Shown: positions 1-64,000 of the stretch, piece by piece
Numbering within the stretch: position 1 is the first letter of the stretch
How the letters are laid out: the number at the start of each line of letters is the position of its first letter
Assembly (NCBI RefSeq): GCF_018141545.1
Contig: NZ_CP064356.1
Coordinates: 2,989,001-3,053,000 of the forward strand
Reading direction: 5' to 3'
Source of the DNA: Miltoncostaea oceani
GTDB taxonomy: Bacteria > Actinomycetota > Thermoleophilia > Miltoncostaeales > Miltoncostaeaceae
Length of the DNA: 64,000 nt
Program-made: the position numbers and the translations under genes
Notes under the pieces: generated by a model
Told to the model about the DNA's origin: nothing
The model's database searches: none
The model's input: only the letters and a program-made list of their open reading frames with translations

Positions 1-1091
1 TCATCCCCCAGATCTCCGTGATCATGGGACCGTCCGCCGGCGGCGCCGTCTACAGCCCCGCGATCACCGACTTCATCTTCATGGTGCGCGAGACGAGCCA
101 CATGTTCATCACCGGCCCGGAGGTCATCAAGACCGTCACCGGCGAGGACGTCACCATGGAGGAGCTCGGCGGGGCCCAGAGCCACGCCACGAAGTCGGGC
201 GTCGCCCACTTCGCCGCCGACTCCGAGCAGGACTGCCTGGAGATGGTGCGCGACCTCTTCTCGTACCTGCCGCAGAACAACCTCGACCCCGCGCCGTTCC
301 TGGCGACGGCCGACCCCGTGGACCGGGCCGAGCCGGAGCTCGCGACGATCGTCCCCGACGTCGCCACCAAGCCGTACGACATGACGCACGTCATCGAGCT
401 GATCGTGGACGACGGCGACTTCTTCGAGGTCGCCCCCCTCTACGCCCAGAACATCGTCATCGGGTACGCCCGCCTCGCCGGCCACGTCGTCGGCGTCGTC
501 GGCAACCAGCCGAAGGCCCTCGCCGGCGTCCTCGACATCGACGCGTCCATCAAGGCCGCGCGCTTCGTGCGCTTCTGCGACGCGTTCAACATCCCGCTCG
601 TGACGCTGGTGGACGTGCCGGGCTTCCTGCCCGGGACGACCCAGGAGTACAACGGGATCATCCTCCACGGCGCGAAGCTGCTCTACGCCTACGCCGAGGC
701 CACGGTCCCCAAGCTCACCGTCATCACCCGCAAGGCGTACGGCGGCGCCTACGACGTCATGTCGAGCAAGCACGTCGGCGGCGACTTCAACGCGGCGTGG
801 CCCACGGCCGAGATCGCGGTCATGGGGGCCGAGGGGGCGGTCAACATCGTCTTCCGGCGCGAGCTGCAGGAGACCGAGAAGGCCGGCGGCGACGTCGCGG
901 CCCGGCGTGCCCAGCTCATCGCCGACTACACCGAGCGCTTCGCGAACCCGTACATCGCGGCCGAGCGCGGCTACATCGACGCGGTGATCGACCCGCGGGA
1001 GACGCGCGGCTGGCTCATCCGCTCGCTCGAGACCGCGCTCACCAAGCGCGAGCTGCGGCCGCGGCGCAAGCACGGGAACATCCCGCTGTGA
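1..1091 (+). CDS. Acyl/propionyl-CoA carboxylase, carboxyltransferase (beta) subunit, 5' truncated
   Basis: This is the C-terminal part of a biotin-dependent acyl-CoA carboxylase carboxyltransferase subunit (PccB/AccD family, normally about 510-530 residues). It transfers CO2 from carboxybiotin to propionyl-CoA or a related acyl-CoA. The reading frame is open from base 3, so the true start lies upstream of the window; the GTG at 18 is only an internal codon. Family features visible are [12 protein letters not shown] near the start, a VDVPGFLPG stretch and [11 protein letters not shown] in the C-terminal half, which form the acyl-CoA and biotin sites. Its TGA overlaps the GTG of the next small gene by 4 bases, and the biotinylated alpha subunit follows, so the three genes form an operon. 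Acyl chain specificity cannot be read from the sequence. Confidence 0.93.
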
Positions 1092-1342
1092 GCGGTGGGG
1101 GGTGGACGGCGTACACGCCCCGGTCGGCGCCCCTGCGCGTCACGGCCGGCGGTGTCCCGTCCCCGCGCCAGCTCGCGGCCCTGACGGCCGCGCTCACCAC
1201 CCTCGTCGAGTCGGAGCGGCCCGTCGCCGCCGACCCGCTGCCCGCCGCCTACCGCTCGCGCTGGCGCCGGGCCGCGCTCATCGAGTCGAGCGAGGTCCCG
1301 CTCAACGTCAAGGACGTCGGTCCGCCCTGGGGAGTCCACTAG
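1088..1342 (+). CDS. Acyl-CoA carboxylase epsilon-like subunit (84 aa)
   Basis: This small protein sits between the beta and alpha subunits of an acyl-CoA carboxylase. The GTG start overlaps the upstream TGA (GTGA), and its TAG abuts the ATG of the alpha gene with no gap, which indicates translational coupling. The pattern LRVTAGG...[15 protein letters not shown] followed by a basic [13 protein letters not shown] tail resembles actinobacterial AccE/PccE subunits (beta-strand, then helix, then a short Trp/Arg segment), which help assemble alpha and beta subunits. The similarity is weak, as is normal for this fast-evolving family, so the call leans on position as much as on sequence. It is too short for catalysis on its own. 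Confidence 0.6.
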
Positions 1343-3121
1343 ATGCCGTTCAGCAAGGTGATGGTCGCCAACCGCGGCGAGATCGCGATCCGCGTCTTCC
1401 GGACGCTGCGCGAGATGGGGATCCCGTCGGTGGCCGTCTACAGCGAGGTCGACCGCGACGCCCTGTTCGTGGGCTACGCCGACGAGGCGTACCTGCTGGG
1501 TCCCGGCCCGGCGAGCGAGAGCTACCTCAACATCCCGCGCATCCTGGAGGTCGCCGCCGAGGCCGGCGTCGACGCGGTCCACCCCGGCTACGGGTTCCTG
1601 GCCGAGAACGCCGGGTTCGCCCGGGCGCTCGGCGAGGCCGGCATCACCTGGATCGGCCCGCCGCCGGACGCGATCGACGCGATGGGCTCCAAGACCGGGG
1701 CGCGCGCCCTGATGGACGCCGCCGGCGTCCCGATCGTCCCGGGCGTCACCGACCCGGTGCCCGACCTGGAGGCCGCGCGGCCCATCGCCGACGACATCGG
1801 CTACCCGGTGGCGGTGAAGGCCGCGGCGGGGGGCGGCGGGAAGGGCTTCCGCGTGGCGCTGACCCCGGACGAGCTGCCCGGCGCCTTCGAGGGGGCCCGC
1901 GGCGAGGGCGAGCGGTTCTTCGCCGACGGCACCGTGTACCTGGAGCGGTACCTGCCGCACCCCCGGCACGTCGAGATCCAGGTGTTCGCCGACACGCACG
2001 GGTCGTGCATCTGGCTGGGGGAGCGGGACTGCTCCGTGCAGCGGCGCCACCAGAAGCTGATCGAGGAGACCCCGAGCCCCATCGTCTCGGACGACCTGCG
2101 GCGGCGCATGGGCGAGGCGTCCGTCACGGCCGCGACGGCGGTGGGCTACACCGGCGCGGGCACGCTGGAGTACCTCGTCTCGGGCGAGGAGTTCTTCTTC
2201 CTCGAGATGAACACCCGCATCCAGGTGGAGCACACCGTCACGGAGGCCGTGACCGGCATCGACCTGGTGCGCGAGCAGGTGCGCGTCGCCGCCGGCGAGC
2301 CGCTCTCCGTGACCCAGGAGGAGGTCGCCCCCCGCGGCCACGCCTTCGAGTGCCGCATCAACGCCGAGGACGCCTCGGCGAAGTTCATGCCGTCGCCCGC
2401 GCGCATCACCGCCTACCGCGAGCCGTCGGGCCCCGGCGTCCGCGTCGACTCCGGCGTGCGCGCCGGGTCGGACATCCCGGAGATCTACGACCCGATGGTC
2501 GCCAAGCTGATCGTGTGGGACGTCGACCGCGAGTCGGCGCGCCTGCGGATGCTGCGCGCGCTCTCGGAGTACGTGGTCGAGGGGCCCGCGACCCTCATCC
2601 CCTTCCACCGCGCGCTGCTGCAGGACGAGGAGTTCATCGCGGGCGGGGCCTGCCACGACCTGCTGGCCCGGATGGCCGACACGGCGACCCCGATCCCCGG
2701 CGACCTGCCGCCCGTCGCGGCCGAGGCCTCCGACACCGCCGACGAGCCGGTGCCCACGGCCGAGCGCCACTTCACCGCCGAGATCGACGGCCGCCGCTTC
2801 GAGGTGGCCCTGCGGTACGACGAGCCGGCGGGCGGCGCGGGACCCGCCCCGGCGGCGAGGAAGCCGAAGGCGAAGCGCGGCTCCGGGGGCGGCGGGGGCG
2901 GCGGCAACCCGGACGAGGTGGTCACCCCGATGCAGGGCACCGTGCTGAAGGTGCTCGTGGAGCAGGGCCAGGAGATCACGGCCGGCACCGTCGTCGCCAT
3001 CGTCGAGGCCATGAAGATGGAGAACGAGGTCACCGCCCAGCGGGACGGGACGGTGACGGAGGTGCGCGTCGCGGCGGGGCAGGGAGTCTCGGTCGGCGAA
3101 GTGCTCGCGATCGTCGGGTAG
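1343..3121 (+). CDS. Acetyl/propionyl-CoA carboxylase alpha subunit (biotin carboxylase + BCCP)
   Basis: This 592-residue protein carboxylates its own biotin with ATP and bicarbonate and hands the carboxyl group to the beta subunit. It starts with the biotin carboxylase N-terminal fold (SKVMVANRGEIAIRVFRT), continues with an ATP-grasp domain whose glycine-rich loop GGGGKG places Lys at about 167, and includes the family signature EMNTRIQVEHTVTE. A linker with seven consecutive glycines (about 513-530) leads to a C-terminal biotinyl domain; the biotinylated lysine in EAMKMEN is about residue 558. ATG 1343 directly follows the stop of the epsilon-like gene. Propionyl-CoA is a likely substrate, but the family also carboxylates acetyl-CoA and longer acyl-CoAs. 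Confidence 0.93.
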   Translation: MPFSKVMVANRGEIAIRVFRTLREMGIPSVAVYSEVDRDALFVGYADEAYLLGPGPASESYLNIPRILEVAAEAGVDAVHPGYGFLAENAGFARALGEAGITWIGPPPDAIDAMGSKTGARALMDAAGVPIVPGVTDPVPDLEAARPIADDIGYPVAVKAAAGGGGKGFRVALTPDELPGAFEGARGEGERFFADGTVYLERYLPHPRHVEIQVFADTHGSCIWLGERDCSVQRRHQKLIEETPSPIVSDDLRRRMGEASVTAATAVGYTGAGTLEYLVSGEEFFFLEMNTRIQVEHTVTEAVTGIDLVREQVRVAAGEPLSVTQEEVAPRGHAFECRINAEDASAKFMPSPARITAYREPSGPGVRVDSGVRAGSDIPEIYDPMVAKLIVWDVDRESARLRMLRALSEYVVEGPATLIPFHRALLQDEEFIAGGACHDLLARMADTATPIPGDLPPVAAEASDTADEPVPTAERHFTAEIDGRRFEVALRYDEPAGGAGPAPAARKPKAKRGSGGGGGGGNPDEVVTPMQGTVLKVLVEQGQEITAGTVVAIVEAMKMENEVTAQRDGTVTEVRVAAGQGVSVGEVLAIVG

Positions 3122-5234
3122 CCACGACCCAGCGGGGCCGTGACAGCACGCCCCGCCGGGGTCCGGATGTGCCGGGTCGGCGAGGCGATGTCACGACCGG
3201 CCGGCGGAGTGGGGTGGCGACGGTCCGCGGCGGCGGATCGGGACGGTCCGGCAGCGCGGCCATGCTCCCGTGGGCGGAGGTCCCGAGCGTCGGTCCGGGG
3301 TGCCGTGTCACCGCCTGCCCGGCCCAGCCGTCGGTGCGCCACAGCACCTCCGACCCGCCGAGCACGATGGCCGCCCACGCGGTCCCGCCCAGCGCGGGCC
3401 AGACGTGGAACTCGTAGGGCGGTGACCGCCGACCCGCCGTGACCTGCAGCAGGCCGCCCCGCGCGTCGGCCGCCTGCAGTCGCAGCATGTCGGTGATCTC
3501 GTGTCCGGCCTCGAGGCCGAGTCGCAGGCGCAGGAGGATGGCCCCCCAGGTGCCCTCCCCCCACACCGTGGCGGGCGGGTCGTCGTACGTGCCGGGGCTC
3601 CCCGCGTACGGCTGGTAGCCGCCGATCGGCTCGGACGTGGTGTACGTCCGGTTGTACGTCTCGGGGTCGGCCGAGAGGGCCACGGGGGCCCGCGGTGGGA
3701 CGAACTCCCCGAGGTGCGCGATCTGGCGGCGCGCGAGGTCGTCGCGTCCGATGGCCCGCAGGAAGAGCCCGCCCCACGACACGAGGTCGAGGGCGCGCGC
3801 CGTGTCGCCGACGCCCTGATCGAAGCGCTCCCGCTCCGCATCCCAGTGGTTGGTCAGCAGGCTCCGCTTGACCGCCTGCGCAGCCTCGGCGAGCCGGGCG
3901 TCGCCGAGGACGTACCCGAGGTCGCGGAGGAAGAAGTACGCGTCGATGTTGTGCTCGGTGGAGACCCACGCGATCTCCTCCGGGATGTACTCGTAGCCCG
4001 GCCCGTAACGGCCCTCGCCGCCCCGGACGCTCCCGTAGCGCGGGTCGTCGGCCGCGAACCCGTTCTCGCGCGTGACCTGACGCCCCAGCAGGTACCGGGC
4101 CAGCCCCTGCGCCAGGGGCCGGAACCGCCGGTCGCCGGTCGCGAGCTCGTACTCGACGGCCGCCGTCCCGACCCACGCGAGCGCGCCGCTCCGCACGTAG
4201 CGGTCGGCCTCGCGCCCGAGGAAGACGTCGTAGGAGAACGCCAGCGCGCCGTCGGCGCCCTGCAGCGCCGCGAGCCTCTCGAGGATGTCCGCCGCACGGT
4301 CGTGGCGCCCGGCCGCCGTCAGCGCGAGGGACGCCACGGCGGCGTCGTAGACGAACGACCGCTGCTCGAGGCGGTATCCCGAACGCCGCGTCTCGTCCCC
4401 CGAGTACCCGTAGTCCGGGTCGTCCCGGGGGATCTGGAACGACCGGGGGAGACCGCGGATCCCGGGGGCGCCGGTCCACTCGCTCGAGTTGAGGATCCTG
4501 TCGTCGCCCGTGCGCACGAGTCGCGCGATCTTCACACCGCGCCGCGCGAGGGGCGCGCGGAAGGTACCGTCGCGACGGAGGGGGACGACGGCCTGCAGGT
4601 TGTCGATGTCGGTGCGCGAGAAGACGTGGACGGCGACGCCGTCGACCGGCGGGCCGGGGCTCTCGGCCGTCGCGACGACCGCACCGTCGGCGGTCCGCGT
4701 CAACCGGGCGACCCACGCGCCGCCCGGCGGAGCCGCGGCGGGGGCGGTCGTCCAGGAACCATCGGGCTCGAGGGGATGACGCGACGGCGCGCCACCGTCG
4801 CGGGCCGCGACCTCGACGACGTACGCGAGCGGGTCCACGCCCGCCCACGTCCCGGAGAGCGGCCCCGCGTGCCCCTCGTCGTAGGAGCGGTCGAACGCCA
4901 CCCTCACCGGGGCGGGTGGTGGGACGGGGGCGAGGTCCCCGACGTCGGCGACCCGGCCCGCCACCGGCCCGACGTGGTCGACGCCGTATGCCTCGTCGAA
5001 GGTCACCGCGTACCCCTGGGAGCGGTCCTGCTGACCCTCGATCCAACCCAGGGCGCGGGTGTGGGCCTCCGCCGTCCCCTCGACGCGGGCGACCGCCGCC
5101 GAGACGTCGTCCGGGCCGGCGGGCGGCGCCGGGGAGTGCGCCAGGGCGAGACCCGGCAGCAGGACCGCGACGAGGAGCACCGCGGCGCGGCGCGCGCGAC
5201 CGGGCATGGCCGGGGACCGGGGTTCGGCGTCCAT
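3030..5234 (-). CDS. Secreted (alpha/alpha)-barrel glycoside-hydrolase-like protein
   Basis: This is a 734-residue exported protein. ATG 5234 has GAGGAC about 8 bases upstream; a second in-frame ATG at 5207 would give a shorter signal peptide. The N-terminus has a basic stretch, then AAVLLVAVLLPGLALA. Two related short motifs follow (VTFDEAYGVDHVGPVAG and VAFDRSYDEGHAGPLSG). The central 350 residues are repeated helical hairpins rich in aromatic and acidic residues, as in six-hairpin glycosidases such as the GH8/GH9-like and GH94-like folds; I cannot pick a family or the catalytic acids. It is the third gene after the GT2 synthase and galactose-oxidase-like gene. This parallels cslA-glxA-cslZ of Streptomyces, where the third gene encodes an endoglucanase-like enzyme. 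The last 90 or so residues are low-complexity Arg/Pro, and the frame runs 92 bases into the end of the converging carboxylase gene, so the true C-terminus is uncertain. Confidence 0.7.
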   Translation of the reverse strand: MDAEPRSPAMPGRARRAAVLLVAVLLPGLALAHSPAPPAGPDDVSAAVARVEGTAEAHTRALGWIEGQQDRSQGYAVTFDEAYGVDHVGPVAGRVADVGDLAPVPPPAPVRVAFDRSYDEGHAGPLSGTWAGVDPLAYVVEVAARDGGAPSRHPLEPDGSWTTAPAAAPPGGAWVARLTRTADGAVVATAESPGPPVDGVAVHVFSRTDIDNLQAVVPLRRDGTFRAPLARRGVKIARLVRTGDDRILNSSEWTGAPGIRGLPRSFQIPRDDPDYGYSGDETRRSGYRLEQRSFVYDAAVASLALTAAGRHDRAADILERLAALQGADGALAFSYDVFLGREADRYVRSGALAWVGTAAVEYELATGDRRFRPLAQGLARYLLGRQVTRENGFAADDPRYGSVRGGEGRYGPGYEYIPEEIAWVSTEHNIDAYFFLRDLGYVLGDARLAEAAQAVKRSLLTNHWDAERERFDQGVGDTARALDLVSWGGLFLRAIGRDDLARRQIAHLGEFVPPRAPVALSADPETYNRTYTTSEPIGGYQPYAGSPGTYDDPPATVWGEGTWGAILLRLRLGLEAGHEITDMLRLQAADARGGLLQVTAGRRSPPYEFHVWPALGGTAWAAIVLGGSEVLWRTDGWAGQAVTRHPGPTLGTSAHGSMAALPDRPDPPPRTVATPLRRPVVTSPRRPGTSGPRRGVLSRPRWVVATRRSRALRRPRLPAPPRRAPPSPSRPAGR

Positions 5235-5245
5235 CGCGGGTGTCC

Positions 5246-7795
5246 TCACAGCCTCCTGAGGCTCATGGCGTCCACCTGGAAGGCGTTGTTCGCCCCCGCG
5301 GCGAGCTGCATCACGTACATGTCGATGCGGTTGCCCGTCGCGCCGACGGTGGCGGTGACGGTCACGGGCGTGAAGGTGTTCGTGAGCGTGGTCGTGGCGA
5401 TGGTCTGGGCGGCCACCACGTTGTCCGGGCGCCGCTCGCGGATGACGATGCGGACGGTCTTGCCCACCGACGACCCGGCGCCGGCCCGCACCACCGCGCG
5501 CGCCTCGTAGCGGTGGCCGGCGGTCGCCGAGAGGACCGTGTCGGGGTCGTCGTCGATGCTGTAGTCGGCACCGGTCGCGCGGGCCACGCGCGCCACGGCG
5601 GCGCCGTCCGGGGCTCCCGCGACGACCTGTCGCGTGATCGTCGACCGGTAGTTGAACCAGCCCGAGGTGCCCGCCTCGAAGGACGGGTTGGGCAGGAGGT
5701 TGGCACCGGGCGCCGTCGACACCGTGACGGTCCGGGTCGCCGTGGACGCCGCCCCGTCGTCGTCGGTCACCCGCAACCGCACGACGTGGCTCCCGGCCGG
5801 GAACGTCCGGCCGGCGGTGACGGCACCGCCATCGTCGAACGCGCCGTCGTCGTCGAGGTCCCACCCGCGGGAGGCGATCGTGCCGTCCGAATCGGTGGAG
5901 GTGTCGGTGAACACGACCGTGTCCGCCGTCGTGGGGGCCGCGGGGGCCTGGGTGAAGGCGGCGCTGGGAGGCGCGTTGGTCCCACCGGGCAGCGGCGGGG
6001 CGTCGGGCGCGTTCGGGTCGAGGCGCAGCATCCGCGCGACCGAGGGGACGCCGTTGCCGTCGACCAGGAACAGCATGTAGTACCCCGGGGGCGCGAGCGT
6101 GGCGTCCGCCGGGGTGCTGAGCGTCAGCCCGTCCGCCTGTGTGGTCATCGCGAGCCGGATCGAGCGCTGGTCCATGTCGTTCGCGTGCGTCGTCGATCCT
6201 GCGCGCACGAGCACGGCGCGCGTGATCGCGGACGGCGTGCCCGTCGCCACGCGGAACCCGGCCCCGTACCGCACCGCGGTGGGTGCGAAGTCGATGGTCG
6301 GGCGGGCGCCCCGGAAGAGGTACGGCGGCTCGTAGAACTCGCCGTTGTCCGCGAACCGCGCGCCGGGGCGGTCGTCCCCGGCGGCGAGCACGCGACCGTC
6401 CGGGAGGAGGACCGCCGTCGAGTGGTACGTGCGCTCCTCGATCTGGGAGACGACGCCCCGCCACGACCCGGCGCCGGGGTCGAGGATCTCGGACTGGTAG
6501 ACGGGTCCCGCCCAGAGACCGAGGTCGTCGTCGCGACGCGACCCCCCGCCGACGGTCAGGAGCGACTCGTCGGGCAGCAGCACGGTGTTGTGGTGGGAGC
6601 GGCCGTACGCCATCGACGGGCCGGGGCTCCAGCCCGCCCCCGGGTTCGTCAGGTCGAGGACGATGGAGGAGGCCATCGCCTGCTCGCTCTCGGGCAGGTC
6701 CGTGCCACCGATCATCATGAGGCGGGTCGCCCCCCCGGGGCCGGCGGGCATGAGGACCGCACTGCCCCACACGCGGTCGGTGGGCGGGATGGGGAGCCCC
6801 TGCCACGTCCAGCTGTTCGTGTCGAGGAGGGCCGCGGTCTGGTCCGGCCCGACCTGCAGGACCTTGCCTCCCGGCACGACGAACATGTGCGGGTAGAGCT
6901 CGGTGTAGCGGCGGGCGGTGGGCTTGAGCGACAGGGTGCCGACCCCGTTCGGGTCGGCGGACGGCGTGAACACCTCCACGTCCTGGTTGATGCGGAAGAG
7001 GCCCTGCTCGTCGTAGCCGTTGTGGATCACCGCGCGGCCGTCGGGGAGCGTGGTCACCGTCGGGTACCAGCGGCCGTGGGCCATGTCGGGCTGGCGCGTC
7101 CAGGTCTCCGTGAACGGGTTGAAGGTGAAGAGGGCCCTCAGCCCCTTGTAGTCCAGCCCGTTCGCCGGGTACTCGAGGTTGCCGCCGGCGACGAGGACCC
7201 GGCCGTCGGCCAGCACCGCCTGCCCCGCGCACCAGATGTTGAAGGGCTTCCCGGTGGCCGGGTTGAGCGGCGGGTCGACCCGCCGCGACGTGCGCGTCGC
7301 CGGATCCCACACGTAGGCGGTCGCCTCGTTGCGCGTCAGGTCCGCCGTCGGGTACGCGAACATGAGCACCTTGCCCGTGGCCAGGACCACCGTGTTGATG
7401 CCGATGACCGGCAGCGGGAAGGGGTCCCCCCAGCGCCCGTCGGTGTCGACCGCGAGGGCGGCGGCGCCGTCGGGCTCGGCGAGCGCGGACGCCCCGTCCG
7501 TGCCGGCGGCCGCCGCCCGACCGCGGCGCAGCGCCGGGCACCGGCCGCGTTCGGCGGCGCGGACGACCGGGTCGTCGCATCGGGCCAGCCGCGCCGCGTC
7601 GCGGCGGGCGAACGCCTGGCGGTCGTGGAGGTGGCCGGCGAGCGCGGGCGGCTCGTACCCCCGGAGGTACTCCCGGGCCGGGAGCCCGCCGGGGGCCGCG
7701 ACGACGGGGGCCAGCGCGACCACGCCTGCGCTGGCGGTGGCGAGGACCAGGCCGGCCGCCGCGCGGCGGTGCCTGAGGCGGTTGCGTCTCATCAT
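5246..7795 (-). CDS. GlxA-like copper radical oxidase with PKD and carbohydrate-binding-like domains
   Basis: This is an 849-residue secreted protein with an N-terminal signal anchor (basic, then AAAGLVLATASAGVVALAP). Residues about 120-600 form a Kelch-type galactose oxidase domain. By motif comparison with galactose oxidase (Cys228-Tyr272, Tyr495, His496, His581), the ligands are present: Cys189 in NIWCAGQ, Tyr244 in GRWYPTVT, Tyr457-His458 in ERTYHSTAV and His537 in STTHANDMDQR. It should therefore form the Cys-Tyr cofactor and oxidise a primary alcohol to an aldehyde, giving H2O2. A PKD domain (about 610-700) and a beta-sandwich module starting NPSFEAGTSGWFNY (about 703-849) follow; the Streptomyces GlxA I know of lacks these. 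ATG 7795 overlaps the stop of the GT2 gene (ATGA). The natural substrate is probably the glycan made by that synthase. Confidence 0.88.
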   Translation of the reverse strand: MMRRNRLRHRRAAAGLVLATASAGVVALAPVVAAPGGLPAREYLRGYEPPALAGHLHDRQAFARRDAARLARCDDPVVRAAERGRCPALRRGRAAAAGTDGASALAEPDGAAALAVDTDGRWGDPFPLPVIGINTVVLATGKVLMFAYPTADLTRNEATAYVWDPATRTSRRVDPPLNPATGKPFNIWCAGQAVLADGRVLVAGGNLEYPANGLDYKGLRALFTFNPFTETWTRQPDMAHGRWYPTVTTLPDGRAVIHNGYDEQGLFRINQDVEVFTPSADPNGVGTLSLKPTARRYTELYPHMFVVPGGKVLQVGPDQTAALLDTNSWTWQGLPIPPTDRVWGSAVLMPAGPGGATRLMMIGGTDLPESEQAMASSIVLDLTNPGAGWSPGPSMAYGRSHHNTVLLPDESLLTVGGGSRRDDDLGLWAGPVYQSEILDPGAGSWRGVVSQIEERTYHSTAVLLPDGRVLAAGDDRPGARFADNGEFYEPPYLFRGARPTIDFAPTAVRYGAGFRVATGTPSAITRAVLVRAGSTTHANDMDQRSIRLAMTTQADGLTLSTPADATLAPPGYYMLFLVDGNGVPSVARMLRLDPNAPDAPPLPGGTNAPPSAAFTQAPAAPTTADTVVFTDTSTDSDGTIASRGWDLDDDGAFDDGGAVTAGRTFPAGSHVVRLRVTDDDGAASTATRTVTVSTAPGANLLPNPSFEAGTSGWFNYRSTITRQVVAGAPDGAAVARVARATGADYSIDDDPDTVLSATAGHRYEARAVVRAGAGSSVGKTVRIVIRERRPDNVVAAQTIATTTLTNTFTPVTVTATVGATGNRIDMYVMQLAAGANNAFQVDAMSLRRL

Positions 7796-8949
7796 CTCCT
7801 CGGTTCCGGAGCGGGGATCGCCGGCGCCGACGCCACGGGCTCGAGCGCCAGACGGCGCCACCGCCGGCGCACGAGCGTCGGGTAGCGGTAGCGCCCCCAG
7901 TGGCCGGTGCTGCGCACGAGCCTCACGTAGCGCGCGACGCCGAAGGCCGGCATCAGCAGCACCTGGGCCAGGCTGTAGTAGGGGAACAGCACCATCCAGG
8001 AGGTGCGCACCGGCCAGTTGCACACCACGATCAGTGCCGTGTAGATCAGGATCACGGCCGGGACGAGCTGGTAGTCGTCGACGCCGGAGACCAGCTTCCC
8101 CGTCAGCAGCAACCAGACGAGGACGATGTTGTAGGTCCAGTAGACCGGGAAGCGCAGGTTCTTGTCGAAGTTCACGAAGGCGGAGCGGAACGACCCGCAC
8201 CACCATCCGGTCCGCTGGCGGATCAGCTCCCGGAACGTCGGGGGGACCTCGGTGTAGACCGTGAGGTCCACGTGCGCGACGCGCAGGCCGAGGCACTTCG
8301 CGATCTTCCCGACCTCGATGTCCTCGCCGTAGAAGTAGTTCGAGTGGTGCCGCATGATCGCCCGCAGCGCATCGGTGCGCGCCAGCGTGATCGCCCCGCT
8401 CGTCATCCACGGCCGGTGGTGGCGTCCGCGCATCGCGAGCGCGTACTCGATGGCCTGCATGTGCTCGGCCACGGTCTCGCGCCGGTCGGGGAGCACCTTC
8501 GCGCTGCACAGGTCGACGCCCTCGCGCTCCATCGCGGCGACCGCGCGCCCGACGTCCTGCTTCGTCCACGTGTCGCCGTCGAGCCGGATCGCGTAGCGGG
8601 TGGTGACGCGCCCGAGCGCGACGGTGAGCATGTCCATCGGCGAGTGGGCGGACGCCACGGGGACCCGCTCCACCCGCCACCCCTGCCATTCGCAGCCGTT
8701 GGCGAACCGTCGCATCGCCTTCGTGGTGGTGTTCACCACGAGGACGACGTTGCCGCGGTGCCGCTGCAGGTACTCCCGGTTGCAGAAGTAGCGCGGGTCG
8801 CCGTAGAGCGGCACGAGGATCGTGAAGTCGTCGCTGCGCTCGTCCGCGAGCCCGAGGGCCGGGCGGAGGCACGTCACGATGTTCTCCGCGTCGAGGAGGG
8901 CCAGCAGGGGGATCATCAGCGCCCCCGCGAGGAGCAGCTCGTCGGTCAC
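7792..8949 (-). CDS. CslA-like family 2 processive glycosyltransferase (membrane)
   Basis: This 385-residue membrane glycosyltransferase probably polymerises a beta-linked glycan and moves it across the membrane. It has one N-terminal membrane segment, a GT2 domain with DGDTW (Asp124/Asp126, metal and UDP-sugar binding), GEDIEV (Glu209-Asp210, catalytic base region), and three or four membrane segments after about residue 262. The processivity motif QxxRW appears as QRTGW (245-249), with Gly in place of Arg. GTG 8949 overlaps the stop of the small membrane gene upstream (GTGA), and the stop overlaps the start of the copper oxidase gene. Pairing with a GlxA-like oxidase is the hallmark of the Streptomyces cslA-glxA system. 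Cellulose, hyaluronan-like or other beta-glycan products are all possible. Confidence 0.85.
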   Translation of the reverse strand: MTDELLLAGALMIPLLALLDAENIVTCLRPALGLADERSDDFTILVPLYGDPRYFCNREYLQRHRGNVVLVVNTTTKAMRRFANGCEWQGWRVERVPVASAHSPMDMLTVALGRVTTRYAIRLDGDTWTKQDVGRAVAAMEREGVDLCSAKVLPDRRETVAEHMQAIEYALAMRGRHHRPWMTSGAITLARTDALRAIMRHHSNYFYGEDIEVGKIAKCLGLRVAHVDLTVYTEVPPTFRELIRQRTGWWCGSFRSAFVNFDKNLRFPVYWTYNIVLVWLLLTGKLVSGVDDYQLVPAVILIYTALIVVCNWPVRTSWMVLFPYYSLAQVLLMPAFGVARYVRLVRSTGHWGRYRYPTLVRRRWRRLALEPVASAPAIPAPEPRR

Positions 8950-9143
8950 GACCGCGGCACCGTCGGTCTCCGGCGCCCGCGTCGCCGCGTCCGCTCGCTC
9001 ACCACCAGGGCGACGATCAGCGCCACCATCACCAGCAGCTCGACCCAGACGACCGGGAGGGCGAGACCCGCCACCTCCATGTCACCGTCCGCGAGGGCGC
9101 CCACCGCGAGGAACGTCCCCGCGATGCCGTTGACGGCAATCAC
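8946..9143 (-). CDS. Small membrane protein, first gene of the CslA/GlxA-like operon (65 aa)
   Basis: I do not recognise a family. GTG 9143 has a strong AAGGGGG ribosome site 6 bases upstream, and the stop overlaps the start of the glycosyltransferase gene (GTGA). The protein has a weakly hydrophobic N-terminal half (IAGTFLAVGALADG) and one clear membrane segment (VVWVELLVMVALIVALVV), ending in an Arg-rich cytoplasmic tail. Its position suggests an accessory or assembly subunit for the synthase, or a short peptide that couples translation of the operon. There is no catalytic signature. Confidence 0.65.
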   Translation of the reverse strand: MIAVNGIAGTFLAVGALADGDMEVAGLALPVVWVELLVMVALIVALVVSERTRRRGRRRPTVPRS

Positions 9144-9334
9144 AAGAAACCCCCTTGTATCCGCGGCCAGTTGTTGCTAGCTGGCTAGGGCGGTGAGCCT
9201 CGGGGGGGTGTGGACGGACGAACAACTAGTCGAACGTCGAGGTCTTCTGGACCTCCGACCAGTTGACGAGTGATAACGAACCTGACCGGGGTCGGAAACT
9301 TCGCCGGACGACGCGGGCACGACGGGAGCGTCTC
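9144..9334. promoter_or_regulatory. Upstream region of the CslA/GlxA-like operon with repeated AGTTG motifs
   Basis: This non-coding stretch separates the glycan operon from sucCD. It holds three related words: CCAGTTGTTG at 9167-9176, its inverted form GAACAACTAG at 9220-9229, and CCAGTTGACG at 9259-9268. There is also a short inverted repeat GAGGTC/GACCTC at about 9239-9255. The arrangement could be a regulator binding region. I do not see a convincing -35/-10 pair. Confidence 0.3.
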
Positions 9335-9372
9335 GGATGGCGCGACGGCGGAGGTACGCCGCCGCGCCATCC
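9335..9372 (-). terminator. Terminator of sucCD
   Basis: A 16-base stem (9335-9350 with 9357-9372) with one mismatch and a 6-base loop lies a few bases after the sucD stop codon. There is no T-run, as is common for terminators in very GC-rich actinobacteria. Confidence 0.65.
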
Positions 9373-9379
9373 GGGCGCG

Positions 9380-10249
9380 TCAGCCCAGCTGCTCCTTGAC
9401 GATCTGCGCGACGGCGGTCGGGCTCTCGCCCACCCGCACGCCCCGCGCCTCGAGCGCCTCCTTCTTGGCCTGCGCCGTGCCGCTGGAGCCGGTGATGATG
9501 GCTCCGGCGTGGCCCATCTGCTTGCCCGGGGGGGCCTGGAAGCCGGCGACGTAGCCGACGACCGGGGTGGACATGTTCGCCGCGATGTAGTCCGCGGCGC
9601 CCTCCTCCTCCGCCCCTCCGATCTCGCCGACCATGACCACCAGATCGGTGTCCGGGTCGTCCTCGAAGCGGGCGAGCATGTCGATGAACGAGCTGCCCAC
9701 GACGGGGTCGCCGCCGATGCCGACGACGGTGCTCTGGCCGATCCCGAGGAGCGCCAGCTCCTTGGAGATCTGGTAGGTCAGCGTGCCGCTGCGGCTGACC
9801 AGCCCGACCCGGCCCGGCTCGAACACCTGCGTCGGCATGATCCCGACGGTGGCGATGCCGGGGCTGATGACGCCCGGGCAGTTCGGGCCGATGAGCGTCT
9901 TGCTCCCGCGCTTCAGGTGCGTGTAGACCCGGAGCATGTCGTGCGCCGGGATGCCCTCGGTGATGCAGACGACGACCTCGACGGGGCTGTCGAGCGCCTC
10001 GAGGATCGCGTCGGCGGCGAACCGCGGCGGCACGAAGACCATGGCCGTGTTGGCCCCGGTCTCCTGCGCGGCGTCGTCCACCGAGTTGAAGACGGGGATG
10101 CCGTCCACGTCCTGGCCGGCCTTGCCCGGCGTGACCCCGGCGACGACCTGCGTGCCGTAGGCCTTGTTGCGGGTCGCGTGGAACGCGCCCTCACGACCGG
10201 TGATGCCCTGCACCACGAGCTTGGTCGATGCGTCGACGAGGATGCTCAT
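9380..10249 (-). CDS. sucD: Succinate-CoA ligase, alpha subunit
   Basis: This 289-residue subunit binds CoA and carries the phosphohistidine in the ligase that converts succinyl-CoA to succinate with formation of ATP or GTP. The CoA-binding Rossmann start ([15 protein letters not shown]), [11 protein letters not shown] and the active-site histidine in KQMGHAGAI are all intact. The start codon ATG 10249 overlaps the sucC stop (ATGA), so the two subunits are translationally coupled. Length is normal for the family. Confidence 0.96.
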
Positions 10250-11394
10250 GCGTTCTCCTTCGCCAGTTCGACGGCTCGTCGGGCGGCGGAGAGCATCGTC
10301 TCCTCGACCACCACGTTGGACGGGGCACGCTCCCTGATGATCGCGCGGCCCGCGTCCTCGTTCGTGCCGTCCAGGCGCACCACGATGGGCAGGGTCGTGC
10401 CCAGCCGCTCGAGGGCGGTGAGCAGGCCCTCCGCGACCTCGTCGCAGCGGGTGATGCCGCCGAAGATGTTCACCAGCAGCGCCTTGACCTTCTCGTCGCT
10501 CAGCAGCACCTCGAGGGCGGTGACGACCTCGTCGGCCTTCGAGCCGCCACCCGCGTCCAGGAAGTTCGCGGGACGGCCGCCGGCCAGGGCGACCACGTCG
10601 AGGGTGCTCATCACGAGCCCCGCGCCGTTGCCGAGGATGCCGACGTCGCCGTCGAGCTTGACGTAGGTCACGCCCCGCTCGCGGGCCATCTTCTCCTGGG
10701 GGTCGTCCGGGGAGACGTCGCCGATCTCGGAGAGCTCCGGGTGCCGGTGGACGGCGTTGCCGTCGATCGTCACCTTCGCGTCGAGGGCGATCACGCGGTC
10801 GTCCTCGGTGAGGACGAGCGGGTTGATCTCGACGAGCATCGCGTCGAGCGACACGAAGGCGTCGTAGAGCGTCCCGAGGATCGAGATGACGCCCTTGATG
10901 GCCTCCTCGTCGATCCCCGCGTGGTAGGTCAGCCAACGGGCGTCGTGCGCCTGGAAGCCGATCAGCGGGTCGATGTGGCGGCGCACCAGCGCCCCTGGGT
11001 TCGACACGGCCACCTCTTCGATGTCCATGCCGCCGACGGCGGAGAGCATCACCAGCGGACGCCGTGCGGCGCGGTCGAACGTGACCGAGGCGTAGTACTC
11101 CCGCTTGATCGCGGAGGCCTCCTCGATCCAGACGCTCTTGACCGTGTGCCCGCGGATGTCCATGCCGAGGATCGCCTCGGCGTGCTTCTGCGCCTCGTCC
11201 GGGGACTCGGCGAGCTTGATGCCGCCGGCCTTTCCGCGGCCACCGATCTGCACCTGCGCCTTGACGACGACGCGCCCGCCGATCGACTCCGCGGCCGCCC
11301 GTGCGGCCTCCGGGGTCTCGGCGACCTCGCCACGGGGAATCTGGATCCCATGGCCGGCCAGAAGGCGTTTGCCCTGATACTCGAGAAGATCCAC
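10246..11394 (-). CDS. sucC: Succinate-CoA ligase (ADP/GDP-forming), beta subunit
   Basis: This is a 382-residue ATP-grasp subunit of the TCA cycle succinyl-CoA synthetase. I chose GTG 11394 because AAGGAG lies about 6 bases upstream and the product then begins VDLLEYQGKRLL, the usual N-terminus; an upstream ATG at 11460 would add an unconserved Arg/Pro leader. Visible signatures are VKAQVQIGGRGKAGG (nucleotide binding), EINPLVLTEDD, and NIFGGITRCDEVA near the C-terminus, the beta-subunit signature. It is co-transcribed with sucD. Confidence 0.95.
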   Translation of the reverse strand: MDLLEYQGKRLLAGHGIQIPRGEVAETPEAARAAAESIGGRVVVKAQVQIGGRGKAGGIKLAESPDEAQKHAEAILGMDIRGHTVKSVWIEEASAIKREYYASVTFDRAARRPLVMLSAVGGMDIEEVAVSNPGALVRRHIDPLIGFQAHDARWLTYHAGIDEEAIKGVISILGTLYDAFVSLDAMLVEINPLVLTEDDRVIALDAKVTIDGNAVHRHPELSEIGDVSPDDPQEKMARERGVTYVKLDGDVGILGNGAGLVMSTLDVVALAGGRPANFLDAGGGSKADEVVTALEVLLSDEKVKALLVNIFGGITRCDEVAEGLLTALERLGTTLPIVVRLDGTNEDAGRAIIRERAPSNVVVEETMLSAARRAVELAKENA

Positions 11395-11591
11395 GCGGCT
11401 CCTTATCGCCGGATGACGTGCCCGGGGCCGTGCCCCCCAAGTCGGGCGGACGCACCCCACGGCACACGGCCGTCGGCCATCCTATCCGCCGGGGACCCCC
11501 CACAGGGGGCGTCGCCCCCCGGTCGTCGCCACCCCTCTCGACTTTCGGTTGTTCACCTCCGGCCGGAAATCCGTGAGACTGCGGAGGTCAC
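11395..11591. promoter_or_regulatory. Divergent intergenic region between sucC and the exopolysaccharide locus
   Basis: This 197-base region separates the divergently transcribed sucC (minus) and GNAT gene (plus). A strong AAGGAG for sucC and GGAGG for the plus gene lie at its two ends. It must carry promoters for both directions; TAGGAT on the minus strand near 11480 is a possible -10. No clear -35 pairs can be defended. Confidence 0.35.
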
Positions 11592-12362
11592 ATGACACGC
11601 ACCCTCTCCAACGACCGGGCCGCGGTGCTCGTCGAGGCGGTCCGACGGGTCATCGACGGGGTCCGGCGGCGTGCCGTGACCGTGGCTGGTGCCTACCGCC
11701 GCCTCGGGGTCGCGGGCGCCGCCGTCGCGATCGCCGGCCGCCTCCCCCGCCGCCTCGTCAGCGTCCAGTGGTACGAGCTGCACGAGACGATCACGCCCGG
11801 CGTCCCCGTGGTGCCGCCGTGGCCGGACACCCGGACGGCGGGGACCGACGACGTCGCCGCCCTCGCCGCCGCCGGCCAGGCGACGGCCGACGACATCCGG
11901 GGGCGCCTGCGCAACGGCGACACCGCCTACCTCGCCTACGACGCGGGCGAGCCGATCGGCTACCTCTGGCTGCGCGCCCGCAGCTGGCGGGAGGACGACA
12001 CCGAGTTCGTGCTGCAGGACGACGAGCGCTGGGCCTACGACTCGTTCGTGGTGCCCGCCCACCGCGGCCGCCGGATCGCCCCCGCGGTGACCGTGCACGC
12101 GATGGCCGAGCTGCGGCGCGCCGGCGTGCGGCGCGTCCTGTCGGTGATCGACCGCCTCAACGAGGCGTCGCTGCGCGCGTCGCGCCGGTACGGGGCGCGC
12201 CTCATCGGCACGTTCCTGACGGTCGCGCTGCCGGGCCTCGTGGTCGTGCGCGAGCAGCCGCCCGACGGGGGGCGCGCCGCCTGGTCGCTCCACCGCCGCC
12301 ACGGCCCCATCGTGCGCACGCCTCCCCCGTCGGCGCCGCCCCCCTCCGGCGCCGCGACGTGA
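11592..12362 (+). CDS. GNAT-family N-acetyltransferase
   Basis: This is a 256-residue acetyl-CoA-dependent transferase. A GGAGG ribosome site precedes ATG 11592. The GNAT core lies at about 110-215; motif A (YDSFVVPAHRGRRIAP) supplies the pyrophosphate-binding loop. The N-terminal 75 residues are basic and may bind a membrane or partner. It overlaps the next acetyltransferase-like gene by GTGA and opens the exopolysaccharide cluster, so a role in acetylating a sugar precursor or lipid-linked intermediate is plausible. The acceptor is unknown. Confidence 0.75.
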   Translation: MTRTLSNDRAAVLVEAVRRVIDGVRRRAVTVAGAYRRLGVAGAAVAIAGRLPRRLVSVQWYELHETITPGVPVVPPWPDTRTAGTDDVAALAAAGQATADDIRGRLRNGDTAYLAYDAGEPIGYLWLRARSWREDDTEFVLQDDERWAYDSFVVPAHRGRRIAPAVTVHAMAELRRAGVRRVLSVIDRLNEASLRASRRYGARLIGTFLTVALPGLVVVREQPPDGGRAAWSLHRRHGPIVRTPPPSAPPPSGAAT

Positions 12363-13558
12363 GGAGCACGACCGCGGCGGATCACGGCGCGTGGACCGAC
12401 GCCCCGACCATCCCCGGCGTCGAGCCGCTCACCGCCGGCCTCGAACGCGAATGGGACGAGCTCGCGCGCGCGAGCGACGCGTCCCCGTTCCTGCGTCCCG
12501 CCTACCTGCGCCTGTGGCGGGCGTCGTTCGACGCGGACGGCCGCCCGCCGGACGTCGTCGTCGCCCGGCGGGAGGGCCGGCTCGCCGGGGCCCTCCCCGT
12601 CAGCCGCGACGGCGGGCGCGTCGGCCCCCCCGGCAACTTCGAGACCCCCGCCGGCGGGATCGTCGCGGGCGACCCCGTCGCCGCGGCCGTCGTCGCGCGC
12701 GGGCTCCTGGAGTGGGGCGCGCGGCGCGTCGACTTCCACCACATCCCCGCGGCGGGCGCGTCGCGGCAGGCGATCGAGCGCGCCGCCGTCATCGGCGGGC
12801 ACCGCGTCGTCCGCCGCGTGACGATGCGCAGCCCCGTCGCCGACACCGTCGGCGGGTGGGAGGCGTACTGGGGGGCCCGGTCCCGCAACCTCCGCCACAA
12901 CGTCGAGCGCTGCCGGCGGCGGGCTCGCGAGGCGGGCGAGCTGACGTTCGACGTGCACCACGCGTTCGCGCCCGGCGAGCTCGCCCGGCTCCTGGAGGAG
13001 GGCTTCGCGGTCGAGGGCTCCGGGTGGAAGACCGCCCAGGGCACCGCGATCCTCACGAGCCCCCGCACCCGCCGCTACTACACCGACCTGGCGGGGTGGG
13101 CCGCCGACGAGGGCTGGCTGCGCCTCTCGTTCCTGCGCATCGACGGCCGGCCGATCGCGTTCTGCCTCGGCGTCGAGGCGTTCGGGGTCCACGACGCCCT
13201 CAAGATGGGCTACGACGTCGCCGTCGCCCGCCTGTCGCCCGGGATGATGCTGCTCGACGCCCTGATCCGGCGCGCCTTCGAGACCGGCCTGACCCGCTTC
13301 GACTTCGCCGGGCACGACGAACAGTACAAGCTCGCGTGGGCGACGGGCACCGAGGACCAGGTGTCGTTGTCCGTCTTCCCGCCGACCCCCGGGGGCCGCC
13401 TCGCGTACCGGACGGAGCGGACCCGCATCGCCCTCGCCGAGAGCCCGCTGAGGCCATTCCTGCGACCCGCCGCGGTCGCCCTACGGGGCGCCGCCGCCCG
13501 GGTCCGCCCGCGGCGCGGCCCTCACGAAGACTCGGCCGCCGGCCGAGAGACACCATGA
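12359..13558 (+). CDS. CelD/BcsL-type acetyltransferase (GNAT fold)
   Basis: This 399-residue protein belongs to the double-GNAT family found in cellulose and exopolysaccharide gene clusters (CelD/BcsL, Acetyltransf_6). GTG 12359 overlaps the upstream stop (GTGA). The C-terminal half has the family pattern: an Arg-rich helix (NLRHNVERCRRRAREAG), WKTAQGTAI, the central LSFLRIDGRPIAFCLGVEAFG strands and a late FDFAGHDEQYKLAWATG segment. It may acetylate or amino-acylate a sugar residue during repeat-unit assembly. A second member of the same family is at 33040-34128. The promoter of the next gene lies 56-61 bases after its stop codon. Confidence 0.8.
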   Translation: MRSTTAADHGAWTDAPTIPGVEPLTAGLEREWDELARASDASPFLRPAYLRLWRASFDADGRPPDVVVARREGRLAGALPVSRDGGRVGPPGNFETPAGGIVAGDPVAAAVVARGLLEWGARRVDFHHIPAAGASRQAIERAAVIGGHRVVRRVTMRSPVADTVGGWEAYWGARSRNLRHNVERCRRRAREAGELTFDVHHAFAPGELARLLEEGFAVEGSGWKTAQGTAILTSPRTRRYYTDLAGWAADEGWLRLSFLRIDGRPIAFCLGVEAFGVHDALKMGYDVAVARLSPGMMLLDALIRRAFETGLTRFDFAGHDEQYKLAWATGTEDQVSLSVFPPTPGGRLAYRTERTRIALAESPLRPFLRPAAVALRGAAARVRPRRGPHEDSAAGRETP

Positions 13559-13614
13559 CGCGGATGCCGCGCGCACGGGCGACCGGCGCATGCGGGACGC
13601 GATCCGATCGGGAG

Positions 13615-13620
13615 TAGAGT
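13615..13620 (+). promoter_or_regulatory. -10 element TAGAGT of an apparently leaderless promoter
   Basis: TAGAGT is followed by 7 bases and then the ATG at 13628. There is no ribosome-binding site, and the spacing places the transcription start at or next to the A of the ATG. This matches the TAnnnT leaderless arrangement common in Actinobacteria. Confidence 0.5.
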
Positions 13621-13627
13621 CGACCGA

Positions 13628-15238
13628 ATGTCATTCAACGGAGTGACCCCGCCGGGGGCGGCCTCGCGCGGCTTCGACCGCGGCTGGGTGCGCGAGCCCG
13701 AGAGCCGTGGCGGCCTCAGCCGTTACATCGCCGTCGCGCGCGACCACTGGCGCCTCATGCTGGTGCTGATCGCGTTCGTCGTCGGCGCCGCCATCCTCGC
13801 GGTGAGCCTGTCGTCCAAGACCTACGAGGCCGAGGCGCTCCTCAGCGTCTCCCCCGTGTCGAGCAACGACACCCGCTTCGACGGCATCAGCGTCATCCGC
13901 GAGACCAGCGTCCCCGGACGTGACGTCGAGACGCTCGCGCGGCTCGTGAAGACGATCCCCGTGGCGCAGGCGGCGGCGAACTCCCAGGGTGTCAGCGGCA
14001 GCCCGCAGGCCCTCCTCTCCAAGGTCGTGGTCACCCCGATCGGCGGCAGCTTCCTGGTCTCGGTCACGGCGAGCGACGAGACCGCCGAGGGCGCCGCCGC
14101 CCTCGCGAACGCCTTCGCGTCCGGCGCGGTCACGGTGCGCTCCGCCCAGTTCCGCGAGCAGGTCGAGAGCGAGATCGAGTCCGTCAACGCACAGATCGCC
14201 GACGGCGTCGGCCTGCCCGAATCGACGATCGCCCAGCTCAACGAGCGCCTCGCCTCCCTGCAGGCGCTGCGCGGCGCGAACGACCCGTCGGTCCAGCTCG
14301 AGACCCAGGCCACCGTCCCCGACTCGCCGACCACCCCGCCGCTCAAGCTGATCATCGCCATCGCCCTCGTCGTCGGCGTCATCGTCGCCTTCGGTGGCGC
14401 CGTCGCGGTGGACACCGCCAGCAGCCGCGTCCGCACCGAGGGCCAGCTCTCGGAGCGCTTCAACCTCCCGGTCCTCGCCCGCGTGCCGAAGGGCCGCCCC
14501 GGCGCCGGCGCCGCGGGGACGGCCGACGCCTACCGCGACCTCGCCCAGGCGATCGCCGTGCTCCGTCGCGACCCCCACCGGCCCCGCTCGCTGCTGTTCA
14601 CCAGCGCCGGCGACTCGGAGAGCCGCACGACCGTCGCCATCGAGACGGCCCGCACCCTCGCCGACGCCGGCCAGCGCGTGCTGCTCGTCGACGCCGACCT
14701 CCGCCAGCCGACCGTCGCCCGCTCGCTCGGCCTGACGCCGGCGAACGGCACCGGCTCGGTGCTGATGGGCCGCGTGCCGCTCGAGGCCGCCGCCCAGGAG
14801 CTCCCCGGCTTCCGCGGCACCCTTGAGGTGCTGTCCGGCGCCGACGCCGACTCGGCCGCCGCCGTCGTCGCGATGTCGCCGGCCATCATCGGCCAGCTGC
14901 TCGACGCGGCCGCGACATGGGCCGACTTCATCATCTTCGACGGCGCCCCCCTCGGCACCGTCGCCGACGCCGTGCCCGTCGCGACCACCGTCGACGACGT
15001 GATCGTCGTCATCCGCCGCGGCGAGACCGAGCTGTCGCGGCTCGCCCGCCTGTCGGACCTGATGCTGCGGTACGAGATCGTCCCGCGCGGCCTCGCGCTG
15101 GTCGACTGGCCCCGCCGCACCCGCACCCGCAGCGACGACGTCGTGTCGGAGCGCGTCCCCGAGGGACGCTCCCGCACCCCGCGCGGCACGAGCTCGGTGC
15201 CGGACCCGGGCACCCCGCGGACCCCGCGCACCCGATGA
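13628..15238 (+). CDS. Polysaccharide chain-length determinant with degenerate tyrosine-kinase domain (Wzz/CpsD-like)
   Basis: This is a 536-residue membrane protein of the Wzz/BY-kinase class that controls polymer length and export. A Wzz domain sits between two membrane segments (about 37-58 and 238-260). The cytoplasmic P-loop domain begins near 315. Walker A should read GxxxxGKT/S but here is TSAGDSESRTT (325-335), with Arg333 where the catalytic lysine belongs. Walker A' (VLLVDADLRQP, Asp355 and Asp357) and the Walker B-like IIFDGAPLG are kept. The C-terminus lacks the usual tyrosine cluster. It may be a pseudokinase that only binds nucleotide or acts structurally. The gene is preceded by TAGAGT and the Wzx-Wzy gene follows after 30 bases. 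Confidence 0.82.
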   Translation: MSFNGVTPPGAASRGFDRGWVREPESRGGLSRYIAVARDHWRLMLVLIAFVVGAAILAVSLSSKTYEAEALLSVSPVSSNDTRFDGISVIRETSVPGRDVETLARLVKTIPVAQAAANSQGVSGSPQALLSKVVVTPIGGSFLVSVTASDETAEGAAALANAFASGAVTVRSAQFREQVESEIESVNAQIADGVGLPESTIAQLNERLASLQALRGANDPSVQLETQATVPDSPTTPPLKLIIAIALVVGVIVAFGGAVAVDTASSRVRTEGQLSERFNLPVLARVPKGRPGAGAAGTADAYRDLAQAIAVLRRDPHRPRSLLFTSAGDSESRTTVAIETARTLADAGQRVLLVDADLRQPTVARSLGLTPANGTGSVLMGRVPLEAAAQELPGFRGTLEVLSGADADSAAAVVAMSPAIIGQLLDAAATWADFIIFDGAPLGTVADAVPVATTVDDVIVVIRRGETELSRLARLSDLMLRYEIVPRGLALVDWPRRTRTRSDDVVSERVPEGRSRTPRGTSSVPDPGTPRTPRTR

Positions 15239-15268
15239 CCGGGCAGGCCCCGCCGAGGCCGTAGGACG

Positions 15269-18262
15269 ATGGCCCGGAGCGACGAGACGCTCCGCCCTGC
15301 GCCCGTCCCGGCCGGGGCGGGGCTGCCGCGCAGGACCACGAGCGTCGCCGGCCAGACCGCGCTGATCCTGGGGTCGCGCGTGGTCGGCGCCGTCTCGACG
15401 GCGGTCCTGACGATCGTGCTCGCGCGCCTGCTCGGGCTCGACGGGTACGGCGACTACGCGCTCGCGCTGACCATCGCGACCCTCGCCGCGACGTTCGCGT
15501 CGCTGGGCGTCGACTCGGCGACGTCCCGCTACGTGGCCGACGGCTACAACAGCGGCCGCGGCATCGCCGGCGTGATCATGACCGGCCTGCGCCTCCGCAC
15601 CGTGATCGCGGGCGTCGTCTTCGGCCTCCTGATCATCCTCGCGGAGCCGCTCGCGTCGCTGTTCGGCGAGGCGAGCCTCGCCAACGCCGTCCGCGCCGCC
15701 GCGATCGCCCTGTTCTTCAGCGCCGGCTTCTCGTGGCTCAGCGGGATCTACGAGGGCGTCCAGCAGGGACTGATGCTCGCCCTCATGTCGGTGGTGAAGG
15801 CGGTCGTCGAGTTCGCCATCGTCCTCACCGTCCTCGTGATGGGCTTCGGCGTCGCCGCCGCGCTCCTCGGCAACGCCGTCAGCTACGCCGCCGCCGTCCT
15901 CGTCGGCCTCTACGTGATGCGCCCCTACCTGAAGAGGCGGGCGGGCATCCCCGAGGTCCACGCCACCAGCGGCGAGATCCTCCGGTACGGCAACCACATC
16001 TGGCTCGCGGGCGTCGCGTGGCTGCTGTTCGAACGCGTCGACCTGGTGCTGCTCGGCGTGTTCATCGACACCGACGCCGTCGGCCTCTACGACGCCCCCT
16101 GGAGGGTCGCGACGATCCTCGGGCTGCTGGGCCTGAGCCTCGCCTCGTCCGTCACCCCGCGCATCGCGTCGGTCGACCCCGCGGACGCCGGGAAGCTGCT
16201 GACGAAGGCGCTGCGCGTCTCGCTGATCTTCTACGTGGTGCTGGGCACGATCACCGCCGTCGCCGCCGGCGACCTCATCACCGCCCTCCTCGGCGACGAG
16301 TTCGCCCGCAGCGCGACCGTGCTGAGGGTGCTGCTGCCCTACCTCGTGCTGATCGGGCTCGCGCCGATCCTGTCGCGCGCGCTCGACTACATCGGCGTCG
16401 CCGCGGTGCGGAAGTGGATCGCCCTGGGGGCCTTCCTCATCAACCTGATCCTGGACCTCATCCTCATCCCGACGATCGGCCTGCTGGGCGCCGCGATCGG
16501 CACCAACGTCGCGATCTTCGCGTTCGTCGCCGGCCACTACGTCCTCGTCGCCCGCAGCATCCCGCTCGACGAGAAGTCGCTCCTCGGCACGCTCGCGCGC
16601 TCCGCCGCCGCCGCCGCCGCCGGCGGGGTCGCGTGCCTGCTGGTCCTGGTCCTGCCGGGGCCCGCCCTGGTGCTCCTGGCGATCGCCTTCCCGTTCGGCA
16701 TCATCGTCGCCGCGACCGTCCTCATCGCGATGGGCGAGACCCGCGACGACGACGTCACGATCCCCTCCCAGCTCCGGCCCCTCACCGACCTGCTCGGCCG
16801 GGACATCGCCTGGCGGGAGAAGCTCGCGTCGCCGAACACGATGCTCTCGGTCGCCGCGGCGTTCGTCGCCCTCGTCATCGGCGCCGGCGTGGGCCGCTCG
16901 CCGCTCCTGGTCGTCGGGGCGATGGTCGGCCTCGCCCTGATCGCGCTGCTCCTCTCCGACATCACCGTCGGCGTCGTCGCGTTCGTGCTGATCCAGCCGC
17001 TCGCGCTGGTGGTCGGCGGCGGGGAGTCGCTGATCTCCAAGGGCGCGGGCGTGATCCTGCTGGTCACGTGGCTCGTGTCGCTGCGGTACCCGTCGTCGCG
17101 CAAGCGCTACCTGGGCTTCCTCTCGAACAACCCTCTGCTGGCCGTCCTGATCACGGTCTTCATGGGCTGGTGCGTCGCGTCGATGCTCTGGTCCATCAAC
17201 CAGTCGTTCTCGATCGAGGCGATCCAGCGGTACGCGCTCGGGTTCCTCCTGCTGGTCATCGTGTTCACCGCGACCCGCGACCGCCGCTCGGCGATCCTCA
17301 TCGCGGGGGCGTTCTCGATCAGCGCGACGGTCTCGACGCTGGTCGGCATGGCGTTGGGGAACCGCATCGAGGGGCGGCTCGTCGGGACGTTCGCCGACGC
17401 CAACGAGTACGCGGCGTTCTGCGTGCCGGCGCTCCTGATCGCGGCGGCGTTCGCGTCGACCGCCTCCACCCCCCTGCGCCGGATGGCGTTCGCGTTGTCG
17501 GGCCTGATCTGCGGCCTCGGCATCGTCCTCTCCGGGTCGCGCGGCGGGATCATCGCGATCGGGGCGGCCCTGATCGTCTGGACGATCTTCGGCGGGCGCT
17601 GGCGCATGCGCGTGCTCACCGCGGGCGTGGCGGTCGCGCTGCTCCTCGTCGGCTACGTCAACATCGCGGCGTCACCCGCCACGAAGGCCCGCTTCGCCAC
17701 CCTCACCCAGGGCGAGCAGTACGGCGCGAGCGCCGGCACCGGGCGGGCCGACATCTGGCAGGTCGGCCTGCGCGCCTACCGCGACCACCCCACCAAGGGC
17801 GCGGGCATCGGCACCTACACCGAGGCGACGCCCCGCTACCTGGCGCGCCCCGGCCTCGTGCGTCGCGGCGACTTCTTCACCGAGACGCCGAAGGTCGCCC
17901 ACAACATGTACCTCCACATCCTCGTGGAGATCGGGACGGTGGGGCTCGTGCTGTTCATGAGCATCGTCCTCACCTGCCTGGCGGCGGCGGTGCGGGCGGC
18001 GCAGCTCTTCAAGCGCGCCGGCGACGTGACGCTCGAGCTCATCAGCCGGACCCTGCTCGCGGGCACCGTCGGGCTCCTGGTCGCCGACTTCTTCATCTCC
18101 GGCCAGTACCAGCGGATCCTCTGGATCCTGCTCGGCCTGTGCGTCGGGATGCTCGGCGTCGCACGCACCCTGCTCCCCGCCCGCGGCGCAGGCGACGTGC
18201 CGCTCGACGACCCGTCGCCGCCGGTGCGGGGCGAGGAGCGCACGCCGGCCGGCGTCGCCTGA
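15269..18262 (+). CDS. Fused Wzx-type flippase and Wzy-type polymerase / O-antigen ligase-like protein
   Basis: This is a 997-residue integral membrane protein from one uninterrupted frame. Residues about 25-490 are a polysaccharide flippase (MATE/MOP superfamily): SVAGQTALILGSRVVGAVST start, 12-14 membrane segments, and the flippase-typical WLLFERVDLVLLGVF and LLGAAIGTNVAIF. A short soluble linker (about 490-520) leads to a second 12-helix unit with the O-antigen ligase/Wzy signature: GSRGG near 755, TGRADIWQVGL and HPTKGAGIGTY in the large external loop. In most bacteria these are separate proteins. It would flip the lipid-linked repeat unit and polymerise it in one complex. ATG 15269 has AGGACG upstream. 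The gene follows the chain-length protein. Confidence 0.88.
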   Translation: MARSDETLRPAPVPAGAGLPRRTTSVAGQTALILGSRVVGAVSTAVLTIVLARLLGLDGYGDYALALTIATLAATFASLGVDSATSRYVADGYNSGRGIAGVIMTGLRLRTVIAGVVFGLLIILAEPLASLFGEASLANAVRAAAIALFFSAGFSWLSGIYEGVQQGLMLALMSVVKAVVEFAIVLTVLVMGFGVAAALLGNAVSYAAAVLVGLYVMRPYLKRRAGIPEVHATSGEILRYGNHIWLAGVAWLLFERVDLVLLGVFIDTDAVGLYDAPWRVATILGLLGLSLASSVTPRIASVDPADAGKLLTKALRVSLIFYVVLGTITAVAAGDLITALLGDEFARSATVLRVLLPYLVLIGLAPILSRALDYIGVAAVRKWIALGAFLINLILDLILIPTIGLLGAAIGTNVAIFAFVAGHYVLVARSIPLDEKSLLGTLARSAAAAAAGGVACLLVLVLPGPALVLLAIAFPFGIIVAATVLIAMGETRDDDVTIPSQLRPLTDLLGRDIAWREKLASPNTMLSVAAAFVALVIGAGVGRSPLLVVGAMVGLALIALLLSDITVGVVAFVLIQPLALVVGGGESLISKGAGVILLVTWLVSLRYPSSRKRYLGFLSNNPLLAVLITVFMGWCVASMLWSINQSFSIEAIQRYALGFLLLVIVFTATRDRRSAILIAGAFSISATVSTLVGMALGNRIEGRLVGTFADANEYAAFCVPALLIAAAFASTASTPLRRMAFALSGLICGLGIVLSGSRGGIIAIGAALIVWTIFGGRWRMRVLTAGVAVALLLVGYVNIAASPATKARFATLTQGEQYGASAGTGRADIWQVGLRAYRDHPTKGAGIGTYTEATPRYLARPGLVRRGDFFTETPKVAHNMYLHILVEIGTVGLVLFMSIVLTCLAAAVRAAQLFKRAGDVTLELISRTLLAGTVGLLVADFFISGQYQRILWILLGLCVGMLGVARTLLPARGAGDVPLDDPSPPVRGEERTPAGVA

Positions 18263-18280
18263 CCCGCCCCCGCCCGGCGG

Positions 18281-19627
18281 TCAGGAGCGGGCGGCCCTCC
18301 GCGGGGCGGGCCGGATGTCGAAGTAGCTGACGCCCTTCGGCCGGGCGGTGTACCGGCCGGCCGCGTACGGCCAGACCCGCCACACGTAGCGCCGGTCGCG
18401 GCGGAGCTTGCCCGACGGGACGCGGTACCGGGTGGTGCGCGGGAAGGCGGTGAGCACCTTGCGCACCTTCCGTCCGCGGATCTCGAAGATCTGGACGTTG
18501 TAGAGCCGCGTGGAGCGGGGCCCGCGGGTCCAGCGCAGGACGGGGCGCAGGTACGTGAGCTTCACGCCCGCCCGCGGTCGCAGCGCCCGCGCGTTGTAGG
18601 ACACGGGACGGGCCTGCGGACGGCCGCGCGACGGGCGCACCACCGGTGAGGGCGGCGTGCCGGCCGGCGCCGACGACCCGCTCGTGCTGCCGGAGGTGGC
18701 GGGCGGGTCGGGTGACTGCGACGTCGCCGTCGGGTCGATCGTCAGCGCGGACCGCGACGAGACGGCCGCGTTGTTCGCGTTGTCCACGGTGCGCACGTAC
18801 CACTGGAGGGGGCCGGCGGGCAGCGTCTGGAACGAGACGAGCCGCGTGCTGCGGGCCGTCGTCGAGCCGACCTTGCCGCGTCCGACGACGTACACCTCGT
18901 AGTACTGGATGCCGGAGAGCGGGTCGGCGGCGGCGGCCCACGTGAACTCGGGGCGGGTCGTGGTGACGGTCGCCCCCGGCGCGGGCGTGGCGGGTGCGCC
19001 GCCCGTGGGCGGCGTGACGTCGACGTTGACCGTCGTGGAGATCGTCGTCGTCTGCCCGAGCGCATCGGTCGCCGACCCGGTGACGACCTGGCCGGCGCCC
19101 TCGCCGAGCGCCACGGGGGCGGGGCACCACGCGCCCGGCCCCGGGTTCGCGTCCGCGCAGGCGAACGTCACCATGGTCGGCGCGTTCGTCCACGCCCGGG
19201 GGTTCGCGGCCGGCGACTGCGACGCCGTGACCGCCGGCGCCGTCCGGTCGCTGATGAAGGGTGCGGTCGCCGCGTAGCCGCTGTACGCGATGGGGACGCC
19301 CGCCAGGGTCTCGACCGAGCGGACCCAGAACGTGACCTGCTGGCCCTCGGGCACCCCGAGCGAGACGGAGGTGCCGGTGCCGAGCGCGCCGGGGCTCCCG
19401 GGCGGTGCGCCGTCGGTGGTCACGCCGCCCTCGTAGGCGACGGCGTCCCCACCGGCGTCGGGGGCGACGGGGCTCCACGAGAACGTGCGGGCGGTGGCCG
19501 TCGATGCGCCACCGGGCGCGGCGGTCACGCCCCCGGGCGCGGGGGCGGCCAGGGCCGACGGCGCCAGGGCGAGGGCCGCGACTGCGACGGCGACGCGGGT
19601 GTGGGAGGAACGGGGGAGCGGCGTCAT
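18281..19627 (-). CDS. Secreted Fn3-like surface protein with a conserved C-terminal module
   Basis: This 448-residue exported protein starts MTPLPRSSHTRVAVAVAALALAPSALA, a clear Sec signal. ATG 19627 is preceded by TAGGCT and 7 bases, with no ribosome site, which favours this start over the upstream one at 19735. Beta-sandwich repeats of about 90-100 residues fill the middle (FTWAAAADPLSGIQYYEVYV and others, like Fn3 or Ig-like folds), joined by a Ser/Thr/Pro linker. The last 105 residues (PVLRWTRGP...TRLYNVQIFE...YVWRVWPY) recur in the protein at 53474-55432, so this is a distinct module, perhaps for surface anchoring or glycan binding. It converges on the Wzx-Wzy gene 18 bases away. Confidence 0.72.
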   Translation of the reverse strand: MTPLPRSSHTRVAVAVAALALAPSALAAPAPGGVTAAPGGASTATARTFSWSPVAPDAGGDAVAYEGGVTTDGAPPGSPGALGTGTSVSLGVPEGQQVTFWVRSVETLAGVPIAYSGYAATAPFISDRTAPAVTASQSPAANPRAWTNAPTMVTFACADANPGPGAWCPAPVALGEGAGQVVTGSATDALGQTTTISTTVNVDVTPPTGGAPATPAPGATVTTTRPEFTWAAAADPLSGIQYYEVYVVGRGKVGSTTARSTRLVSFQTLPAGPLQWYVRTVDNANNAAVSSRSALTIDPTATSQSPDPPATSGSTSGSSAPAGTPPSPVVRPSRGRPQARPVSYNARALRPRAGVKLTYLRPVLRWTRGPRSTRLYNVQIFEIRGRKVRKVLTAFPRTTRYRVPSGKLRRDRRYVWRVWPYAAGRYTARPKGVSYFDIRPAPRRAARS

Positions 19628-19634
19628 GCGCGTG

Positions 19635-19640
19635 AGCCTA
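19635..19640 (-). promoter_or_regulatory. -10 element TAGGCT, leaderless arrangement
   Basis: On the minus strand, TAGGCT is followed by 7 bases and the ATG at 19627. No Shine-Dalgarno sequence is present. Confidence 0.5.
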
Positions 19641-19770
19641 CCGACCCGATCCTGGCAAAAGCTATCCGCCCGGGTGGTTTGGCCGACCCCCGGGGGAGGG
19701 ACGGTCCCGCGGAACGCCGTGGCGCCGGTCGCCACCGCTCACGCGGTGGCGACCGGACCCGACGGATGGA

Positions 19771-21108
19771 TCAGCCCGTGACCGCCGGCTGGACGCGGGC
19801 GGCGAGCGGACGGAACGTCGTCCGTGCGCGCGCGCTCCGGTTGCGGACGTTGGCGCCGCTGACGGTCGCCACGTTGACGCGGGCACCGCGGACGTTCGAC
19901 GTCGCGCGCATCCACACGTTGATCGTGCGGGAGGCGCCCGGCGCGAGGTTGCCGAGCCGGACGACGACGGCGCCGTTGCGGATCGACGCGGTCCTGCTGG
20001 CGCGGACGAACGCGAGGCCGCCCGGGACGCGGTCCCGGATGACAACGGCGGTCGCCGTGCGCTTCGTCGTGTTCTTCACCGTGATCCGGTACCGGACGAG
20101 ACGCAGGACCTGCGCCCTGGCCGGGGCCGACTTGGTGATCGTGAGGTTGAGCTTCGCCGGGGCGCCGGTCGTGCCGCCGCCGGGGGTGGTCGGGGTGCCG
20201 GGCGTCCCGGAGGTGCCCGGGGTGGTCGTCGCCCCCGTGAACGTGGCGGCGGCGGACGCGGTCAGGACGGTCGGCACGGCGTGCACGGTCGCCTGGCTGC
20301 GGTCGAGCGGGGCCGTCCGGTACAGGCGGCCGTCGCCGGCCGTGCCGGCGCCGACGGTGACCTGGCCGGGACCCGCGGCGGTCAGGGTGGCCGTGGCCGT
20401 CCCGTCCGCGCCGATGGTGACCTGACCGGCCGAGAGGGTGCCGGAGCCCGCGGTCACCGTGAGGGTGACGACGGCGCCGGGGCGACCCGTGACCGTGACG
20501 GTGGAGCTGGTGGCGCCGGCCGCCGGCGCGGCGACCGTGAGGCCGAGCGAGGCGGGCGTGGCGGCGGCCGCGCGGGCGGCGGCCACGAGGGCGGCGACCT
20601 CGGCGTTGAACGCCGCGTCGCTGCTCGGGCCGTCCTCGCGGAGGTCCCCGTCGAGGACCCAGGTCGCGACCTGGCCGACGGCCGCCTGGTTCCGCTTCGC
20701 GGCGGTCGGCGGGCCGGTGACGGCCGAGTTCAGGACGACGTAGGCGATGGCCCGTGCCTGGACGGTGTCGAGGGGGACCTCGACGACGTCCGCCTGGACG
20801 GTGCCGGTGTTCAGGCCCGTCCGCGCGTCGACGCAGAACGCCACCACGGGGGTGCCGTTGAACGTCAGGTTGATGGTGCCGGCCTGGCCCACCGGCGGCG
20901 AGGCGTCCGACCCGTCGGGGTAGAAGAAGTCGTCGATGTCCGAGCGGTAGATGTCCGGCGTCGGACCATCATCCTGCCCGGTGTACGTCTGGGTCTGGAC
21001 GACGGCGGCCGCAGGCGACGCCTGCAGCGCGAGGATCCCCGCGAGGAGGACGATGAGGGCGAGGACCCCCCTCAGGAGGAGTGGTCTCCCGCCCATGTGG
21101 TGCGTCAT
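19771..21108 (-). CDS. Thioester-forming surface adhesin (Cys-Gln) with DUF11-like domain
   Basis: This is a 445-residue secreted protein. ATG 21108 has GGAGGT about 8 bases upstream and begins a good signal peptide (LLLRGVLALIVLLAGILALQASPAAA). An in-frame ATG at 21168 is also preceded by TAGAGT and 6 bases, so a 20-residue longer leaderless form is possible. The N-terminal domain has the two thioester-domain motifs: VVAFCVDARTG (Cys92) and AVGQVATWVL (Gln146). By family knowledge these two side chains form an internal thioester that captures amines on host or neighbouring surfaces. An Ala-rich Ig-like domain, a Thr/Pro/Gly linker and a DUF11-like domain (LNLTITKSAPARAQ...YRITVKN) follow. 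I see no LPXTG motif or terminal membrane anchor, so the attachment mode is unknown. Confidence 0.78.
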   Translation of the reverse strand: MTHHMGGRPLLLRGVLALIVLLAGILALQASPAAAVVQTQTYTGQDDGPTPDIYRSDIDDFFYPDGSDASPPVGQAGTINLTFNGTPVVAFCVDARTGLNTGTVQADVVEVPLDTVQARAIAYVVLNSAVTGPPTAAKRNQAAVGQVATWVLDGDLREDGPSSDAAFNAEVAALVAAARAAAATPASLGLTVAAPAAGATSSTVTVTGRPGAVVTLTVTAGSGTLSAGQVTIGADGTATATLTAAGPGQVTVGAGTAGDGRLYRTAPLDRSQATVHAVPTVLTASAAATFTGATTTPGTSGTPGTPTTPGGGTTGAPAKLNLTITKSAPARAQVLRLVRYRITVKNTTKRTATAVVIRDRVPGGLAFVRASRTASIRNGAVVVRLGNLAPGASRTINVWMRATSNVRGARVNVATVSGANVRNRSARARTTFRPLAARVQPAVTG

Positions 21109-21174
21109 CAGATCGACCTCCAAGGTGGTCTGATCGGTTTCAGCCGGGCCCATCGGACCCGGTGGCATCTCGGC

Positions 21175-21180
21175 ACTCTA
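21175..21180 (-). promoter_or_regulatory. -10 element TAGAGT upstream of the thioester adhesin gene
   Basis: TAGAGT lies 6 bases before an in-frame ATG at 21168. Either translation starts there without a leader, or this promoter gives a 60-base leader for the ATG at 21108, which has its own GGAGGT. Confidence 0.5.
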
Positions 21181-21226
21181 CGCACCGCGATGGAACATCC
21201 GGCAACTTCCCCCGGTCCGGGGGGAC

Positions 21227-21258
21227 GGGGATGCGGGCCGGTCCTGACCCGCATCCCC
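21227..21258 (-). terminator. Terminator of the P-domain protein gene
   Basis: A perfect 11-base stem (21227-21237 with 21248-21258) and a 10-base loop lie 12 bases after the stop codon at 21271. Confidence 0.7.
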
Positions 21259-21270
21259 GCTCCCATCGGA

Positions 21271-22758
21271 TCAGAAACGCGCGATGGTCTTGGTGCGCAC
21301 GAGGCTCGTCGTGTTGTTCTTCACCACGAGCCGCACGGTGACCTTCTTGCCCTTCCAGGCCTTCGGGATCTTGACCGTCCTGGAGACCGACTTCGGGCCG
21401 GCGACGCCGGAGCCCCTGACGACCTTGCGGACCGTCTTCCTGCCGAGCTTGGTGCTGAGCGTGGCCGTGTACTTCACGCGCCCCGTGCCGTTGAGCCAGA
21501 CGACGTTGAGCTTCAGGGTGCTCTTCTTCGCGTTCTTGACGACGCCGAACCGCTTCAGGCCGAGCGTGAGCGCCTGCGGCGTCACGACCGGCGGGTTCAC
21601 CGGCGGGGCCACGACCGGCGGGGCGACGACGGGCGGGGTGACGACGGGCGGGACCACCGGGGCGGCCGCGTCGGCGGCGCCGACCTTCAGCTGCCAGCCG
21701 GCGAGGGTGCCGGTGTCGACGCCGACGGTGTCCTGGACCGAGAGCGTCCAGACGCCGTTCGGGTCCATGCCGCGGAACGCCGCGAGGGCGCCCTCGGGCA
21801 CGACCGCGCCGGCGGCGTCGGTCGCGTTGTTGACCAGCAGCGTCGCCGAGTCGTCGAAGGTGCGGTTGGTGTAGAACGGCGTCCCGCCACCGGCCCGCGA
21901 CGCGATGAGCACCGAGCGCCCGGAGTGCGAGAGCCGGATGACCAGGTCGTCGGACACGGGGTGGCTGATGTTGGTCACCAGGTCCAGGTCGGTCAGGTAC
22001 GTCTTGGCGCCGCTCACGGTGAGCGACGACACGAGCGGGCCCCCGGGCGCGTCCGGGATCGGCTGCGCGCCGGCGGAGCTCGACGCGGTGATCGTCGGGG
22101 CGACGGCCGGCGCCGCGTCCTGGGTGGCGAGGTCGAGCGACCAGCTGGCGAGGGTGCCGCCGTCGGGGTCGACGGTCGCGACGTCGTCCTTGGTGTCCGT
22201 GACCCGGAGGGTCCACGTGCCCCGCGGGTCGATGCCGACGAACCGGCCGAGGGAGCCCTCGGGCGTCAGGTCCGCCTGGGGCGCGTCCTCGCCGAGCAGG
22301 GCGGCCGTCAGGTCGCTCGCCGGGGTGAGGGACGAGTCGTCCCAGAGGGTGTTGCTGAAGACGTTGTCGGTGCCGCCGGCGCCGTTCGTGCCGCCGTCGA
22401 TCAGCGTCACGGTGCGGGCGGGCTGCCCGGGGCGCGCCGGCGACGTCAGGGTGATCTCGAGGTCCCCGGACCCGCTGTGCGTGATGAACGTGCGCACGTC
22501 GACGTCGCGCAGGTACGACTGCGCCGACTCGGGGACGGTGATGGTGGACACGGCCGCGGGCGCGGTCGCGAGGGGGCCGATGGCCTTGTTGTTCTGCGCC
22601 GCGGTGCTGCTCGCGGTGAGGGCGGCGCCGTTGGCGCCCCCGGTCGGTGCCGGAGCCACGGCCAAGGCCCGCTCGGTCATCGTCAGCGCACCGACGCCGA
22701 GCACCGCGAGCGCGCTGCCCACGGCCAGGCTCCGTCCCAGGTGGTCTCGAACCGTCAT
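21271..22758 (-). CDS. Secreted protein with two proprotein-convertase P-domains and a Lys-rich C-terminal domain
   Basis: This is a 495-residue exported protein; the N-terminus (SLAVGSALAVLGVGALTMTERALA) is a signal peptide and CGGAG lies upstream of ATG 22758. Two P/Homo B-type jelly-roll domains are visible at about 65-210 and 225-365. Each has the pattern D(L/V)xIxLxxP, a GxWTLxVxD strand and a late GTLxxWxL strand. P-domains normally accompany proteases, but no catalytic domain is present here, so these are likely binding domains. A Pro/Val linker built on PPVV repeats leads to a beta-rich C-terminal domain with about 17 lysines in 95 residues, unusual in this Arg-favouring genome. It could be a substrate for the lysyl-oxidase-like protein encoded at 55440-58592. 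Confidence 0.75.
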   Translation of the reverse strand: MTVRDHLGRSLAVGSALAVLGVGALTMTERALAVAPAPTGGANGAALTASSTAAQNNKAIGPLATAPAAVSTITVPESAQSYLRDVDVRTFITHSGSGDLEITLTSPARPGQPARTVTLIDGGTNGAGGTDNVFSNTLWDDSSLTPASDLTAALLGEDAPQADLTPEGSLGRFVGIDPRGTWTLRVTDTKDDVATVDPDGGTLASWSLDLATQDAAPAVAPTITASSSAGAQPIPDAPGGPLVSSLTVSGAKTYLTDLDLVTNISHPVSDDLVIRLSHSGRSVLIASRAGGGTPFYTNRTFDDSATLLVNNATDAAGAVVPEGALAAFRGMDPNGVWTLSVQDTVGVDTGTLAGWQLKVGAADAAAPVVPPVVTPPVVAPPVVAPPVNPPVVTPQALTLGLKRFGVVKNAKKSTLKLNVVWLNGTGRVKYTATLSTKLGRKTVRKVVRGSGVAGPKSVSRTVKIPKAWKGKKVTVRLVVKNNTTSLVRTKTIARF

Positions 22759-22887
22759 CTCGACACTCCGTTCGTCAATCGCTTTCAGACCATCACGGAT
22801 ACTCGCGACGGCCCCGCGGCGCCGGGAGGGTCGGACGGGGGGTTCGGCGACTCGACTTTCGGAAGCAGCCTGGCCGAAAACGTCAGA

Positions 22888-22905
22888 ACCCCCGATTCCG
22901 GGGGT
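22888..22905 (-). terminator. Terminator of the GT2 gene
   Basis: A 7-base stem (22888-22894 with 22899-22905) with a 4-base loop follows the stop of the GT2 gene. On the minus strand GTTTTC appears shortly downstream. Confidence 0.55.
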
Positions 22906-22911
22906 CCGGCG

Positions 22912-23922
22912 TCAACCCCTCCAGCGGTCCCGGAAGCGGAGGAGGCCACCGAGGAAACCGGCGCCGTAGCCGATGTGCAGCGCCCCGAACACGATCGGGA
23001 GGTACCGCAGGTGGGACAGGCCCGACCGGCGGGCGATGCTGACCGACGCCCCGAGGTTGGCCAGGGCGTACACCCCGACGAGGAGAGCCCAGACGCGCCG
23101 CACGGGGCGGCTGAACGGCGCGAGCAGGGCGCCGCCGGCGAGCGCCGCGACGAACGCCGGCGGCGCGAACTGGCGGGCGCTCATCTGCTTCGGGTGCTTC
23201 TGCAGCACCCGGACCTTCCAGTGCCCGTACTGCCGGTACTGGCGGAAGAGCGTCCTCAGCGAGCTGCGGTTGTAGTACTGCGACCGGATCGCGTCGGTCA
23301 GCAGGATCCGCCCCCCCTGCGACGCGAGGCGGTAGTTGAACTCGTCGTCCTGGTTGCGGACCATCTCGGTGTCGAAGCGGCCGACCCGCTCGAACACCTC
23401 GCGGGGCCACGCCCCCATGTAGACCGAGTCGACCCAGTGCTCGCCGGTGGCGTAGTGGAACTGGGAGTTCCCGACGCCGAACGGCGAGGAGGTCGCCAGC
23501 GCGATCGCCGCGCCCACCGGCCCGTCGCTGACGGCGTCCATGCGCCCGCCGACGTTGTCGGCGCCCGTCGCGGCGAGCGCCGCGACGCACTGGGTGACGT
23601 AGTCGTCGTCGATGATGGTGTGGCCGTCGACGCGGACGACGACGTCGCCGGTCGCCCGGTCGAGGGCGGCGTTGAACCCGGTCGGGACGATCCGGCCGGG
23701 GTTGTCGACGATCTCGATCGTGTGGCGCGGGTGGGCCTCCGCGAGTCCCGCGATCACCTCGCGGGTCGCGTCGTCCGACATGCCGTCGGCGACGAGGACC
23801 TGCATGCGCTCGGCCGGGTAGTCCTGGCCGAGCACCGCCCCGAGGCTGCGCGCGATGAACGCCTCCTCGTTGCGGATCGGCATGATCACCGTGACCCGCG
23901 GCGGCTCACCGTTGCCGTTCAC
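22912..23922 (-). CDS. ExoA-like family 2 glycosyltransferase
   Basis: This 336-residue enzyme transfers a sugar during repeat-unit assembly. The GT-A domain starts RVTVIMPIRNEEAFI and carries VRVDGHT (metal and nucleotide-sugar binding), a GRFDTEMVRNQDDEFNYR acceptor-site segment with the ED/QDD-type acidic cluster, and two or three C-terminal membrane segments (about 255-325). This is the layout of succinoglycan glycosyltransferase ExoA. It lies 10 bases after the beta-helix gene and in the same direction, so the two are probably co-transcribed. Confidence 0.85.
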   Translation of the reverse strand: MNGNGEPPRVTVIMPIRNEEAFIARSLGAVLGQDYPAERMQVLVADGMSDDATREVIAGLAEAHPRHTIEIVDNPGRIVPTGFNAALDRATGDVVVRVDGHTIIDDDYVTQCVAALAATGADNVGGRMDAVSDGPVGAAIALATSSPFGVGNSQFHYATGEHWVDSVYMGAWPREVFERVGRFDTEMVRNQDDEFNYRLASQGGRILLTDAIRSQYYNRSSLRTLFRQYRQYGHWKVRVLQKHPKQMSARQFAPPAFVAALAGGALLAPFSRPVRRVWALLVGVYALANLGASVSIARRSGLSHLRYLPIVFGALHIGYGAGFLGGLLRFRDRWRG

Positions 23923-23932
23923 GACGCCGCGC

Positions 23933-25609
23933 TCACCCGAGGGTCCGCGACAGGCGGATGAACAGGGACTTGCCGCCCGACGCGGGCTTCAGGCCGGCGG
24001 TGATCGCCACCTTCGACCCGCGGGGCACGCCCGACACGTCGAAGCGGCACGACACCGACTTGCCCTGCACCACGACCTTGCGGCACTGGCCGAGGCGCTG
24101 CGACCCGTGACGCGCGGCCATGGTCACCTCGCCGCCGACCTTGGAGCGGACGCCGAGGACGAGCGGCCCGCCGGCGGCCCAGGTGGCCTGGGCCGACAGG
24201 GTGCTCGCCTGCGGGACCTTCCGCGCCAGGCGCACGCGGACGCCCTTCGCCTTCTTGCTCAGCGGGTCGAGGCTCGCGGCGACGACCACCGGCAGCGCGC
24301 GGTTCGCGCGGCGGACCGAGAACCGGCACTTCACGGCGGTGTTGCGCGCCGCGCGGCGGGTGCAGGCACCGAGGATGGTCGACCCGGACCGGGGGACGAT
24401 CTTCACGCGGCCGGCGAGGCGGGTGCGCGCCGACACGACGAAGGTGTCACCGGATAACCACGAGATCGAGAGGCGCAGCGTCCGCAGCGCGCGCAGGGCG
24501 GGGGCGGACAGGGCCGGCGCCGACGCGGCGGGCGGCGTCGCGCCGCCGCCGGAACCCGAGGACCCACCGGGCACCGACGTGGGGCCCTTGCCGGCGCACG
24601 GGCTGCCGGCACGCAGCGAGAAGTCCTTCGCGGCGCGGTTCGTGAACAGCGGGTCGGCGACGATGTTGTTCGACACCGAGAAGCCGCGCTGGTTCTGGAC
24701 GTTGCCCTCGGCGCCGTTCCAGAGGCAGTTGCCGTCGGCGCGGTTGCCGGAGCCGACGGGGCCGCCCCAGTAGGACTCGACGTTGGCCGTGTCCTTGGAG
24801 TTGCTGATGATGTTGTTCACCACGACGTTGTTGCTCGAGGCGGTCGAGCCCTCGCCGGAGAACGTGATCCCGCGGCCGTTGCCGTCGATCACGTTGTTCG
24901 CGACGTAGGTGCCCTGCGCGTCGGGGTAGAGGTGCACCCCGTAGTCGGCGTTGTCGTAGATGTAGTTGTTCGTGATGCGCACGTTGCGCGTCGTGTTCAG
25001 GTAGATCCCGTGGTCGAACCCGGTCGCCGGCAGGCGCCCGCACCCGTGGATGCGGTTGCCGTCGATGACGATGTCCTCGGCCACCCCCTCACCGGGCTTG
25101 CCCAGGTGGAAGCAGATGCCGTGGTTGTCGTCCGTGACCTCGTTGTTCGAGAACGTGATCCGGTCGCCGTTGACGCTCGGGTTGACCCGGAACGACGTGC
25201 GGCCGTTGATGATCAGGTTGGTGTAGACGATGTCCGTCGCGCCGTCCGGCACGTAGATCTCGCCGAGGAGCGTCGCCCGGCCCTCGCCGGGGCCACTCGT
25301 GATGGTGACGGGGTTCCCGGGCCGGCCGCTGCGGTTCGCGCGGAGGCGCTCGGAGAACGTGGTGCCGGGCTGGAGGCACCCGACCTCGCCGGGGGCGAGG
25401 CTGTCGAAGAGGCGCTGCGCCGTCCGGTAGGGGGACGACGCGGATCCGGAGGCGGAGTCGCTGCCACCCGAGGCGGCGTATCGCGTGCACGCCGGTGCGG
25501 CGGAGGCGATGTCGGGGGTCTGTGCGACGAAGAGCAGGGCGAGCGTTCCCAGCAGTGCGACGACGGCGACGCGGAGCGTGGGAAGGGAGAGCCGGGCCCC
25601 ATGGGGCAA
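23933..25609 (-). CDS. Secreted right-handed parallel beta-helix protein A
   Basis: This is a 558-residue exported protein. I chose TTG 25609 because GAAAGGA sits 7 bases upstream and translation then begins with a signal peptide (VAVVALLGTLALLFVAQ...ASA). Residues about 40-340 form a pectate-lyase-like beta-helix: repeated NNxIxxN and ITNNYIYDNADYGVHLY ladders and the N-terminal ACTRYAASGGSDSASG motif typical of these proteins. The C-terminal 190 residues hold two copies of a 95-residue beta domain, each with a cysteine pair (GAC...VKCRF and GQC...VSCRF). It may bind or cleave a uronic-acid-containing polymer. It is a more distant paralogue of the two proteins at 37350 and 39089. Confidence 0.78.
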   Translation of the reverse strand: MPHGARLSLPTLRVAVVALLGTLALLFVAQTPDIASAAPACTRYAASGGSDSASGSASSPYRTAQRLFDSLAPGEVGCLQPGTTFSERLRANRSGRPGNPVTITSGPGEGRATLLGEIYVPDGATDIVYTNLIINGRTSFRVNPSVNGDRITFSNNEVTDDNHGICFHLGKPGEGVAEDIVIDGNRIHGCGRLPATGFDHGIYLNTTRNVRITNNYIYDNADYGVHLYPDAQGTYVANNVIDGNGRGITFSGEGSTASSNNVVVNNIISNSKDTANVESYWGGPVGSGNRADGNCLWNGAEGNVQNQRGFSVSNNIVADPLFTNRAAKDFSLRAGSPCAGKGPTSVPGGSSGSGGGATPPAASAPALSAPALRALRTLRLSISWLSGDTFVVSARTRLAGRVKIVPRSGSTILGACTRRAARNTAVKCRFSVRRANRALPVVVAASLDPLSKKAKGVRVRLARKVPQASTLSAQATWAAGGPLVLGVRSKVGGEVTMAARHGSQRLGQCRKVVVQGKSVSCRFDVSGVPRGSKVAITAGLKPASGGKSLFIRLSRTLG

Positions 25610-25758
25610 GACGGCGTCCTTTCGGTGGGCACGTAGCAATCGGCGCGACGTACGACGGCGGAGTGGGCACTCACCCCTTGCCGATCGCGTCACCTGGAGC
25701 GGCTGGGACGCCGGTCCGGTGCATGCCGCGCGGTCATGCCTTTCGATTGGAGGGCAGG

Positions 25759-25786
25759 AGTATGCCAAACGATCCCGACGCGTCAA
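25759..25786 (-). promoter_or_regulatory. Sigma70-type promoter of the beta-helix A / GT2 transcript
   Basis: On the minus strand TTGACG (25781-25786) and CATACT (25759-25764) are separated by 16 bases. This predicts a transcription start near 25752 and a leader of about 140 bases before TTG 25609. The leader contains a GGCATG/CATGC hairpin. Confidence 0.6.
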
Positions 25787-25803
25787 CGGTGGCCGACCGG
25801 TGT

Positions 25804-26715
25804 TCAGGAGCCGCGCAGACGGGTCGTGCCGCACAGGTGGGCCAGGATCGCGGCCCCCGCGGCGGACAGGGCGGCGCAGACGACGACCAGGGCGATGTAC
25901 CGGGGGTGGGCGTCGGCGAAGGCCCCCGCCGACTCGTCCGGCAGGCGGTCGAGGGCGACCGCGCCGAGGATCGCGCAGAGCGCCGCGGCGCCGCCGGCGA
26001 GGGCGACCGGGGCCCACGGGGAGCGCCCGGGCCGCACCACCGGGGACCGCCCCGCGGCGGGGGCGAGGGCCACCACCAGGGCCGCCGCGGCGATCGAGAC
26101 GAGCAGCGCGCCGAGCACGTCGCTGGGGTAGTGCCAGCCGAGCGCCATGACGCCGGCGGCGACCGACGTCGCGAACGCGGTGGCGACGATCCCGCCGGCC
26201 ACGCGCCCGCGCGGGGGGAGGGCGATCACGAGGCCGAGGCCGAGCGACATCGCGACGGCGGCGTGACCGCTGGGGAAGGCGCCCTGGCTGGCGCGCAGCG
26301 CCTCGCCGCCGACCGGGTCGGTGGCGCCGAGCGCCGCCGCGAGGACCCACGCCGCGAGCGGCCCGGCGCCCGCCGCCGCCGCGACGACCCCGGCCCGGCG
26401 GACCCCGCCGAGGACGAGCGTGCCGAGCAGCAGCAGGACCCCGCTCGCCACGAAGACGATCTCGGTGACCTGGGAGAAGCGGTAGGAGGCCTCGTCGCGG
26501 AGGCGCCAGTCACCGACGATCTGGGGGAACCTCAGCTCGCGGTCGGCGCGCAGCAGGTCGTCGACCCCGAGCGCCAGGACGTAGACGAGCCCCGCGAGGA
26601 CGAGGCAGCCGGCCGCGACGACGAGCAGGGCGGGGACCCGGACGCCCGGGCGGTGCGGGGCCGCCTCCGCGCCCGCGGCGCGGGGCCGCTCGGGTGCCTG
26701 GACGGCCTCGCTCAC
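25804..26715 (-). CDS. PAP2-family membrane phosphatase
   Basis: This 303-residue membrane protein probably dephosphorylates undecaprenyl pyrophosphate or a similar lipid. GTG 26715 overlaps the stop of the deacetylase gene (GTGA). It has seven or eight membrane segments; the acid-phosphatase motifs PSGHAAVAMS (with the catalytic His) and GWHYPSDVLG (second His and Asp) are present. The first motif (KxxxxxxRP) is not clear. Recycling of the lipid carrier for exopolysaccharide assembly is the simplest role in this setting. Confidence 0.82.
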   Translation of the reverse strand: MSEAVQAPERPRAAGAEAAPHRPGVRVPALLVVAAGCLVLAGLVYVLALGVDDLLRADRELRFPQIVGDWRLRDEASYRFSQVTEIVFVASGVLLLLGTLVLGGVRRAGVVAAAAGAGPLAAWVLAAALGATDPVGGEALRASQGAFPSGHAAVAMSLGLGLVIALPPRGRVAGGIVATAFATSVAAGVMALGWHYPSDVLGALLVSIAAAALVVALAPAAGRSPVVRPGRSPWAPVALAGGAAALCAILGAVALDRLPDESAGAFADAHPRYIALVVVCAALSAAGAAILAHLCGTTRLRGS

Positions 26716-27764
26716 GCGCCCCGCGACGGCAGCGCGCCGCGCACCCGGAAGACGCTCGACAGGGCTCCGGACACCTTGAGGCGGAACATGTCCCACGTGT
26801 CGCGCGCCTCGAGGGGGACGCGGGGGATCTCGAGGGGCGACGCGCGCACCGCGTGGGCGGGGCACGGGCCCAGCTTCATGGTGAAGGCCATGGAGATCCC
26901 GGCGGAGCGGAGGGCGTCGAGCGTGGACGCGTCGTAGTCCCCGTTCGGGTAGGCGAACGCGCGCGACGGGCGCCCCGTGCGGGCGGCGGCCTCGCGGGCG
27001 GACCCGGCGACCTCGGCGCGTGCGCGATCGTCGTCGACGCGGGTGAGGATCGGGTGGTCGACGGTGTGGGGCTGGCACTCGACGCCGTGGGCGACGAGCT
27101 CGGCGACCTCCTCCCACCCCATGAAGAGGGGCGTCTCCGGCCGCGGCGCGGCGACCTCGAGCGCGTCCCGCAGCTCGTCCATCGCCTGCGCCCGCCGGTC
27201 GTCGGGCACGGCCTTCAGGTGCGCGAGCATCTCGGTGCGGACCGCGGCGCGCGCCGCGGGCCCCTCCAGGTCGCGGGGCCCGGCGAGGGGCAGCTCGGCG
27301 CGCGGGAGCGTCGTGCGGCCGAGCAGGTAGGAGAGCTCGTCCCACCACATGACGCGGTCGGTGCCGATGGCGCCGGTGACGATGAAGATCACCGCCGGCA
27401 GGCCCAGCTCCCGCAGCACGGGGAAGGCGTGGGCGTGGTTGTCGCGGTAGCCGTCGTCGAACGTGATCAGCGCGGGGCGGTCGGGCAGCGGGCGGCCCGT
27501 CGTGAGGTGCTCGTGCAGGTCGTCGAGGGAGATCACCGTGAACGCGCGGGCGACGTGGCGCATCTGGCGCTCGAACATCTCGGGGGTGGCGCTCACGACC
27601 CCCGGGTCGAACGCGAAGCCGGGGTCCGCGACGTCCGCGATGCGGTGGTAGGCGAGCGCGGTGAGGCGGTCGCGCCCCCAGAGGGCGTCGGTGACGGGGC
27701 GCGGCGACAGCGCGGCGAGGGCCGCGAGCGCACCACGGCGCGCGGCGGCGCGGCGGTCGCTCAT
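26712..27764 (-). CDS. Polysaccharide deacetylase (NodB-homology)
   Basis: This 350-residue carbohydrate esterase (CE4-like) would remove N- or O-acetyl groups from a glycan. The metal-binding motif TFDDGYRD has its two aspartates at about 103-104, and a second motif QPHTVDHPILT supplies the His residues (HxxxH type). The N-terminus is basic with a hydrophobic helix but no clean signal peptide. I see no ribosome site before ATG 27764. It is coupled by GTGA overlap to the PAP2 gene and faces the nucleotidyltransferase gene across a 324-base divergent region. Confidence 0.85.
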   Translation of the reverse strand: MSDRRAAARRGALAALAALSPRPVTDALWGRDRLTALAYHRIADVADPGFAFDPGVVSATPEMFERQMRHVARAFTVISLDDLHEHLTTGRPLPDRPALITFDDGYRDNHAHAFPVLRELGLPAVIFIVTGAIGTDRVMWWDELSYLLGRTTLPRAELPLAGPRDLEGPAARAAVRTEMLAHLKAVPDDRRAQAMDELRDALEVAAPRPETPLFMGWEEVAELVAHGVECQPHTVDHPILTRVDDDRARAEVAGSAREAAARTGRPSRAFAYPNGDYDASTLDALRSAGISMAFTMKLGPCPAHAVRASPLEIPRVPLEARDTWDMFRLKVSGALSSVFRVRGALPSRGA

Positions 27765-28088
27765 GCGCCGGGGCGCGGTTTCGGCCGCGATCTGTCGATG
27801 AAGGGGGGATGCGACGATCGCACCACCCCCCGCCCTGCCCCCATCGCGGACTCCCCCGTCCTCGTCGGAACGCCCGGAGGCCTTCCCCGAGCCCGGTCAT
27901 GAAAGCATGGAAGCACCCCCACGAAGGCATAGCGGGAGACCTATGCCTGCGACCCGTTTCGGGGTCACGAGCGCCGTGCCACTCTGGCGGCCGGATGTTT
28001 TCGTGGACACGAGTCACGACGCGGACCCGCCGGCAGGACCGGCGCGCCCGCAGGCGGGGAGGACGGCTTGTCCGATGAGAGGAGAGAC
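27765..28088. promoter_or_regulatory. 324-base divergent intergenic region with paired hairpins
   Basis: No gene is visible here. The plus strand carries two adjacent hairpins: stem GGCATAG/CTATGCC at 27926-27932 and 27941-27947, and stem GACCC/GGGTC at 27951-27955 and 27962-27966. They lie upstream of the nucleotidyltransferase start at 28089, in a position where a 5' leader could fold. I compared them by eye with c-di-GMP, c-di-AMP and cobalamin riboswitch patterns and found no match. Confidence 0.35.
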
Positions 28089-28889
28089 ATGAGCACGGAT
28101 GCGGTACAGCCCCGCTCGATCGAGGGGGCGGCGGAGGCCTCCAGCCTGCCGGCGCCCGTGATCCTGGCCGGCGGCAAGGGAACCCGCCTGGCCCCGTTCA
28201 CCTCCGTCCTGCCCAAGCCCCTGATGCCGCTCGGCGACGGGCCGATCCTCGACGTCCTGCTGCAGCAGCTCCACGCGCAGGGCTGGAACGAGGTCACCCT
28301 GGCCGTCGGCCACATGGCCGGCCTGATCCGCGCGTACTGCGGCGACGGCGAGCGCTACGGCATGGACGTCAGCTACATCCAGGAGACGACCCCCCTCGGC
28401 ACCGTGGGCCCGCTGGCCTTCCTGCCCGAGGAGGTCCGCCGCCGCCGCCTGATCGTCATGAACGGCGACCTGCTCACCACCCTGCGCTTCCGCGACCTCG
28501 TCGCCGCGCACGAGGAGAGCGGCGCGGTGCTGTCCATCGCGGTCATGCGCCGTCCGATCAAGGTGGAGTTCGGCGTCCTCGACCTCGGCGAGAGCCTCGG
28601 CGCCGCCCGCGAGATCACGAGCTACCGCGAGAAGCCGGAGATCGAGTCCACCGTCTCGATGGGCGTCTACGTCTTCGAGCCCGAGGCCCTGGACTACGTG
28701 ACCCCCGGCGAGCCGCTGGACATCCCGGCGCTGATCGGCCGCCTGCTGGCCGACGGCCGCCGCGTGGCCGGCTACCCGTTCGACGGCTACTGGCTCGACA
28801 TCGGGCGCCACTCCGACTACCAGCAGGCGATCGACGACTTCGAGCGCATCCGCGAGAAGCTGCTCGCACCCGAGGGGGCCCGCGCGTGA
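28089..28889 (+). CDS. Sugar-phosphate nucleotidyltransferase
   Basis: This 266-residue enzyme activates a sugar-1-phosphate to an NDP-sugar. ATG 28089 follows GAGAGGAGAG; an upstream TTG at 28068 is less likely. The active-site signature LAGGKGTRLAPFTSVLPKPLMP and the MNGDLLT metal-binding segment define the family (RmlA/GalU/ManC-like). The GYWLDIGRHSDY segment near the end is the usual sugar-site strand. The protein lacks the left-handed beta-helix acyltransferase extension. Which sugar and nucleotide it uses is not clear. It overlaps the aminotransferase gene by GTGA. Confidence 0.88.
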   Translation: MSTDAVQPRSIEGAAEASSLPAPVILAGGKGTRLAPFTSVLPKPLMPLGDGPILDVLLQQLHAQGWNEVTLAVGHMAGLIRAYCGDGERYGMDVSYIQETTPLGTVGPLAFLPEEVRRRRLIVMNGDLLTTLRFRDLVAAHEESGAVLSIAVMRRPIKVEFGVLDLGESLGAAREITSYREKPEIESTVSMGVYVFEPEALDYVTPGEPLDIPALIGRLLADGRRVAGYPFDGYWLDIGRHSDYQQAIDDFERIREKLLAPEGARA

Positions 28890-30025
28890 CCGACCAGCTC
28901 CCGCTCTCCGCCCCGAGCTTCGACGAGGCGGAGGCCCAGGCCGTCGCGGACGTCGTCCGCTCCGGCTGGCTGACCATGGGCCCCCGCACGGCGCAGTTCG
29001 AGGGCGAGTTCGCCACCTACGTCGGCTCGTCCGCCGGGGTGATGGCCTCGTCGTGCACCGCCGCGCTCCACCTCGCGTTCGCCGCCCTCGACCTCGGTCC
29101 GGGCGACGAGGTGATCGTGCCGTCGCTGACGTTCGTGGCCACGGCGAACGCCGTCGCCTACACCGGCGCGACGCCGGTCTTCGCCGACATCGTGTCCCCC
29201 GAGGTCCCCCTGATCGACCCGGAGGCCGTCCGCGCGCTGATCACGCCGCGGACGAAGGCGATCTGCCCGGTGCACTACGCCGGGTACGTGGCCGACATGG
29301 TCGCCCTGCGGGCGCTCTGCGACCGCCACGGCCTCGCCCTCGTCGAGGACGCGGCCCACTCCCCCGGCGCGCGGTCGCCGGAGGGCCCCGCCGGGTCGCT
29401 CGGCGACATCTCGTGCTTCTCGTTCTTCTCGAACAAGAACCTCGTGACCGGCGAGGGCGGCATGTGCACGTCCGACGACGAGCGCCTCGTCGCGAGGATG
29501 CGGCTGCTCCGGGCGCACGGCATGACGGCGACGAGCTGGGACCGCGAGCGCGGCCACGCCAGCGGCTACGACGTCGTCGAGCGCGGCTACAACTACCGTC
29601 CGAGCGAGCTGGAGGCCGCCCTCGGCCTGGTGCAGCTCGGCAAGCTCCCCGGCATGCTGGCCCGCCGGCGCGCGCTCGTCGGCATGTACCGCCGCGGGCT
29701 CGAGCGGGTGCCCGAGGCCGGGTTCATCCCGTTCACGGCGGAGGGCGACGCGCTCAGCTCGTGCCACATCCTCCCGCTGGTCACCCCCGACCCCGAGGCC
29801 CGCGAGGACGTCCGCGCGGCGGCCGCGGCGGCGGGTGTGCAGACCAGCGTCCACTACCAGCCGGTGCACCAGTTCAAGGTGTTCCAGCCGCAGGAGTCGC
29901 TGCCCATCACGGAGGACTACGCGCGGCGTGAGGTGACGCTGCCCCTGTACCCCGGGATGGCCGACTCCGACGTCGACCGGGTCCTCGACCTGTTCCCGGT
30001 CCGCGCACGCGCAGGAGTGGCGTAA
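28886..30025 (+). CDS. DegT/DnrJ/EryC1-family sugar aminotransferase
   Basis: This is a 379-residue PLP enzyme that would convert a keto-NDP-sugar to an amino sugar. Features include the HLAFAALDLGPGDEVIVPSLTF strand, the PLP-phosphate loop VEDAAHSPGA (Asp contacts the pyridine N), and SFFSNKNLVTGEGG, whose Lys is the Schiff-base residue. GTG 28886 overlaps the nucleotidyltransferase stop. The pairing with the nucleotidyltransferase suggests that the repeat unit contains a 3- or 4-amino-deoxy sugar. Confidence 0.92.
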   Translation: MTDQLPLSAPSFDEAEAQAVADVVRSGWLTMGPRTAQFEGEFATYVGSSAGVMASSCTAALHLAFAALDLGPGDEVIVPSLTFVATANAVAYTGATPVFADIVSPEVPLIDPEAVRALITPRTKAICPVHYAGYVADMVALRALCDRHGLALVEDAAHSPGARSPEGPAGSLGDISCFSFFSNKNLVTGEGGMCTSDDERLVARMRLLRAHGMTATSWDRERGHASGYDVVERGYNYRPSELEAALGLVQLGKLPGMLARRRALVGMYRRGLERVPEAGFIPFTAEGDALSSCHILPLVTPDPEAREDVRAAAAAAGVQTSVHYQPVHQFKVFQPQESLPITEDYARREVTLPLYPGMADSDVDRVLDLFPVRARAGVA

Positions 30026-30036
30026 ACCCACCGATC

Positions 30037-30064
30037 CGCCCCGGAGTCAGCGGACTCCGGGGCG
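30037..30064 (+). terminator. Terminator after the aminotransferase gene
   Basis: A perfect 12-base stem (30037-30048 with 30053-30064) around a 4-base loop lies 11 bases after the stop codon. Confidence 0.75.
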
Positions 30065-30198
30065 TCGAGCGGGGGTCGCGGTCGCGCGCGTGAGCGCCCG
30101 CGTGAGGGGAGGGTCCGGGCGGGGCGCCATCGAAACCCCTCCGGGGGGTCAGTGGTGACCTAGCCGACCGACCCGCGCGGGGGGAGGCCCCCTCCGCC

Positions 30199-30204
30199 TA
30201 CCTT
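30199..30204 (+). promoter_or_regulatory. -10 element TACCTT, leaderless arrangement
   Basis: TACCTT is followed by 7 bases and the ATG at 30212. No ribosome site is present between them. Confidence 0.45.
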
Positions 30205-30211
30205 TCCATCC

Positions 30212-31744
30212 ATGAGCACTCACGCCGCATTCCGCACCGACCAGCACCTGGTCTCCCCCGCCTCCGCCGAGATCACCGGCCGGACCCGGGGCCCCCGCCT
30301 CACCGGGGCCATCCAGGCGCTCGTCGCCGCCCTCGTGGCGGCCAACATCGTCCTCTGGCTGACCGAGGCCTCCACCGGCCTCGCCCTCGCCATCGGCGCC
30401 GCCCTCGGCATCGTCTCGGCGGCCGTCGTCTCCTGGACCGTCCCGCCCGGCGAGCGCGGCCGCGCGGTCCTGGTGCGGCGTTACCGGCTCGGCCACTGCG
30501 CCGGCGCGGTGCTCTCCATCGCCATGCTCCTCGCCATCCTCGGCGGCAGCGTCATCGACGGCCTCACGGCCGCCGGCGCCCTGACCCTCGCGGTCGCCGC
30601 CACCGGCTCCGCCTGGCTCGTCGCCGCCGGCATGGACCGCGTCTTCGGCCGCGCCCGCCGCGTCCTCGTGGTCGGCACGGGCGAGGTCGCCCAGCACCTG
30701 ATCGACTCGCTCCCCGAGGGCCGCCGCGGCTTCGAGGTCGTCGGCACCGTCGATGACCAGCGCCTCCCCTCGGGTGCCGAGGCCCACGGCGCCGCCCAGC
30801 TCGGCGACATCACCGAGCTCGGCGAGCTCGTCTCCCGCCACTCCGCGGACCTGGTCGTCTTCTGCTTCGTCGGGTCGCCCGACCGCGACCTGCAGGACGC
30901 CGTCAACGCCAGCCGCGCCGCCGGCGCCCAGGTGGCCGTCGTCTCCCGCCTCTTCGAGGGCCTGCAGGGCTCGCTGTCCCTGCGCCGCCTCGAGGGCCTG
31001 CCGGTCCTCGTCGCGGGCTCGACCCGCCCGTCGCGCAGCACCGAGATCGCCCAGCGCGTCACCGACATCGTGCTCTCCTCGACGATGCTCCTCCTGACGG
31101 CCCCGCTCTGGGCCGCCCTGGCGGTCGCCATCAAGCTCGAGTCCAAGGGCCCGGTGCTCTACCGCGCCAAGCGGATCGGCCGCGACGAGCAGCCCTTCCC
31201 GATGCTCAAGTTCCGCAAGATGTACGACGGCGCCCAGGGCCCCGCCCTGACGATGGGCCAGGACGACCGCTTCACCCGGATGGGCCGCTTCCTCGCCCAC
31301 TCCAAGCTCGACGAGCTGCCGCAGCTCTGGAACGTGCTGAAGGGCGACATGAGCTTCGTCGGCCCCCGGCCCGAGGACGCCCGCTACGTGCAGGCGCACC
31401 ACGAGGCCTACCGCCGCGTCCTCACCGTCCGCCCGGGCATCACCGGCCTCAGCCAGATCCGCTACCGCAACGAGTTCGAGCACCTCGTCGGCGACGACTT
31501 CGAGGCCTTCTACCTCAACACGCTGCTGCCGACCAAGCTCGCGATCGACCAGTACTACGTGGACCACCAGAGCTGGGTGCTCGACATGAAGTGCATCCTC
31601 TGGACCGGCGTCGCCCTCCTGCGGGGCGGGGAGCTGCAGCTCAGCGAGCTCACCGACCACGTCGCGTTCCGTCAGCCGAAGCCGCGCCGCCTGCAGGCGT
31701 CGATGGAGCTGGCGAACGTCGAGGACATGAGCCGCGCCGCCTGA
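30212..31744 (+). CDS. Polyprenyl-phosphate glycosyl-1-phosphate transferase (WbaP/CpsE-type)
   Basis: This 510-residue membrane enzyme starts exopolysaccharide repeat units by loading the first sugar-1-phosphate onto undecaprenyl phosphate. Four N-terminal membrane helices are followed by a Rossmann-like CoA-binding-type domain (VLVVGTGEVAQHLIDSL), a fifth hydrophobic segment (about 285-308) and the catalytic domain. Signatures are LYRAKRIGRDEQPFPMLKFR, HSKLDELPQLWNVLKGDMSF and VGPRPEDARY. The sequence fits the actinobacterial form of the family. It is flanked by terminators on both sides, so it is likely a single-gene transcript. Confidence 0.93.
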   Translation: MSTHAAFRTDQHLVSPASAEITGRTRGPRLTGAIQALVAALVAANIVLWLTEASTGLALAIGAALGIVSAAVVSWTVPPGERGRAVLVRRYRLGHCAGAVLSIAMLLAILGGSVIDGLTAAGALTLAVAATGSAWLVAAGMDRVFGRARRVLVVGTGEVAQHLIDSLPEGRRGFEVVGTVDDQRLPSGAEAHGAAQLGDITELGELVSRHSADLVVFCFVGSPDRDLQDAVNASRAAGAQVAVVSRLFEGLQGSLSLRRLEGLPVLVAGSTRPSRSTEIAQRVTDIVLSSTMLLLTAPLWAALAVAIKLESKGPVLYRAKRIGRDEQPFPMLKFRKMYDGAQGPALTMGQDDRFTRMGRFLAHSKLDELPQLWNVLKGDMSFVGPRPEDARYVQAHHEAYRRVLTVRPGITGLSQIRYRNEFEHLVGDDFEAFYLNTLLPTKLAIDQYYVDHQSWVLDMKCILWTGVALLRGGELQLSELTDHVAFRQPKPRRLQASMELANVEDMSRAA

Positions 31745-31775
31745 TCGTCCCCCGGCCTCCCGGCCGGGACGCACC

Positions 31776-31820
31776 ACGACGAAGGGCCCGGACCTGCATC
31801 AGGTCCGGGCCCTTCGTCGT
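31776..31820. terminator. Bidirectional terminator between the sugar transferase and epimerase genes
   Basis: A perfect 21-base stem (31776-31796 with 31800-31820) closes a 3-base loop between two converging genes. Confidence 0.85.
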
Positions 31821-31900
31821 CGACGGACGGGGTCGCCCGCCTCCCCCGCGGGGGGACGGACGAGCGGGCCCGCCCCCGGCGGGGGGACGGACCCGCGCCG

Positions 31901-32866
31901 CTAGTTGCGGAAGCGGCCGGCCTTCGGGTCGGGGAAGGCGCCGAGGCGGGCTTGCGCGATGATCTGGTCCATGCCGGTCGGCACGGTCCAGGTCGTCGAG
32001 TACCCGAGCTCGTCGGCGATCCGCTGGAAACTGACCTTGTACGAGCGGGGGTCCTCGTTGATGTCGACCCACTTCGCCTCGAGCTCCGGGAGCCGCTCCT
32101 TCAGGAGCTCGTACATCATCCCCTTGGTGTAGTTCTCGCCCGAGTCGCCCACGTTGTAGACGCGGCCGATGCTCTTCTCCGGGGTCGCGAGCACGAGCTC
32201 GATGGCCCGTGCGGCGTCCTCGACGTGGACGTAGGGGCGCCAGAACTGCTCGCCGTAGATCTCGAGGACGCCGTCCTGCAGCGCCTCGATGGTGAACTGG
32301 TTGACGGTGAGGTCGAACCGCATGCGCGGCGCGACGCCGTAGACCGTCGCGAAGCGGCAGACCGTCGCCGGCAGCTCGGTCTCGGCGAGGAGCGCCTTCT
32401 CGACGGCGACCTTCGTCTCGGCGTAGAGGGAGACCGGGTTCAGGTCGCCGTCCTCGGTCACCAGGGTGTCGGTGTCCGAGACGCCGTAGTTGCTGCACGT
32501 CGACACGAACACGAAGTGCTTGATGCCGGCCTTCTTGCTGGCGGCGATCAGGTCCTGGCTGGCGCCCACGTTGATCGCGCGGGTGCGCTCCGGGTCGCGC
32601 TTGCCGGCGGGGTCGCCGACGACCGCGGCCAGGTGGACGACGGCATCCGACGTCGCGAGCAGTGGCTCGAGGGCCGCCGTGTCACGGACGTCGGCCCGCA
32701 CCATGGTGAAACGAGGGTGGTCGAGGATCTCGCGGACGCCTTCGGCGCCGTGGTCCATCTCGCAGAGGTCCACTCCCACCACGGAGGTCTCGGGGTCGGC
32801 GAGCAAGCGCCGGGTGAGCGTTCCGCCCACGTACCCCGCGGCCCCGGTGACAAGGATTGTTCTCAC
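31901..32866 (-). CDS. NAD-dependent epimerase/dehydratase (SDR superfamily)
   Basis: This is a 321-residue extended SDR enzyme acting on an NDP-sugar. I chose GTG 32866 (VRTILVTGAAGYVGGTL), preceded by GGGAG, over ATG 32896, which has no ribosome site. The cofactor motif is TGAAGYVGG and the catalytic Tyr-Lys pair is in SLYAETKVAVEKAL (YxxxK), with Ser/Thr in VSTCSNYG. The C-terminal region lacks clear clues to the sugar. It faces the acetyltransferase gene at 33040 across a divergent promoter. Confidence 0.88.
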   Translation of the reverse strand: MRTILVTGAAGYVGGTLTRRLLADPETSVVGVDLCEMDHGAEGVREILDHPRFTMVRADVRDTAALEPLLATSDAVVHLAAVVGDPAGKRDPERTRAINVGASQDLIAASKKAGIKHFVFVSTCSNYGVSDTDTLVTEDGDLNPVSLYAETKVAVEKALLAETELPATVCRFATVYGVAPRMRFDLTVNQFTIEALQDGVLEIYGEQFWRPYVHVEDAARAIELVLATPEKSIGRVYNVGDSGENYTKGMMYELLKERLPELEAKWVDINEDPRSYKVSFQRIADELGYSTTWTVPTGMDQIIAQARLGAFPDPKAGRFRN

Positions 32867-32884
32867 GTTGCTCCCGTTCGTCGG

Positions 32885-32890
32885 TATGCT
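32885..32890 (+). promoter_or_regulatory. Possible -10 element TATGCT for the 33-35 kb operon
   Basis: TATGCT on the plus strand lies about 150 bases upstream of ATG 33040. The same hexamer appears upstream of the isocitrate dehydrogenase gene. I see no clear -35 box. Confidence 0.3.
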
Positions 32891-33039
32891 CCCCAATCGG
32901 CCGGGACGCTGTCCCGATGGACCAGATCGGGCCGCGGACTTTACACCTTGAGCGGTGCGTCCCGATCGCCCCGACCGGCGGTCGCCGACCGGTCCCGGGG
33001 CTGTCGTGGACGCGACGCGGCGGCGGAGCGGGGGACGAC

Positions 33040-34128
33040 ATGACGGTGGCGGGTGGCGGTGAGGCGCGTACGTCCCGGGCGGCCGGCGACGGGGTCCTCC
33101 CCCGGCTGGCCCAGGCGGGGTGGGACGACCTGGTCGGCGCCCACGCGCCGGCCGACCCCCTGCGCCGCACGGCGTGGCTCACGGCCTGGCGCGCGGAGGC
33201 GGGCGCCTCCGTGGCGCCGCGCTGCGTGATCGTCGACCGCGGCCGCGCCCCGGTGGCGATCGCGCCCCTCGAGGTCGCGACGCGCGGGGGCCTGCGCCTG
33301 GTGCGGCACCTCGGCCAGGGGGACGCCTGGTTCCACATCGCCCCCCCGGCGGCCGACGCCGACGCCCTCGCGGTGCTGCTCTCGGCCATCGCCGCCGAGC
33401 CGGGCGACATCCTGCAGCTCGACGGCTTCGCCGCCGACGAGGACACCGTCGCCGCGCTCCGGACCGCGATCCCCGGGGTGCGCCTCACGGCGGGCGAGAC
33501 GTGGCGGCTCGAGGTGGCCGACCCGCCGCGGTCGGTGCGCAAGCGCCGCAAGGAGGTCGGCCGGGCCCAGCGGCGCGCCGCCGAGCGGGGCGTGTCGCTG
33601 GCGGTCGACGTGACCGGCGACTGGTCGGAGATCGGGCCGCGCCTGCCGGCGCTGCTCGACTTCCACGCCGCCCACTTCCCGGGCGAGGGCGACAACCTGC
33701 TCGCCGGCCCCGGCGTGCGGCGCCGCTTCACCGAGCGGGCGATCGCCGCGATGGGCGCGGAGGGCCGGGTGCGGCTGGCGGAGGTGCGGGTCGAGGGCGG
33801 GGCGATGGTGGCCTGGGACCTCGCCCTGGTCGGCGACGGCGGGTCCGCCGTGGCGTACGCCGGGGCGTTCGACCGCGACCGCGACGACGTCACCATGCTC
33901 GGCTGGATCTCGATGCTGGCGATGATCGAGGCGCTCGAGGCCGAGGGCGTCGGTCTGGTGGACTTCGGGCCGGGACCGGCCCCCTACAAGGACCTGATCT
34001 CGCGTGCCGTGCCGCTGGTGCGGGCCACGGCGCCGCTGTCCCTGCGGGGCCGCGCCGCCCTCGGCGCCCACCGGGCGGGGACGGCGCTGCAGGAGCTGCG
34101 TGCACGGCGACGGGGGGAGGACGGGTGA
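33040..34128 (+). CDS. CelD/BcsL-type acetyltransferase (second copy of the family)
   Basis: This 362-residue protein has the same double-GNAT layout as the one at 12359-13558 but is divergent. ATG 33040 follows GGGGGAC; upstream in-frame starts would add an unconserved leader. The Arg-rich helix (SVRKRRKEVGRAQRRAAERG) and the C-terminal segment (VDFGPGPAPYKDLI) correspond to the family core. The last bases overlap the glycosyltransferase gene (GTGA). A role in acylating a sugar of the repeat unit is likely; the acyl donor is not proven. Confidence 0.75.
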   Translation: MTVAGGGEARTSRAAGDGVLPRLAQAGWDDLVGAHAPADPLRRTAWLTAWRAEAGASVAPRCVIVDRGRAPVAIAPLEVATRGGLRLVRHLGQGDAWFHIAPPAADADALAVLLSAIAAEPGDILQLDGFAADEDTVAALRTAIPGVRLTAGETWRLEVADPPRSVRKRRKEVGRAQRRAAERGVSLAVDVTGDWSEIGPRLPALLDFHAAHFPGEGDNLLAGPGVRRRFTERAIAAMGAEGRVRLAEVRVEGGAMVAWDLALVGDGGSAVAYAGAFDRDRDDVTMLGWISMLAMIEALEAEGVGLVDFGPGPAPYKDLISRAVPLVRATAPLSLRGRAALGAHRAGTALQELRARRRGEDG

Positions 34129-35249
34129 GCGGGCGGCCCCTGAAGGTCGTGATGCTGATCGAGTCGGTCCGCGGCGGCGGGGCCGAGCGGTTCACCGTGG
34201 GCCTGGCGCGCGCGCTCGACGACGGCCCCGACTGCGACGTCGTGGTCTGCGCGAGCCGGGACGCGGGACGCAACCGCGAGCCGATCGCCCACGAGACCGG
34301 CGTGCGGGTGCTGATGCTCGGGCGGCGGCGCACGCTGTCCCCCCTCGCCTGGCTGCCGCTGATCCGGCACCTGCGGCGCGAGCGGGTCGACGTCCTCCAC
34401 TCGCACATGTTCGGCTCGAACGTCTGGGCGGTCCTGATCGGCCGCCTCGCACGCGTGCCGGTGGTGATCGCGACGGAGCACTCGTGGACGTACGAGGGCC
34501 AGCGGGTGCGGAAGCTCCTCGACGGATACTGGATCGGCCGCCTCGCCACGGCGTTCGTCGCCGTGTCGCCCGAGGACGCCCGCCGGATGGTGGAGATCGA
34601 GCACGTCCCCGCCCGCCGGGTGCGGACGATCGGCACCGGGCTGCTGCGCGACCCCGCCGAGCTGCAGTCCGCGCCGGGGGGCCTCCGCGAGGAGCTCGGG
34701 CTGCCGCCGGGGACGCCCCTCGTGGGCGCGATCGCGATGCTGCGCCCGATGAAGGCGGTCGACGTCCTGGTGGCGGCCTTCGCCCGGCTGCGGGAGCGGG
34801 TTCCCGGCGCGCACCTGGCGATCGCCGGCGACGGTCCGCTGCGACCGGAGGTGGAGGCCCAGATCGCGGAGCTCGGCGTCGGCGACGCCGTGCACCTGCT
34901 GGGGGTGCGCGAGGACGTCGCGGACATCCTGCGGTCGCTCGACGTCGTCGTGCTGCCCTCCGACTCCGAGGGCAGCCCGATCGCCCTGATCGAGGCGATG
35001 GTCGCCGGGCGGGCCATCGTGGCGTCGCGCGTCGGCGGCATGCCCTGGATCCTCGGCGAGGGCGACTGCGGCGTGCTCGTCCCGCCGCGCACCCCCGACG
35101 TGCTGGCGGGCGCGATCGCCGACCTGCTCGAGGACCCCGCCCGGCGCGAGGAGCTGGGCGCGCGGGCCCGGGAGCGCGCCCTCGCGGACTTCACGCTGGA
35201 GAGCGTCGCCGGCCAGTGGGCCGCCCTGTACCGGGAGCTGCGCGGGTGA
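34125..35249 (+). CDS. Family 4 glycosyltransferase (GT-B fold)
   Basis: This is a 374-residue retaining glycosyltransferase. The N-terminal GGGAERF loop, the HSHMFGSNVWA acceptor-side motif and the C-terminal donor site (VLPSDSEGSPIALIEAMVAG, with the EX7E-type glutamates) are typical of GT4. GTG 34125 overlaps the acetyltransferase stop. It probably adds one sugar to the lipid-linked intermediate on the cytoplasmic face. A terminator follows. Confidence 0.9.
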   Translation: MSGRPLKVVMLIESVRGGGAERFTVGLARALDDGPDCDVVVCASRDAGRNREPIAHETGVRVLMLGRRRTLSPLAWLPLIRHLRRERVDVLHSHMFGSNVWAVLIGRLARVPVVIATEHSWTYEGQRVRKLLDGYWIGRLATAFVAVSPEDARRMVEIEHVPARRVRTIGTGLLRDPAELQSAPGGLREELGLPPGTPLVGAIAMLRPMKAVDVLVAAFARLRERVPGAHLAIAGDGPLRPEVEAQIAELGVGDAVHLLGVREDVADILRSLDVVVLPSDSEGSPIALIEAMVAGRAIVASRVGGMPWILGEGDCGVLVPPRTPDVLAGAIADLLEDPARREELGARARERALADFTLESVAGQWAALYRELRG

Positions 35250-35251
35250 GG

Positions 35252-35266
35252 CCACCGGAACGGTGG
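35252..35266 (+). terminator. Terminator after the GT4 gene
   Basis: A 6-base stem (35252-35257 with 35261-35266) with a 3-base loop is followed by GGTTTT within 12 bases. Confidence 0.5.
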
Positions 35267-35286
35267 TGGCAGGTTTTCGGTGGTAC

Positions 35287-35292
35287 TAGACT
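35287..35292 (+). promoter_or_regulatory. -10 element TAGACT, leaderless arrangement
   Basis: TAGACT is followed by 6 bases and GTG 35299, with no ribosome site. TAGACT also precedes the aminotransferase gene at 53433. Confidence 0.5.
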
Positions 35293-35298
35293 CCTTCC

Positions 35299-36018
35299 GT
35301 GACGCCGTCCGGACGCCTCGTCAGGTGCCTCTCGCCGTTCCTGGTGGTCGTGGTGCTGCTCGTCGCGGCCAGCGTCGCCGCCGGCCAGCAGATCCAGGTC
35401 CCCGGCGGTCCCGACCCGATCCCGCCGTCGGTCCAGCCCGACCCGGCGCCCACGCCGGCGCCCGCGCCACGGCCGACGCCGGCGCCCACGCCCGTCGCCC
35501 CCGCACCGACCCCGGAGCCCGAGCCCGACCCGGGTGCCGAGGAGCCGGTCGAGCCGGCGGGCCCGAGCGCCGCCGACCTCCAGCGCCAGCGCGAGGCCCG
35601 CGAGCGGGCCGCCCGCGAGCGGCGCGAGCGTGCCGCGGCCGCGCGGCGCGAGCGCCTGCGCCGGGAGGCCGAGCAGCGCCGCATCGAGGAGGCCCGCGCG
35701 CGCCGGGAGGCCGAGATCGCCGCGCAGCGCGAACGGGACCGCGCGATCCTCGCCGCGGCGCAGGCCCGCGACGAGGGAGCCGCGCCCGCGGCCGACTCGG
35801 GCGGCGGGGCCGGGCCGGTCTCGCTGCTCGCCTGGCTCCTCGGCGCGGCGGTCCTCGTCGGCGCCGTCGCCGCCGTCCCGTTCCTGCGCCGCACCCCCTC
35901 GCCCCGGCCGGTCGGCGCCTTCGCCGCCGTCGTCGCCGAACGCCGCACCGAGATCGTCTGCGGCATCGTCGCCCTCGCGTCCGGGATCGGGTTGCTGCTG
36001 TTCCTGACCGGCCAGTAG
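35299..36018 (+). CDS. Membrane protein with Pro-rich and charged helical regions (unknown function)
   Basis: I do not recognise this 239-residue protein. It starts with a signal peptide or anchor (FLVVVVLLVAASVAAG), followed by a Pro/Ala linker (about 35-85) that could span the wall. A long Arg/Glu/Ala helix (about 90-155) built on QREARERAARERRERA-like repeats is a likely coiled coil, and two C-terminal membrane segments (about 172-191 and 215-236) close it. It lies between two glycosyltransferase genes and has its own leaderless-type promoter. A scaffold between wall and membrane for polymer export is one idea, without direct support. Confidence 0.6.
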   Translation: MTPSGRLVRCLSPFLVVVVLLVAASVAAGQQIQVPGGPDPIPPSVQPDPAPTPAPAPRPTPAPTPVAPAPTPEPEPDPGAEEPVEPAGPSAADLQRQREARERAARERRERAAAARRERLRREAEQRRIEEARARREAEIAAQRERDRAILAAAQARDEGAAPAADSGGGAGPVSLLAWLLGAAVLVGAVAAVPFLRRTPSPRPVGAFAAVVAERRTEIVCGIVALASGIGLLLFLTGQ

Positions 36019-36032
36019 GCCGCCCGCGCCGA

Positions 36033-36038
36033 TAGGGT
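36033..36038 (+). promoter_or_regulatory. Possible -10 element TAGGGT
   Basis: TAGGGT lies 9 bases before ATG 36048. The spacing is slightly long for a leaderless start, and no ribosome site is visible. Confidence 0.35.
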
Positions 36039-36047
36039 GCCGTCGCG

Positions 36048-37307
36048 ATGACGACACCCGCACCCACCGACGCCCCGCGCGTCGCCTACGTCATGTCGGC
36101 GTTCCCGACGGTGACCGAGACCTTCATCCTGTTCGAGATCCTCGAGCTGGAGCGCACCGGCGTCCACGTCGAGATCTTCCCGCTGCGTCCCCGCGGCGAG
36201 GAGACCTCGCACCCCGAGGCCGGCCCGCTGGTGGCGCGCACCCGCTACGCGAAGCTGGCGTCGCTGCCGACCCTCGCGGCCCAGGTCCACTGGCTCCGTC
36301 GCGACCCGGGGGCCTACCTCGGCGCCTGGTGGCGCGCCCTGCGGGGGAACGCCCGCTCGCGGCCGTTCCTCGTCCGGGCCATCGCCGTCGTCCCCCTCGC
36401 CGCCCGGTTCGCGCGGGAGATGCAGGCCCTCGGGGTGCAGCACGTCCACGCGCACTGGGCGACGCACCCCGCCCTCGCCGCGAACGTCGTGCACCACCTG
36501 ACGGGCCTGCCGTACAGCTTCACGGCGCACGCCCACGACATCTACATCGACCGCTCGATGCTGGAGGAGAAGATCCGCGACGCGAGCTTCGTCGTGACGA
36601 TCTCCGACTTCAACCGGCGCATGCTCGAGGACCTCTACGGGTCGTGGGCGGCCGACAAGACCTCGGTGATCCGCTGCGGCGTCGACCTGAGCGCCTTCAC
36701 CCCGCGCCCCGCGCGGGAGCCGCACGAGCCGTTCACGGTGTCGTGCATCGCGGGCCTCCGCGAGAAGAAGGGCCAGCTCCACCTGGTCGAGGCCGTCGGG
36801 ATGCTGCGGGCCGAGGGACGCCCGGTGCGGTGCCTGCTCGTCGGCGACGGCGAGATGCGGGGCGCCATCGAGGCGCGCGTCGCGGAGCTCGGCCTCGGCG
36901 ACGACGTGGTGCTGATGGGTCACCGCAGCCGCGACGAGGTCAGCGCCACCCTCCGCGACAGCGACGCCATGGTGCTGCCGAGCGTCACGACCGGCGACGG
37001 CGACATGGAGGGGATCCCCGTCGCGCTGATGGAGGCCCTCGCCAGCGAGGTGCCCGTCGTCGCGTCGTCCCTCTCCGGCATCCCGGAGCTCGTCCGCGAC
37101 GGGGAGACGGGGCTGCTCGTCGCCGAGGGCGACGCCGCGGGCATCGCGGCGGCGATCCGGCGGCTCCGCGACGACCCGGAGGGGGCGGCGCGGATGGCGG
37201 CGGCCGGCCGGGAGCGGGTGCTCGACGCCTACGAGCTGGCGCGCAACACCGGCGAGCTGCGGCGCATGATCACCTGGTCGTACAACCCGCCGGTGACGGG
37301 GGGCTGA
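36048..37307 (+). CDS. Family 4 glycosyltransferase, WcaL/AmsK-like
   Basis: This 419-residue GT-B enzyme begins RVAYVMSAFPTVTETFI, the start typical of the colanic acid and amylovoran glycosyltransferase group (WcaL, AmsK). The central HVHAHWATHPA segment and FTAHAHDIY form the acceptor-side cleft, and the donor site (MEGIPVALMEALASEVPVV) carries the conserved glutamates. It is the last plus-strand gene of this part of the locus and converges on a beta-helix gene, with a strong hairpin in between. Confidence 0.9.
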   Translation: MTTPAPTDAPRVAYVMSAFPTVTETFILFEILELERTGVHVEIFPLRPRGEETSHPEAGPLVARTRYAKLASLPTLAAQVHWLRRDPGAYLGAWWRALRGNARSRPFLVRAIAVVPLAARFAREMQALGVQHVHAHWATHPALAANVVHHLTGLPYSFTAHAHDIYIDRSMLEEKIRDASFVVTISDFNRRMLEDLYGSWAADKTSVIRCGVDLSAFTPRPAREPHEPFTVSCIAGLREKKGQLHLVEAVGMLRAEGRPVRCLLVGDGEMRGAIEARVAELGLGDDVVLMGHRSRDEVSATLRDSDAMVLPSVTTGDGDMEGIPVALMEALASEVPVVASSLSGIPELVRDGETGLLVAEGDAAGIAAAIRRLRDDPEGAARMAAAGRERVLDAYELARNTGELRRMITWSYNPPVTGG

Positions 37308-37309
37308 GC

Positions 37310-37340
37310 CCCGGGGCGGCGCGCGCGGCGCCGCCCCGGG
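37310..37340. terminator. Bidirectional terminator
   Basis: A perfect 13-base stem (37310-37322 with 37328-37340) with a 5-base loop lies between converging genes. Confidence 0.75.
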
Positions 37341-37349
37341 TCCGGTCCA

Positions 37350-38900
37350 TCAGCGACGGGCGAGGAGCCGCTCGACGAGCGTGGCGCGCCGAACCGTCGC
37401 CCGCGCGAGGACCTCGGTGGCGCGGACCTGGCCGATCGTCGCCGGCACCCGCCGGGGGACGACGGTGCGCGGCACCGCGTCGCTGCGACCGCTGACGCGG
37501 TTCAGCAGGATCGTGACGCGACGGAGGGCGTCCGCCGCGCCCATGCGGGTGGCGCGCATCTCGGCGGCCGACACCCGCGGGCGGGTCGTCAGGGCCTCCG
37601 GGACGGCGGCGGTGCGGGTGCCGAGCACGCGCCGCTCGAGACGGCCGACCCGCGTGAGCAGGCGGACCACCATGCGGCGGTGCGTGACGACCTGACCCTG
37701 CGTCGGGCGGGCGGCGGGGCCGAGGACCCGCTGGCGCGGCGTGAGGGGCTGCGACATCGAGCGGTCACCGGAGTCCGGGCTGGTGCGCGACCTCGGCTTC
37801 AGCGGGTTCGAGACCGGCGTGGAGGGGACGGGCACGTCGGGCGGGCCGAGGGACGGCGGCGGCGACGGGGTCAGCCCCGCGGCGGGGACCTTGCCGAGGC
37901 AGGGGCTGCCGGCGCGGAGGGTGAAGTCCTTGGCGGCCCGGTTCGTGAACATCGGGTCGGCGGTGATGTTGTCGGAGGCGGTGAAGCCACCGTTGGAGAG
38001 GTTCACGTTGCCGGTGCGGCCGTTGAACATGCAGTTGCGGTCGGCGCGGTTGCCGACACCGACACCCGACGCCCACCACGACTCGACGTTGCTCTTGACC
38101 AGCGAGTTGCTGATCACGTTGTTCTCGACGAGGTTGTTGCTCGACACCAGGCCACCCTCACCCGAGAACGTCACCCCACGGCCGTTGCCGTCGATGACGT
38201 TGTTGGCGACGTAGGTGCGGTTCGCCCCCGGGTACAGGTGCACCCCGTAGTCGGCGTTGTCGAAGATCAGGTTGTTGGTGATGCGGGTGTCGTAGGCGTG
38301 GTTGACGTAGATGCCGTGGTCGAAGCCGGTCGCCGGCATCCGCCCGCACCGGAAGATCCGGTTCGAGTCGACGACCACCCCGTAGGCGATCCCCGACCCG
38401 ATGTTCGAGCCGATGTGCAGGCAGATCGCGGTGTTGTCGTTGGTGATGTCGTTGTTGCGGAACACCACCCGGTCACCCTGGACGTCGGGGCTGACCCGGG
38501 CGCCGGAGGTCCGGCCGTTGATCACCAGGCCGTCGAAGACGACGTCGTTGGCGGCCTCGGGGACCCATGTCTTGCCGAGGATCGTCGCCTTCGCCCCACC
38601 GGGGGCGGTGGTGAGGGTGATGCCGCTGCGGTTCACCTTCACGCCACCGAACGTCGCCCCCGGCTGGAGGCACCCGACCTGACCCGAGCTCAGTGAGTCC
38701 ACGAGCTTCTGGGAGGTGCGGAACGGGGCGGACTCGGTGCCGGCGGCGGAGTCGCTGCCGGACAGGGACGCGTACTTGGTGCACGCGGGTGCCGCGGCGG
38801 CGGGCGACGCCGGCGCGAGGGCCACGAGGGCGACGGCCGCCAACGCGGCACCGGCGACCCACACCGGCAACGCGCGACGGACAGGACGGGCACGGACCAT
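37350..38900 (-). CDS. Secreted parallel beta-helix protein B with basic C-terminal tail
   Basis: This 516-residue exported protein has the signal VWVAGAALAAVALVALAPASPAAA and a strong GGAGGA site before ATG 38900. Residues about 35-340 form a beta-helix (NNDITNDN, ITNNLIFDNADYGVHLYPG, NNVIDGNGRG ladders) almost identical to that of the next gene upstream. After the conserved PCLGK motif the two diverge: this one continues with a Pro linker and about 140 residues rich in Arg, Val and Thr, with no recognisable fold (GQVVTHRRMVVRLLTRVGR and similar). The tail could bind an acidic polysaccharide. The enzyme activity, if any, is unknown. Confidence 0.75.
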   Translation of the reverse strand: MVRARPVRRALPVWVAGAALAAVALVALAPASPAAAAPACTKYASLSGSDSAAGTESAPFRTSQKLVDSLSSGQVGCLQPGATFGGVKVNRSGITLTTAPGGAKATILGKTWVPEAANDVVFDGLVINGRTSGARVSPDVQGDRVVFRNNDITNDNTAICLHIGSNIGSGIAYGVVVDSNRIFRCGRMPATGFDHGIYVNHAYDTRITNNLIFDNADYGVHLYPGANRTYVANNVIDGNGRGVTFSGEGGLVSSNNLVENNVISNSLVKSNVESWWASGVGVGNRADRNCMFNGRTGNVNLSNGGFTASDNITADPMFTNRAAKDFTLRAGSPCLGKVPAAGLTPSPPPSLGPPDVPVPSTPVSNPLKPRSRTSPDSGDRSMSQPLTPRQRVLGPAARPTQGQVVTHRRMVVRLLTRVGRLERRVLGTRTAAVPEALTTRPRVSAAEMRATRMGAADALRRVTILLNRVSGRSDAVPRTVVPRRVPATIGQVRATEVLARATVRRATLVERLLARR

Positions 38901-38914
38901 GAGGTCTTCCTCCG
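37885..38914. repeat. Direct repeat, copy 1 of a 1.03-kb nearly identical segment
   Basis: This segment matches 40695-41724 at an offset of 2810 bases. I see differences at only two positions (37897 and 38863) on visual comparison. It covers the ribosome site, signal peptide and beta-helix of the gene at 37350-38900. Confidence 0.85.
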
Positions 38915-39041
38915 TGAAGATCGCGAGGGCCCTGTCGGGGCGACGCTCTGACCGCTTGCCGGCCCGCGCCGGGCACTCCCCGGACCACTCGTTGCGTACC
39001 CCTTCATCGGGTCCGCGGGGGAGCGTCTTGAGACCCCCGGG

Positions 39042-39078
39042 CCACCGCGTCGCCCCCCGGGGGGTGGCGACGCGGTGG
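39042..39078 (-). terminator. Terminator of beta-helix gene C
   Basis: A perfect 13-base stem (39042-39054 with 39066-39078) lies 10 bases after the stop codon at 39089. The loop itself is a C-run facing a G-run. Confidence 0.75.
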
Positions 39079-39088
39079 CGGGTGGGGC

Positions 39089-41710
39089 TCAGCGCGTGAG
39101 GGTGACGGCGTCCATGTAGAACGCGTCGCCGCTGACGGCGCCGGCCTGGCCGACGTAGACCTCGATCTGGTTGCCCGAGGCCTGGGCGGTGAGGCTGCCG
39201 GTGACCGGGGCGAACGTGCCGCCCAGCGTCACCGTGGGACCGGCGACGGTCCGCAGGATGGTGCCGGCGGCCGAGCGCTCGCGGAGGTAGAGCTTCACCT
39301 GCTTGCCGGTGGCCGAGGCCGTGGCGGCCCTCACCATCGCGCGGCCGGTGTAGAGCGCGCCGCCGGTGGCCGAGGTCACCGAGGTCGGGGCGTCATCGAC
39401 CGTGAACGCGGTGCCCGTCGTCTGGGCGACCCGGGCGACGTAGGAGCCCGCCGGGGCGTCGGCGAGGGCGACGCGGGTGAGACCCGCCTGCCAGGTGGTC
39501 CACCCCGTCACGCCCGACTCGAACGAGCCGTTGGCGACGGAGTCGCTGCCACCGGTGCTCGGCGGCGGGGCGGGGACGACCGGGGCCGCCGTGACGCTCA
39601 GCGTGCGGCTGGTCGTCGAGGAGGCGCCGTCGTCGTCGGTGACGCGCAGGCCGACCGTGACGTCACCGGCGCTGGCGTAGCTGCGGGTCGCGGTCGCGCC
39701 CGTCGCGTCGTCGTAGGCGCCGTCGCCGTCGAGGTCCCAGGCGCGGGAGGCGATGGTGCCGTCCGCGTCGGTGGAGGAGTCGGTGAACGTGACCGCCACG
39801 CCCGTCTGCGGGGCGAGGCTGCTCGCCGTGAACGACGCCGCCGGGGCCGTGTTGGCCGGGGGCGGGGGCGGGGGCGGGGTGGTGGTGGAGCCGGTGCCGA
39901 GGGTGACGGCGTCCATGTAGAACGCGTCCCCGGCGGCCGCGGCGGACTGGCCGACGTAGACCTCGATCTGGTTGCCGGTCGCCTGGGCCGTCAGCGTCGC
40001 CGTGACGGGGCCGAAGCCCGAGCCGAGCGTGGCGACGGGGCTCGCGACGGTCCGCAGGGTGGTGCCGGCGGCCGAGCGCTCGCGGAGGTAGAGCTTCACC
40101 TGCTTGCCGGTGGCCGAGGCCGTGGCGGCCCTCACCATCGCGCGGCCGGTGTAGAGCGCGCCGCCGGTGGCCGAGGTCACCGAGGTCGGGGCGTCATCGA
40201 CCGTGAACGCGGTGCCCGTCGTCTGGGCGACCCGGGCGACGTAGGAGCCCGCCGGGGCGTCGGCGAGGGCGACGCGGGTGAGGCCCGCCTGCCAGGTGGT
40301 CCACCCCGTCACGCCCGACTCGAACGAGCCGTTGGCGACGGAGTCGCTGCCACCGGTGCTCGGCGGCGGGGCGGGGACGACCGGGGCCGCCGTGACGCTC
40401 AGCGTGCGGCTGGTCGTCGAGGAGGCGCCGTCGTCGTCGGTGACGCGCAGGCCGACCGTGACGTCACCGGCGCTGGCGTAGCTGCGGGTCGCGGTCGCGC
40501 CCGTCGCGTCGTCGTAGGCGCCGTCGCCGTCGAGGTCCCAGGCGCGGGAGGCGATGGTGCCGTCCGCGTCGGTGGAGGAGTCGGTGAACGTGACCGCCAC
40601 GCCCGTCTGCGGGGCGAGGCTGCTCGCCGTGAACGACGCCGCGGGGGCGACGTTCGACGCGGGGGGCGGCGCGGGGACCGTCGTGCCCGTCGTCGGGACC
40701 TTGCCGATGCAGGGGCTGCCGGCGCGGAGGGTGAAGTCCTTGGCGGCCCGGTTCGTGAACATCGGGTCGGCGGTGATGTTGTCGGAGGCGGTGAAGCCAC
40801 CGTTGGAGAGGTTCACGTTGCCGGTGCGGCCGTTGAACATGCAGTTGCGGTCGGCGCGGTTGCCGACACCGACACCCGACGCCCACCACGACTCGACGTT
40901 GCTCTTGACCAGCGAGTTGCTGATCACGTTGTTCTCGACGAGGTTGTTGCTCGACACCAGGCCACCCTCACCCGAGAACGTCACCCCACGGCCGTTGCCG
41001 TCGATGACGTTGTTGGCGACGTAGGTGCGGTTCGCCCCCGGGTACAGGTGCACCCCGTAGTCGGCGTTGTCGAAGATCAGGTTGTTGGTGATGCGGGTGT
41101 CGTAGGCGTGGTTGACGTAGATGCCGTGGTCGAAGCCGGTCGCCGGCATCCGCCCGCACCGGAAGATCCGGTTCGAGTCGACGACCACCCCGTAGGCGAT
41201 CCCCGACCCGATGTTCGAGCCGATGTGCAGGCAGATCGCGGTGTTGTCGTTGGTGATGTCGTTGTTGCGGAACACCACCCGGTCACCCTGGACGTCGGGG
41301 CTGACCCGGGCGCCGGAGGTCCGGCCGTTGATCACCAGGCCGTCGAAGACGACGTCGTTGGCGGCCTCGGGGACCCATGTCTTGCCGAGGATCGTCGCCT
41401 TCGCCCCACCGGGGGCGGTGGTGAGGGTGATGCCGCTGCGGTTCACCTTCACGCCACCGAACGTCGCCCCCGGCTGGAGGCACCCGACCTGACCCGAGCT
41501 CAGTGAGTCCACGAGCTTCTGGGAGGTGCGGAACGGGGCGGACTCGGTGCCGGCGGCGGAGTCGCTGCCGGACAGGGACGCGTACTTGGTGCACGCGGGT
41601 GCCGCGGCGGCGGGCGACGCCGGCGCGAGGGCCACGAGGGCGACGGCCGCCAACGCGGCACCGGCGACCCACGCCGGCAACGCGCGACGGACAGGACGGG
41701 CACGGACCAT
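39089..41710 (-). CDS. Secreted parallel beta-helix protein C with two PKD + binding-module pairs
   Basis: This 873-residue exported protein shares its first 340 residues (signal peptide and beta-helix) with protein B. After the PCIGK motif it carries PKD (about 352-440), a beta-sandwich module starting NGSFESGVTGWTTWQ (about 450-600), a second PKD and a second module of the same kind. The two PKD/module pairs are nearly identical at the DNA level (offset 801 bases). The same module ends the GlxA-like oxidase and occurs twice in the lysyl-oxidase-like protein, which suggests all three bind one shared matrix. GGAGGA precedes ATG 41710. Beta-helix enzymes of this type are often polysaccharide lyases, but I cannot identify catalytic residues. 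Confidence 0.78.
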   Translation of the reverse strand: MVRARPVRRALPAWVAGAALAAVALVALAPASPAAAAPACTKYASLSGSDSAAGTESAPFRTSQKLVDSLSSGQVGCLQPGATFGGVKVNRSGITLTTAPGGAKATILGKTWVPEAANDVVFDGLVINGRTSGARVSPDVQGDRVVFRNNDITNDNTAICLHIGSNIGSGIAYGVVVDSNRIFRCGRMPATGFDHGIYVNHAYDTRITNNLIFDNADYGVHLYPGANRTYVANNVIDGNGRGVTFSGEGGLVSSNNLVENNVISNSLVKSNVESWWASGVGVGNRADRNCMFNGRTGNVNLSNGGFTASDNITADPMFTNRAAKDFTLRAGSPCIGKVPTTGTTVPAPPPASNVAPAASFTASSLAPQTGVAVTFTDSSTDADGTIASRAWDLDGDGAYDDATGATATRSYASAGDVTVGLRVTDDDGASSTTSRTLSVTAAPVVPAPPPSTGGSDSVANGSFESGVTGWTTWQAGLTRVALADAPAGSYVARVAQTTGTAFTVDDAPTSVTSATGGALYTGRAMVRAATASATGKQVKLYLRERSAAGTTLRTVASPVATLGSGFGPVTATLTAQATGNQIEVYVGQSAAAAGDAFYMDAVTLGTGSTTTPPPPPPPANTAPAASFTASSLAPQTGVAVTFTDSSTDADGTIASRAWDLDGDGAYDDATGATATRSYASAGDVTVGLRVTDDDGASSTTSRTLSVTAAPVVPAPPPSTGGSDSVANGSFESGVTGWTTWQAGLTRVALADAPAGSYVARVAQTTGTAFTVDDAPTSVTSATGGALYTGRAMVRAATASATGKQVKLYLRERSAAGTILRTVAGPTVTLGGTFAPVTGSLTAQASGNQIEVYVGQAGAVSGDAFYMDAVTLTR
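39243..39840. repeat. Internal tandem repeat, copy 1 (PKD + binding module)
   Basis: This stretch matches 40044-40641 at an offset of 801 bases with very few differences. The outer 150 bases of each unit have diverged more. Confidence 0.8.
40044..40641. repeat. Internal tandem repeat, copy 2 (PKD + binding module)
   Basis: Partner of 39243-39840. Both lie inside the same gene and keep the reading frame, since 801 is divisible by three. Confidence 0.8.
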
Positions 41711-41724
41711 GAGGTCTTCCTCCG
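40695..41724. repeat. Direct repeat, copy 2 of the 1.03-kb segment
   Basis: Partner of 37885-38914. Identity ends abruptly on both sides: 10 bases before the ribosome-site side changes (TCCG followed by TGAAG in one copy and AGAGG in the other), and at the end of the beta-helix. Confidence 0.85.
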
Positions 41725-41935
41725 AGAGGCATGCGCAACCGACGCCGTCGGCGGGACCTGGTCGGGCGCGCGGGCATGCGCGGCCGGCCGGGCACGGTCC
41801 CGGGGGAGCGGCGGTGGCGACGAGGGGACGTGGGCACGAGCGCCGGTGGGTCCGGGTCCCGATGCCCCCTCACTGCCGCGGAACTGCGGGAGGACGGAGG
41901 GGGCGGGGTGTCCCGGTGACCGGAGCGTCCCCTAG

Positions 41936-43003
41936 CTATCGGACGGGTCCGCCACCCTCTTGAGGGGTCTCGCCATCCGTCGCGAAGGGCACGGCGCCCG
42001 CGCCGGCGGGGACCATCCGGGCCGAGAGCCGCCGTCCGGTGGCCGCCGCCTCCTCGCACGCCGGGCAGACCCTCTCCCCCGGCCGCCCGTCGACGACCCC
42101 GTCGGCGGTCGCGCCGCCGTGCCCCGGGTCGATGGCGCACAGCCCCGCGAAGATGTCCCCGCGGGGGTGCGGGGCGCCGACGCGCTCCGCCACGCCGGTG
42201 AGGGTCGCGAGGCCCTCGTCGATGCGGGCGTCGAGGGCCTCGACGGCGGCGGGGGTGCGGGCCTCGGCCGCCTGGGCGACGATCTCCGCGTAGCCGCCGA
42301 GGGCCGCCTGGACGTGGCGGCGCTCCTCGTCCGGCAGCCCCGGGAAGCCGGCGAGGCCGATGGCGTGCGCCCGGAGGGCGTCGAGCCGCACCCGGGCGCG
42401 GGCGCGCCGCTCGGCGAGGTCGCGGCGCTCGCGGCGGGTCGCGCGGCCCGCCCCCATCGCGACCGCCCACCCGCCGCCGAGGAGGCCGAGCAGCAGGAGG
42501 GTCGCGGCGGGACGCCACGACCGGCCGTTCCCGTCGGGGAGTGGCACCGCGACGACCTCCGCCGCGCGGGCGAGGCGCTCGACGGGGTTCGCGATCGCCC
42601 CGACGCCGGCCTCGCGGAGCCGGACGGTCATCTCGGCGGTGCTGCGCGGCCCGACGGAGGCGACGCCGCCGCCGCGTCGGGTGACGAGGAGGGTGCCCCC
42701 GAAGCCGAGGTCCTGCGCGAGGCTGCGCGCGTACGCCTGCAGCGACGGGGCGCCCACCGGGCCGAGGACCACCGCGAGCTTCACCGGCCGCTCCTCCGCC
42801 CGCAGGGCGGCGGCGAGCTGCGCGAGGGCGGCCTGCTCCGCGGCGGCCGCGGTGCCGAGGACGCGGGGGCTGACGTACGCGTCGCCCTGCGCGAGGGCCG
42901 TCGCCGCGGGGTCGGTCGCCGCGGCCCCGGGGGCCGCGACCGCGAGGACCGTGCCGAGGGTCGCCACCGCGACGAGGAGGGCCCGGCGCAGCCGCCCGGT
43001 CAC
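41936..43003 (-). CDS. Membrane protein with an extracytoplasmic TPM-like domain and cytoplasmic CxxC tail
   Basis: This 355-residue protein starts with a signal sequence (LLVAVATLGTVLAVAAPGAAA) from GTG 43003. An outer domain of about 150 residues (GDAYVSPRVLGT...LAVVLGP...LLVTRRGG) resembles the TPM-like domains of actinobacterial membrane proteins. One membrane segment follows at about 156-176, then an Arg/Ala-rich helical region and a C-terminal segment with VCPACEEA. The CxxC pair could bind metal or be redox active. It ends the succinate dehydrogenase operon; no direct link to that enzyme is visible. Confidence 0.55.
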   Translation of the reverse strand: MTGRLRRALLVAVATLGTVLAVAAPGAAATDPAATALAQGDAYVSPRVLGTAAAAEQAALAQLAAALRAEERPVKLAVVLGPVGAPSLQAYARSLAQDLGFGGTLLVTRRGGGVASVGPRSTAEMTVRLREAGVGAIANPVERLARAAEVVAVPLPDGNGRSWRPAATLLLLGLLGGGWAVAMGAGRATRRERRDLAERRARARVRLDALRAHAIGLAGFPGLPDEERRHVQAALGGYAEIVAQAAEARTPAAVEALDARIDEGLATLTGVAERVGAPHPRGDIFAGLCAIDPGHGGATADGVVDGRPGERVCPACEEAAATGRRLSARMVPAGAGAVPFATDGETPQEGGGPVR

Positions 43004-43010
43004 GCGGTGC

Positions 43011-43628
43011 TCAGGCGGGCGCGCCGCTCGGGGCCGGCGCGAGGGCGTCTCGGGCGACGCGCAGCGCGCGGGCCATCCTCCCCGCGGTGGCGGGGACGGT
43101 CGCGCGGAGGTCGATGCGGGCGAGCGCGACCTGGCCGCTGGTGCGGACGACGACGAAGCCGAAGCGCTCGAGGAGCGCGCGGTCGAAGAGGGTGTGGTGC
43201 CCGAGGAAGCGGTCGGCCGACGGGACCTCGTCGGGGTAGCCGATCGCGAACGACTCGACGGCGGCGACGTCACGCGCCTTCAGGTCGGCGAGGGCCTCCA
43301 GCAGGAGCCGCTCGCAGGCGCCCTCGGGGTCGTCGCCCTCCAGGTACGTGCAGGTGATGAGGGCCGCGTCGCGGCCGGGGGGACCGGCGGGCAGGGCGAG
43401 GGCGCGGGGGAAGAGCTCCGCGGGGCCGTACTGGACCATCCCCCGGAAGCCGTCGCCCTCGCGCAGGACGCGCCCGAACCCCCCGTGGCGGCGCTGGACC
43501 GACTCCGCCCACGCCTCCTTGCGGCGCTCGTCGGTCACCACGCGGTCGTGCTGCCAGAACGTGCAGCTGATGCAGGGCGGCGGCAGGTCCCCGCGCGTCG
43601 CCGCGGTGAGGGTGCTGATGCGGCTCAC
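43011..43628 (-). CDS. GNAT-family N-acetyltransferase with an N-terminal CxxCxFW motif
   Basis: This 205-residue protein starts at GTG 43628, preceded by TATCAT and 6 bases. The N-terminal CISCTFWQ segment, a GFRGMVQYGPAELFP strand and the later VAAVESFAIG and ALLERFGFVVVR strands match a common actinobacterial GNAT group that carries CxxCxFWE. The acceptor is unknown. It has its own promoter inside the sdh operon and is followed 7 bases later by the membrane protein gene. Confidence 0.7.
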   Translation of the reverse strand: MSRISTLTAATRGDLPPPCISCTFWQHDRVVTDERRKEAWAESVQRRHGGFGRVLREGDGFRGMVQYGPAELFPRALALPAGPPGRDAALITCTYLEGDDPEGACERLLLEALADLKARDVAAVESFAIGYPDEVPSADRFLGHHTLFDRALLERFGFVVVRTSGQVALARIDLRATVPATAGRMARALRVARDALAPAPSGAPA

Positions 43629-43634
43629 GGGAGG

Positions 43635-43640
43635 ATGATA
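43635..43640 (-). promoter_or_regulatory. -10 element TATCAT, leaderless arrangement
   Basis: TATCAT on the minus strand is followed by 6 bases and GTG 43628. Confidence 0.45.
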
Positions 43641-43656
43641 GGCCCCGCGGCCCGGC

Positions 43657-43971
43657 TCACCGGCACGTCGGGTCGTCGACGGCGCAGACGCCGCCCATCC
43701 ACACCGGCATCTCCCGCCAGCCGCCGTCCGCGGGGACGACGCCGCCGTACGTCTCCGCGAGGTACGCGAGGATCCGCCGCCGGTCCCACACCGCGACGGT
43801 GCCGTCGACGAGCATCGGCACCTGGGGCGGCTCGCCCTGGGCGGCGACCAGCGCGGCGCGCGCCACCGGGTCGCCCCGGACGGTCACCGCGTCGTAGGTC
43901 ATGCCGAGTGCGTCGAGGGCCTCGCGGACCTCGACGCACTTCCAGCACGAGGGCGCGTCGTAGAGGATCAC
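43657..43971 (-). CDS. Glutaredoxin-like protein
   Basis: This 104-residue thioredoxin-fold protein begins VVILYDAPSCWKCVEV, with the redox CxxC as CWKC near residue 10, and has the cis-proline segment QVPMLVDGTVAVWD. It lies 14 bases after the HdrB-like gene and is likely co-transcribed with sdhAB. It may maintain thiols or iron-sulfur clusters of that complex. The start (GTG 43971) lacks a good ribosome site, so coupling to the upstream gene is likely. A C-terminal extension holds two further Cys (GGVCAVDDPTC). Confidence 0.75.
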   Translation of the reverse strand: MILYDAPSCWKCVEVREALDALGMTYDAVTVRGDPVARAALVAAQGEPPQVPMLVDGTVAVWDRRRILAYLAETYGGVVPADGGWREMPVWMGGVCAVDDPTCR

Positions 43972-43985
43972 GACGCGACCGGGGG

Positions 43986-44924
43986 TCAGACCCCGACGGT
44001 CTCCAGCACGCGGTCGACCGGGACCATGTGGCGCTTGAAGTCCATGATCTTGCGGTCGATGCCGAGCGCGAGGCCGATGAGCTGCGGCAGGTGCAGCACC
44101 GGCATGTTGTACTCGGTCCCGTTCAGCGCCTCGGCCTTGCGCTGGTAGGCGTCCATCGCGAGGTGGCAGAGCGGGCACGGCGTGACCATGCAGTCGGCGC
44201 CGGCGTCACGGGACTGCGAGAGCGCGACGTGCGACTCGCGCAGGGCGACCTCCTCGCGGGCGAGGACGATCGGGAAGCCGCAGCACTTCGACTTCGCCTC
44301 GTAGTCGGCGACCTCGCCGCCGAGGGCGGTGATGAGCCGCTCCAGCGACTGCGGGCGGTCCGGGTCCTCGAAGCCCATCACCGACGACGGCCGGAGGAGC
44401 TGGCAGCCGTAGTAGGGGGCGACGCGGAGGCCGTTCAGGCCGCGGGGGCCCTGCTTCTCGAGCAGGGACAGGCCCTCCTCGGTGGCGAGGTACCACAGGA
44501 GGTGCGTGACCTCCTTGGTGCCCTCGTAGGGGCGCGCCCCGACCTTCACGAGCTCCTCGTTGACCTGCTCGAGGAGCCGCGCGTCCTCCTTGACCATCTT
44601 GTTCGCACGGCGCAGGTTCAGCGTGCAGACGTTGCAGATGGTGAGGATGTCGACGCCCATCTCCTCGGCCTGCGAGAGGATGCGGACGTTGAGCGTGAGG
44701 TACAGGTTCGGCTTGGCCTCGGCGATGTCGCCGGCGCCGCAGCACGTGGCCGCGGGCATCGGCAGCAGCTCGATGCCGAGCATCGGCGCCAGGTGCTTCG
44801 TGGTGGCGTCGAGCTCCTTCGAGCTGAACTCGGCGATGCAGCCCGGGTAGTACGCGAAGCGGGTGACGCCGCCCTCCGGCGTCTCCCCCGTCGGGTCCGT
44901 CAGCGCCGGGGCGGTCGTCGCCAT
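43986..44924 (-). CDS. HdrB-like (CCG-domain) third subunit of succinate dehydrogenase
   Basis: This 312-residue protein carries two Cys-rich CCG motifs, one around ATCCGAGD with a later CNVC, the other around SKCCGFPI with a later CPLC, as in heterodisulfide reductase subunit B. Such subunits replace or join the membrane anchor in type E succinate:quinone reductases (SdhE). ATG 44924 directly follows the sdhB stop. It probably passes electrons from SdhB to a quinone at the membrane surface, perhaps through an amphipathic helix. There is no membrane segment. Confidence 0.85.
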   Translation of the reverse strand: MATTAPALTDPTGETPEGGVTRFAYYPGCIAEFSSKELDATTKHLAPMLGIELLPMPAATCCGAGDIAEAKPNLYLTLNVRILSQAEEMGVDILTICNVCTLNLRRANKMVKEDARLLEQVNEELVKVGARPYEGTKEVTHLLWYLATEEGLSLLEKQGPRGLNGLRVAPYYGCQLLRPSSVMGFEDPDRPQSLERLITALGGEVADYEAKSKCCGFPIVLAREEVALRESHVALSQSRDAGADCMVTPCPLCHLAMDAYQRKAEALNGTEYNMPVLHLPQLIGLALGIDRKIMDFKRHMVPVDRVLETVGV

Positions 44925-45875
44925 CTAGATCGTCTCCTTGACGTTCTTCATCAGCTTCTGGACTTCCTTGAGCTTCTTGATCCGGTGCGGGATCGGCGAC
45001 GGCGCCTTGCCGTGCCGCAGCATCTGGATGGCGAACGGGATGTCGAACTGGGCCTTGATCGGGTCGGTGAAGGGCACCAGCACCGTCTCGTTCAGCTTGC
45101 CGCCCGTGCGCATCGACAGCAGGAACGCCTTCGCGTGGCGGGCGCCCGCGTCCTTCATGGAGCGGCCCTCCTGGAACGCGATCCCGCCGAGCTTCTCGAT
45201 GGCGTCGCGCGGGTTGACGCCCTTCGGGCACCGCTCGTTGCAGTACATGCAGCGGGTGCAGTCCCAGACGCCGTGCTGGCCCGTGTAGAGCTTGGCGCGC
45301 TGCTTGCGCTCACCGTCGCGGACGTCGCCGGCGAAGCGGTAGCCCCAGGCGAGGGCCGCGGGGCCCACGAACTCGGGGTCCGCCGCGAGCGAGTTGCACT
45401 CGGAGTAGCAGGCGGCGCAGAGGATGCACGCGCTCTCCTTGAAGAGCTTGTTCATGTCCTCCTTGGAGACCAGGCGCTCCTTCTCGGGCGCCGGGCCGTC
45501 CGGGATCAGGTACGGCTTGACCGCCTTGAACTTGTCCCAGAACGGGTCCATGTCGACGATCAGGTCCTTCAGCGGCGTGAAGTTGCCGATCGGATCGACC
45601 TGGATCGTGTCGGTCTCGAACTCCTTCTTCACGTCCTCGACCTGGCTCATGCAGGCGAGGACGGTCTTGCCGTTCGCCTTGCAGGCACAGGACCCGCAGA
45701 TGGCGCTGCGGCACGAATACCGCACCGCCAGCGTGCCGTCCTGCTCGTTCTGGAGCTGGAGGATCGCGTCGAGGAGCGTCATGTCCTCGCCGTGCTCCAG
45801 GTCGAACGACTGCCGGTACGCCTCCTCGGAGACGTCGGGCTGGAAGCGGAAGATGTCGAGTGTCGTGGTGGCCAT
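44925..45875 (-). CDS. sdhB: Succinate dehydrogenase / fumarate reductase iron-sulfur subunit
   Basis: This 316-residue subunit relays electrons from flavin to the next acceptor. The N-terminal plant-type ferredoxin domain has SCRSAICGSCACKANGK and a later LAC (2Fe-2S). The C-terminal domain has CILCAACYSEC and CTRCMYCNERCPKG, which hold the 4Fe-4S and 3Fe-4S (or second 4Fe-4S) clusters. ATG 45875 shares one base with the sdhA stop. The protein is about 60-70 residues longer than E. coli SdhB, mostly at the C-terminus, as is usual for forms that pair with an HdrB-like subunit. Confidence 0.93.
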   Translation of the reverse strand: MATTTLDIFRFQPDVSEEAYRQSFDLEHGEDMTLLDAILQLQNEQDGTLAVRYSCRSAICGSCACKANGKTVLACMSQVEDVKKEFETDTIQVDPIGNFTPLKDLIVDMDPFWDKFKAVKPYLIPDGPAPEKERLVSKEDMNKLFKESACILCAACYSECNSLAADPEFVGPAALAWGYRFAGDVRDGERKQRAKLYTGQHGVWDCTRCMYCNERCPKGVNPRDAIEKLGGIAFQEGRSMKDAGARHAKAFLLSMRTGGKLNETVLVPFTDPIKAQFDIPFAIQMLRHGKAPSPIPHRIKKLKEVQKLMKNVKETI

Positions 45876-47569
45876 CAGTAGGACCTCACCTGGGGCTGGA
45901 ACTTGGTCACGGTGACCTCGGAGTAGTCCAGGCGGATCTGGTCGTCCTCGAGGTACGAGAGCGTGTGCTTCATCCAGTTCTCGTCGTCGCGCTCGGGGTG
46001 GTCCGTGCGTGAGTGGGCCCCCCGGCTCTCGGTGCGCTCGACGGCCCCCGCCACCATGGTGGCGGCGAGGTCCAGCAGGTAGCCGGTCTCGATCGTGTGG
46101 ATCAGCGACTGGTTGAAGGTGCGGCCCTTGTCCGTCACGACCACGCCCTTGAACTGCTCCCGCAGGTCCTCGACCGTGGCCTGCGCCTCGCGCAGGTCGG
46201 ACTCGGTGCGGAACACGCCGACCTTCTCCTGCATCGTGTCGGAGAGGACGTCGCGCAGCTCGTGCTGCTTCGGGCCCTTCGTCCGCTCGAGCATGATGCG
46301 GATCTCCTCCTCGGTGCGGCGGGCGGCCTCGGGGGTCGCCTGGATGCCGCGGCCGTTGAAGATCTGCGAGGCGTAGCGCGCCGCGGCGCCGCCGGTGCGG
46401 GCGCCGAACACGACGGCCTCCAGCAGCGAGTTGCCGCCGAGGCGGTTCGCACCGTGGACCGAGACGCAGGCGCACTCGCCGGCGGCGAACAGGCCCTGCA
46501 TGTGCGGGGCGGCGCCCCACGAGTCCACGTGCACGCCACCCATGTGGTAGTGGGCGCCGGGCCGGATCGGGATGGGCGCCTCGATCGGGTCGACGCCGGC
46601 GAACGCCATCGCCAGCTCCCGGATCTGCGGCAGCCGCTCCATGATCTTCTCGCGGCCGAGGTGGCGCAGGTCGAGCAGCACCGACCCGTTGATGCCGCGG
46701 CCCTCGAGGATCTCGGTGGCCTCGGACCGCGACACGACGTCGCGGGAGGCGAGCTCCAGCTTGTTGGGCGCGTACTTGCTCATGAAGCGCTCGCCCTCGG
46801 AGTTCAGGAGGTAGCCGCCCTCGCCCCGGGCGCCCTCGGTCACGAGCACGCCGCTCGGGTTGAGGGTCGTGGGGTGGAACTGCATGAACTCCATGTCCTT
46901 CAGCGGCACGCCGGCCTTGAGGGCCAGGCCCATGCCGTCGCCGGTGGACGAGTGGGAGTTCGTGGAGGGGCGGTAGACGCGTCCGGCGCCGCCCGTGGCC
47001 AGCACGACCGCCTTCGCGCCGATGGTCTGGATGGTGCCGTGGACCATGTCGTAGGCGACGACGCCGGCGCAGCCGCCGTGGTCGTCCTGCACGAGGTCCG
47101 TGACGAACCACTCCTCGTACGTCGGGATGTCGTACTTGACGCACACGGTGTAGAGCGTGTGGAGGATGACGAGGCCGGTCAGGTCGGCCGCGAAGCAGGT
47201 CCGCGGGAAGCCGGCACCGCCGAACGGGCGCTGCGCGATCTTGCCGGTGCTCTCGTGGCGGCTGAACACCGCGCCCCAGTGCTCGAGCTGGATGATCTCG
47301 CCCGGTGCGTTGTTGCAGAGGATCTCGATCGCGTCCTGGTCGCCGATGTAGTCGGCGCCCTTGACGGTGTCGAAGGTGTGGTTGTCGGGATGGTCGTCGG
47401 TCTGGTTGCCCAGCGCCGCGTTGATCCCGCCCTGCGCCGCCCCGGAGTGGCTGCGCACCGGGTGGACCTTGGTGACGAGCGCGACGTCCACGCCCGCCTC
47501 GTGCGCCGCGATCGCCGCGCGCATGCCCGCGAGGCCCGCGCCGACCACCACCACGTCATGGCTGAGCAA
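45875..47569 (-). CDS. sdhA: Succinate dehydrogenase / fumarate reductase flavoprotein subunit
   Basis: This 564-residue FAD enzyme oxidises succinate to fumarate. I chose TTG 47569: GGAGGG lies about 8 bases upstream and the product begins [19 protein letters not shown], the dinucleotide-binding motif. The covalent-FAD region ([17 protein letters not shown]) includes the His of the SHS motif, and [22 protein letters not shown] and a late GGVHVD segment are substrate-site features. An upstream ATG at 47698 would add an unconserved leader. It is the first gene of an operon running to 41936. Confidence 0.95.
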
Positions 47570-47709
47570 TGTCCGTGCCCTCCGCGTCTCGGTTGCCCTC
47601 CGCAGGACTCTACCGGACGGACACCCCGGGTCCTCCGGGTCATTCGTCGCTGCCCGGGCGGGCGGTGGCACCCGCCGCGCCGTCGCCCGGCGGTGCATGA
47701 TGCGCCGCG

Positions 47710-49503
47710 ATGACCCTCGACGCAGCCCTCACGCTGGGCGTGATACTCGTGGTCCTGGGGGTGCTGGTCGCCGACCGCGTGTCGCCCGCCCTCGCGGTCC
47801 TCGGCGGCACCGTGTTCCTGCTCGTGTCGGGCGTCATCGATGCGGACGACGCGTTCGCGGGCTTCTCCAACTCGGCGCCGCTCACGGTCGCGGCGCTCTA
47901 CGTGGTCGCGGCCGCCGCGGCGCGCACCCGCGTCGTCGAGACGCTCGCGAGCCGCATCGCCTTCGCGGCGCGCCCCGGGGCGCGCGAGCCGGGCGAGCGC
48001 GCCGCCCTCGCCCGGATCGTGCTGCCGACCGCGTCGGCGTCGGCGTTCCTCAACAACACCCCGATCGTCGCGATGGGCATCCCGCCGATCCTCTCCTGGG
48101 CCCGCCGCACCGGCCGCTCGCCCTCCCGGTACCTGATGCCCCTGTCGTTCGCCGCGGTGGTCGGGGGCACGGTGACCCTGATCGGGACGTCCACGAACCT
48201 CGTCGTGTCCGGGCTGATGGAGGACGCCGGGATGCGGTCGATGGGGTTCTTCGAGATCGGCGCCGTCGGCCTGCCCTTCGCGCTCATCAGCATCGTGGTG
48301 ATGCTGGTCGTGACGCCGCGCCTGCTGCCCGAACGCCGCGCCCCGAGCGAGGACGTCGCCGCCGACGCGCGCGAGTTCACGCTGGAGATGATCGTCGAGG
48401 ACGGCGCCGCGATCGCCGGTCGCTCGATCGCCGACGCCGGCCTCCGCAGCCTGCAGGGCGTGTACCTCGTGGAGATCGAGCGCGACGGCCGGCGGATCTC
48501 GTCGGTGCGCCCCGACGAGCTGCTCGCCGAGGGCGACCGCCTCACCTTCGCGGGGGCCGTGGACCGGATCGTCGACCTCCAGGCCGTCCGCGGGCTGCGG
48601 TCGGCGGAGGAGCGGCACTTCGGCCGGGTGGGCACCGCCCAGGAGCGCCGCCTGTACGAGGCGGTCGTCGCCCCGTCGTCGTCGCTGGTGGGCTCCACCC
48701 TCAAGGAGGCGGGCTTCCGCGGGCGGTACGGCGGCGCGGTGATGGCGGTGCACCGGGCCGACGAGCGGGTGCCCGGCAAGCTCGGCGAGGTGCGCCTGCG
48801 CAGCGGCGACGTCCTGCTCGTCCTCGCCGGGCCGGCCTTCCGCCCCCGCGCGCTCGACGAGCGCGACTTCTCGGTGGTCGCGGCGCTCGACGGGGAGCCG
48901 CCGCCGCTCTCCGGCAAGGCCCCCCTGGTGGGCATCGTGATCGCCGGCCTGATCCTCGCGGCCTCGACGGGGCTGATGGACATCCTGCCGGCCGCGTTCC
49001 TCGCGGCGTTCGCCGTCGTCGGGCTCGGCGTGCTCACCCCCACCGAGGCCCGCGACTCGATCGACCTCGACGTGCTCGTGGTGATCGCGGCGTCGTTCGG
49101 CCTCGGGCGGGCGATCGAGCAGAGCGGCCTCGCCCAGGACATCGTGGACGTGGTGATCGACCCGCTGGGGGCGTTCGGCGACCTGGGCCTGCTGTTCGGC
49201 GTCCTGATCGCCACCATCGTCGTCACCGAGATGATCAGCAACAACGCGGCGGCGGTGCTGCTGTTCCCCATCGCGATCGCCACCGCCGCGAGCGCCGGCA
49301 TGGACCCGCGGCCGTTCGCCTTCGCGGTCGCCATCGCCGCCTCGTCGTCGTTCCTCACCCCGATCGGGTACCAGACCAACACGATGGTCTACGGCATCGG
49401 CGGCTACCGCTTCGGGGACTTCGCGCGGCTCGGCTTCCCGCTCGCCATCGTCATGGTCGTGGTCGCGATGATCGTCATCCCGCTGGCGTGGCCGTTGCGC
49501 TGA
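47710..49503 (+). CDS. DASS/SLC13-type anion transporter with two RCK_C (TrkA-C) domains
   Basis: This 597-residue membrane transporter has the two SNT motifs of the divalent anion:Na+ symporter family, FLNNTPIV with GTSTNLV in the first half and [10 protein letters not shown] with [11 protein letters not shown] in the second. Between them, residues about 215-390 form two soluble TrkA-C domains, a common regulatory insert in the bacterial sulfate/carboxylate branch. Its position next to sdh, icd and mdh might suggest a dicarboxylate substrate, but sulfate is equally typical for this architecture. It is transcribed away from sdhA. Confidence 0.85.
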
Positions 49504-49551
49504 CGACGTCGCCGCCGGGCGCCACGGGGCGTCGCGGAGGGGCCGGTTCGG

Positions 49552-49557
49552 TATGCT
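49552..49557 (+). promoter_or_regulatory. -10 element TATGCT of the icd-mdh operon
   Basis: TATGCT lies 66 bases before GTG 49624, in the short gap between the transporter and icd. This would leave a leader of about 60 bases. Confidence 0.45.
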
Positions 49558-49623
49558 CGATCGGGTTTGCGGCCGCCACGAGGCGGCCGTTCGTCAGAGA
49601 ACGCCTGTGAAGGAGTCGTACTC

Positions 49624-50721
49624 GTGGGACACCGCGTCACGTTCATTCCCGGCGACGGCACCGGGCCGGAGATCGCCGAGGCCACCAAGCGCGTCCTCGA
49701 CGCGACCGGGGTGGACTTCGAGTGGGACGTCCAGGAGGCCGGCGTCGACATCATGGAGACGGCGGGCACGCCCCTCCCGGACTCCGTCATCGAGTCCATC
49801 CGGGACACCACCGTCGCCATCAAGGGCCCCATCACCACCCCCGTCGGCCACGGTTTCCGGAGCGTCAACGTCGCTCTACGGAAGGCCCTGGACCTCTACG
49901 CCTGCGTACGCCCCTGCAAGAGCTACGAGGGTGTGCGCTCGAAGTACGAGGACATCGACCTCGTCATCGTCCGCGAGAACACCGAGGACCTGTACGCCGG
50001 GATCGAGTTCGAGAAGGACACTCCCGAGAACCTCGCGATCATCGAGAAGATCATCGAGCTGGACCCGAGCGCGCGGGGCACGATCAAGCCGCACGCCGGC
50101 ATCTCGATCAAGCCGATCTCGGTGGAGGGCACCCAGCGCGTCGTGCGCTACGCCTTCGACTACGCCAGGGAGAACGGCCGGTCGAAGGTCACGGCCGTCC
50201 ACAAGGCCAACATCATGAAGTACACCGACGGGCTCTGGCTCGCGGTGGCCACCGAGGTGGCGAAGGAGTACCCGGACATCGAGTTCGAGGAGCGGATCGT
50301 CGACAACATGTGCATGCAGCTCGTGCAGAAGCCCGAGCTGTATGACGTGATCGTCCTCCCGAACCTCTACGGCGACATCCTCAGCGACCTCGGCGCCGGC
50401 CTCGTCGGCGGCCTCGGCGTCGCGCCGGGCGCCAACATCGGCGCCCACGCGGCCCTGTTCGAGCCGACCCACGGCAGCGCGCCGAAGTACGCCGGCCAGA
50501 ACAAGGTCAACCCGCTGGCGATGATGCTCTCCGGCGTGATGATGCTGCGGCACCTGAAGGAGATCGACGCCGCGGACCGCATGGAGGGCGCGATCGCCGA
50601 GCTCGTACGCGAAGGGAAGTCCGTGACCTACGACATGAAGCCGAACCGCGACGACCCGACGGCCGTCGGGACGTCCGAGGTGGCCGACGCGCTCATCGAG
50701 AAGCTCCAGGTGACCGCGTGA
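49624..50721 (+). CDS. icd: NAD(P)-dependent isocitrate dehydrogenase (isopropylmalate dehydrogenase superfamily)
   Basis: This 365-residue enzyme performs oxidative decarboxylation of isocitrate. GTG 49624 follows AAGGAG. Family features are [48 protein letters not shown] (substrate-contact region), [14 protein letters not shown] with the catalytic Lys, and [14 protein letters not shown]. The short length and the RENTEDLY form point to the NAD-type group related to mitochondrial IDH3 and homoisocitrate dehydrogenase. Linkage with mdh favours isocitrate over isopropylmalate. The stop overlaps mdh by GTGA. Confidence 0.88.
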
Positions 50722-51716
50722 GCGCCGCCAAGGCCCCGCTCCGCGTCGCCGTCACCGGCGCCGCCGGCCAGATCGGCTACTCGATCCTCCCCCGCATCGC
50801 CGCGGGCGAGGCGTTCGGCAAGGACCAGCCGGTCATCCTGCAGCTCCTCGAGATCCCGGTCGACAAGGTCCAGGAGGCGCTGAAGGGCGTCGCCATGGAG
50901 CTCGACGACTGCGCCTTCCCGCTGCTGCAGGGCCTGGTGCTCACGGGTGACCCCCGCGAGGCGTTCGCCGACGCCGACTGGTGCATCCTTGTCGGCTCCA
51001 AGCCGCGTGGCCCGGGCATGGAGCGCGCCGACCTGCTGAAGGACAACGGCAGGATCTTCATCGAGCAGGGCAAGGCCATCGACGAGGTCGCCTCCGCGGA
51101 GGCCCGCGTCGTCGTGGTCGGCAACCCGTGCAACACGAACTGCATGATCGCCGCGTCGCAGGCCTCGCGCCTCGGCCCGGAGCGGTTCACGGCGATGACC
51201 CGGCTCGACCAGAACCGGGCGCAGACCCAGCTGGCGCAGAAGGCCGGCGTCGCGGTCACCGAGGTCGACGACATCGTCATCTTCGGCAACCACTCCCCGA
51301 CGATGTTCGCGGACTTCACCAACGCGACGATCTCCGGCAAGCCGGCGCGCGACGTCATCGGCGACGACGCCTGGCTCGAGAACGAGTTCCTCCCCACCGT
51401 CGGCAAGCGCGGCGCGGCCATCATCGCGGCCCGCGGCCTGTCGTCGGCGGCGTCGGCGGCCAACGCGGCCATCGACCACGTCCGCTCCCTGCACACGCCG
51501 GGCGACGACATCCACTCGATCGCCGTGAGGTCCGACGGCTCGTACGGGTTCGACGAGGGCGTGTGGGCGTCGGTGCCGGTCCGGACGACCGCGCCGGGCA
51601 CGTACGAGGTGGTCCGCGAGGGCTGGGACCACGACGAGTTCGCGAAGGGCAAGATCGCCGCGACCAACGCCGAGCTGGTCGAGGAGCGCGAGACGGTGAA
51701 GGACATGCTCGGCTAG
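50718..51716 (+). CDS. mdh: Malate dehydrogenase (cytosolic-type)
   Basis: This 332-residue enzyme interconverts malate and oxaloacetate with NAD+. The [19 protein letters not shown] start, the [17 protein letters not shown] loop with its substrate-binding arginines, GNPCNTNC, and [13 protein letters not shown] with the catalytic His are typical of the plant-cytosolic/actinobacterial branch. GTG 50718 overlaps the icd stop. A strong hairpin terminator follows 10 bases after the stop. Confidence 0.96.
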
Positions 51717-51725
51717 ACGCTCCGC

Positions 51726-51755
51726 GCACGGGCCGGCCGGTCGGCCGGCCCGTGC
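51726..51755 (+). terminator. Terminator of icd-mdh
   Basis: A perfect inverted repeat of 14 bases per arm (51726-51739 with 51742-51755), all G/C except two A-T pairs. Confidence 0.75.
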
Positions 51756-51802
51756 CGCAGCGCCCCGCGGGAGGGGGATCCCGCACGCGGTCCGCGGCCG
51801 AC

Positions 51803-51808
51803 TACGGT
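51803..51808 (+). promoter_or_regulatory. Possible -10 element TACGGT of the small membrane gene
   Basis: TACGGT lies 65 bases before GTG 51874, after the icd-mdh terminator. No -35 is obvious. Confidence 0.3.
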
Positions 51809-51873
51809 CGAGGCCCGAGACGGCCCGCTGCCACACTCGCGACGTCCGGTGGGCGTTCGCGTGGAGGCACCCC

Positions 51874-52035
51874 GTGGTCCTGATCTGGTTCGTCGTCTGG
51901 TTCATCGCCGACCTCATCGGCGACCGCGAGCCCCTGCTCCTCGACCCCGTGAACCTCTGGGCGGGGCTGCTGCTGTTCGCGCTGGCGCTGGACCTGTCCG
52001 CAGCGGTCGCGGGCGGCGCGCGCGGGCGGCGCTAG
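51874..52035 (+). CDS. Small two-segment membrane protein (53 aa)
   Basis: This short gene begins at GTG 51874 with GGAGG 6 bases upstream and ends at TAG 52035. The product has two hydrophobic segments (LIWFVVWFIADLIG and LWAGLLLFALALDLSAAVAGG) around a short polar turn, and ends in Arg. I do not recognise the family. It converges on the LapA-like gene 7 bases away. Confidence 0.55.
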   Translation: MVLIWFVVWFIADLIGDREPLLLDPVNLWAGLLLFALALDLSAAVAGGARGRR

Positions 52036-52042
52036 GCCGGCC

Positions 52043-52324
52043 TCAGGAGAAGAAGCGGCGGCGGACCAGGCGGGAGACGACGACGCCGACGGCGGCCCCG
52101 GCGACAGCGGACAGCACGATCACCCAGATCAGCGAGATGTCCGCCGCGAAGAAGACGAACGAGACCCGCACCGGATCGCTGTTCTCGATCACGAAGATGA
52201 GGAGCAGGCTGACGACGAGGACCAGACCGCCGGCGAGGGCGAGCTGCCGGATCTGGCGCTCGTCGAGCCCGTCGCGACCCGGGGGCCCCTCGGGCGGACG
52301 GCGCTCCGGCAGGTGGTCGGCCAC
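52043..52324 (-). CDS. LapA-domain (DUF1049) membrane protein
   Basis: This 93-residue protein has a charged N-terminal arm, one membrane helix (LALAGGLVLVVSLLLIFVI), the family hinge ENSDPVRVSFVFF, a second helix (WVIVLSAVAGAAVGVVVSRL) and a basic end, matching the LapA/YciS domain. Its role in Actinobacteria is not established. GTG 52324 lies 11 bases after the aminotransferase stop, so it is probably in the same transcript. Confidence 0.75.
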   Translation of the reverse strand: MADHLPERRPPEGPPGRDGLDERQIRQLALAGGLVLVVSLLLIFVIENSDPVRVSFVFFAADISLIWVIVLSAVAGAAVGVVVSRLVRRRFFS

Positions 52325-52335
52325 GCCCGGGGCGC

Positions 52336-53433
52336 CTAGCCGGTGGTGACGGCGGCGGCGCGGAAGACCGCGCCGAGCCGCTCCATGCCCTCCTCGATCT
52401 CCGCCGGGCCGACCCCGCTGTAGGCGAGGCGCAGCGTGCGCTCCCCGCCCTCCAGCACGCAGTCGCTGCCCTTGACGTAGGCGATGCCCGCCGCGGCGGC
52501 GGGTTCGAAGAGCTCGTCGGCCGACAGGCCGGCCGGGAGCGTCATCCAGTAGAAGAAGCCGCCCTGGGGGGTCGTGAACTCGGTGCCCTCGGGCATGTGG
52601 CGCATGCCCTCCGTCATCGCGTCGCGCCGCTCGCGCATGAGCGCGGTGACCTTCTCGATGTTCGGCTCGAGCCCGCCGCCCGCGATGAGCTGGTGGATCG
52701 CGGCCTCCGACAGGAGGGCCGGGGAGATGTAGGTGCGCGACGCGGCGCCGGCGAGCTTCGCGGCGATCGCGGGGGGCGACACGAGGTAGCCGACGCGCAG
52801 GCCGGGGGCGACGGTCTTCGAGAAGGACGAGGTGAAGATCACCCGGCCGGGGTCGGCCATCGTCCAGAGCCCGGGGAGGCTCTCCCCCTCGAAGCGCAGG
52901 CGCCCGTAGGGGTCGTCCTCCAGCACGAGGATGTCGTGGGCGTCGCAGATCTCGATGAGGCGACGGCGGCGCTCGGCCGACAGCGTCGCGCCCGACGGGT
53001 TCTGGAAGTTGGGGATCGTGTAGAGCAGGCGGGGCACCCGGCCGGCCTCGCAGGCGGCGGCGAGCGCCTCGACGTCCATGCCGTCGGCGTCCATCGGGAT
53101 CGGCAGGACGTCCATGCCGTGCAGGGTGAGCTGCAGCAGCGCCCGGTCGTACGTGGGGCTCTCGACGGCGACGACGTCGCCGGGCGACAGCAGCGTCTCC
53201 AGCAGGAACACGAAGCCCTGCAGGGAGCCGTTGGTGACGAGGACCTGGTCGGGCTGGGCGCCGTGCTCGGCCGCGAGCAGCTCACGCAGCGGCGGGTAGC
53301 CGTTGCCGGTCCCGTAGGAGAGCACGCGGACACCGTCGTCGCGGAGCGCCGCCGCGGCGCACGCGGCGATGACGTCCGCCGACAGGGCCTCGGGGCACGG
53401 GGCCCCACGGGCGAAGGAGATCGAGGTCGGCAC
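52336..53433 (-). CDS. PLP-dependent aminotransferase, class I/II (MocR-type catalytic domain)
   Basis: This 365-residue fold-type I aminotransferase has the YGTGNGYPPLRELLA substrate-loop region, TIPNFQNPSGATLS, and the Schiff-base lysine in TSSFSKTVAPGLRVGYL. The arrangement matches the 2-aminoadipate/branched-chain group (LysN-like) and MocR catalytic domains, but no DNA-binding domain is present. The amino-acid substrate is unclear. GTG 53433 is preceded by TAGACT and 8 bases. Confidence 0.85.
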   Translation of the reverse strand: MPTSISFARGAPCPEALSADVIAACAAAALRDDGVRVLSYGTGNGYPPLRELLAAEHGAQPDQVLVTNGSLQGFVFLLETLLSPGDVVAVESPTYDRALLQLTLHGMDVLPIPMDADGMDVEALAAACEAGRVPRLLYTIPNFQNPSGATLSAERRRRLIEICDAHDILVLEDDPYGRLRFEGESLPGLWTMADPGRVIFTSSFSKTVAPGLRVGYLVSPPAIAAKLAGAASRTYISPALLSEAAIHQLIAGGGLEPNIEKVTALMRERRDAMTEGMRHMPEGTEFTTPQGGFFYWMTLPAGLSADELFEPAAAAGIAYVKGSDCVLEGGERTLRLAYSGVGPAEIEEGMERLGAVFRAAAVTTG

Positions 53434-53441
53434 GGCGGTGG

Positions 53442-53447
53442 AGTCTA
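53442..53447 (-). promoter_or_regulatory. -10 element TAGACT, leaderless arrangement
   Basis: TAGACT on the minus strand is followed by 8 bases and GTG 53433. Confidence 0.45.
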
Positions 53448-53473
53448 GAGGACGGCCGCGGGGGCCGCCGGGT

Positions 53474-55432
53474 TCACCGGTCGGCGGCGCGCCGCGCGGC
53501 GGCGGCCTTCAGCACCCGGGCCGATGCGACGCAGAAGTTGCTCACGCCGAGGGGCGTGCGGGTGAACCCCTTGCCGCGGTAGGGCCAGACGCGCCAGACG
53601 TAGCAGGTGCCCGGGCGCAGCTTCGTGCGCGGGACGGTGTAGCTGCGCTTCTTGGGGAACGCGGACAGCACCTTCTTCACCGCCGTGACGCGGCCGTTCG
53701 GGCCCTTCGCCGCGCGGAAGAGCTGCACGTTGTAGAGGCGGGTGCCGGCGGGGCCGCGGGCCCAGCGCAGCACCGGGGTGCGCGTGCGGACGGTCACGCC
53801 GGCCTTCGGGTACAGGCGGGCGGCGTTGCGGCGAGGCAGCACCGCGGTCTCGCGCGCGGCGGGCGCCGCCGGCGCGGCGGGTGTGGCGATGGCGAAGGCC
53901 TCGCCGGCGGGGGCCGAGACGTTCCCCGCGGCGTCGATCTGCTGGACGGAGAACCCGTAGGCGCCCGCCCCGAGGCCGGTGACCGACGCGGAGGTCGTCG
54001 GCGTGTCCGCCGCCGGTCCGATCGGCAGGCCGCCGGCGGTGATGACCCAGCGCGAGGTGGCGCCCGGCTCGGTGGTCCACGAGAAGGCGCCGCCCGTGGA
54101 CGCGGGGCGGCCCGTGATGACGGGCGGGGCGGGCGCGAGGGTGTCGACCTCGAAGTTGCGGGTCGCCTCGGCGCTGACGACGCCGACGCCGGAGACCTGG
54201 GTGACGCGGAAGACGTAGTCCCCGTCGGGGAGGGCGGTGAGGGCGGCGCGCGTCGCGGCGCCGGAGCCCTGCTGCACCACCCGGGTGTCGTCGACGCCGA
54301 CGGCGGTGACGTCCCAGCGGAAGGTGGAGGCCGCCGTGCCGGTCCACGCGAAAACGGGGGCGGTCGTGCGGGTCGGGCCCACGGGGCCCTCGGTGATCGC
54401 CGGGGCGGGCGGCACCGTCGGGTCGACCGTGAACGAGCGCTTCGTCGAGTTGCGGGAGTTGCCGGCGACGTCGTACGAGCGGACGTACCACGTGACCCGC
54501 TGGAGGGGGTTCAGCGGCGTGGCGGTGGTGCGCGTCGCCGAGAACTCGGAGCGGCCGTCCACGTGGGGCACCGTCGCCAGGATGCGCGGGGCGCGGCCCG
54601 CCTCCTCGACCCACACCTCGTAGCGCTCGACGCCGGAGGTGTCGTTGCCGGCGCGGCTCCACGTGTAGGTCGGCTCGGCGGCGATGCGGGCGTCGACGCC
54701 CGGCTGCTTCGGCTGCCCCGCGGTCGGGGCGAGCGCGTCGAAGCGGATGGGCCCGACGGAGCCCGTCCCCTGCAGCCCGACCCGGTCGGTCGCGGTGCGC
54801 CGGATCGTCAGGTTGCGGCTCTGGATGTTGTTCGGGGTGTTCTGGTCGCGGTCGGCGCGCGCGGCGTCGAGGGTCTCGGTGGCCGGGCAGCTCGCGACAC
54901 CCGACCCGCCGGGGTCGGCGCAGGTCCAGGCGATGGTGGCCCGCGTGTACCAGCCGTTGCGGCCGTTCGGGGCCGCGGGGGAGATCGTCCCGCGGATCGT
55001 CGGCGCCGTCAGGTCGACCCGCACCTCGCGCGTGGCGGGTGCGCTGCTGACGCTCGTCCCGGTGGCGGGATCGGTCTCCGTCGCCACGACGGCGATGGAG
55101 TGGAGGCCCTCCCCGAACGACGTCGCGTAGAGCGGTCCGTCGGTCGGGATCGGTGCGCCACCGTCCACGCTGACCGTGTAGCCGAGCGTCCCGGCGCCGG
55201 CATCGGCCGGGGGACCCCACGTGAACGTCCACGCCGTCGCCTGACTGGGGGACGCGGGACTCGACGACAGGTTGCTCGGCGGCGCGAGCGCCGTCGCCGT
55301 GGACGCCCACACGAGCGCCGAGAGGACGGCCGCGACCAGCGCGCCGGCGGTGGACCGGCGACGTGGGGGCGTGCGCCGGGTCACGCCGGGCGCACGGCTG
55401 CGCCGCCGCACGCGCGGCGGCGCTCGGGACAC
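53474..55432 (-). CDS. Secreted multi-Fn3-like protein with the same C-terminal module as 18281-19627
   Basis: This is a 652-residue exported protein. GTG 55432 lies 7 bases after the lysyl-oxidase gene; a GTG at 55384 is an alternative closer to the signal (GALVAAVLSALVWASTATA). It holds five or six beta-sandwich repeats of about 90 residues with the Fn3/Ig-like pattern (LQRVTWYVRSYDVAGNSRNS and similar). The final 110 residues (PVLRWARGP...TRLYNVQLF...CYVWRVWPY) align with the end of the protein at 18281. It probably belongs to the cell surface or matrix and is co-transcribed with the lysyl-oxidase-like gene. Confidence 0.7.
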   Translation of the reverse strand: MSRAPPRVRRRSRAPGVTRRTPPRRRSTAGALVAAVLSALVWASTATALAPPSNLSSSPASPSQATAWTFTWGPPADAGAGTLGYTVSVDGGAPIPTDGPLYATSFGEGLHSIAVVATETDPATGTSVSSAPATREVRVDLTAPTIRGTISPAAPNGRNGWYTRATIAWTCADPGGSGVASCPATETLDAARADRDQNTPNNIQSRNLTIRRTATDRVGLQGTGSVGPIRFDALAPTAGQPKQPGVDARIAAEPTYTWSRAGNDTSGVERYEVWVEEAGRAPRILATVPHVDGRSEFSATRTTATPLNPLQRVTWYVRSYDVAGNSRNSTKRSFTVDPTVPPAPAITEGPVGPTRTTAPVFAWTGTAASTFRWDVTAVGVDDTRVVQQGSGAATRAALTALPDGDYVFRVTQVSGVGVVSAEATRNFEVDTLAPAPPVITGRPASTGGAFSWTTEPGATSRWVITAGGLPIGPAADTPTTSASVTGLGAGAYGFSVQQIDAAGNVSAPAGEAFAIATPAAPAAPAARETAVLPRRNAARLYPKAGVTVRTRTPVLRWARGPAGTRLYNVQLFRAAKGPNGRVTAVKKVLSAFPKKRSYTVPRTKLRPGTCYVWRVWPYRGKGFTRTPLGVSNFCVASARVLKAAAARRAADR

Positions 55433-55439
55433 GGCGCGC

Positions 55440-58400
55440 TCAGTCGGTCCTCAGCTGCGCGTCGTCGATGTAGACCGCCATCCCGGTGACCGCCTGCTTG
55501 GTGCTGTAGTAGACCTCGAGCTGGTTGCCCGCGGCGAGCGGGGCCAGATCGGCGGTCGCGACCTGGAAGCTGTTCGTCAGGACGACCGTCGGTCCTGCGA
55601 AGTTGCGCAGGACGGTACCGGACGGGTTGCGCTCGCGGAAGAACAGCTCGAACGGCTTGCCCACCGCCGAGCTGGTGGCCGCGCGGACCGCCACGCGGGC
55701 GTGGTAGGTCGTCGCGACGGTCGAGGTGACGGTGGTCGGCGCGTCGTCGAGCGTGAACGCCGTCCCCGTGGTGCGCGTCACCTTCACGGCCCAGCTGCCC
55801 GCGGGGGTGCCGGCCACCTGCTCGCGGGCGAGGCTCGCCTGCCACGTGGTCCATCCCGTCAGGTTCGTCTCGAACGAGCCGTTCGCGATCAGGTTCGTGC
55901 CGCCCGGCGGCGCCGACGAGACCGTCAGCGTCCGCGACGCGATCGTCTCGGCGGCGTCGTCGTCGGTGACGCGGATGCGCACCGTGACCGGGCCGGCGGT
56001 GGTGTAGGCGCGGGACGCCGTGGCGCCGGTGCCGTCGTCGAAGCCGTCGCCGTCGAGGTCCCAGGCGCGGGCGGTGATCGTGCCGTCGGAGTCGGTGGAC
56101 GTGTCGGTGAACGTCACGGTCGCGCCGACGAGCGGGGTGAGCGTGCTCGCGTCGAAGGAGGCGACCGGCGGCGTGTTCGACGGCGTGGTCGCCGACACGG
56201 TGAGCGTCCGCGACGCGATGGTCTCGGCGGCGTCGTCGTCGGTGACACGCAGGCGCACCGTCACCGGGCCGGCGGTGGTGTAGACCCGCGAGGCGGTGGT
56301 GCCGGTGCCGTCGTCGAAGCCGTCGCCGTCGAGGTCCCATGCGCGGGCGGTGATCGTGCCGTCGGAGTCGGTGGACGTGTCGGTGAACGTGACCGTCGCC
56401 CCCGTCTGCGGGGTGAGGGTGCTCGCGTCGAACGAGGCGACGGGCGGCGTGTTCGCCGGCGCCGACGAGGTCACGGTGACGGTGCGGGTGCCGATCGCGC
56501 TGGCGCCGTCGTCGTCGGTGACCCGGATGCGCGCCGTGACGGTGCCGGGGGCGGTGTAGGTCCACGTCGCCGTCTGGCCGGTGCCGTCGTCGAAGGCGCC
56601 GTCGCCGTCGAGGTCCCAGGCGCGCGCCGCGATGGTGCCGTCCTCGTCCGTGGAGTTGTCGCTGAACGTGACCTGCTGGCCGACCGTCGGGTTGAGGGTG
56701 TTCGCACCGAAGGAGGCGGTCGGGGGCTGGTTGCCGCCCTGGCCGTTCGTCAGGGAGACGGCGTCCACGTAGAACGCGCTGCCCGCGACGGCGTTCAGGT
56801 GCGCGAGGTAGATCTCGATCCGGTTGCCCGCCGCCTGCGGCGAGACCTGGGCGCTGACCCGCTGGAAGCTGTCGGTCAGCGTCACGGTCGGGCCGCTGAT
56901 GGTGCGCAGCACGGCGCCGGAGGCGCTCCGCTCGCGCAGGTGCACCCGCACCGTCGCGCCGAGCGACGCGGTGGCCGCCGACTTCACGTACGCGGCGCCG
57001 GTGTAGGTGGTCCCGGCCGTCGCGTTGGTGACCGAGTCGGGTGTGTCGTCGAGGGTGAACGAGGTCCCGGCGGTGCGGGCGACGCGGGCGACGGTGACGC
57101 CGAGGGGCGCGTCGGCGAGCTGCACCCGGGAGAGGCTGGCCTGCCAGGTGGTCCAGTTGGTGAGGTTCGTCTCGAAGGAGCCGTTGGCGACGAAGTTGGT
57201 GCCGGGGTCCGGCGCGGGGTCGACGGGGCCCGGGTCCACGATCTGGATGGACACCTCGTCGAAGGCCGTCGGGACCGCGGTGCTGGTGGCGCGGATCGTG
57301 ACCGCGCCGCCCGCGGGCACGGTGGCGGGGGCGACGTACAGCCCGGCGGTCGTGATGGTGCCGACGGTGGCGTTGCCGCCCGTGACGCCGTTGACCGCCC
57401 AGGTGACGCCGGGCGAGCCGTTCAGGACGGTGGCGGTGAGCTGCGCGCTCGTGCCCTTGTTGAGGGTCGCGGGGGCGCCGGAGATCGCGACGGTCGTCTC
57501 CACCGGGGCGGTGCCGACGGTCAGGGTGACCGCGGCGGCGGCCGGGGTGCGCGGGAACTGGCTGGTCGAGTCGAGGGCCGTGTAGGTGAAGGTGTCGGGG
57601 CCGCTCGCGCCGCCGTTCGGGGTGTAGGTGACGGTGTCGCCCGTGATCGTCGAGCCGACGGCGAGCACGGTGGTGCCGCTGCGCAGCACCCCGTTGGCCG
57701 GGAGGCTCGCGATGCGGAAGCGCCGGGCGCCGGGGCTGCCGAACGTCTGCGACCTCAGGGTGATGGTGGACGCCTGCGCCGCGGGGAGCGTCCCGGCGTT
57801 GACGGCCTGGGCGCGGTAGCCCGGGATGGTCGTGTCGGCGGCGGCGAAGGCGACGGTGTTGTTCGCCTCGCTCGCCTCCTGGATCACGTTGTCCGTGTCG
57901 ATCTCGGCGCCGAGGCGGTACACGCCCGGCTGGACGTCGGAGACGTCCACCCACTGCATCGCGAGGCTCGCGCCGTACCGGTCCCGCCACCCGGCGGAGA
58001 TGCCGGTGGTCAGGCTCGTCGCCGACGGGTTGCCCTGGTTGCAGAAGTTGAGGTTCTCGTAGACCGGGTTCGCGGGGCCGGTGGTCTCACGGCGCTGCGT
58101 GTCCTCGAGGCAGAAGCCGACCTTCTGACCCGGGGCGACCTCGGCCGTGCGGGCCTGGTTCCACAGCGAGTAGCGGGCGATCTTCTGCAGGTGGAAGTGG
58201 TTGTGGCCGTCCTGCGTCTCGTACAGGATCCGCGGGTACTTGCCGGCCGTCGGCGGGTCGGTCGCCTGCATGCCCGAGGGCGTCTGGACGTACTGCCGCG
58301 TCGTCTGGAACTCCGCCCCGCTGCGGTTCGAGCCGCGCACCTCGAGGGGCCCGGGGCCGATGTTGTGCACGTAGCCGTCGAAGCGCAGCAGCAGGGACTG

Positions 58401-58592
58401 CGAGGCGTCCGGGAACGTGTGCTGCTCGAGCGCCGGGAAGGCCGGCGGATCGGCGACCAGGTCGGGGAGCACGGCCCCGCTGGGGACGGCCCCGCCCACG
58501 ATGGGCAGCGCGACGGCGAGGCTCGCGGCGGCGGCGAGCAGGAGGGGGATGACGCGGCGTCGGGTTCTCACCCACGAAGGATCCCACGACAC
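55440..58592 (-). CDS. Secreted lysyl-oxidase-domain protein with three PKD and two binding modules
   Basis: This is a 1050-residue exported protein. After a signal (VIPLLLAAAASLAVALPIVGG), residues about 35-225 form a lysyl oxidase (Cu, PF01186-type) domain: LRFDGYVHNIGPGPLEV, the copper-binding His cluster in DGHNHFHLQ (about 129-134), and WVDVSDVQPGVYRL. Lysyl oxidases convert Lys side chains to aldehydes. Next come a cadherin-like domain (about 240-335), a Big-like domain (to 430), a module starting NGSFETNLTNWTTWQ, three PKD domains (about 600-885), and a second copy of the module. The start (GTG 58592, or GTG about 20 bases further in) has no clear ribosome site. The lysine tyrosylquinone cofactor cannot be confirmed by eye. 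Confidence 0.85.
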   Translation of the reverse strand: MSWDPSWVRTRRRVIPLLLAAAASLAVALPIVGGAVPSGAVLPDLVADPPAFPALEQHTFPDASQSLLLRFDGYVHNIGPGPLEVRGSNRSGAEFQTTRQYVQTPSGMQATDPPTAGKYPRILYETQDGHNHFHLQKIARYSLWNQARTAEVAPGQKVGFCLEDTQRRETTGPANPVYENLNFCNQGNPSATSLTTGISAGWRDRYGASLAMQWVDVSDVQPGVYRLGAEIDTDNVIQEASEANNTVAFAAADTTIPGYRAQAVNAGTLPAAQASTITLRSQTFGSPGARRFRIASLPANGVLRSGTTVLAVGSTITGDTVTYTPNGGASGPDTFTYTALDSTSQFPRTPAAAAVTLTVGTAPVETTVAISGAPATLNKGTSAQLTATVLNGSPGVTWAVNGVTGGNATVGTITTAGLYVAPATVPAGGAVTIRATSTAVPTAFDEVSIQIVDPGPVDPAPDPGTNFVANGSFETNLTNWTTWQASLSRVQLADAPLGVTVARVARTAGTSFTLDDTPDSVTNATAGTTYTGAAYVKSAATASLGATVRVHLRERSASGAVLRTISGPTVTLTDSFQRVSAQVSPQAAGNRIEIYLAHLNAVAGSAFYVDAVSLTNGQGGNQPPTASFGANTLNPTVGQQVTFSDNSTDEDGTIAARAWDLDGDGAFDDGTGQTATWTYTAPGTVTARIRVTDDDGASAIGTRTVTVTSSAPANTPPVASFDASTLTPQTGATVTFTDTSTDSDGTITARAWDLDGDGFDDGTGTTASRVYTTAGPVTVRLRVTDDDAAETIASRTLTVSATTPSNTPPVASFDASTLTPLVGATVTFTDTSTDSDGTITARAWDLDGDGFDDGTGATASRAYTTAGPVTVRIRVTDDDAAETIASRTLTVSSAPPGGTNLIANGSFETNLTGWTTWQASLAREQVAGTPAGSWAVKVTRTTGTAFTLDDAPTTVTSTVATTYHARVAVRAATSSAVGKPFELFFRERNPSGTVLRNFAGPTVVLTNSFQVATADLAPLAAGNQLEVYYSTKQAVTGMAVYIDDAQLRTD

Positions 58593-58622
58593 CGGCGCGC
58601 CGCGGACCTGAGCGACAGGACA

Positions 58623-58652
58623 GGGCGGCCCCCCCTTTCGGTGGGGCCGCCC
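58623..58652 (-). terminator. Hairpin, probably the original asd terminator
   Basis: A perfect 10-base stem (58623-58632 with 58643-58652) lies just outside the left end of the insertion element. If the element and one copy of its target duplication are removed, it falls about 55 bases after the asd stop codon. Confidence 0.6.
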
Positions 58653-58660
58653 CGCGTGGT

Positions 58661-58666
58661 GCTAGA
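58661..58666. repeat. Target site duplication GCTAGA, left copy
   Basis: Six bases directly before the left terminal inverted repeat, identical to 59707-59712. Confidence 0.85.
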
Positions 58667-58694
58667 TGTAGTTCCCAGGAAGGTTGTTGAGGGG
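58667..58694 (+). repeat. Left terminal inverted repeat of the IS
   Basis: Begins TGTAGTTCCCAGGAAGG; pairs with 59679-59706. Confidence 0.85.
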
Positions 58695-58748
58695 CGAGGG
58701 CCTCCGAGACGGTTAGAGCTGTCGAGGTTCCAACCGAAGGAGGCCCTC

Positions 58749-59711
58749 GTGGCTCATCGTAAGGCGAAGCTGACGCCGCTTGGCAGGATGCTGTTGGTCG
58801 AGCGGATCGAGGTGCTGGGGTGGCCGGTGCGGGTGGCCGCCGAGTCGATGGGGGTCTCGGCGGCCACCGCCTACAAGTGGCGGGCGCGTTTCCGTGTCGA
58901 GGGCCTCAAGGGACTCGAGGATCGAAGCTCGCGCCCGCACCGCTGCCCCCACCAGGCCGACTCGGCGCGGGTCGCGCGCGTCCTCGGGCTCCGCTCAGAG
59001 CGCCGCTGGGGTCCGCACCGGATCGCCTATGCGTTGGGGATCGCCCGCTCGAGTGTCTATGCGATCCTGCGGCGGGCGGGGCACAGCCGCCTCTCCGACT
59101 TCGACCGGCCCACCCGCCGCATCGTGCGCTACCAGCGCGAGCGCCCGGGAGAGCTCGTGCACATCGACGTCAAGCGGCTGGCGCGCATCCCCGACGGGGG
59201 CGGCCACCGGCTGCTTGGCCGCCAGGCCGGCCGGCCCAACCAGGCCCGCACGGGACGCCATCTGGACTTCGTGCACGCCGCCGTCGATGACTGCACCCGC
59301 CTCGCCTATGTCGAGGTGCACCCCGACGAGCGCGCGGCGACGTGCGCCGGGTTTCTGCGCCGGGCCGCCGCCTTCCTCTCCCGTCACGGCGTGGTGATCG
59401 AGGGCGTGATGACCGACCGGGCCCTGGCCTATTGCCGCTCGGCGGACTTTCGCGGTGCCCTGGCCGATCTGGCGGCGCGCCATGTCGTGATCGCGCCCTA
59501 CCGGCCCCAGACCAACGGGAAGGTCGAGCGGTTCAACCGGACCCTCATCGAGGAGTGGGCCTACCTACGCCTGTATCGCTCGAACACCGAACGCCTGGCC
59601 TGCCTGGCGGCGTGGGTCGACACCTACAATCGGCGCCGACCCCACACCGCCCTCGGCGGCCTGACCCCCATGGACGCCCTCCTCAACAACGTCCGTGGGA
59701 ACTACAGCTAG
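58749..59711 (+). CDS. IS481-family transposase (DDE)
   Basis: This 320-residue transposase starts at GTG 58749 with AAGGAGG upstream. An N-terminal helix-turn-helix (VRVAAESMGVSAATAYKWRA) and a second one (RWGPHRIAYALGIARSSVY) precede the rve catalytic core: HIDVKRL (first Asp), TDRALAYC (second Asp) and KVERFNRTLIEEW (Glu). No frameshift is present. The element ends at 59706, so its stop codon TAG (59709-59711) comes from the flanking target duplication. It therefore borrows its stop from the insertion site. Confidence 0.92.
   Translation: MAHRKAKLTPLGRMLLVERIEVLGWPVRVAAESMGVSAATAYKWRARFRVEGLKGLEDRSSRPHRCPHQADSARVARVLGLRSERRWGPHRIAYALGIARSSVYAILRRAGHSRLSDFDRPTRRIVRYQRERPGELVHIDVKRLARIPDGGGHRLLGRQAGRPNQARTGRHLDFVHAAVDDCTRLAYVEVHPDERAATCAGFLRRAAAFLSRHGVVIEGVMTDRALAYCRSADFRGALADLAARHVVIAPYRPQTNGKVERFNRTLIEEWAYLRLYRSNTERLACLAAWVDTYNRRRPHTALGGLTPMDALLNNVRGNYS
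59679..59706 (-). repeat. Right terminal inverted repeat of the IS
   Basis: Complement begins TGTAGTTCCCACGGACG; pairs with 58667-58694. Confidence 0.85.
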
Positions 59712-59712
59712 A
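59707..59712. repeat. Target site duplication GCTAGA, right copy
   Basis: Contains the stop codons of both the transposase (plus) and asd (minus) in the palindrome CTAG. Confidence 0.85.
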
Positions 59713-60715
59713 GCCAGCCCCGCGTGACGAGGGACTCGGCGATCTGCACGGCGTTGGTGGCGGCACCCTTGCGCAGGTTGTCGCTCGAAAGCCACAGCAC
59801 CAGGCCGCGCGGGTGCGAGGAGTCCTCGCGGATGCGGCCGACCAGCACCTCGTCGCGCCCGAACGCGTCGCGGGGCATCGGGTAGCGGGCCTGCATCGGC
59901 TCGTCCACGAGCACCACGCCGGGCGCCGCCATGAGCAGCCGGCGGGCGTCGTCGGCCGTCAGCGCGTCGGTGGTCTCGATGTGGACCGCCGCCGAGTGGG
60001 CGCGGATCACGGGGACCCGGACGCAGGTGGCGCTGACCCGCAGGTCGGGCAGCCCGAGCATCTTGCGCGTCTCGTCGGCGACCTTGCGCTCCTCGCCCGT
60101 GTACCCGCTCTCGTCGAACGTGTCGATGTGCGGGAGGACGTTGAACGCGATCGGGTGCGGGTAGACCGACGGCTCCGGCTCGTCGCCGGCGAGGAAGCCG
60201 GCCGACTGCTCGCGCAGCTCGGTGACGGCCGCCTGGCCGGTGCCGCTGACGGACTGGTAGCTCGACACCACGAGCCGCTCGAGGCCGACGGCGTCGGCGA
60301 GCGGCTTCAGGGCCACGACGAGCGGCGCGGCGACGCAGTTCGGGTTGGCGACGATGCCGCCGTGGCCCTCCAGCGCCTTTTCGTTCACCTCGGGGACGAC
60401 CAGCGGGACCGCGGGGTCCATCCGGTACGCGCTCGAGTTGTCGATGACGACGGCGCCCGCCTCGACCGCAGCGGGGGCGAACTCCTTCGCGCGGCTGCTG
60501 CCGGCCGAGAAGAGGGCGATCTGGATCCCCTCGAACGCGTCCGCGGTGAGGGTCCGCACGGTGCGGTCCTGGCCGAGGTAGTCGATCGCGCGGCCCTCGC
60601 TGCGGGCGGACGCCAGCGGCCGCAGCTCGGTGACCGGGAAGCCCCGCTCCTCGAGGACCCGCAGCATGGTGCTGCCCACGGCGCCGGTGGCGCCGACCAC
60701 GGCGACGTTAAACAT
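59708..60715 (-). CDS. asd: Aspartate-semialdehyde dehydrogenase
   Basis: This 335-residue enzyme reduces aspartyl phosphate to the semialdehyde in Lys/Thr/Met and diaminopimelate synthesis. It begins [20 protein letters not shown] (NADP-binding), has the catalytic Cys in NPNCVAAP, and a late HSAAVHIE segment with the active-site His. Its start overlaps the end of the aspartate kinase gene by 8 bases. The stop codon lies in the IS target duplication, so the insertion has not changed the protein but has moved its terminator 1 kb away. Confidence 0.95.
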
Positions 60716-61934
60716 CGGCGCGCCGCGCGGCCTCGCCGGCCAGGTCGAAGGCGTCGTGGAGGGCGCGGACGGCCCGCTCGACCTCGCGCCGGTCGATGAC
60801 GACGGTGATGCGGATGGTGCTGGTGTCGATCATCTGGAGGTTGATCCCCTGCTCGCCGAGCACGCGGAACATCTTCGCGGCGACACCGGGCTCCGACTTC
60901 ATGCCGGCGCCGATCAGCGTGACCTTGCCGATCTGGTCGTCGCTCGTCAGCTCACGGTAGCCGAGCGCGTCGCGGATCCCCTCGATCGTCTCGAGGGCGG
61001 GACGCAGCTCGTCGAGCGGAACGGTGAACGTGACGTCCGCGCCCTCCCCCACGCTCTGGTTCTGGATGATCGTGTCCACGTTGAGGTTCCGGTCGGCCAG
61101 CGCGGTGAAGATCTGCGCGGCGACGCCGGGGCGGTTCTCCACGCCCGACACCATCACCTTGGCCTCGTCGCTGCGGTGCGACAGGCCCGTGACGATCGCG
61201 TTCTCCATGTCGGGTGTCTCCTTCGTGATCCAGGTGCCGTCCTCGGGCAGGAACGAGGAGCGGACGTGCAGTGGGACGTCGTGGCGGCGGGCGAACTCGA
61301 CGGACCGCAGCGCGAGCACCTTGGAGCCCGTCGCCGCCATCTCGAGCATCTCCTCGTGGCTGACGAGGGGCAGCTTGCGCGCGCCCGGCTCGACCCGCGG
61401 GTCGGCGGTGAAGACCCCGGTGACGTCCGTGTAGATCTCGCAGACGTCGGCCCCGAGGGCCGCGGCGAGGGCCACGGCGGTCGTGTCCGACCCGCCGCGC
61501 CCGAGGGTGGTGACGTTGCGGCCGTCGGTCGAGACGCCCTGGAAGCCCGCGACGAGGACGATGGCGCCCCCGTCGAGCGCCTCGCGCAGCCGCTCGGCCC
61601 GGATCTCCATGATCTTGGCCTTCGTGTGCGAGCCGTCGGTGAGGATGCCCGCCTGCGACCCGGTGAACGAGATCGCCTCGTGGCCGAGGTCGTGCAGGGC
61701 CATCGCCATCAGGGCGCACGAGATGCGCTCGCCCGTCGACAGCAGCATGTCCATCTCGCGCGGATCGGGGCGATCCGAGATCTCGTTGGCCATCGCCACC
61801 AGGCCGTCGGTCGTCTTGCCGCGCGCGGACACGACGGCGACGACGTCGTCGCCGGCCTCGCGCGCCGCGGCGATGCGCTTCGCGACGGTGATGATCTTGT
61901 CGGCGTCGGCGACGCTGCTGCCGCCGAACTTCAT
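60708..61934 (-). CDS. lysC: Aspartate kinase
   Basis: This 408-residue enzyme phosphorylates aspartate, the first step of the aspartate pathway. The N-terminal [13 protein letters not shown] motif, [35 protein letters not shown] and the FTADPRV region form the kinase domain; the last 150 residues are two ACT domains that bind feedback inhibitors (Lys and/or Thr). GAGGACC precedes ATG 61934. An internal start for a separate beta subunit, as in some actinobacteria, is possible but not shown. Confidence 0.95.
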
Positions 61935-61983
61935 GGTCCTCAGGCCGATGGCCGTCCTCCTCCCGCGGGGTGGTCGGCGGGCA

Positions 61984-61989
61984 ATGGTA
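61984..61989 (-). promoter_or_regulatory. -10 element TACCAT of lysC-asd
   Basis: TACCAT on the minus strand lies about 50 bases before ATG 61934, inside the short gap after corA. Confidence 0.4.
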
Positions 61990-61995
61990 GCGAGG

Positions 61996-62012
61996 TCGGC
62001 CCGGTGGGCCGA
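61996..62012 (-). terminator. Possible terminator of the CorA-like gene
   Basis: A 7-base stem (61996-62002 with 62006-62012) with a 3-base loop, about 45 bases past the stop codon. Confidence 0.45.
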
Positions 62013-62055
62013 GCGCGCCGCCCGACCCGTAGTGGATCGGCTCCCGCCGCCGGGT

Positions 62056-62904
62056 CTAAAGCCAGCCGTACCGCCGCAGCACCGCGAGCAGCCCGACCAC
62101 CGCCAGCACGGGCAGGAGGAGGCCCAGCACGACGAACCACGCCCCTCCCCCGATGTGGGCGACGAGCCACGGGAAGTTCTGCCCGAAGAACCCCGTCAGG
62201 AACGTCAGCGGCAGGAAGATCACGGCGACGGCGGTGAGCCGTTTAACGACGTCGTTCTGGCGGTCGGTCATCGCGTCGTGGAGCGCCTCGCGGAGCACCT
62301 CGACCTCCCCGCCGATCTGCGCCATCCGCTCCGAGCCGTTGCGCAGGGCCCGGGTGACGGCCTCCCCGGCGTCGTCGAGCCCCTCCCCCTGGCTGAGGCG
62401 CAGCAGCACGTCGCGCTGCGGCAGGACGGCCCGGCGGAGCCCGGCGAGGCGGCGGCGGACGGCGGCGAGGTCGCCCGGCCGGCCGTCCTCGATGGCCTCC
62501 ACGTCGCCGTCGAGGCCGCGCACCAGGTCGACGAGCGAGGTGACGAGGGCCCGGGCGACGGCCTCCAGCGCCCCCGCGGGCCCGCGCTCCGCCCGGGGCG
62601 TCGTGGCCAGCGCGGCGCAGGGCTGGTCGTGCACCGTCACGAGCCAGCCCGGCCCGATGATGCAGCGCACCTCCCCGAGGCCGTCGTCGAGGTCCGACTC
62701 GACGGCGCCGACGAGGGTCACGACGGTGTAGTCGCCCTCGTCGAGGATCCCCGGGCGCGGCGCGCGCCCGCCGGCGGGCATGCGGTCGACGGCGATCCCG
62801 TACCGGGCGTGCAGGTCCTCCAGCTCCCGCGCCGAGGGCGCGTGGAGGTCGACCCACTCGAAGCCGGGGTCCTCGGGCCCTCCGACGATCACCTTCTCGT
62901 GCAC
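62056..62904 (-). CDS. CorA-like divalent metal transporter
   Basis: This 282-residue transporter has a soluble N-terminal domain and long helix, followed by two C-terminal membrane segments. I chose GTG 62904 (GGAGGG 6 bases upstream) over ATG 63060, which would add a Pro/Arg leader. The pore-end motif, normally GMN, reads GQN in [11 protein letters not shown]. Changes at Met are known in ZntB and other relatives and may alter selectivity, so Mg2+, Co2+ or Zn2+ are all possible substrates. Confidence 0.85.
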
Positions 62905-63047
62905 CGCGTGCCCTCCGTCGCCGCCGGCGGCCGCTCTCCCCCCGTCCCGCGGGGCGGCCCCGGCGCAGCGGCGAGGATACCCCCGGGGTGGTCGCGCGCG
63001 GACGGCGGGGGGTTCGGGCCGGCACGGCCCGGGGGATGCTCCGGGGC

Positions 63048-63527
63048 ATGCCGATCCCACGGAAGGTCCTCATCCCGCTCGCCCTGCTCGCCCTCTGCGG
63101 GGCCCCGGTCGCCGCCACGGCGGCCGGCAACCCGTACACCGCCGCCGGCGTCTGCGGTCCCGGATACGCGCCGATCGACCGCCACAAGCTCTTCGCGACG
63201 GCGCCGTACGACGGCGCCCGGGTGCACCTCGCCACCATCGTCCTCACCTACAACTCCTCCACCGGCAGGAACTGCGTGGTGACGTTGAAGGAGCGCCGCC
63301 TCGGAAAGCCCGACCACGTGTACGCCCAGGTGCAGACGCGGCCGGCGTCCCCGACGAGCGCCGACGGGGACGCGGGGCGGTTCAGGTACTTCGCGGGCCC
63401 GACGTACGTGTACGCGCCCGGCAGGAAGGTCCGGTGGGGCGGCGGCACCATCCAGAGGCTCCCGGGCTACGAGGTCCCGACGTTCGTGAACTCGGCGTAC
63501 CTCAGCCCGTGGGAGCACGGGGGCTGA
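63048..63527 (+). CDS. Small secreted protein of unknown function
   Basis: This 159-residue protein has the signal peptide VLIPLALLALCGAPVAATA and a compact mature domain with two Cys (GVCGPG and NCVVTL), perhaps disulfide-bonded. The strands HLATIVLTYN, NCVVTLKERR and RYFAGPTYVYAPG suggest a beta-sandwich like those of small secreted actinobacterial proteins. ATG 63036 is an alternative start. Function is unknown. Confidence 0.6.
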   Translation: MPIPRKVLIPLALLALCGAPVAATAAGNPYTAAGVCGPGYAPIDRHKLFATAPYDGARVHLATIVLTYNSSTGRNCVVTLKERRLGKPDHVYAQVQTRPASPTSADGDAGRFRYFAGPTYVYAPGRKVRWGGGTIQRLPGYEVPTFVNSAYLSPWEHGG

Positions 63528-63535
63528 CGGATCGT

Positions 63536-63570
63536 CCGCGGGGGCGGGCCACGGCGGCCCGCCCCCGCGG
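63536..63570. terminator. Bidirectional terminator between the secreted protein gene and recR
   Basis: A perfect 15-base stem (63536-63550 with 63556-63570) around a 5-base loop between converging genes. Confidence 0.8.
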
Positions 63571-63573
63571 CGG

Positions 63574-64000
63574 CTAGAGCTCGCGACGCCCCAGCAGGGC
63601 GCGCCCCAGGGTGAGCTCGTCGGCGTGCTCCAGGTCGGCGCCGACCGGCAGCCCGCTCGCCAGGCGCGTGACCCGCACCCGTCCGCGCACCAGGTCGGCG
63701 AGGTGGAGGGCGGTCGCCTCCCCCGACATCGTCGGGTTGGTCGCGATCACCAGCTCGACGACGTCGTCGGCCTCGATCCGCGCGACCAGTTCCGCGATCC
63801 GCAGGTCGCCGGGGTCGACCCCGTCGATCGGCGAGAGCGCGCCGCCGAGCACGTGGTACCGGCCGCGGTACTCGTGGGTCCTCTCGATCGGGAGGATCGC
63901 CGACGGCTCCTCGACGGCGCAGAGCAGGCTGGGGTCGCGCCGGGGGTCCGCGCAGATCGGGCACAGCTCCGCCTCGGCGAAGCTGAAGCACACGGCGCAC
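63574..64000 (-). CDS. recR: Recombination protein RecR, C-terminal part (5' end outside the window)
   Basis: The minus-strand frame is open to the window edge. Zinc-finger cysteines are visible at the start (CAVCFSF...CPICADPRRD), followed by the Toprim domain (YHVLGGALSPIDGVDPGDLRI, and the later ATNPTMSGEATALHL). RecR works with RecO and RecF in gap repair. About 60 N-terminal residues are missing. The last visible residues are LLGRREL. Confidence 0.93.
   Translation of the reverse strand, partial: CAVCFSFAEAELCPICADPRRDPSLLCAVEEPSAILPIERTHEYRGRYHVLGGALSPIDGVDPGDLRIAELVARIEADDVVELVIATNPTMSGEATALHLADLVRGRVRVTRLASGLPVGADLEHADELTLGRALLGRREL

Follow-up and report, generated by a model that had tools for sequence, protein, structure and literature searches.

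Does the lysyl-oxidase-domain protein encoded close to one end of the window, the whole stretch of 64,000 nucleotides that was analysed, work jointly with a second exported copper oxidase 47.6 kb away, or does it have a task of its own? A preliminary description had proposed a pairing in which one enzyme makes aldehydes on a glycan and the other on lysines, so that polysaccharide and protein would become covalently cross-linked. Here we compared both enzymes, their shared module, the proteins encoded around them and the corresponding loci in 42 genomes of the order and 299 genomes of a class sample. In the reading that we favour, with a probability of roughly 0.45, the lysyl oxidase (LOX1) holds to EPS, oxidises lysines of surface proteins and stiffens the coat, and the GlxA-like oxidase is a strain-specific addition. 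The window covers bases 2989001-3053000 of contig 1. The features are collected in Table 1.

Table 1. Features in the window and LOX genes elsewhere in the genome (the latter given by locus).
Feature	Position	Strand	Evidence
LOX1, exported protein of 1050 aa with a lysyl oxidase domain (order: LOX, Ig-like, CBM, PKD x3, CBM)	55440..58592	-	Pfam
LOX1 catalytic core, with copper site HNHFH and the LTQ residues Lys and Tyr	57849..58235	-	Pfam, alignment, AF2 model
LOX1 CBM-like module 1 (NGSFE...WTTWQ)	56742..57206	-	Pfam, alignment, AF2 model
LOX1 three PKD domains, bounds approximate	55914..56732	-	Pfam
LOX1 CBM-like module 2	55440..55901	-	Pfam, alignment
Beta-helix protein C, exported, right-handed; two PKD and two module copies	39089..41710	-	
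Beta-helix protein A, two copies of the basic tail domain of LOX2 and LOX4	23933..25639	-	profile
P-domain exported protein, Lys-rich C-terminal ~100 aa, candidate LOX substrate	21271..22758	-	
Exported DUF11 protein, thioester-like Cys (AFCVD) and Gln (GQVATW)	19771..21123	-	
Membrane GT2 glycosyltransferase, first operon gene; DGD, GED, QRTGW; hydrophobic segments at both ends	7792..8949	-	
GlxA-like AA5 copper radical oxidase with PKD and CBM-like module; start overlaps GT2 stop (ATGA)	5246..7795	-	
CBM-like module of GlxA-like protein	5246..5713	-	alignment, 43% identical to LOX1 module 1
Third operon gene, exported, no recognised family; C-terminal end uncertain	3030..5234	-	
LOX gene, just before window	L006 3725-5329		
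LOX gene, just before window	L006 11012-12829		
LOX gene	L007 7531-9552		
LOX gene, divergent	L008 8502-10022		

By codon-position GC the LOX1 reading frame has the profile of a real gene. Pfam matched Lysyl_oxidase to residues 120-248 (60.8 bits) and CBM_4_9 to about residues 463-617 and 895-1050, with three PKD_4 domains in between. In an alignment with human LOXL2 (5ze3) all three copper histidines and the Lys and Tyr of LTQ were aligned: HNHFH corresponded to the LOXL2 copper ligands H626/H628/H630 and the LTQ pair to K653 and Y689. This assignment is consistent with the description of lysyl oxidases in PMC4448552. The copper histidines and the LTQ Lys and Tyr were invariant across the four strong LOX proteins of the window genome and in every covering row of 47 LOX segments from this genome and its relatives, a weak fifth LOX included. 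The invariant LTQ Lys carries weight because the median gene has only 0.8% Lys (107 genes called by codon-position GC in the fetched regions of the genome). The catalytic domain was modelled by AF2 on an 18-sequence alignment with a pLDDT of 93.3, and a fold search against the PDB returned two LOXL2 chains as sole matches at E <= 0.001 (5ze3, E 2.5e-9). The closest named LOX relatives are from Miltoncostaea and other Thermoleophilia MAGs, which makes a position in or near Miltoncostaeaceae probable for the genome, and the domain architecture is conserved in L042, L055/L090, G019 and L088. Activity of the LOX enzymes in the window genome is very probable, and LOX1 is probably directed to a glycan. 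An IS481-like transposase frame, seen by eye in the translation (window 58740-59711, plus strand), starts at a distance of about 150 bp on the upstream side of LOX1; it marks the LOX1 site as mobile and may influence LOX1 expression.

The shared module was searched as a profile over the whole 4.54-Mb genome, which gave seven copies in five genes: LOX1 (two), the GlxA-like gene (one), beta-helix C (two), a further beta-helix gene, sited on contig 2, and a gene for a short secreted protein. Five of the copies, in three of the genes, are inside the window. The probability that three of five randomly placed genes fall within 53 kb is about 0.004, local duplication being ignored; module sharing in the window is not chance. 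That LOX1 and the GlxA-like protein carry PKD domains and the same module, as the preliminary description had it, was borne out by Pfam and by the 43% identity between LOX1 module 1 and the GlxA-like module, for which Pfam itself gave no score. Beta-helix C had been named as a third carrier, and its two PKD domains and two modules were found. The copies are 42-63% identical to LOX1 module 1 (alignments A1, A3). Among themselves, those of the GlxA-like protein, LOX1 and beta-helix C reach no more than 43-57% identity, so that the sharing is old. The module profile had no match among PDB sequences and a fold search was used for this reason. The AF2 model (pLDDT 95.6) matched CBM16, CBM4 and CBM22 structures, best the CBM16 2zew (E 1.4e-8), and a CBM16/4/22-type sandwich is predicted for the module with confidence; all of 12 copies have W18 and Y68.

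The module occurs in 9/42 genomes of the order and 25/299 of the class sample. Fusions with LOX were found in six genomes of the order (the window genome G000, G009, G011, G016, G019 and G020), which span four genera; at least two of the six, G011 and G016, have no GlxA match. Fusion to GlxA was seen in the window genome only. In G267, a member of another family, a GH123-like protein carries three module copies; its gene and a GlxA gene 3.4 kb away are part of an EPS cluster (L128 2194-11575), beside genes resembling a Wzy-type ligase/polymerase and a flippase, and a LOX match was absent genome-wide. Thus, the module seems to direct various enzymes to polysaccharide and does not look like a signature of a LOX-GlxA pair.

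The second oxidase comprises GO-like E-set and kelch domains, one PKD domain and one module. Its start was placed at 7795 or 7792 and its end at 5246; the listed reading frame, from 8872, is longer. The best solved relative is GlxA (4unm, E 3e-52), and the alignment to 4unm demonstrated that the Cys-Tyr cofactor residues, the Tyr-His and His ligands and the second-sphere Trp are kept; copper and cofactor positions are retained in nine relatives. The score against the NCBIfam GlxA equivalog NF052501 was 255.5 bits, below the cut-off of 800, and we therefore call the protein GlxA-like and not GlxA itself. A loss of copper ligands in either oxidase domain was thus checked in the alignments to LOXL2 and 4unm and is excluded. 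Both enzymes have N-terminal export-type hydrophobic segments and intact active-site residues; they look exported, in agreement with their earlier portrayal as secreted copper oxidases, and catalytically competent. The GT2 stop and the GlxA-like start overlap as ATGA at 7792-7795, and the third gene begins 11 nt past the GlxA-like stop. The GT2 protein has 385 amino acids and was compared with the DxD, TED and QxxRW motifs of BcsA/CslA-type synthases: DGD and GED are there, and QRTGW takes the place of QxxRW; phmmer found no match in the PDB, solved cellulose synthases included, for the GT2 protein, and none in the PDB for the third gene product. The three genes as a conserved unit were rejected on the distribution of GT2 and third-gene homologues in the class sample. 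Strong GT2 homologues were present in only four other genomes, none with a GlxA match, and third-gene homologues in three, on contigs other than that of GlxA where both occur. At another locus (L130 2251-8929) only about 20 bp separate a gene homologous to the window GT2 from the next one, which encodes a subtilase with nine MBG repeats. The best reading is that the GlxA-like oxidase is a strain-specific accessory and not an obligate partner of LOX1.

A region of 75 kb is syntenic, gene by gene and inverted, with G019:590-665 kb of the sister species, including the EPS cluster and the LOX2/LOX4 locus. The main gaps on the G019 side are the GT2-GlxA-third-gene operon and LOX1. The LOX1 orthologue of G019 is sited elsewhere, 560 kb from beta-helix C and 16.6 kb from a different GlxA gene; this GlxA gene and the LOX1 orthologue are separated by a series of short genes, an integrase-like one among them (L040, G019:C1 1154-1174 kb), possibly a mobile element. 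In G009 the LOX1 orthologue is 13.5 kb from a divergent GlxA gene. The distance between LOX1 and a GlxA gene is 14-48 kb in all three genomes in which both could be placed on one contig, a suggestive but post hoc observation on GlxA genes that look non-orthologous. Around 20 named LOX loci, several of them on short contigs, there was no GlxA gene within 10 kb, and class members outside the order had no close LOX-GlxA pairs. A conserved linkage of LOX and GlxA is not supported; it was seen only within the order and with apparently non-orthologous GlxA genes.

Across the class sample GlxA (PF09118) was detected in 35 and LOX in 100 genomes. LOX was present in 20/35 GlxA genomes versus 80/264 others (Fisher p 0.002); the figures were 12/27 versus 57/230 outside the order (p 0.03) and 8/8 versus 23/34 within it (p 0.07), kinship being ignored in all three comparisons. 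Co-occurrence of LOX and GlxA across the class is weak. The pairing of the two oxidases was not supported: in the syntenic region of G019 both are missing, at least G011 and G016 have module-carrying LOX and no GlxA match, fusion of GlxA with the module was seen in the window genome only, and the class-wide association is weak. On these comparative data a dedicated partnership of LOX and GlxA is not supported, though it may exist in this strain.

What could LOX1 act upon? The Lys-rich surface protein noted in the preliminary description is exported, encoded in the EPS cluster, and Lys-rich at its tail in the sister species as well: the last 100 residues of this P-domain protein contain 17% Lys, and 19% in the G019 counterpart. 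For LOX2 the values are 18 and 14%. Two LOX proteins, LOX2 and LOX4, have a basic C-terminal domain in common with beta-helix A and the P-domain protein. The four genes lie within 34 kb, and the profile of this domain gave no further match in the window genome. Compared with G019, Lys kept versus exchanged with Arg was 14 versus 3 in the P-domain tail, 7 versus 11 in LOX2 and 0 versus 6 in LOX4. The free exchange in LOX2 and LOX4 points to charge and not to an oxidisable lysine; of the three tails, only that of the P-domain protein is conserved as if lysine mattered. The thioester adhesin that had been suggested would be the DUF11 protein of the EPS cluster, a possible thioester protein. Its thioester-like Cys and Gln are both conserved in G019; a Pfam thioester-domain match was not obtained. 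Three exported Gly-X-Y collagen-like proteins look genuine in the window genome (L112, L114, L115), one with a Lys within its triplets, which follow a Lys-rich stretch; the PF01391 matches L113 and L116 were rejected as simple-repeat frames. The first 340 residues or so hardly differ between beta-helix proteins B and C, while the C-terminal parts do (window 37350-41710); judged by this likeness they are a recent tandem duplication.

With LOX1, the LOX genes of the window genome number five, and a pair of the others precedes the window start by no more than 11 kb. LOX genes adjoin the acyl-CoA carboxylase locus by twos or threes also in G019, G010, G012 and G009. Such groups beside this locus were observed in several genera of the order (L006, L053, L051, L052, L054).

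How can these data be explained? Catalytic residues, export-type N-terminal segments, shared module and synteny are established at the level of sequence. In the favoured reading, LOX1 would belong to the bacterial lysyl oxidases and act outside the cell as a copper/LTQ amine oxidase, tethered by its CBM16/4-type modules to an extracellular polysaccharide, most likely the EPS whose cluster lies at window 11.6-37 kb. At this site it would turn amines into aldehydes, most likely those of surface-protein lysines, for example in the Lys-rich tails that LOX2 and the P-domain protein bear; the aldehydes would condense and the coat would be stiffened. The GlxA-like oxidase, as part of a GT2 polysaccharide-synthase operon, would bind the same glycan via the same module. 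The ligand of the module, lysine as substrate and the cross-linking itself are what we infer. The fact that LOX1 is not beside EPS genes in G011 or G019 counts against this scheme, and so do the free exchange of Lys and Arg in the LOX2 and LOX4 tails, the relaxed amine specificity of HTU-LOX (PMC6452851) and the identity of only about 20% between the module and CBM16. A scheme with both oxidases, in which GlxA aldehydes on the glycan and LOX aldehydes on lysines link polysaccharide to protein, appears rather improbable. The intact active sites, the same rare module on both enzymes, the 14-48 kb spacing with its reservations and the weak co-occurrence are in its favour; LOX1 orthologues with modules are found without GlxA, the operon and LOX1 are the two parts absent from the syntenic sister region, the 20 named LOX loci have no GlxA gene within 10 kb, and close pairs are confined to the order. 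Moreover, GlxA of S. lividans is required for glucan synthesis with CslA, and the word aldehyde is absent from the text of PMC11022532. Covalent coupling of glycan and protein is possible, and the aldehyde-amine link would be its chemistry.

Alternatively, the LOX proteins may be amine oxidases of wide range whose task is to use primary amines as nutrients, to detoxify them or to produce H2O2 against competitors, with the CBM only keeping them near the cell. The multiple, tandem copies in several genera and the metabolic, not EPS, neighbours of the LOX4/LOX2 locus agree with this, as does HTU-LOX, the single prokaryotic LOX for which the literature searched gave a characterisation, which has a relaxed specificity (small amines, aminoglycosides, polymyxin) and a cryptic role (PMC6452851). 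We regard it as somewhat unlikely, as the large exported CBM/PKD/Ig-like architecture better suits a fixed matrix enzyme and as the LOX proteins have domains in common with beta-helix and P-domain surface proteins. The sharing of modules might also reflect local duplication and domain shuffling among surface-protein genes and imply no joint function. PKD and CBM domains are widely shuffled in bacteria, beta-helix B and C are tandem duplicates, and the module genes are clustered in the window genome, yet in G019 LOX1 is far from beta-helix C; the age of the module copies and the retention of the module-LOX fusion in four genera make this explanation unlikely. That the collagen-like exported proteins are the real substrates, as in animals, is more doubtful still: three genuine Gly-X-Y proteins are encoded, one of them with a Lys in its triplets, but their genes are about 1 Mb away, and collagen-like proteins are common in bacteria without LOX. 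The idea was also judged unlikely in PMC4448552.

Our best reading is therefore a lineage-specific, polysaccharide-targeted bacterial LOX family, which probably acts on surface-protein lysines within an EPS coat and plausibly cross-links it. The sequence observations of the preliminary description were right, and stronger than its letters-only view allowed. The role of prokaryotic lysyl oxidases is an open question (PMC4448552, PMC6452851). In this lineage they have a predicted address, an extracellular polysaccharide, through modules that a polysaccharide-linked copper oxidase also carries; exported proteins encoded close by offer conserved Lys-rich tails in a Lys-poor genome. The role thereby becomes testable, as enzyme and binding module are defined and candidate substrates can be named. 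Matrix cross-linking, if true, would be a bacterial counterpart of the lysyl-oxidase-cured matrix of animals.

A bacterial LOX matrix system was not reported in the literature searched; bacterial LOX itself (PMC4448552, PMC6452851) and GlxA with a polysaccharide synthase (PMC11022532) have been described. In S. lividans cslA and glxA are translationally coupled and the proteins form a cellulose synthase complex (PMC11022532). The window protein resembles GlxA of Streptomyces lividans (4unm) in the Cys-Tyr, Trp, Tyr-His and His residues and in the translational coupling to a membrane GT2; it differs by the additional PKD domain and CBM module and by 255 bits against 800. A further difference is that the window GT2 is short, with no QxxRW and no detectable sequence similarity to solved cellulose synthases. 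The module has the predicted beta-sandwich of CBM16/CBM4/CBM22 (e.g. 2zew, 4bj0; Foldseek E about 1e-8; Pfam CBM_4_9) at an identity of only about 20% or less. With the LOX family (PF01186; human LOX and LOXL2; prokaryotic survey in PMC4448552) LOX1 shares the copper HxHxH, the LTQ Lys and Tyr, the fold and an export signal; the first (fourth) His is missing from it, a trait known from other LOX of bacteria (PMC4448552). Most surveyed prokaryotic LOX consist of the LOX domain alone (PMC4448552), whereas LOX1 is fused to Ig-like, PKD and CBM-type modules, and up to six copies are present per genome here. HTU-LOX of Haloterrigena turkmenica, a prokaryotic LOX homologue, has demonstrated amine oxidase activity, which for LOX1 is predicted; it has no known link to a matrix (PMC6452851), whereas LOX1 is a multi-domain protein with carbohydrate-binding-type modules.
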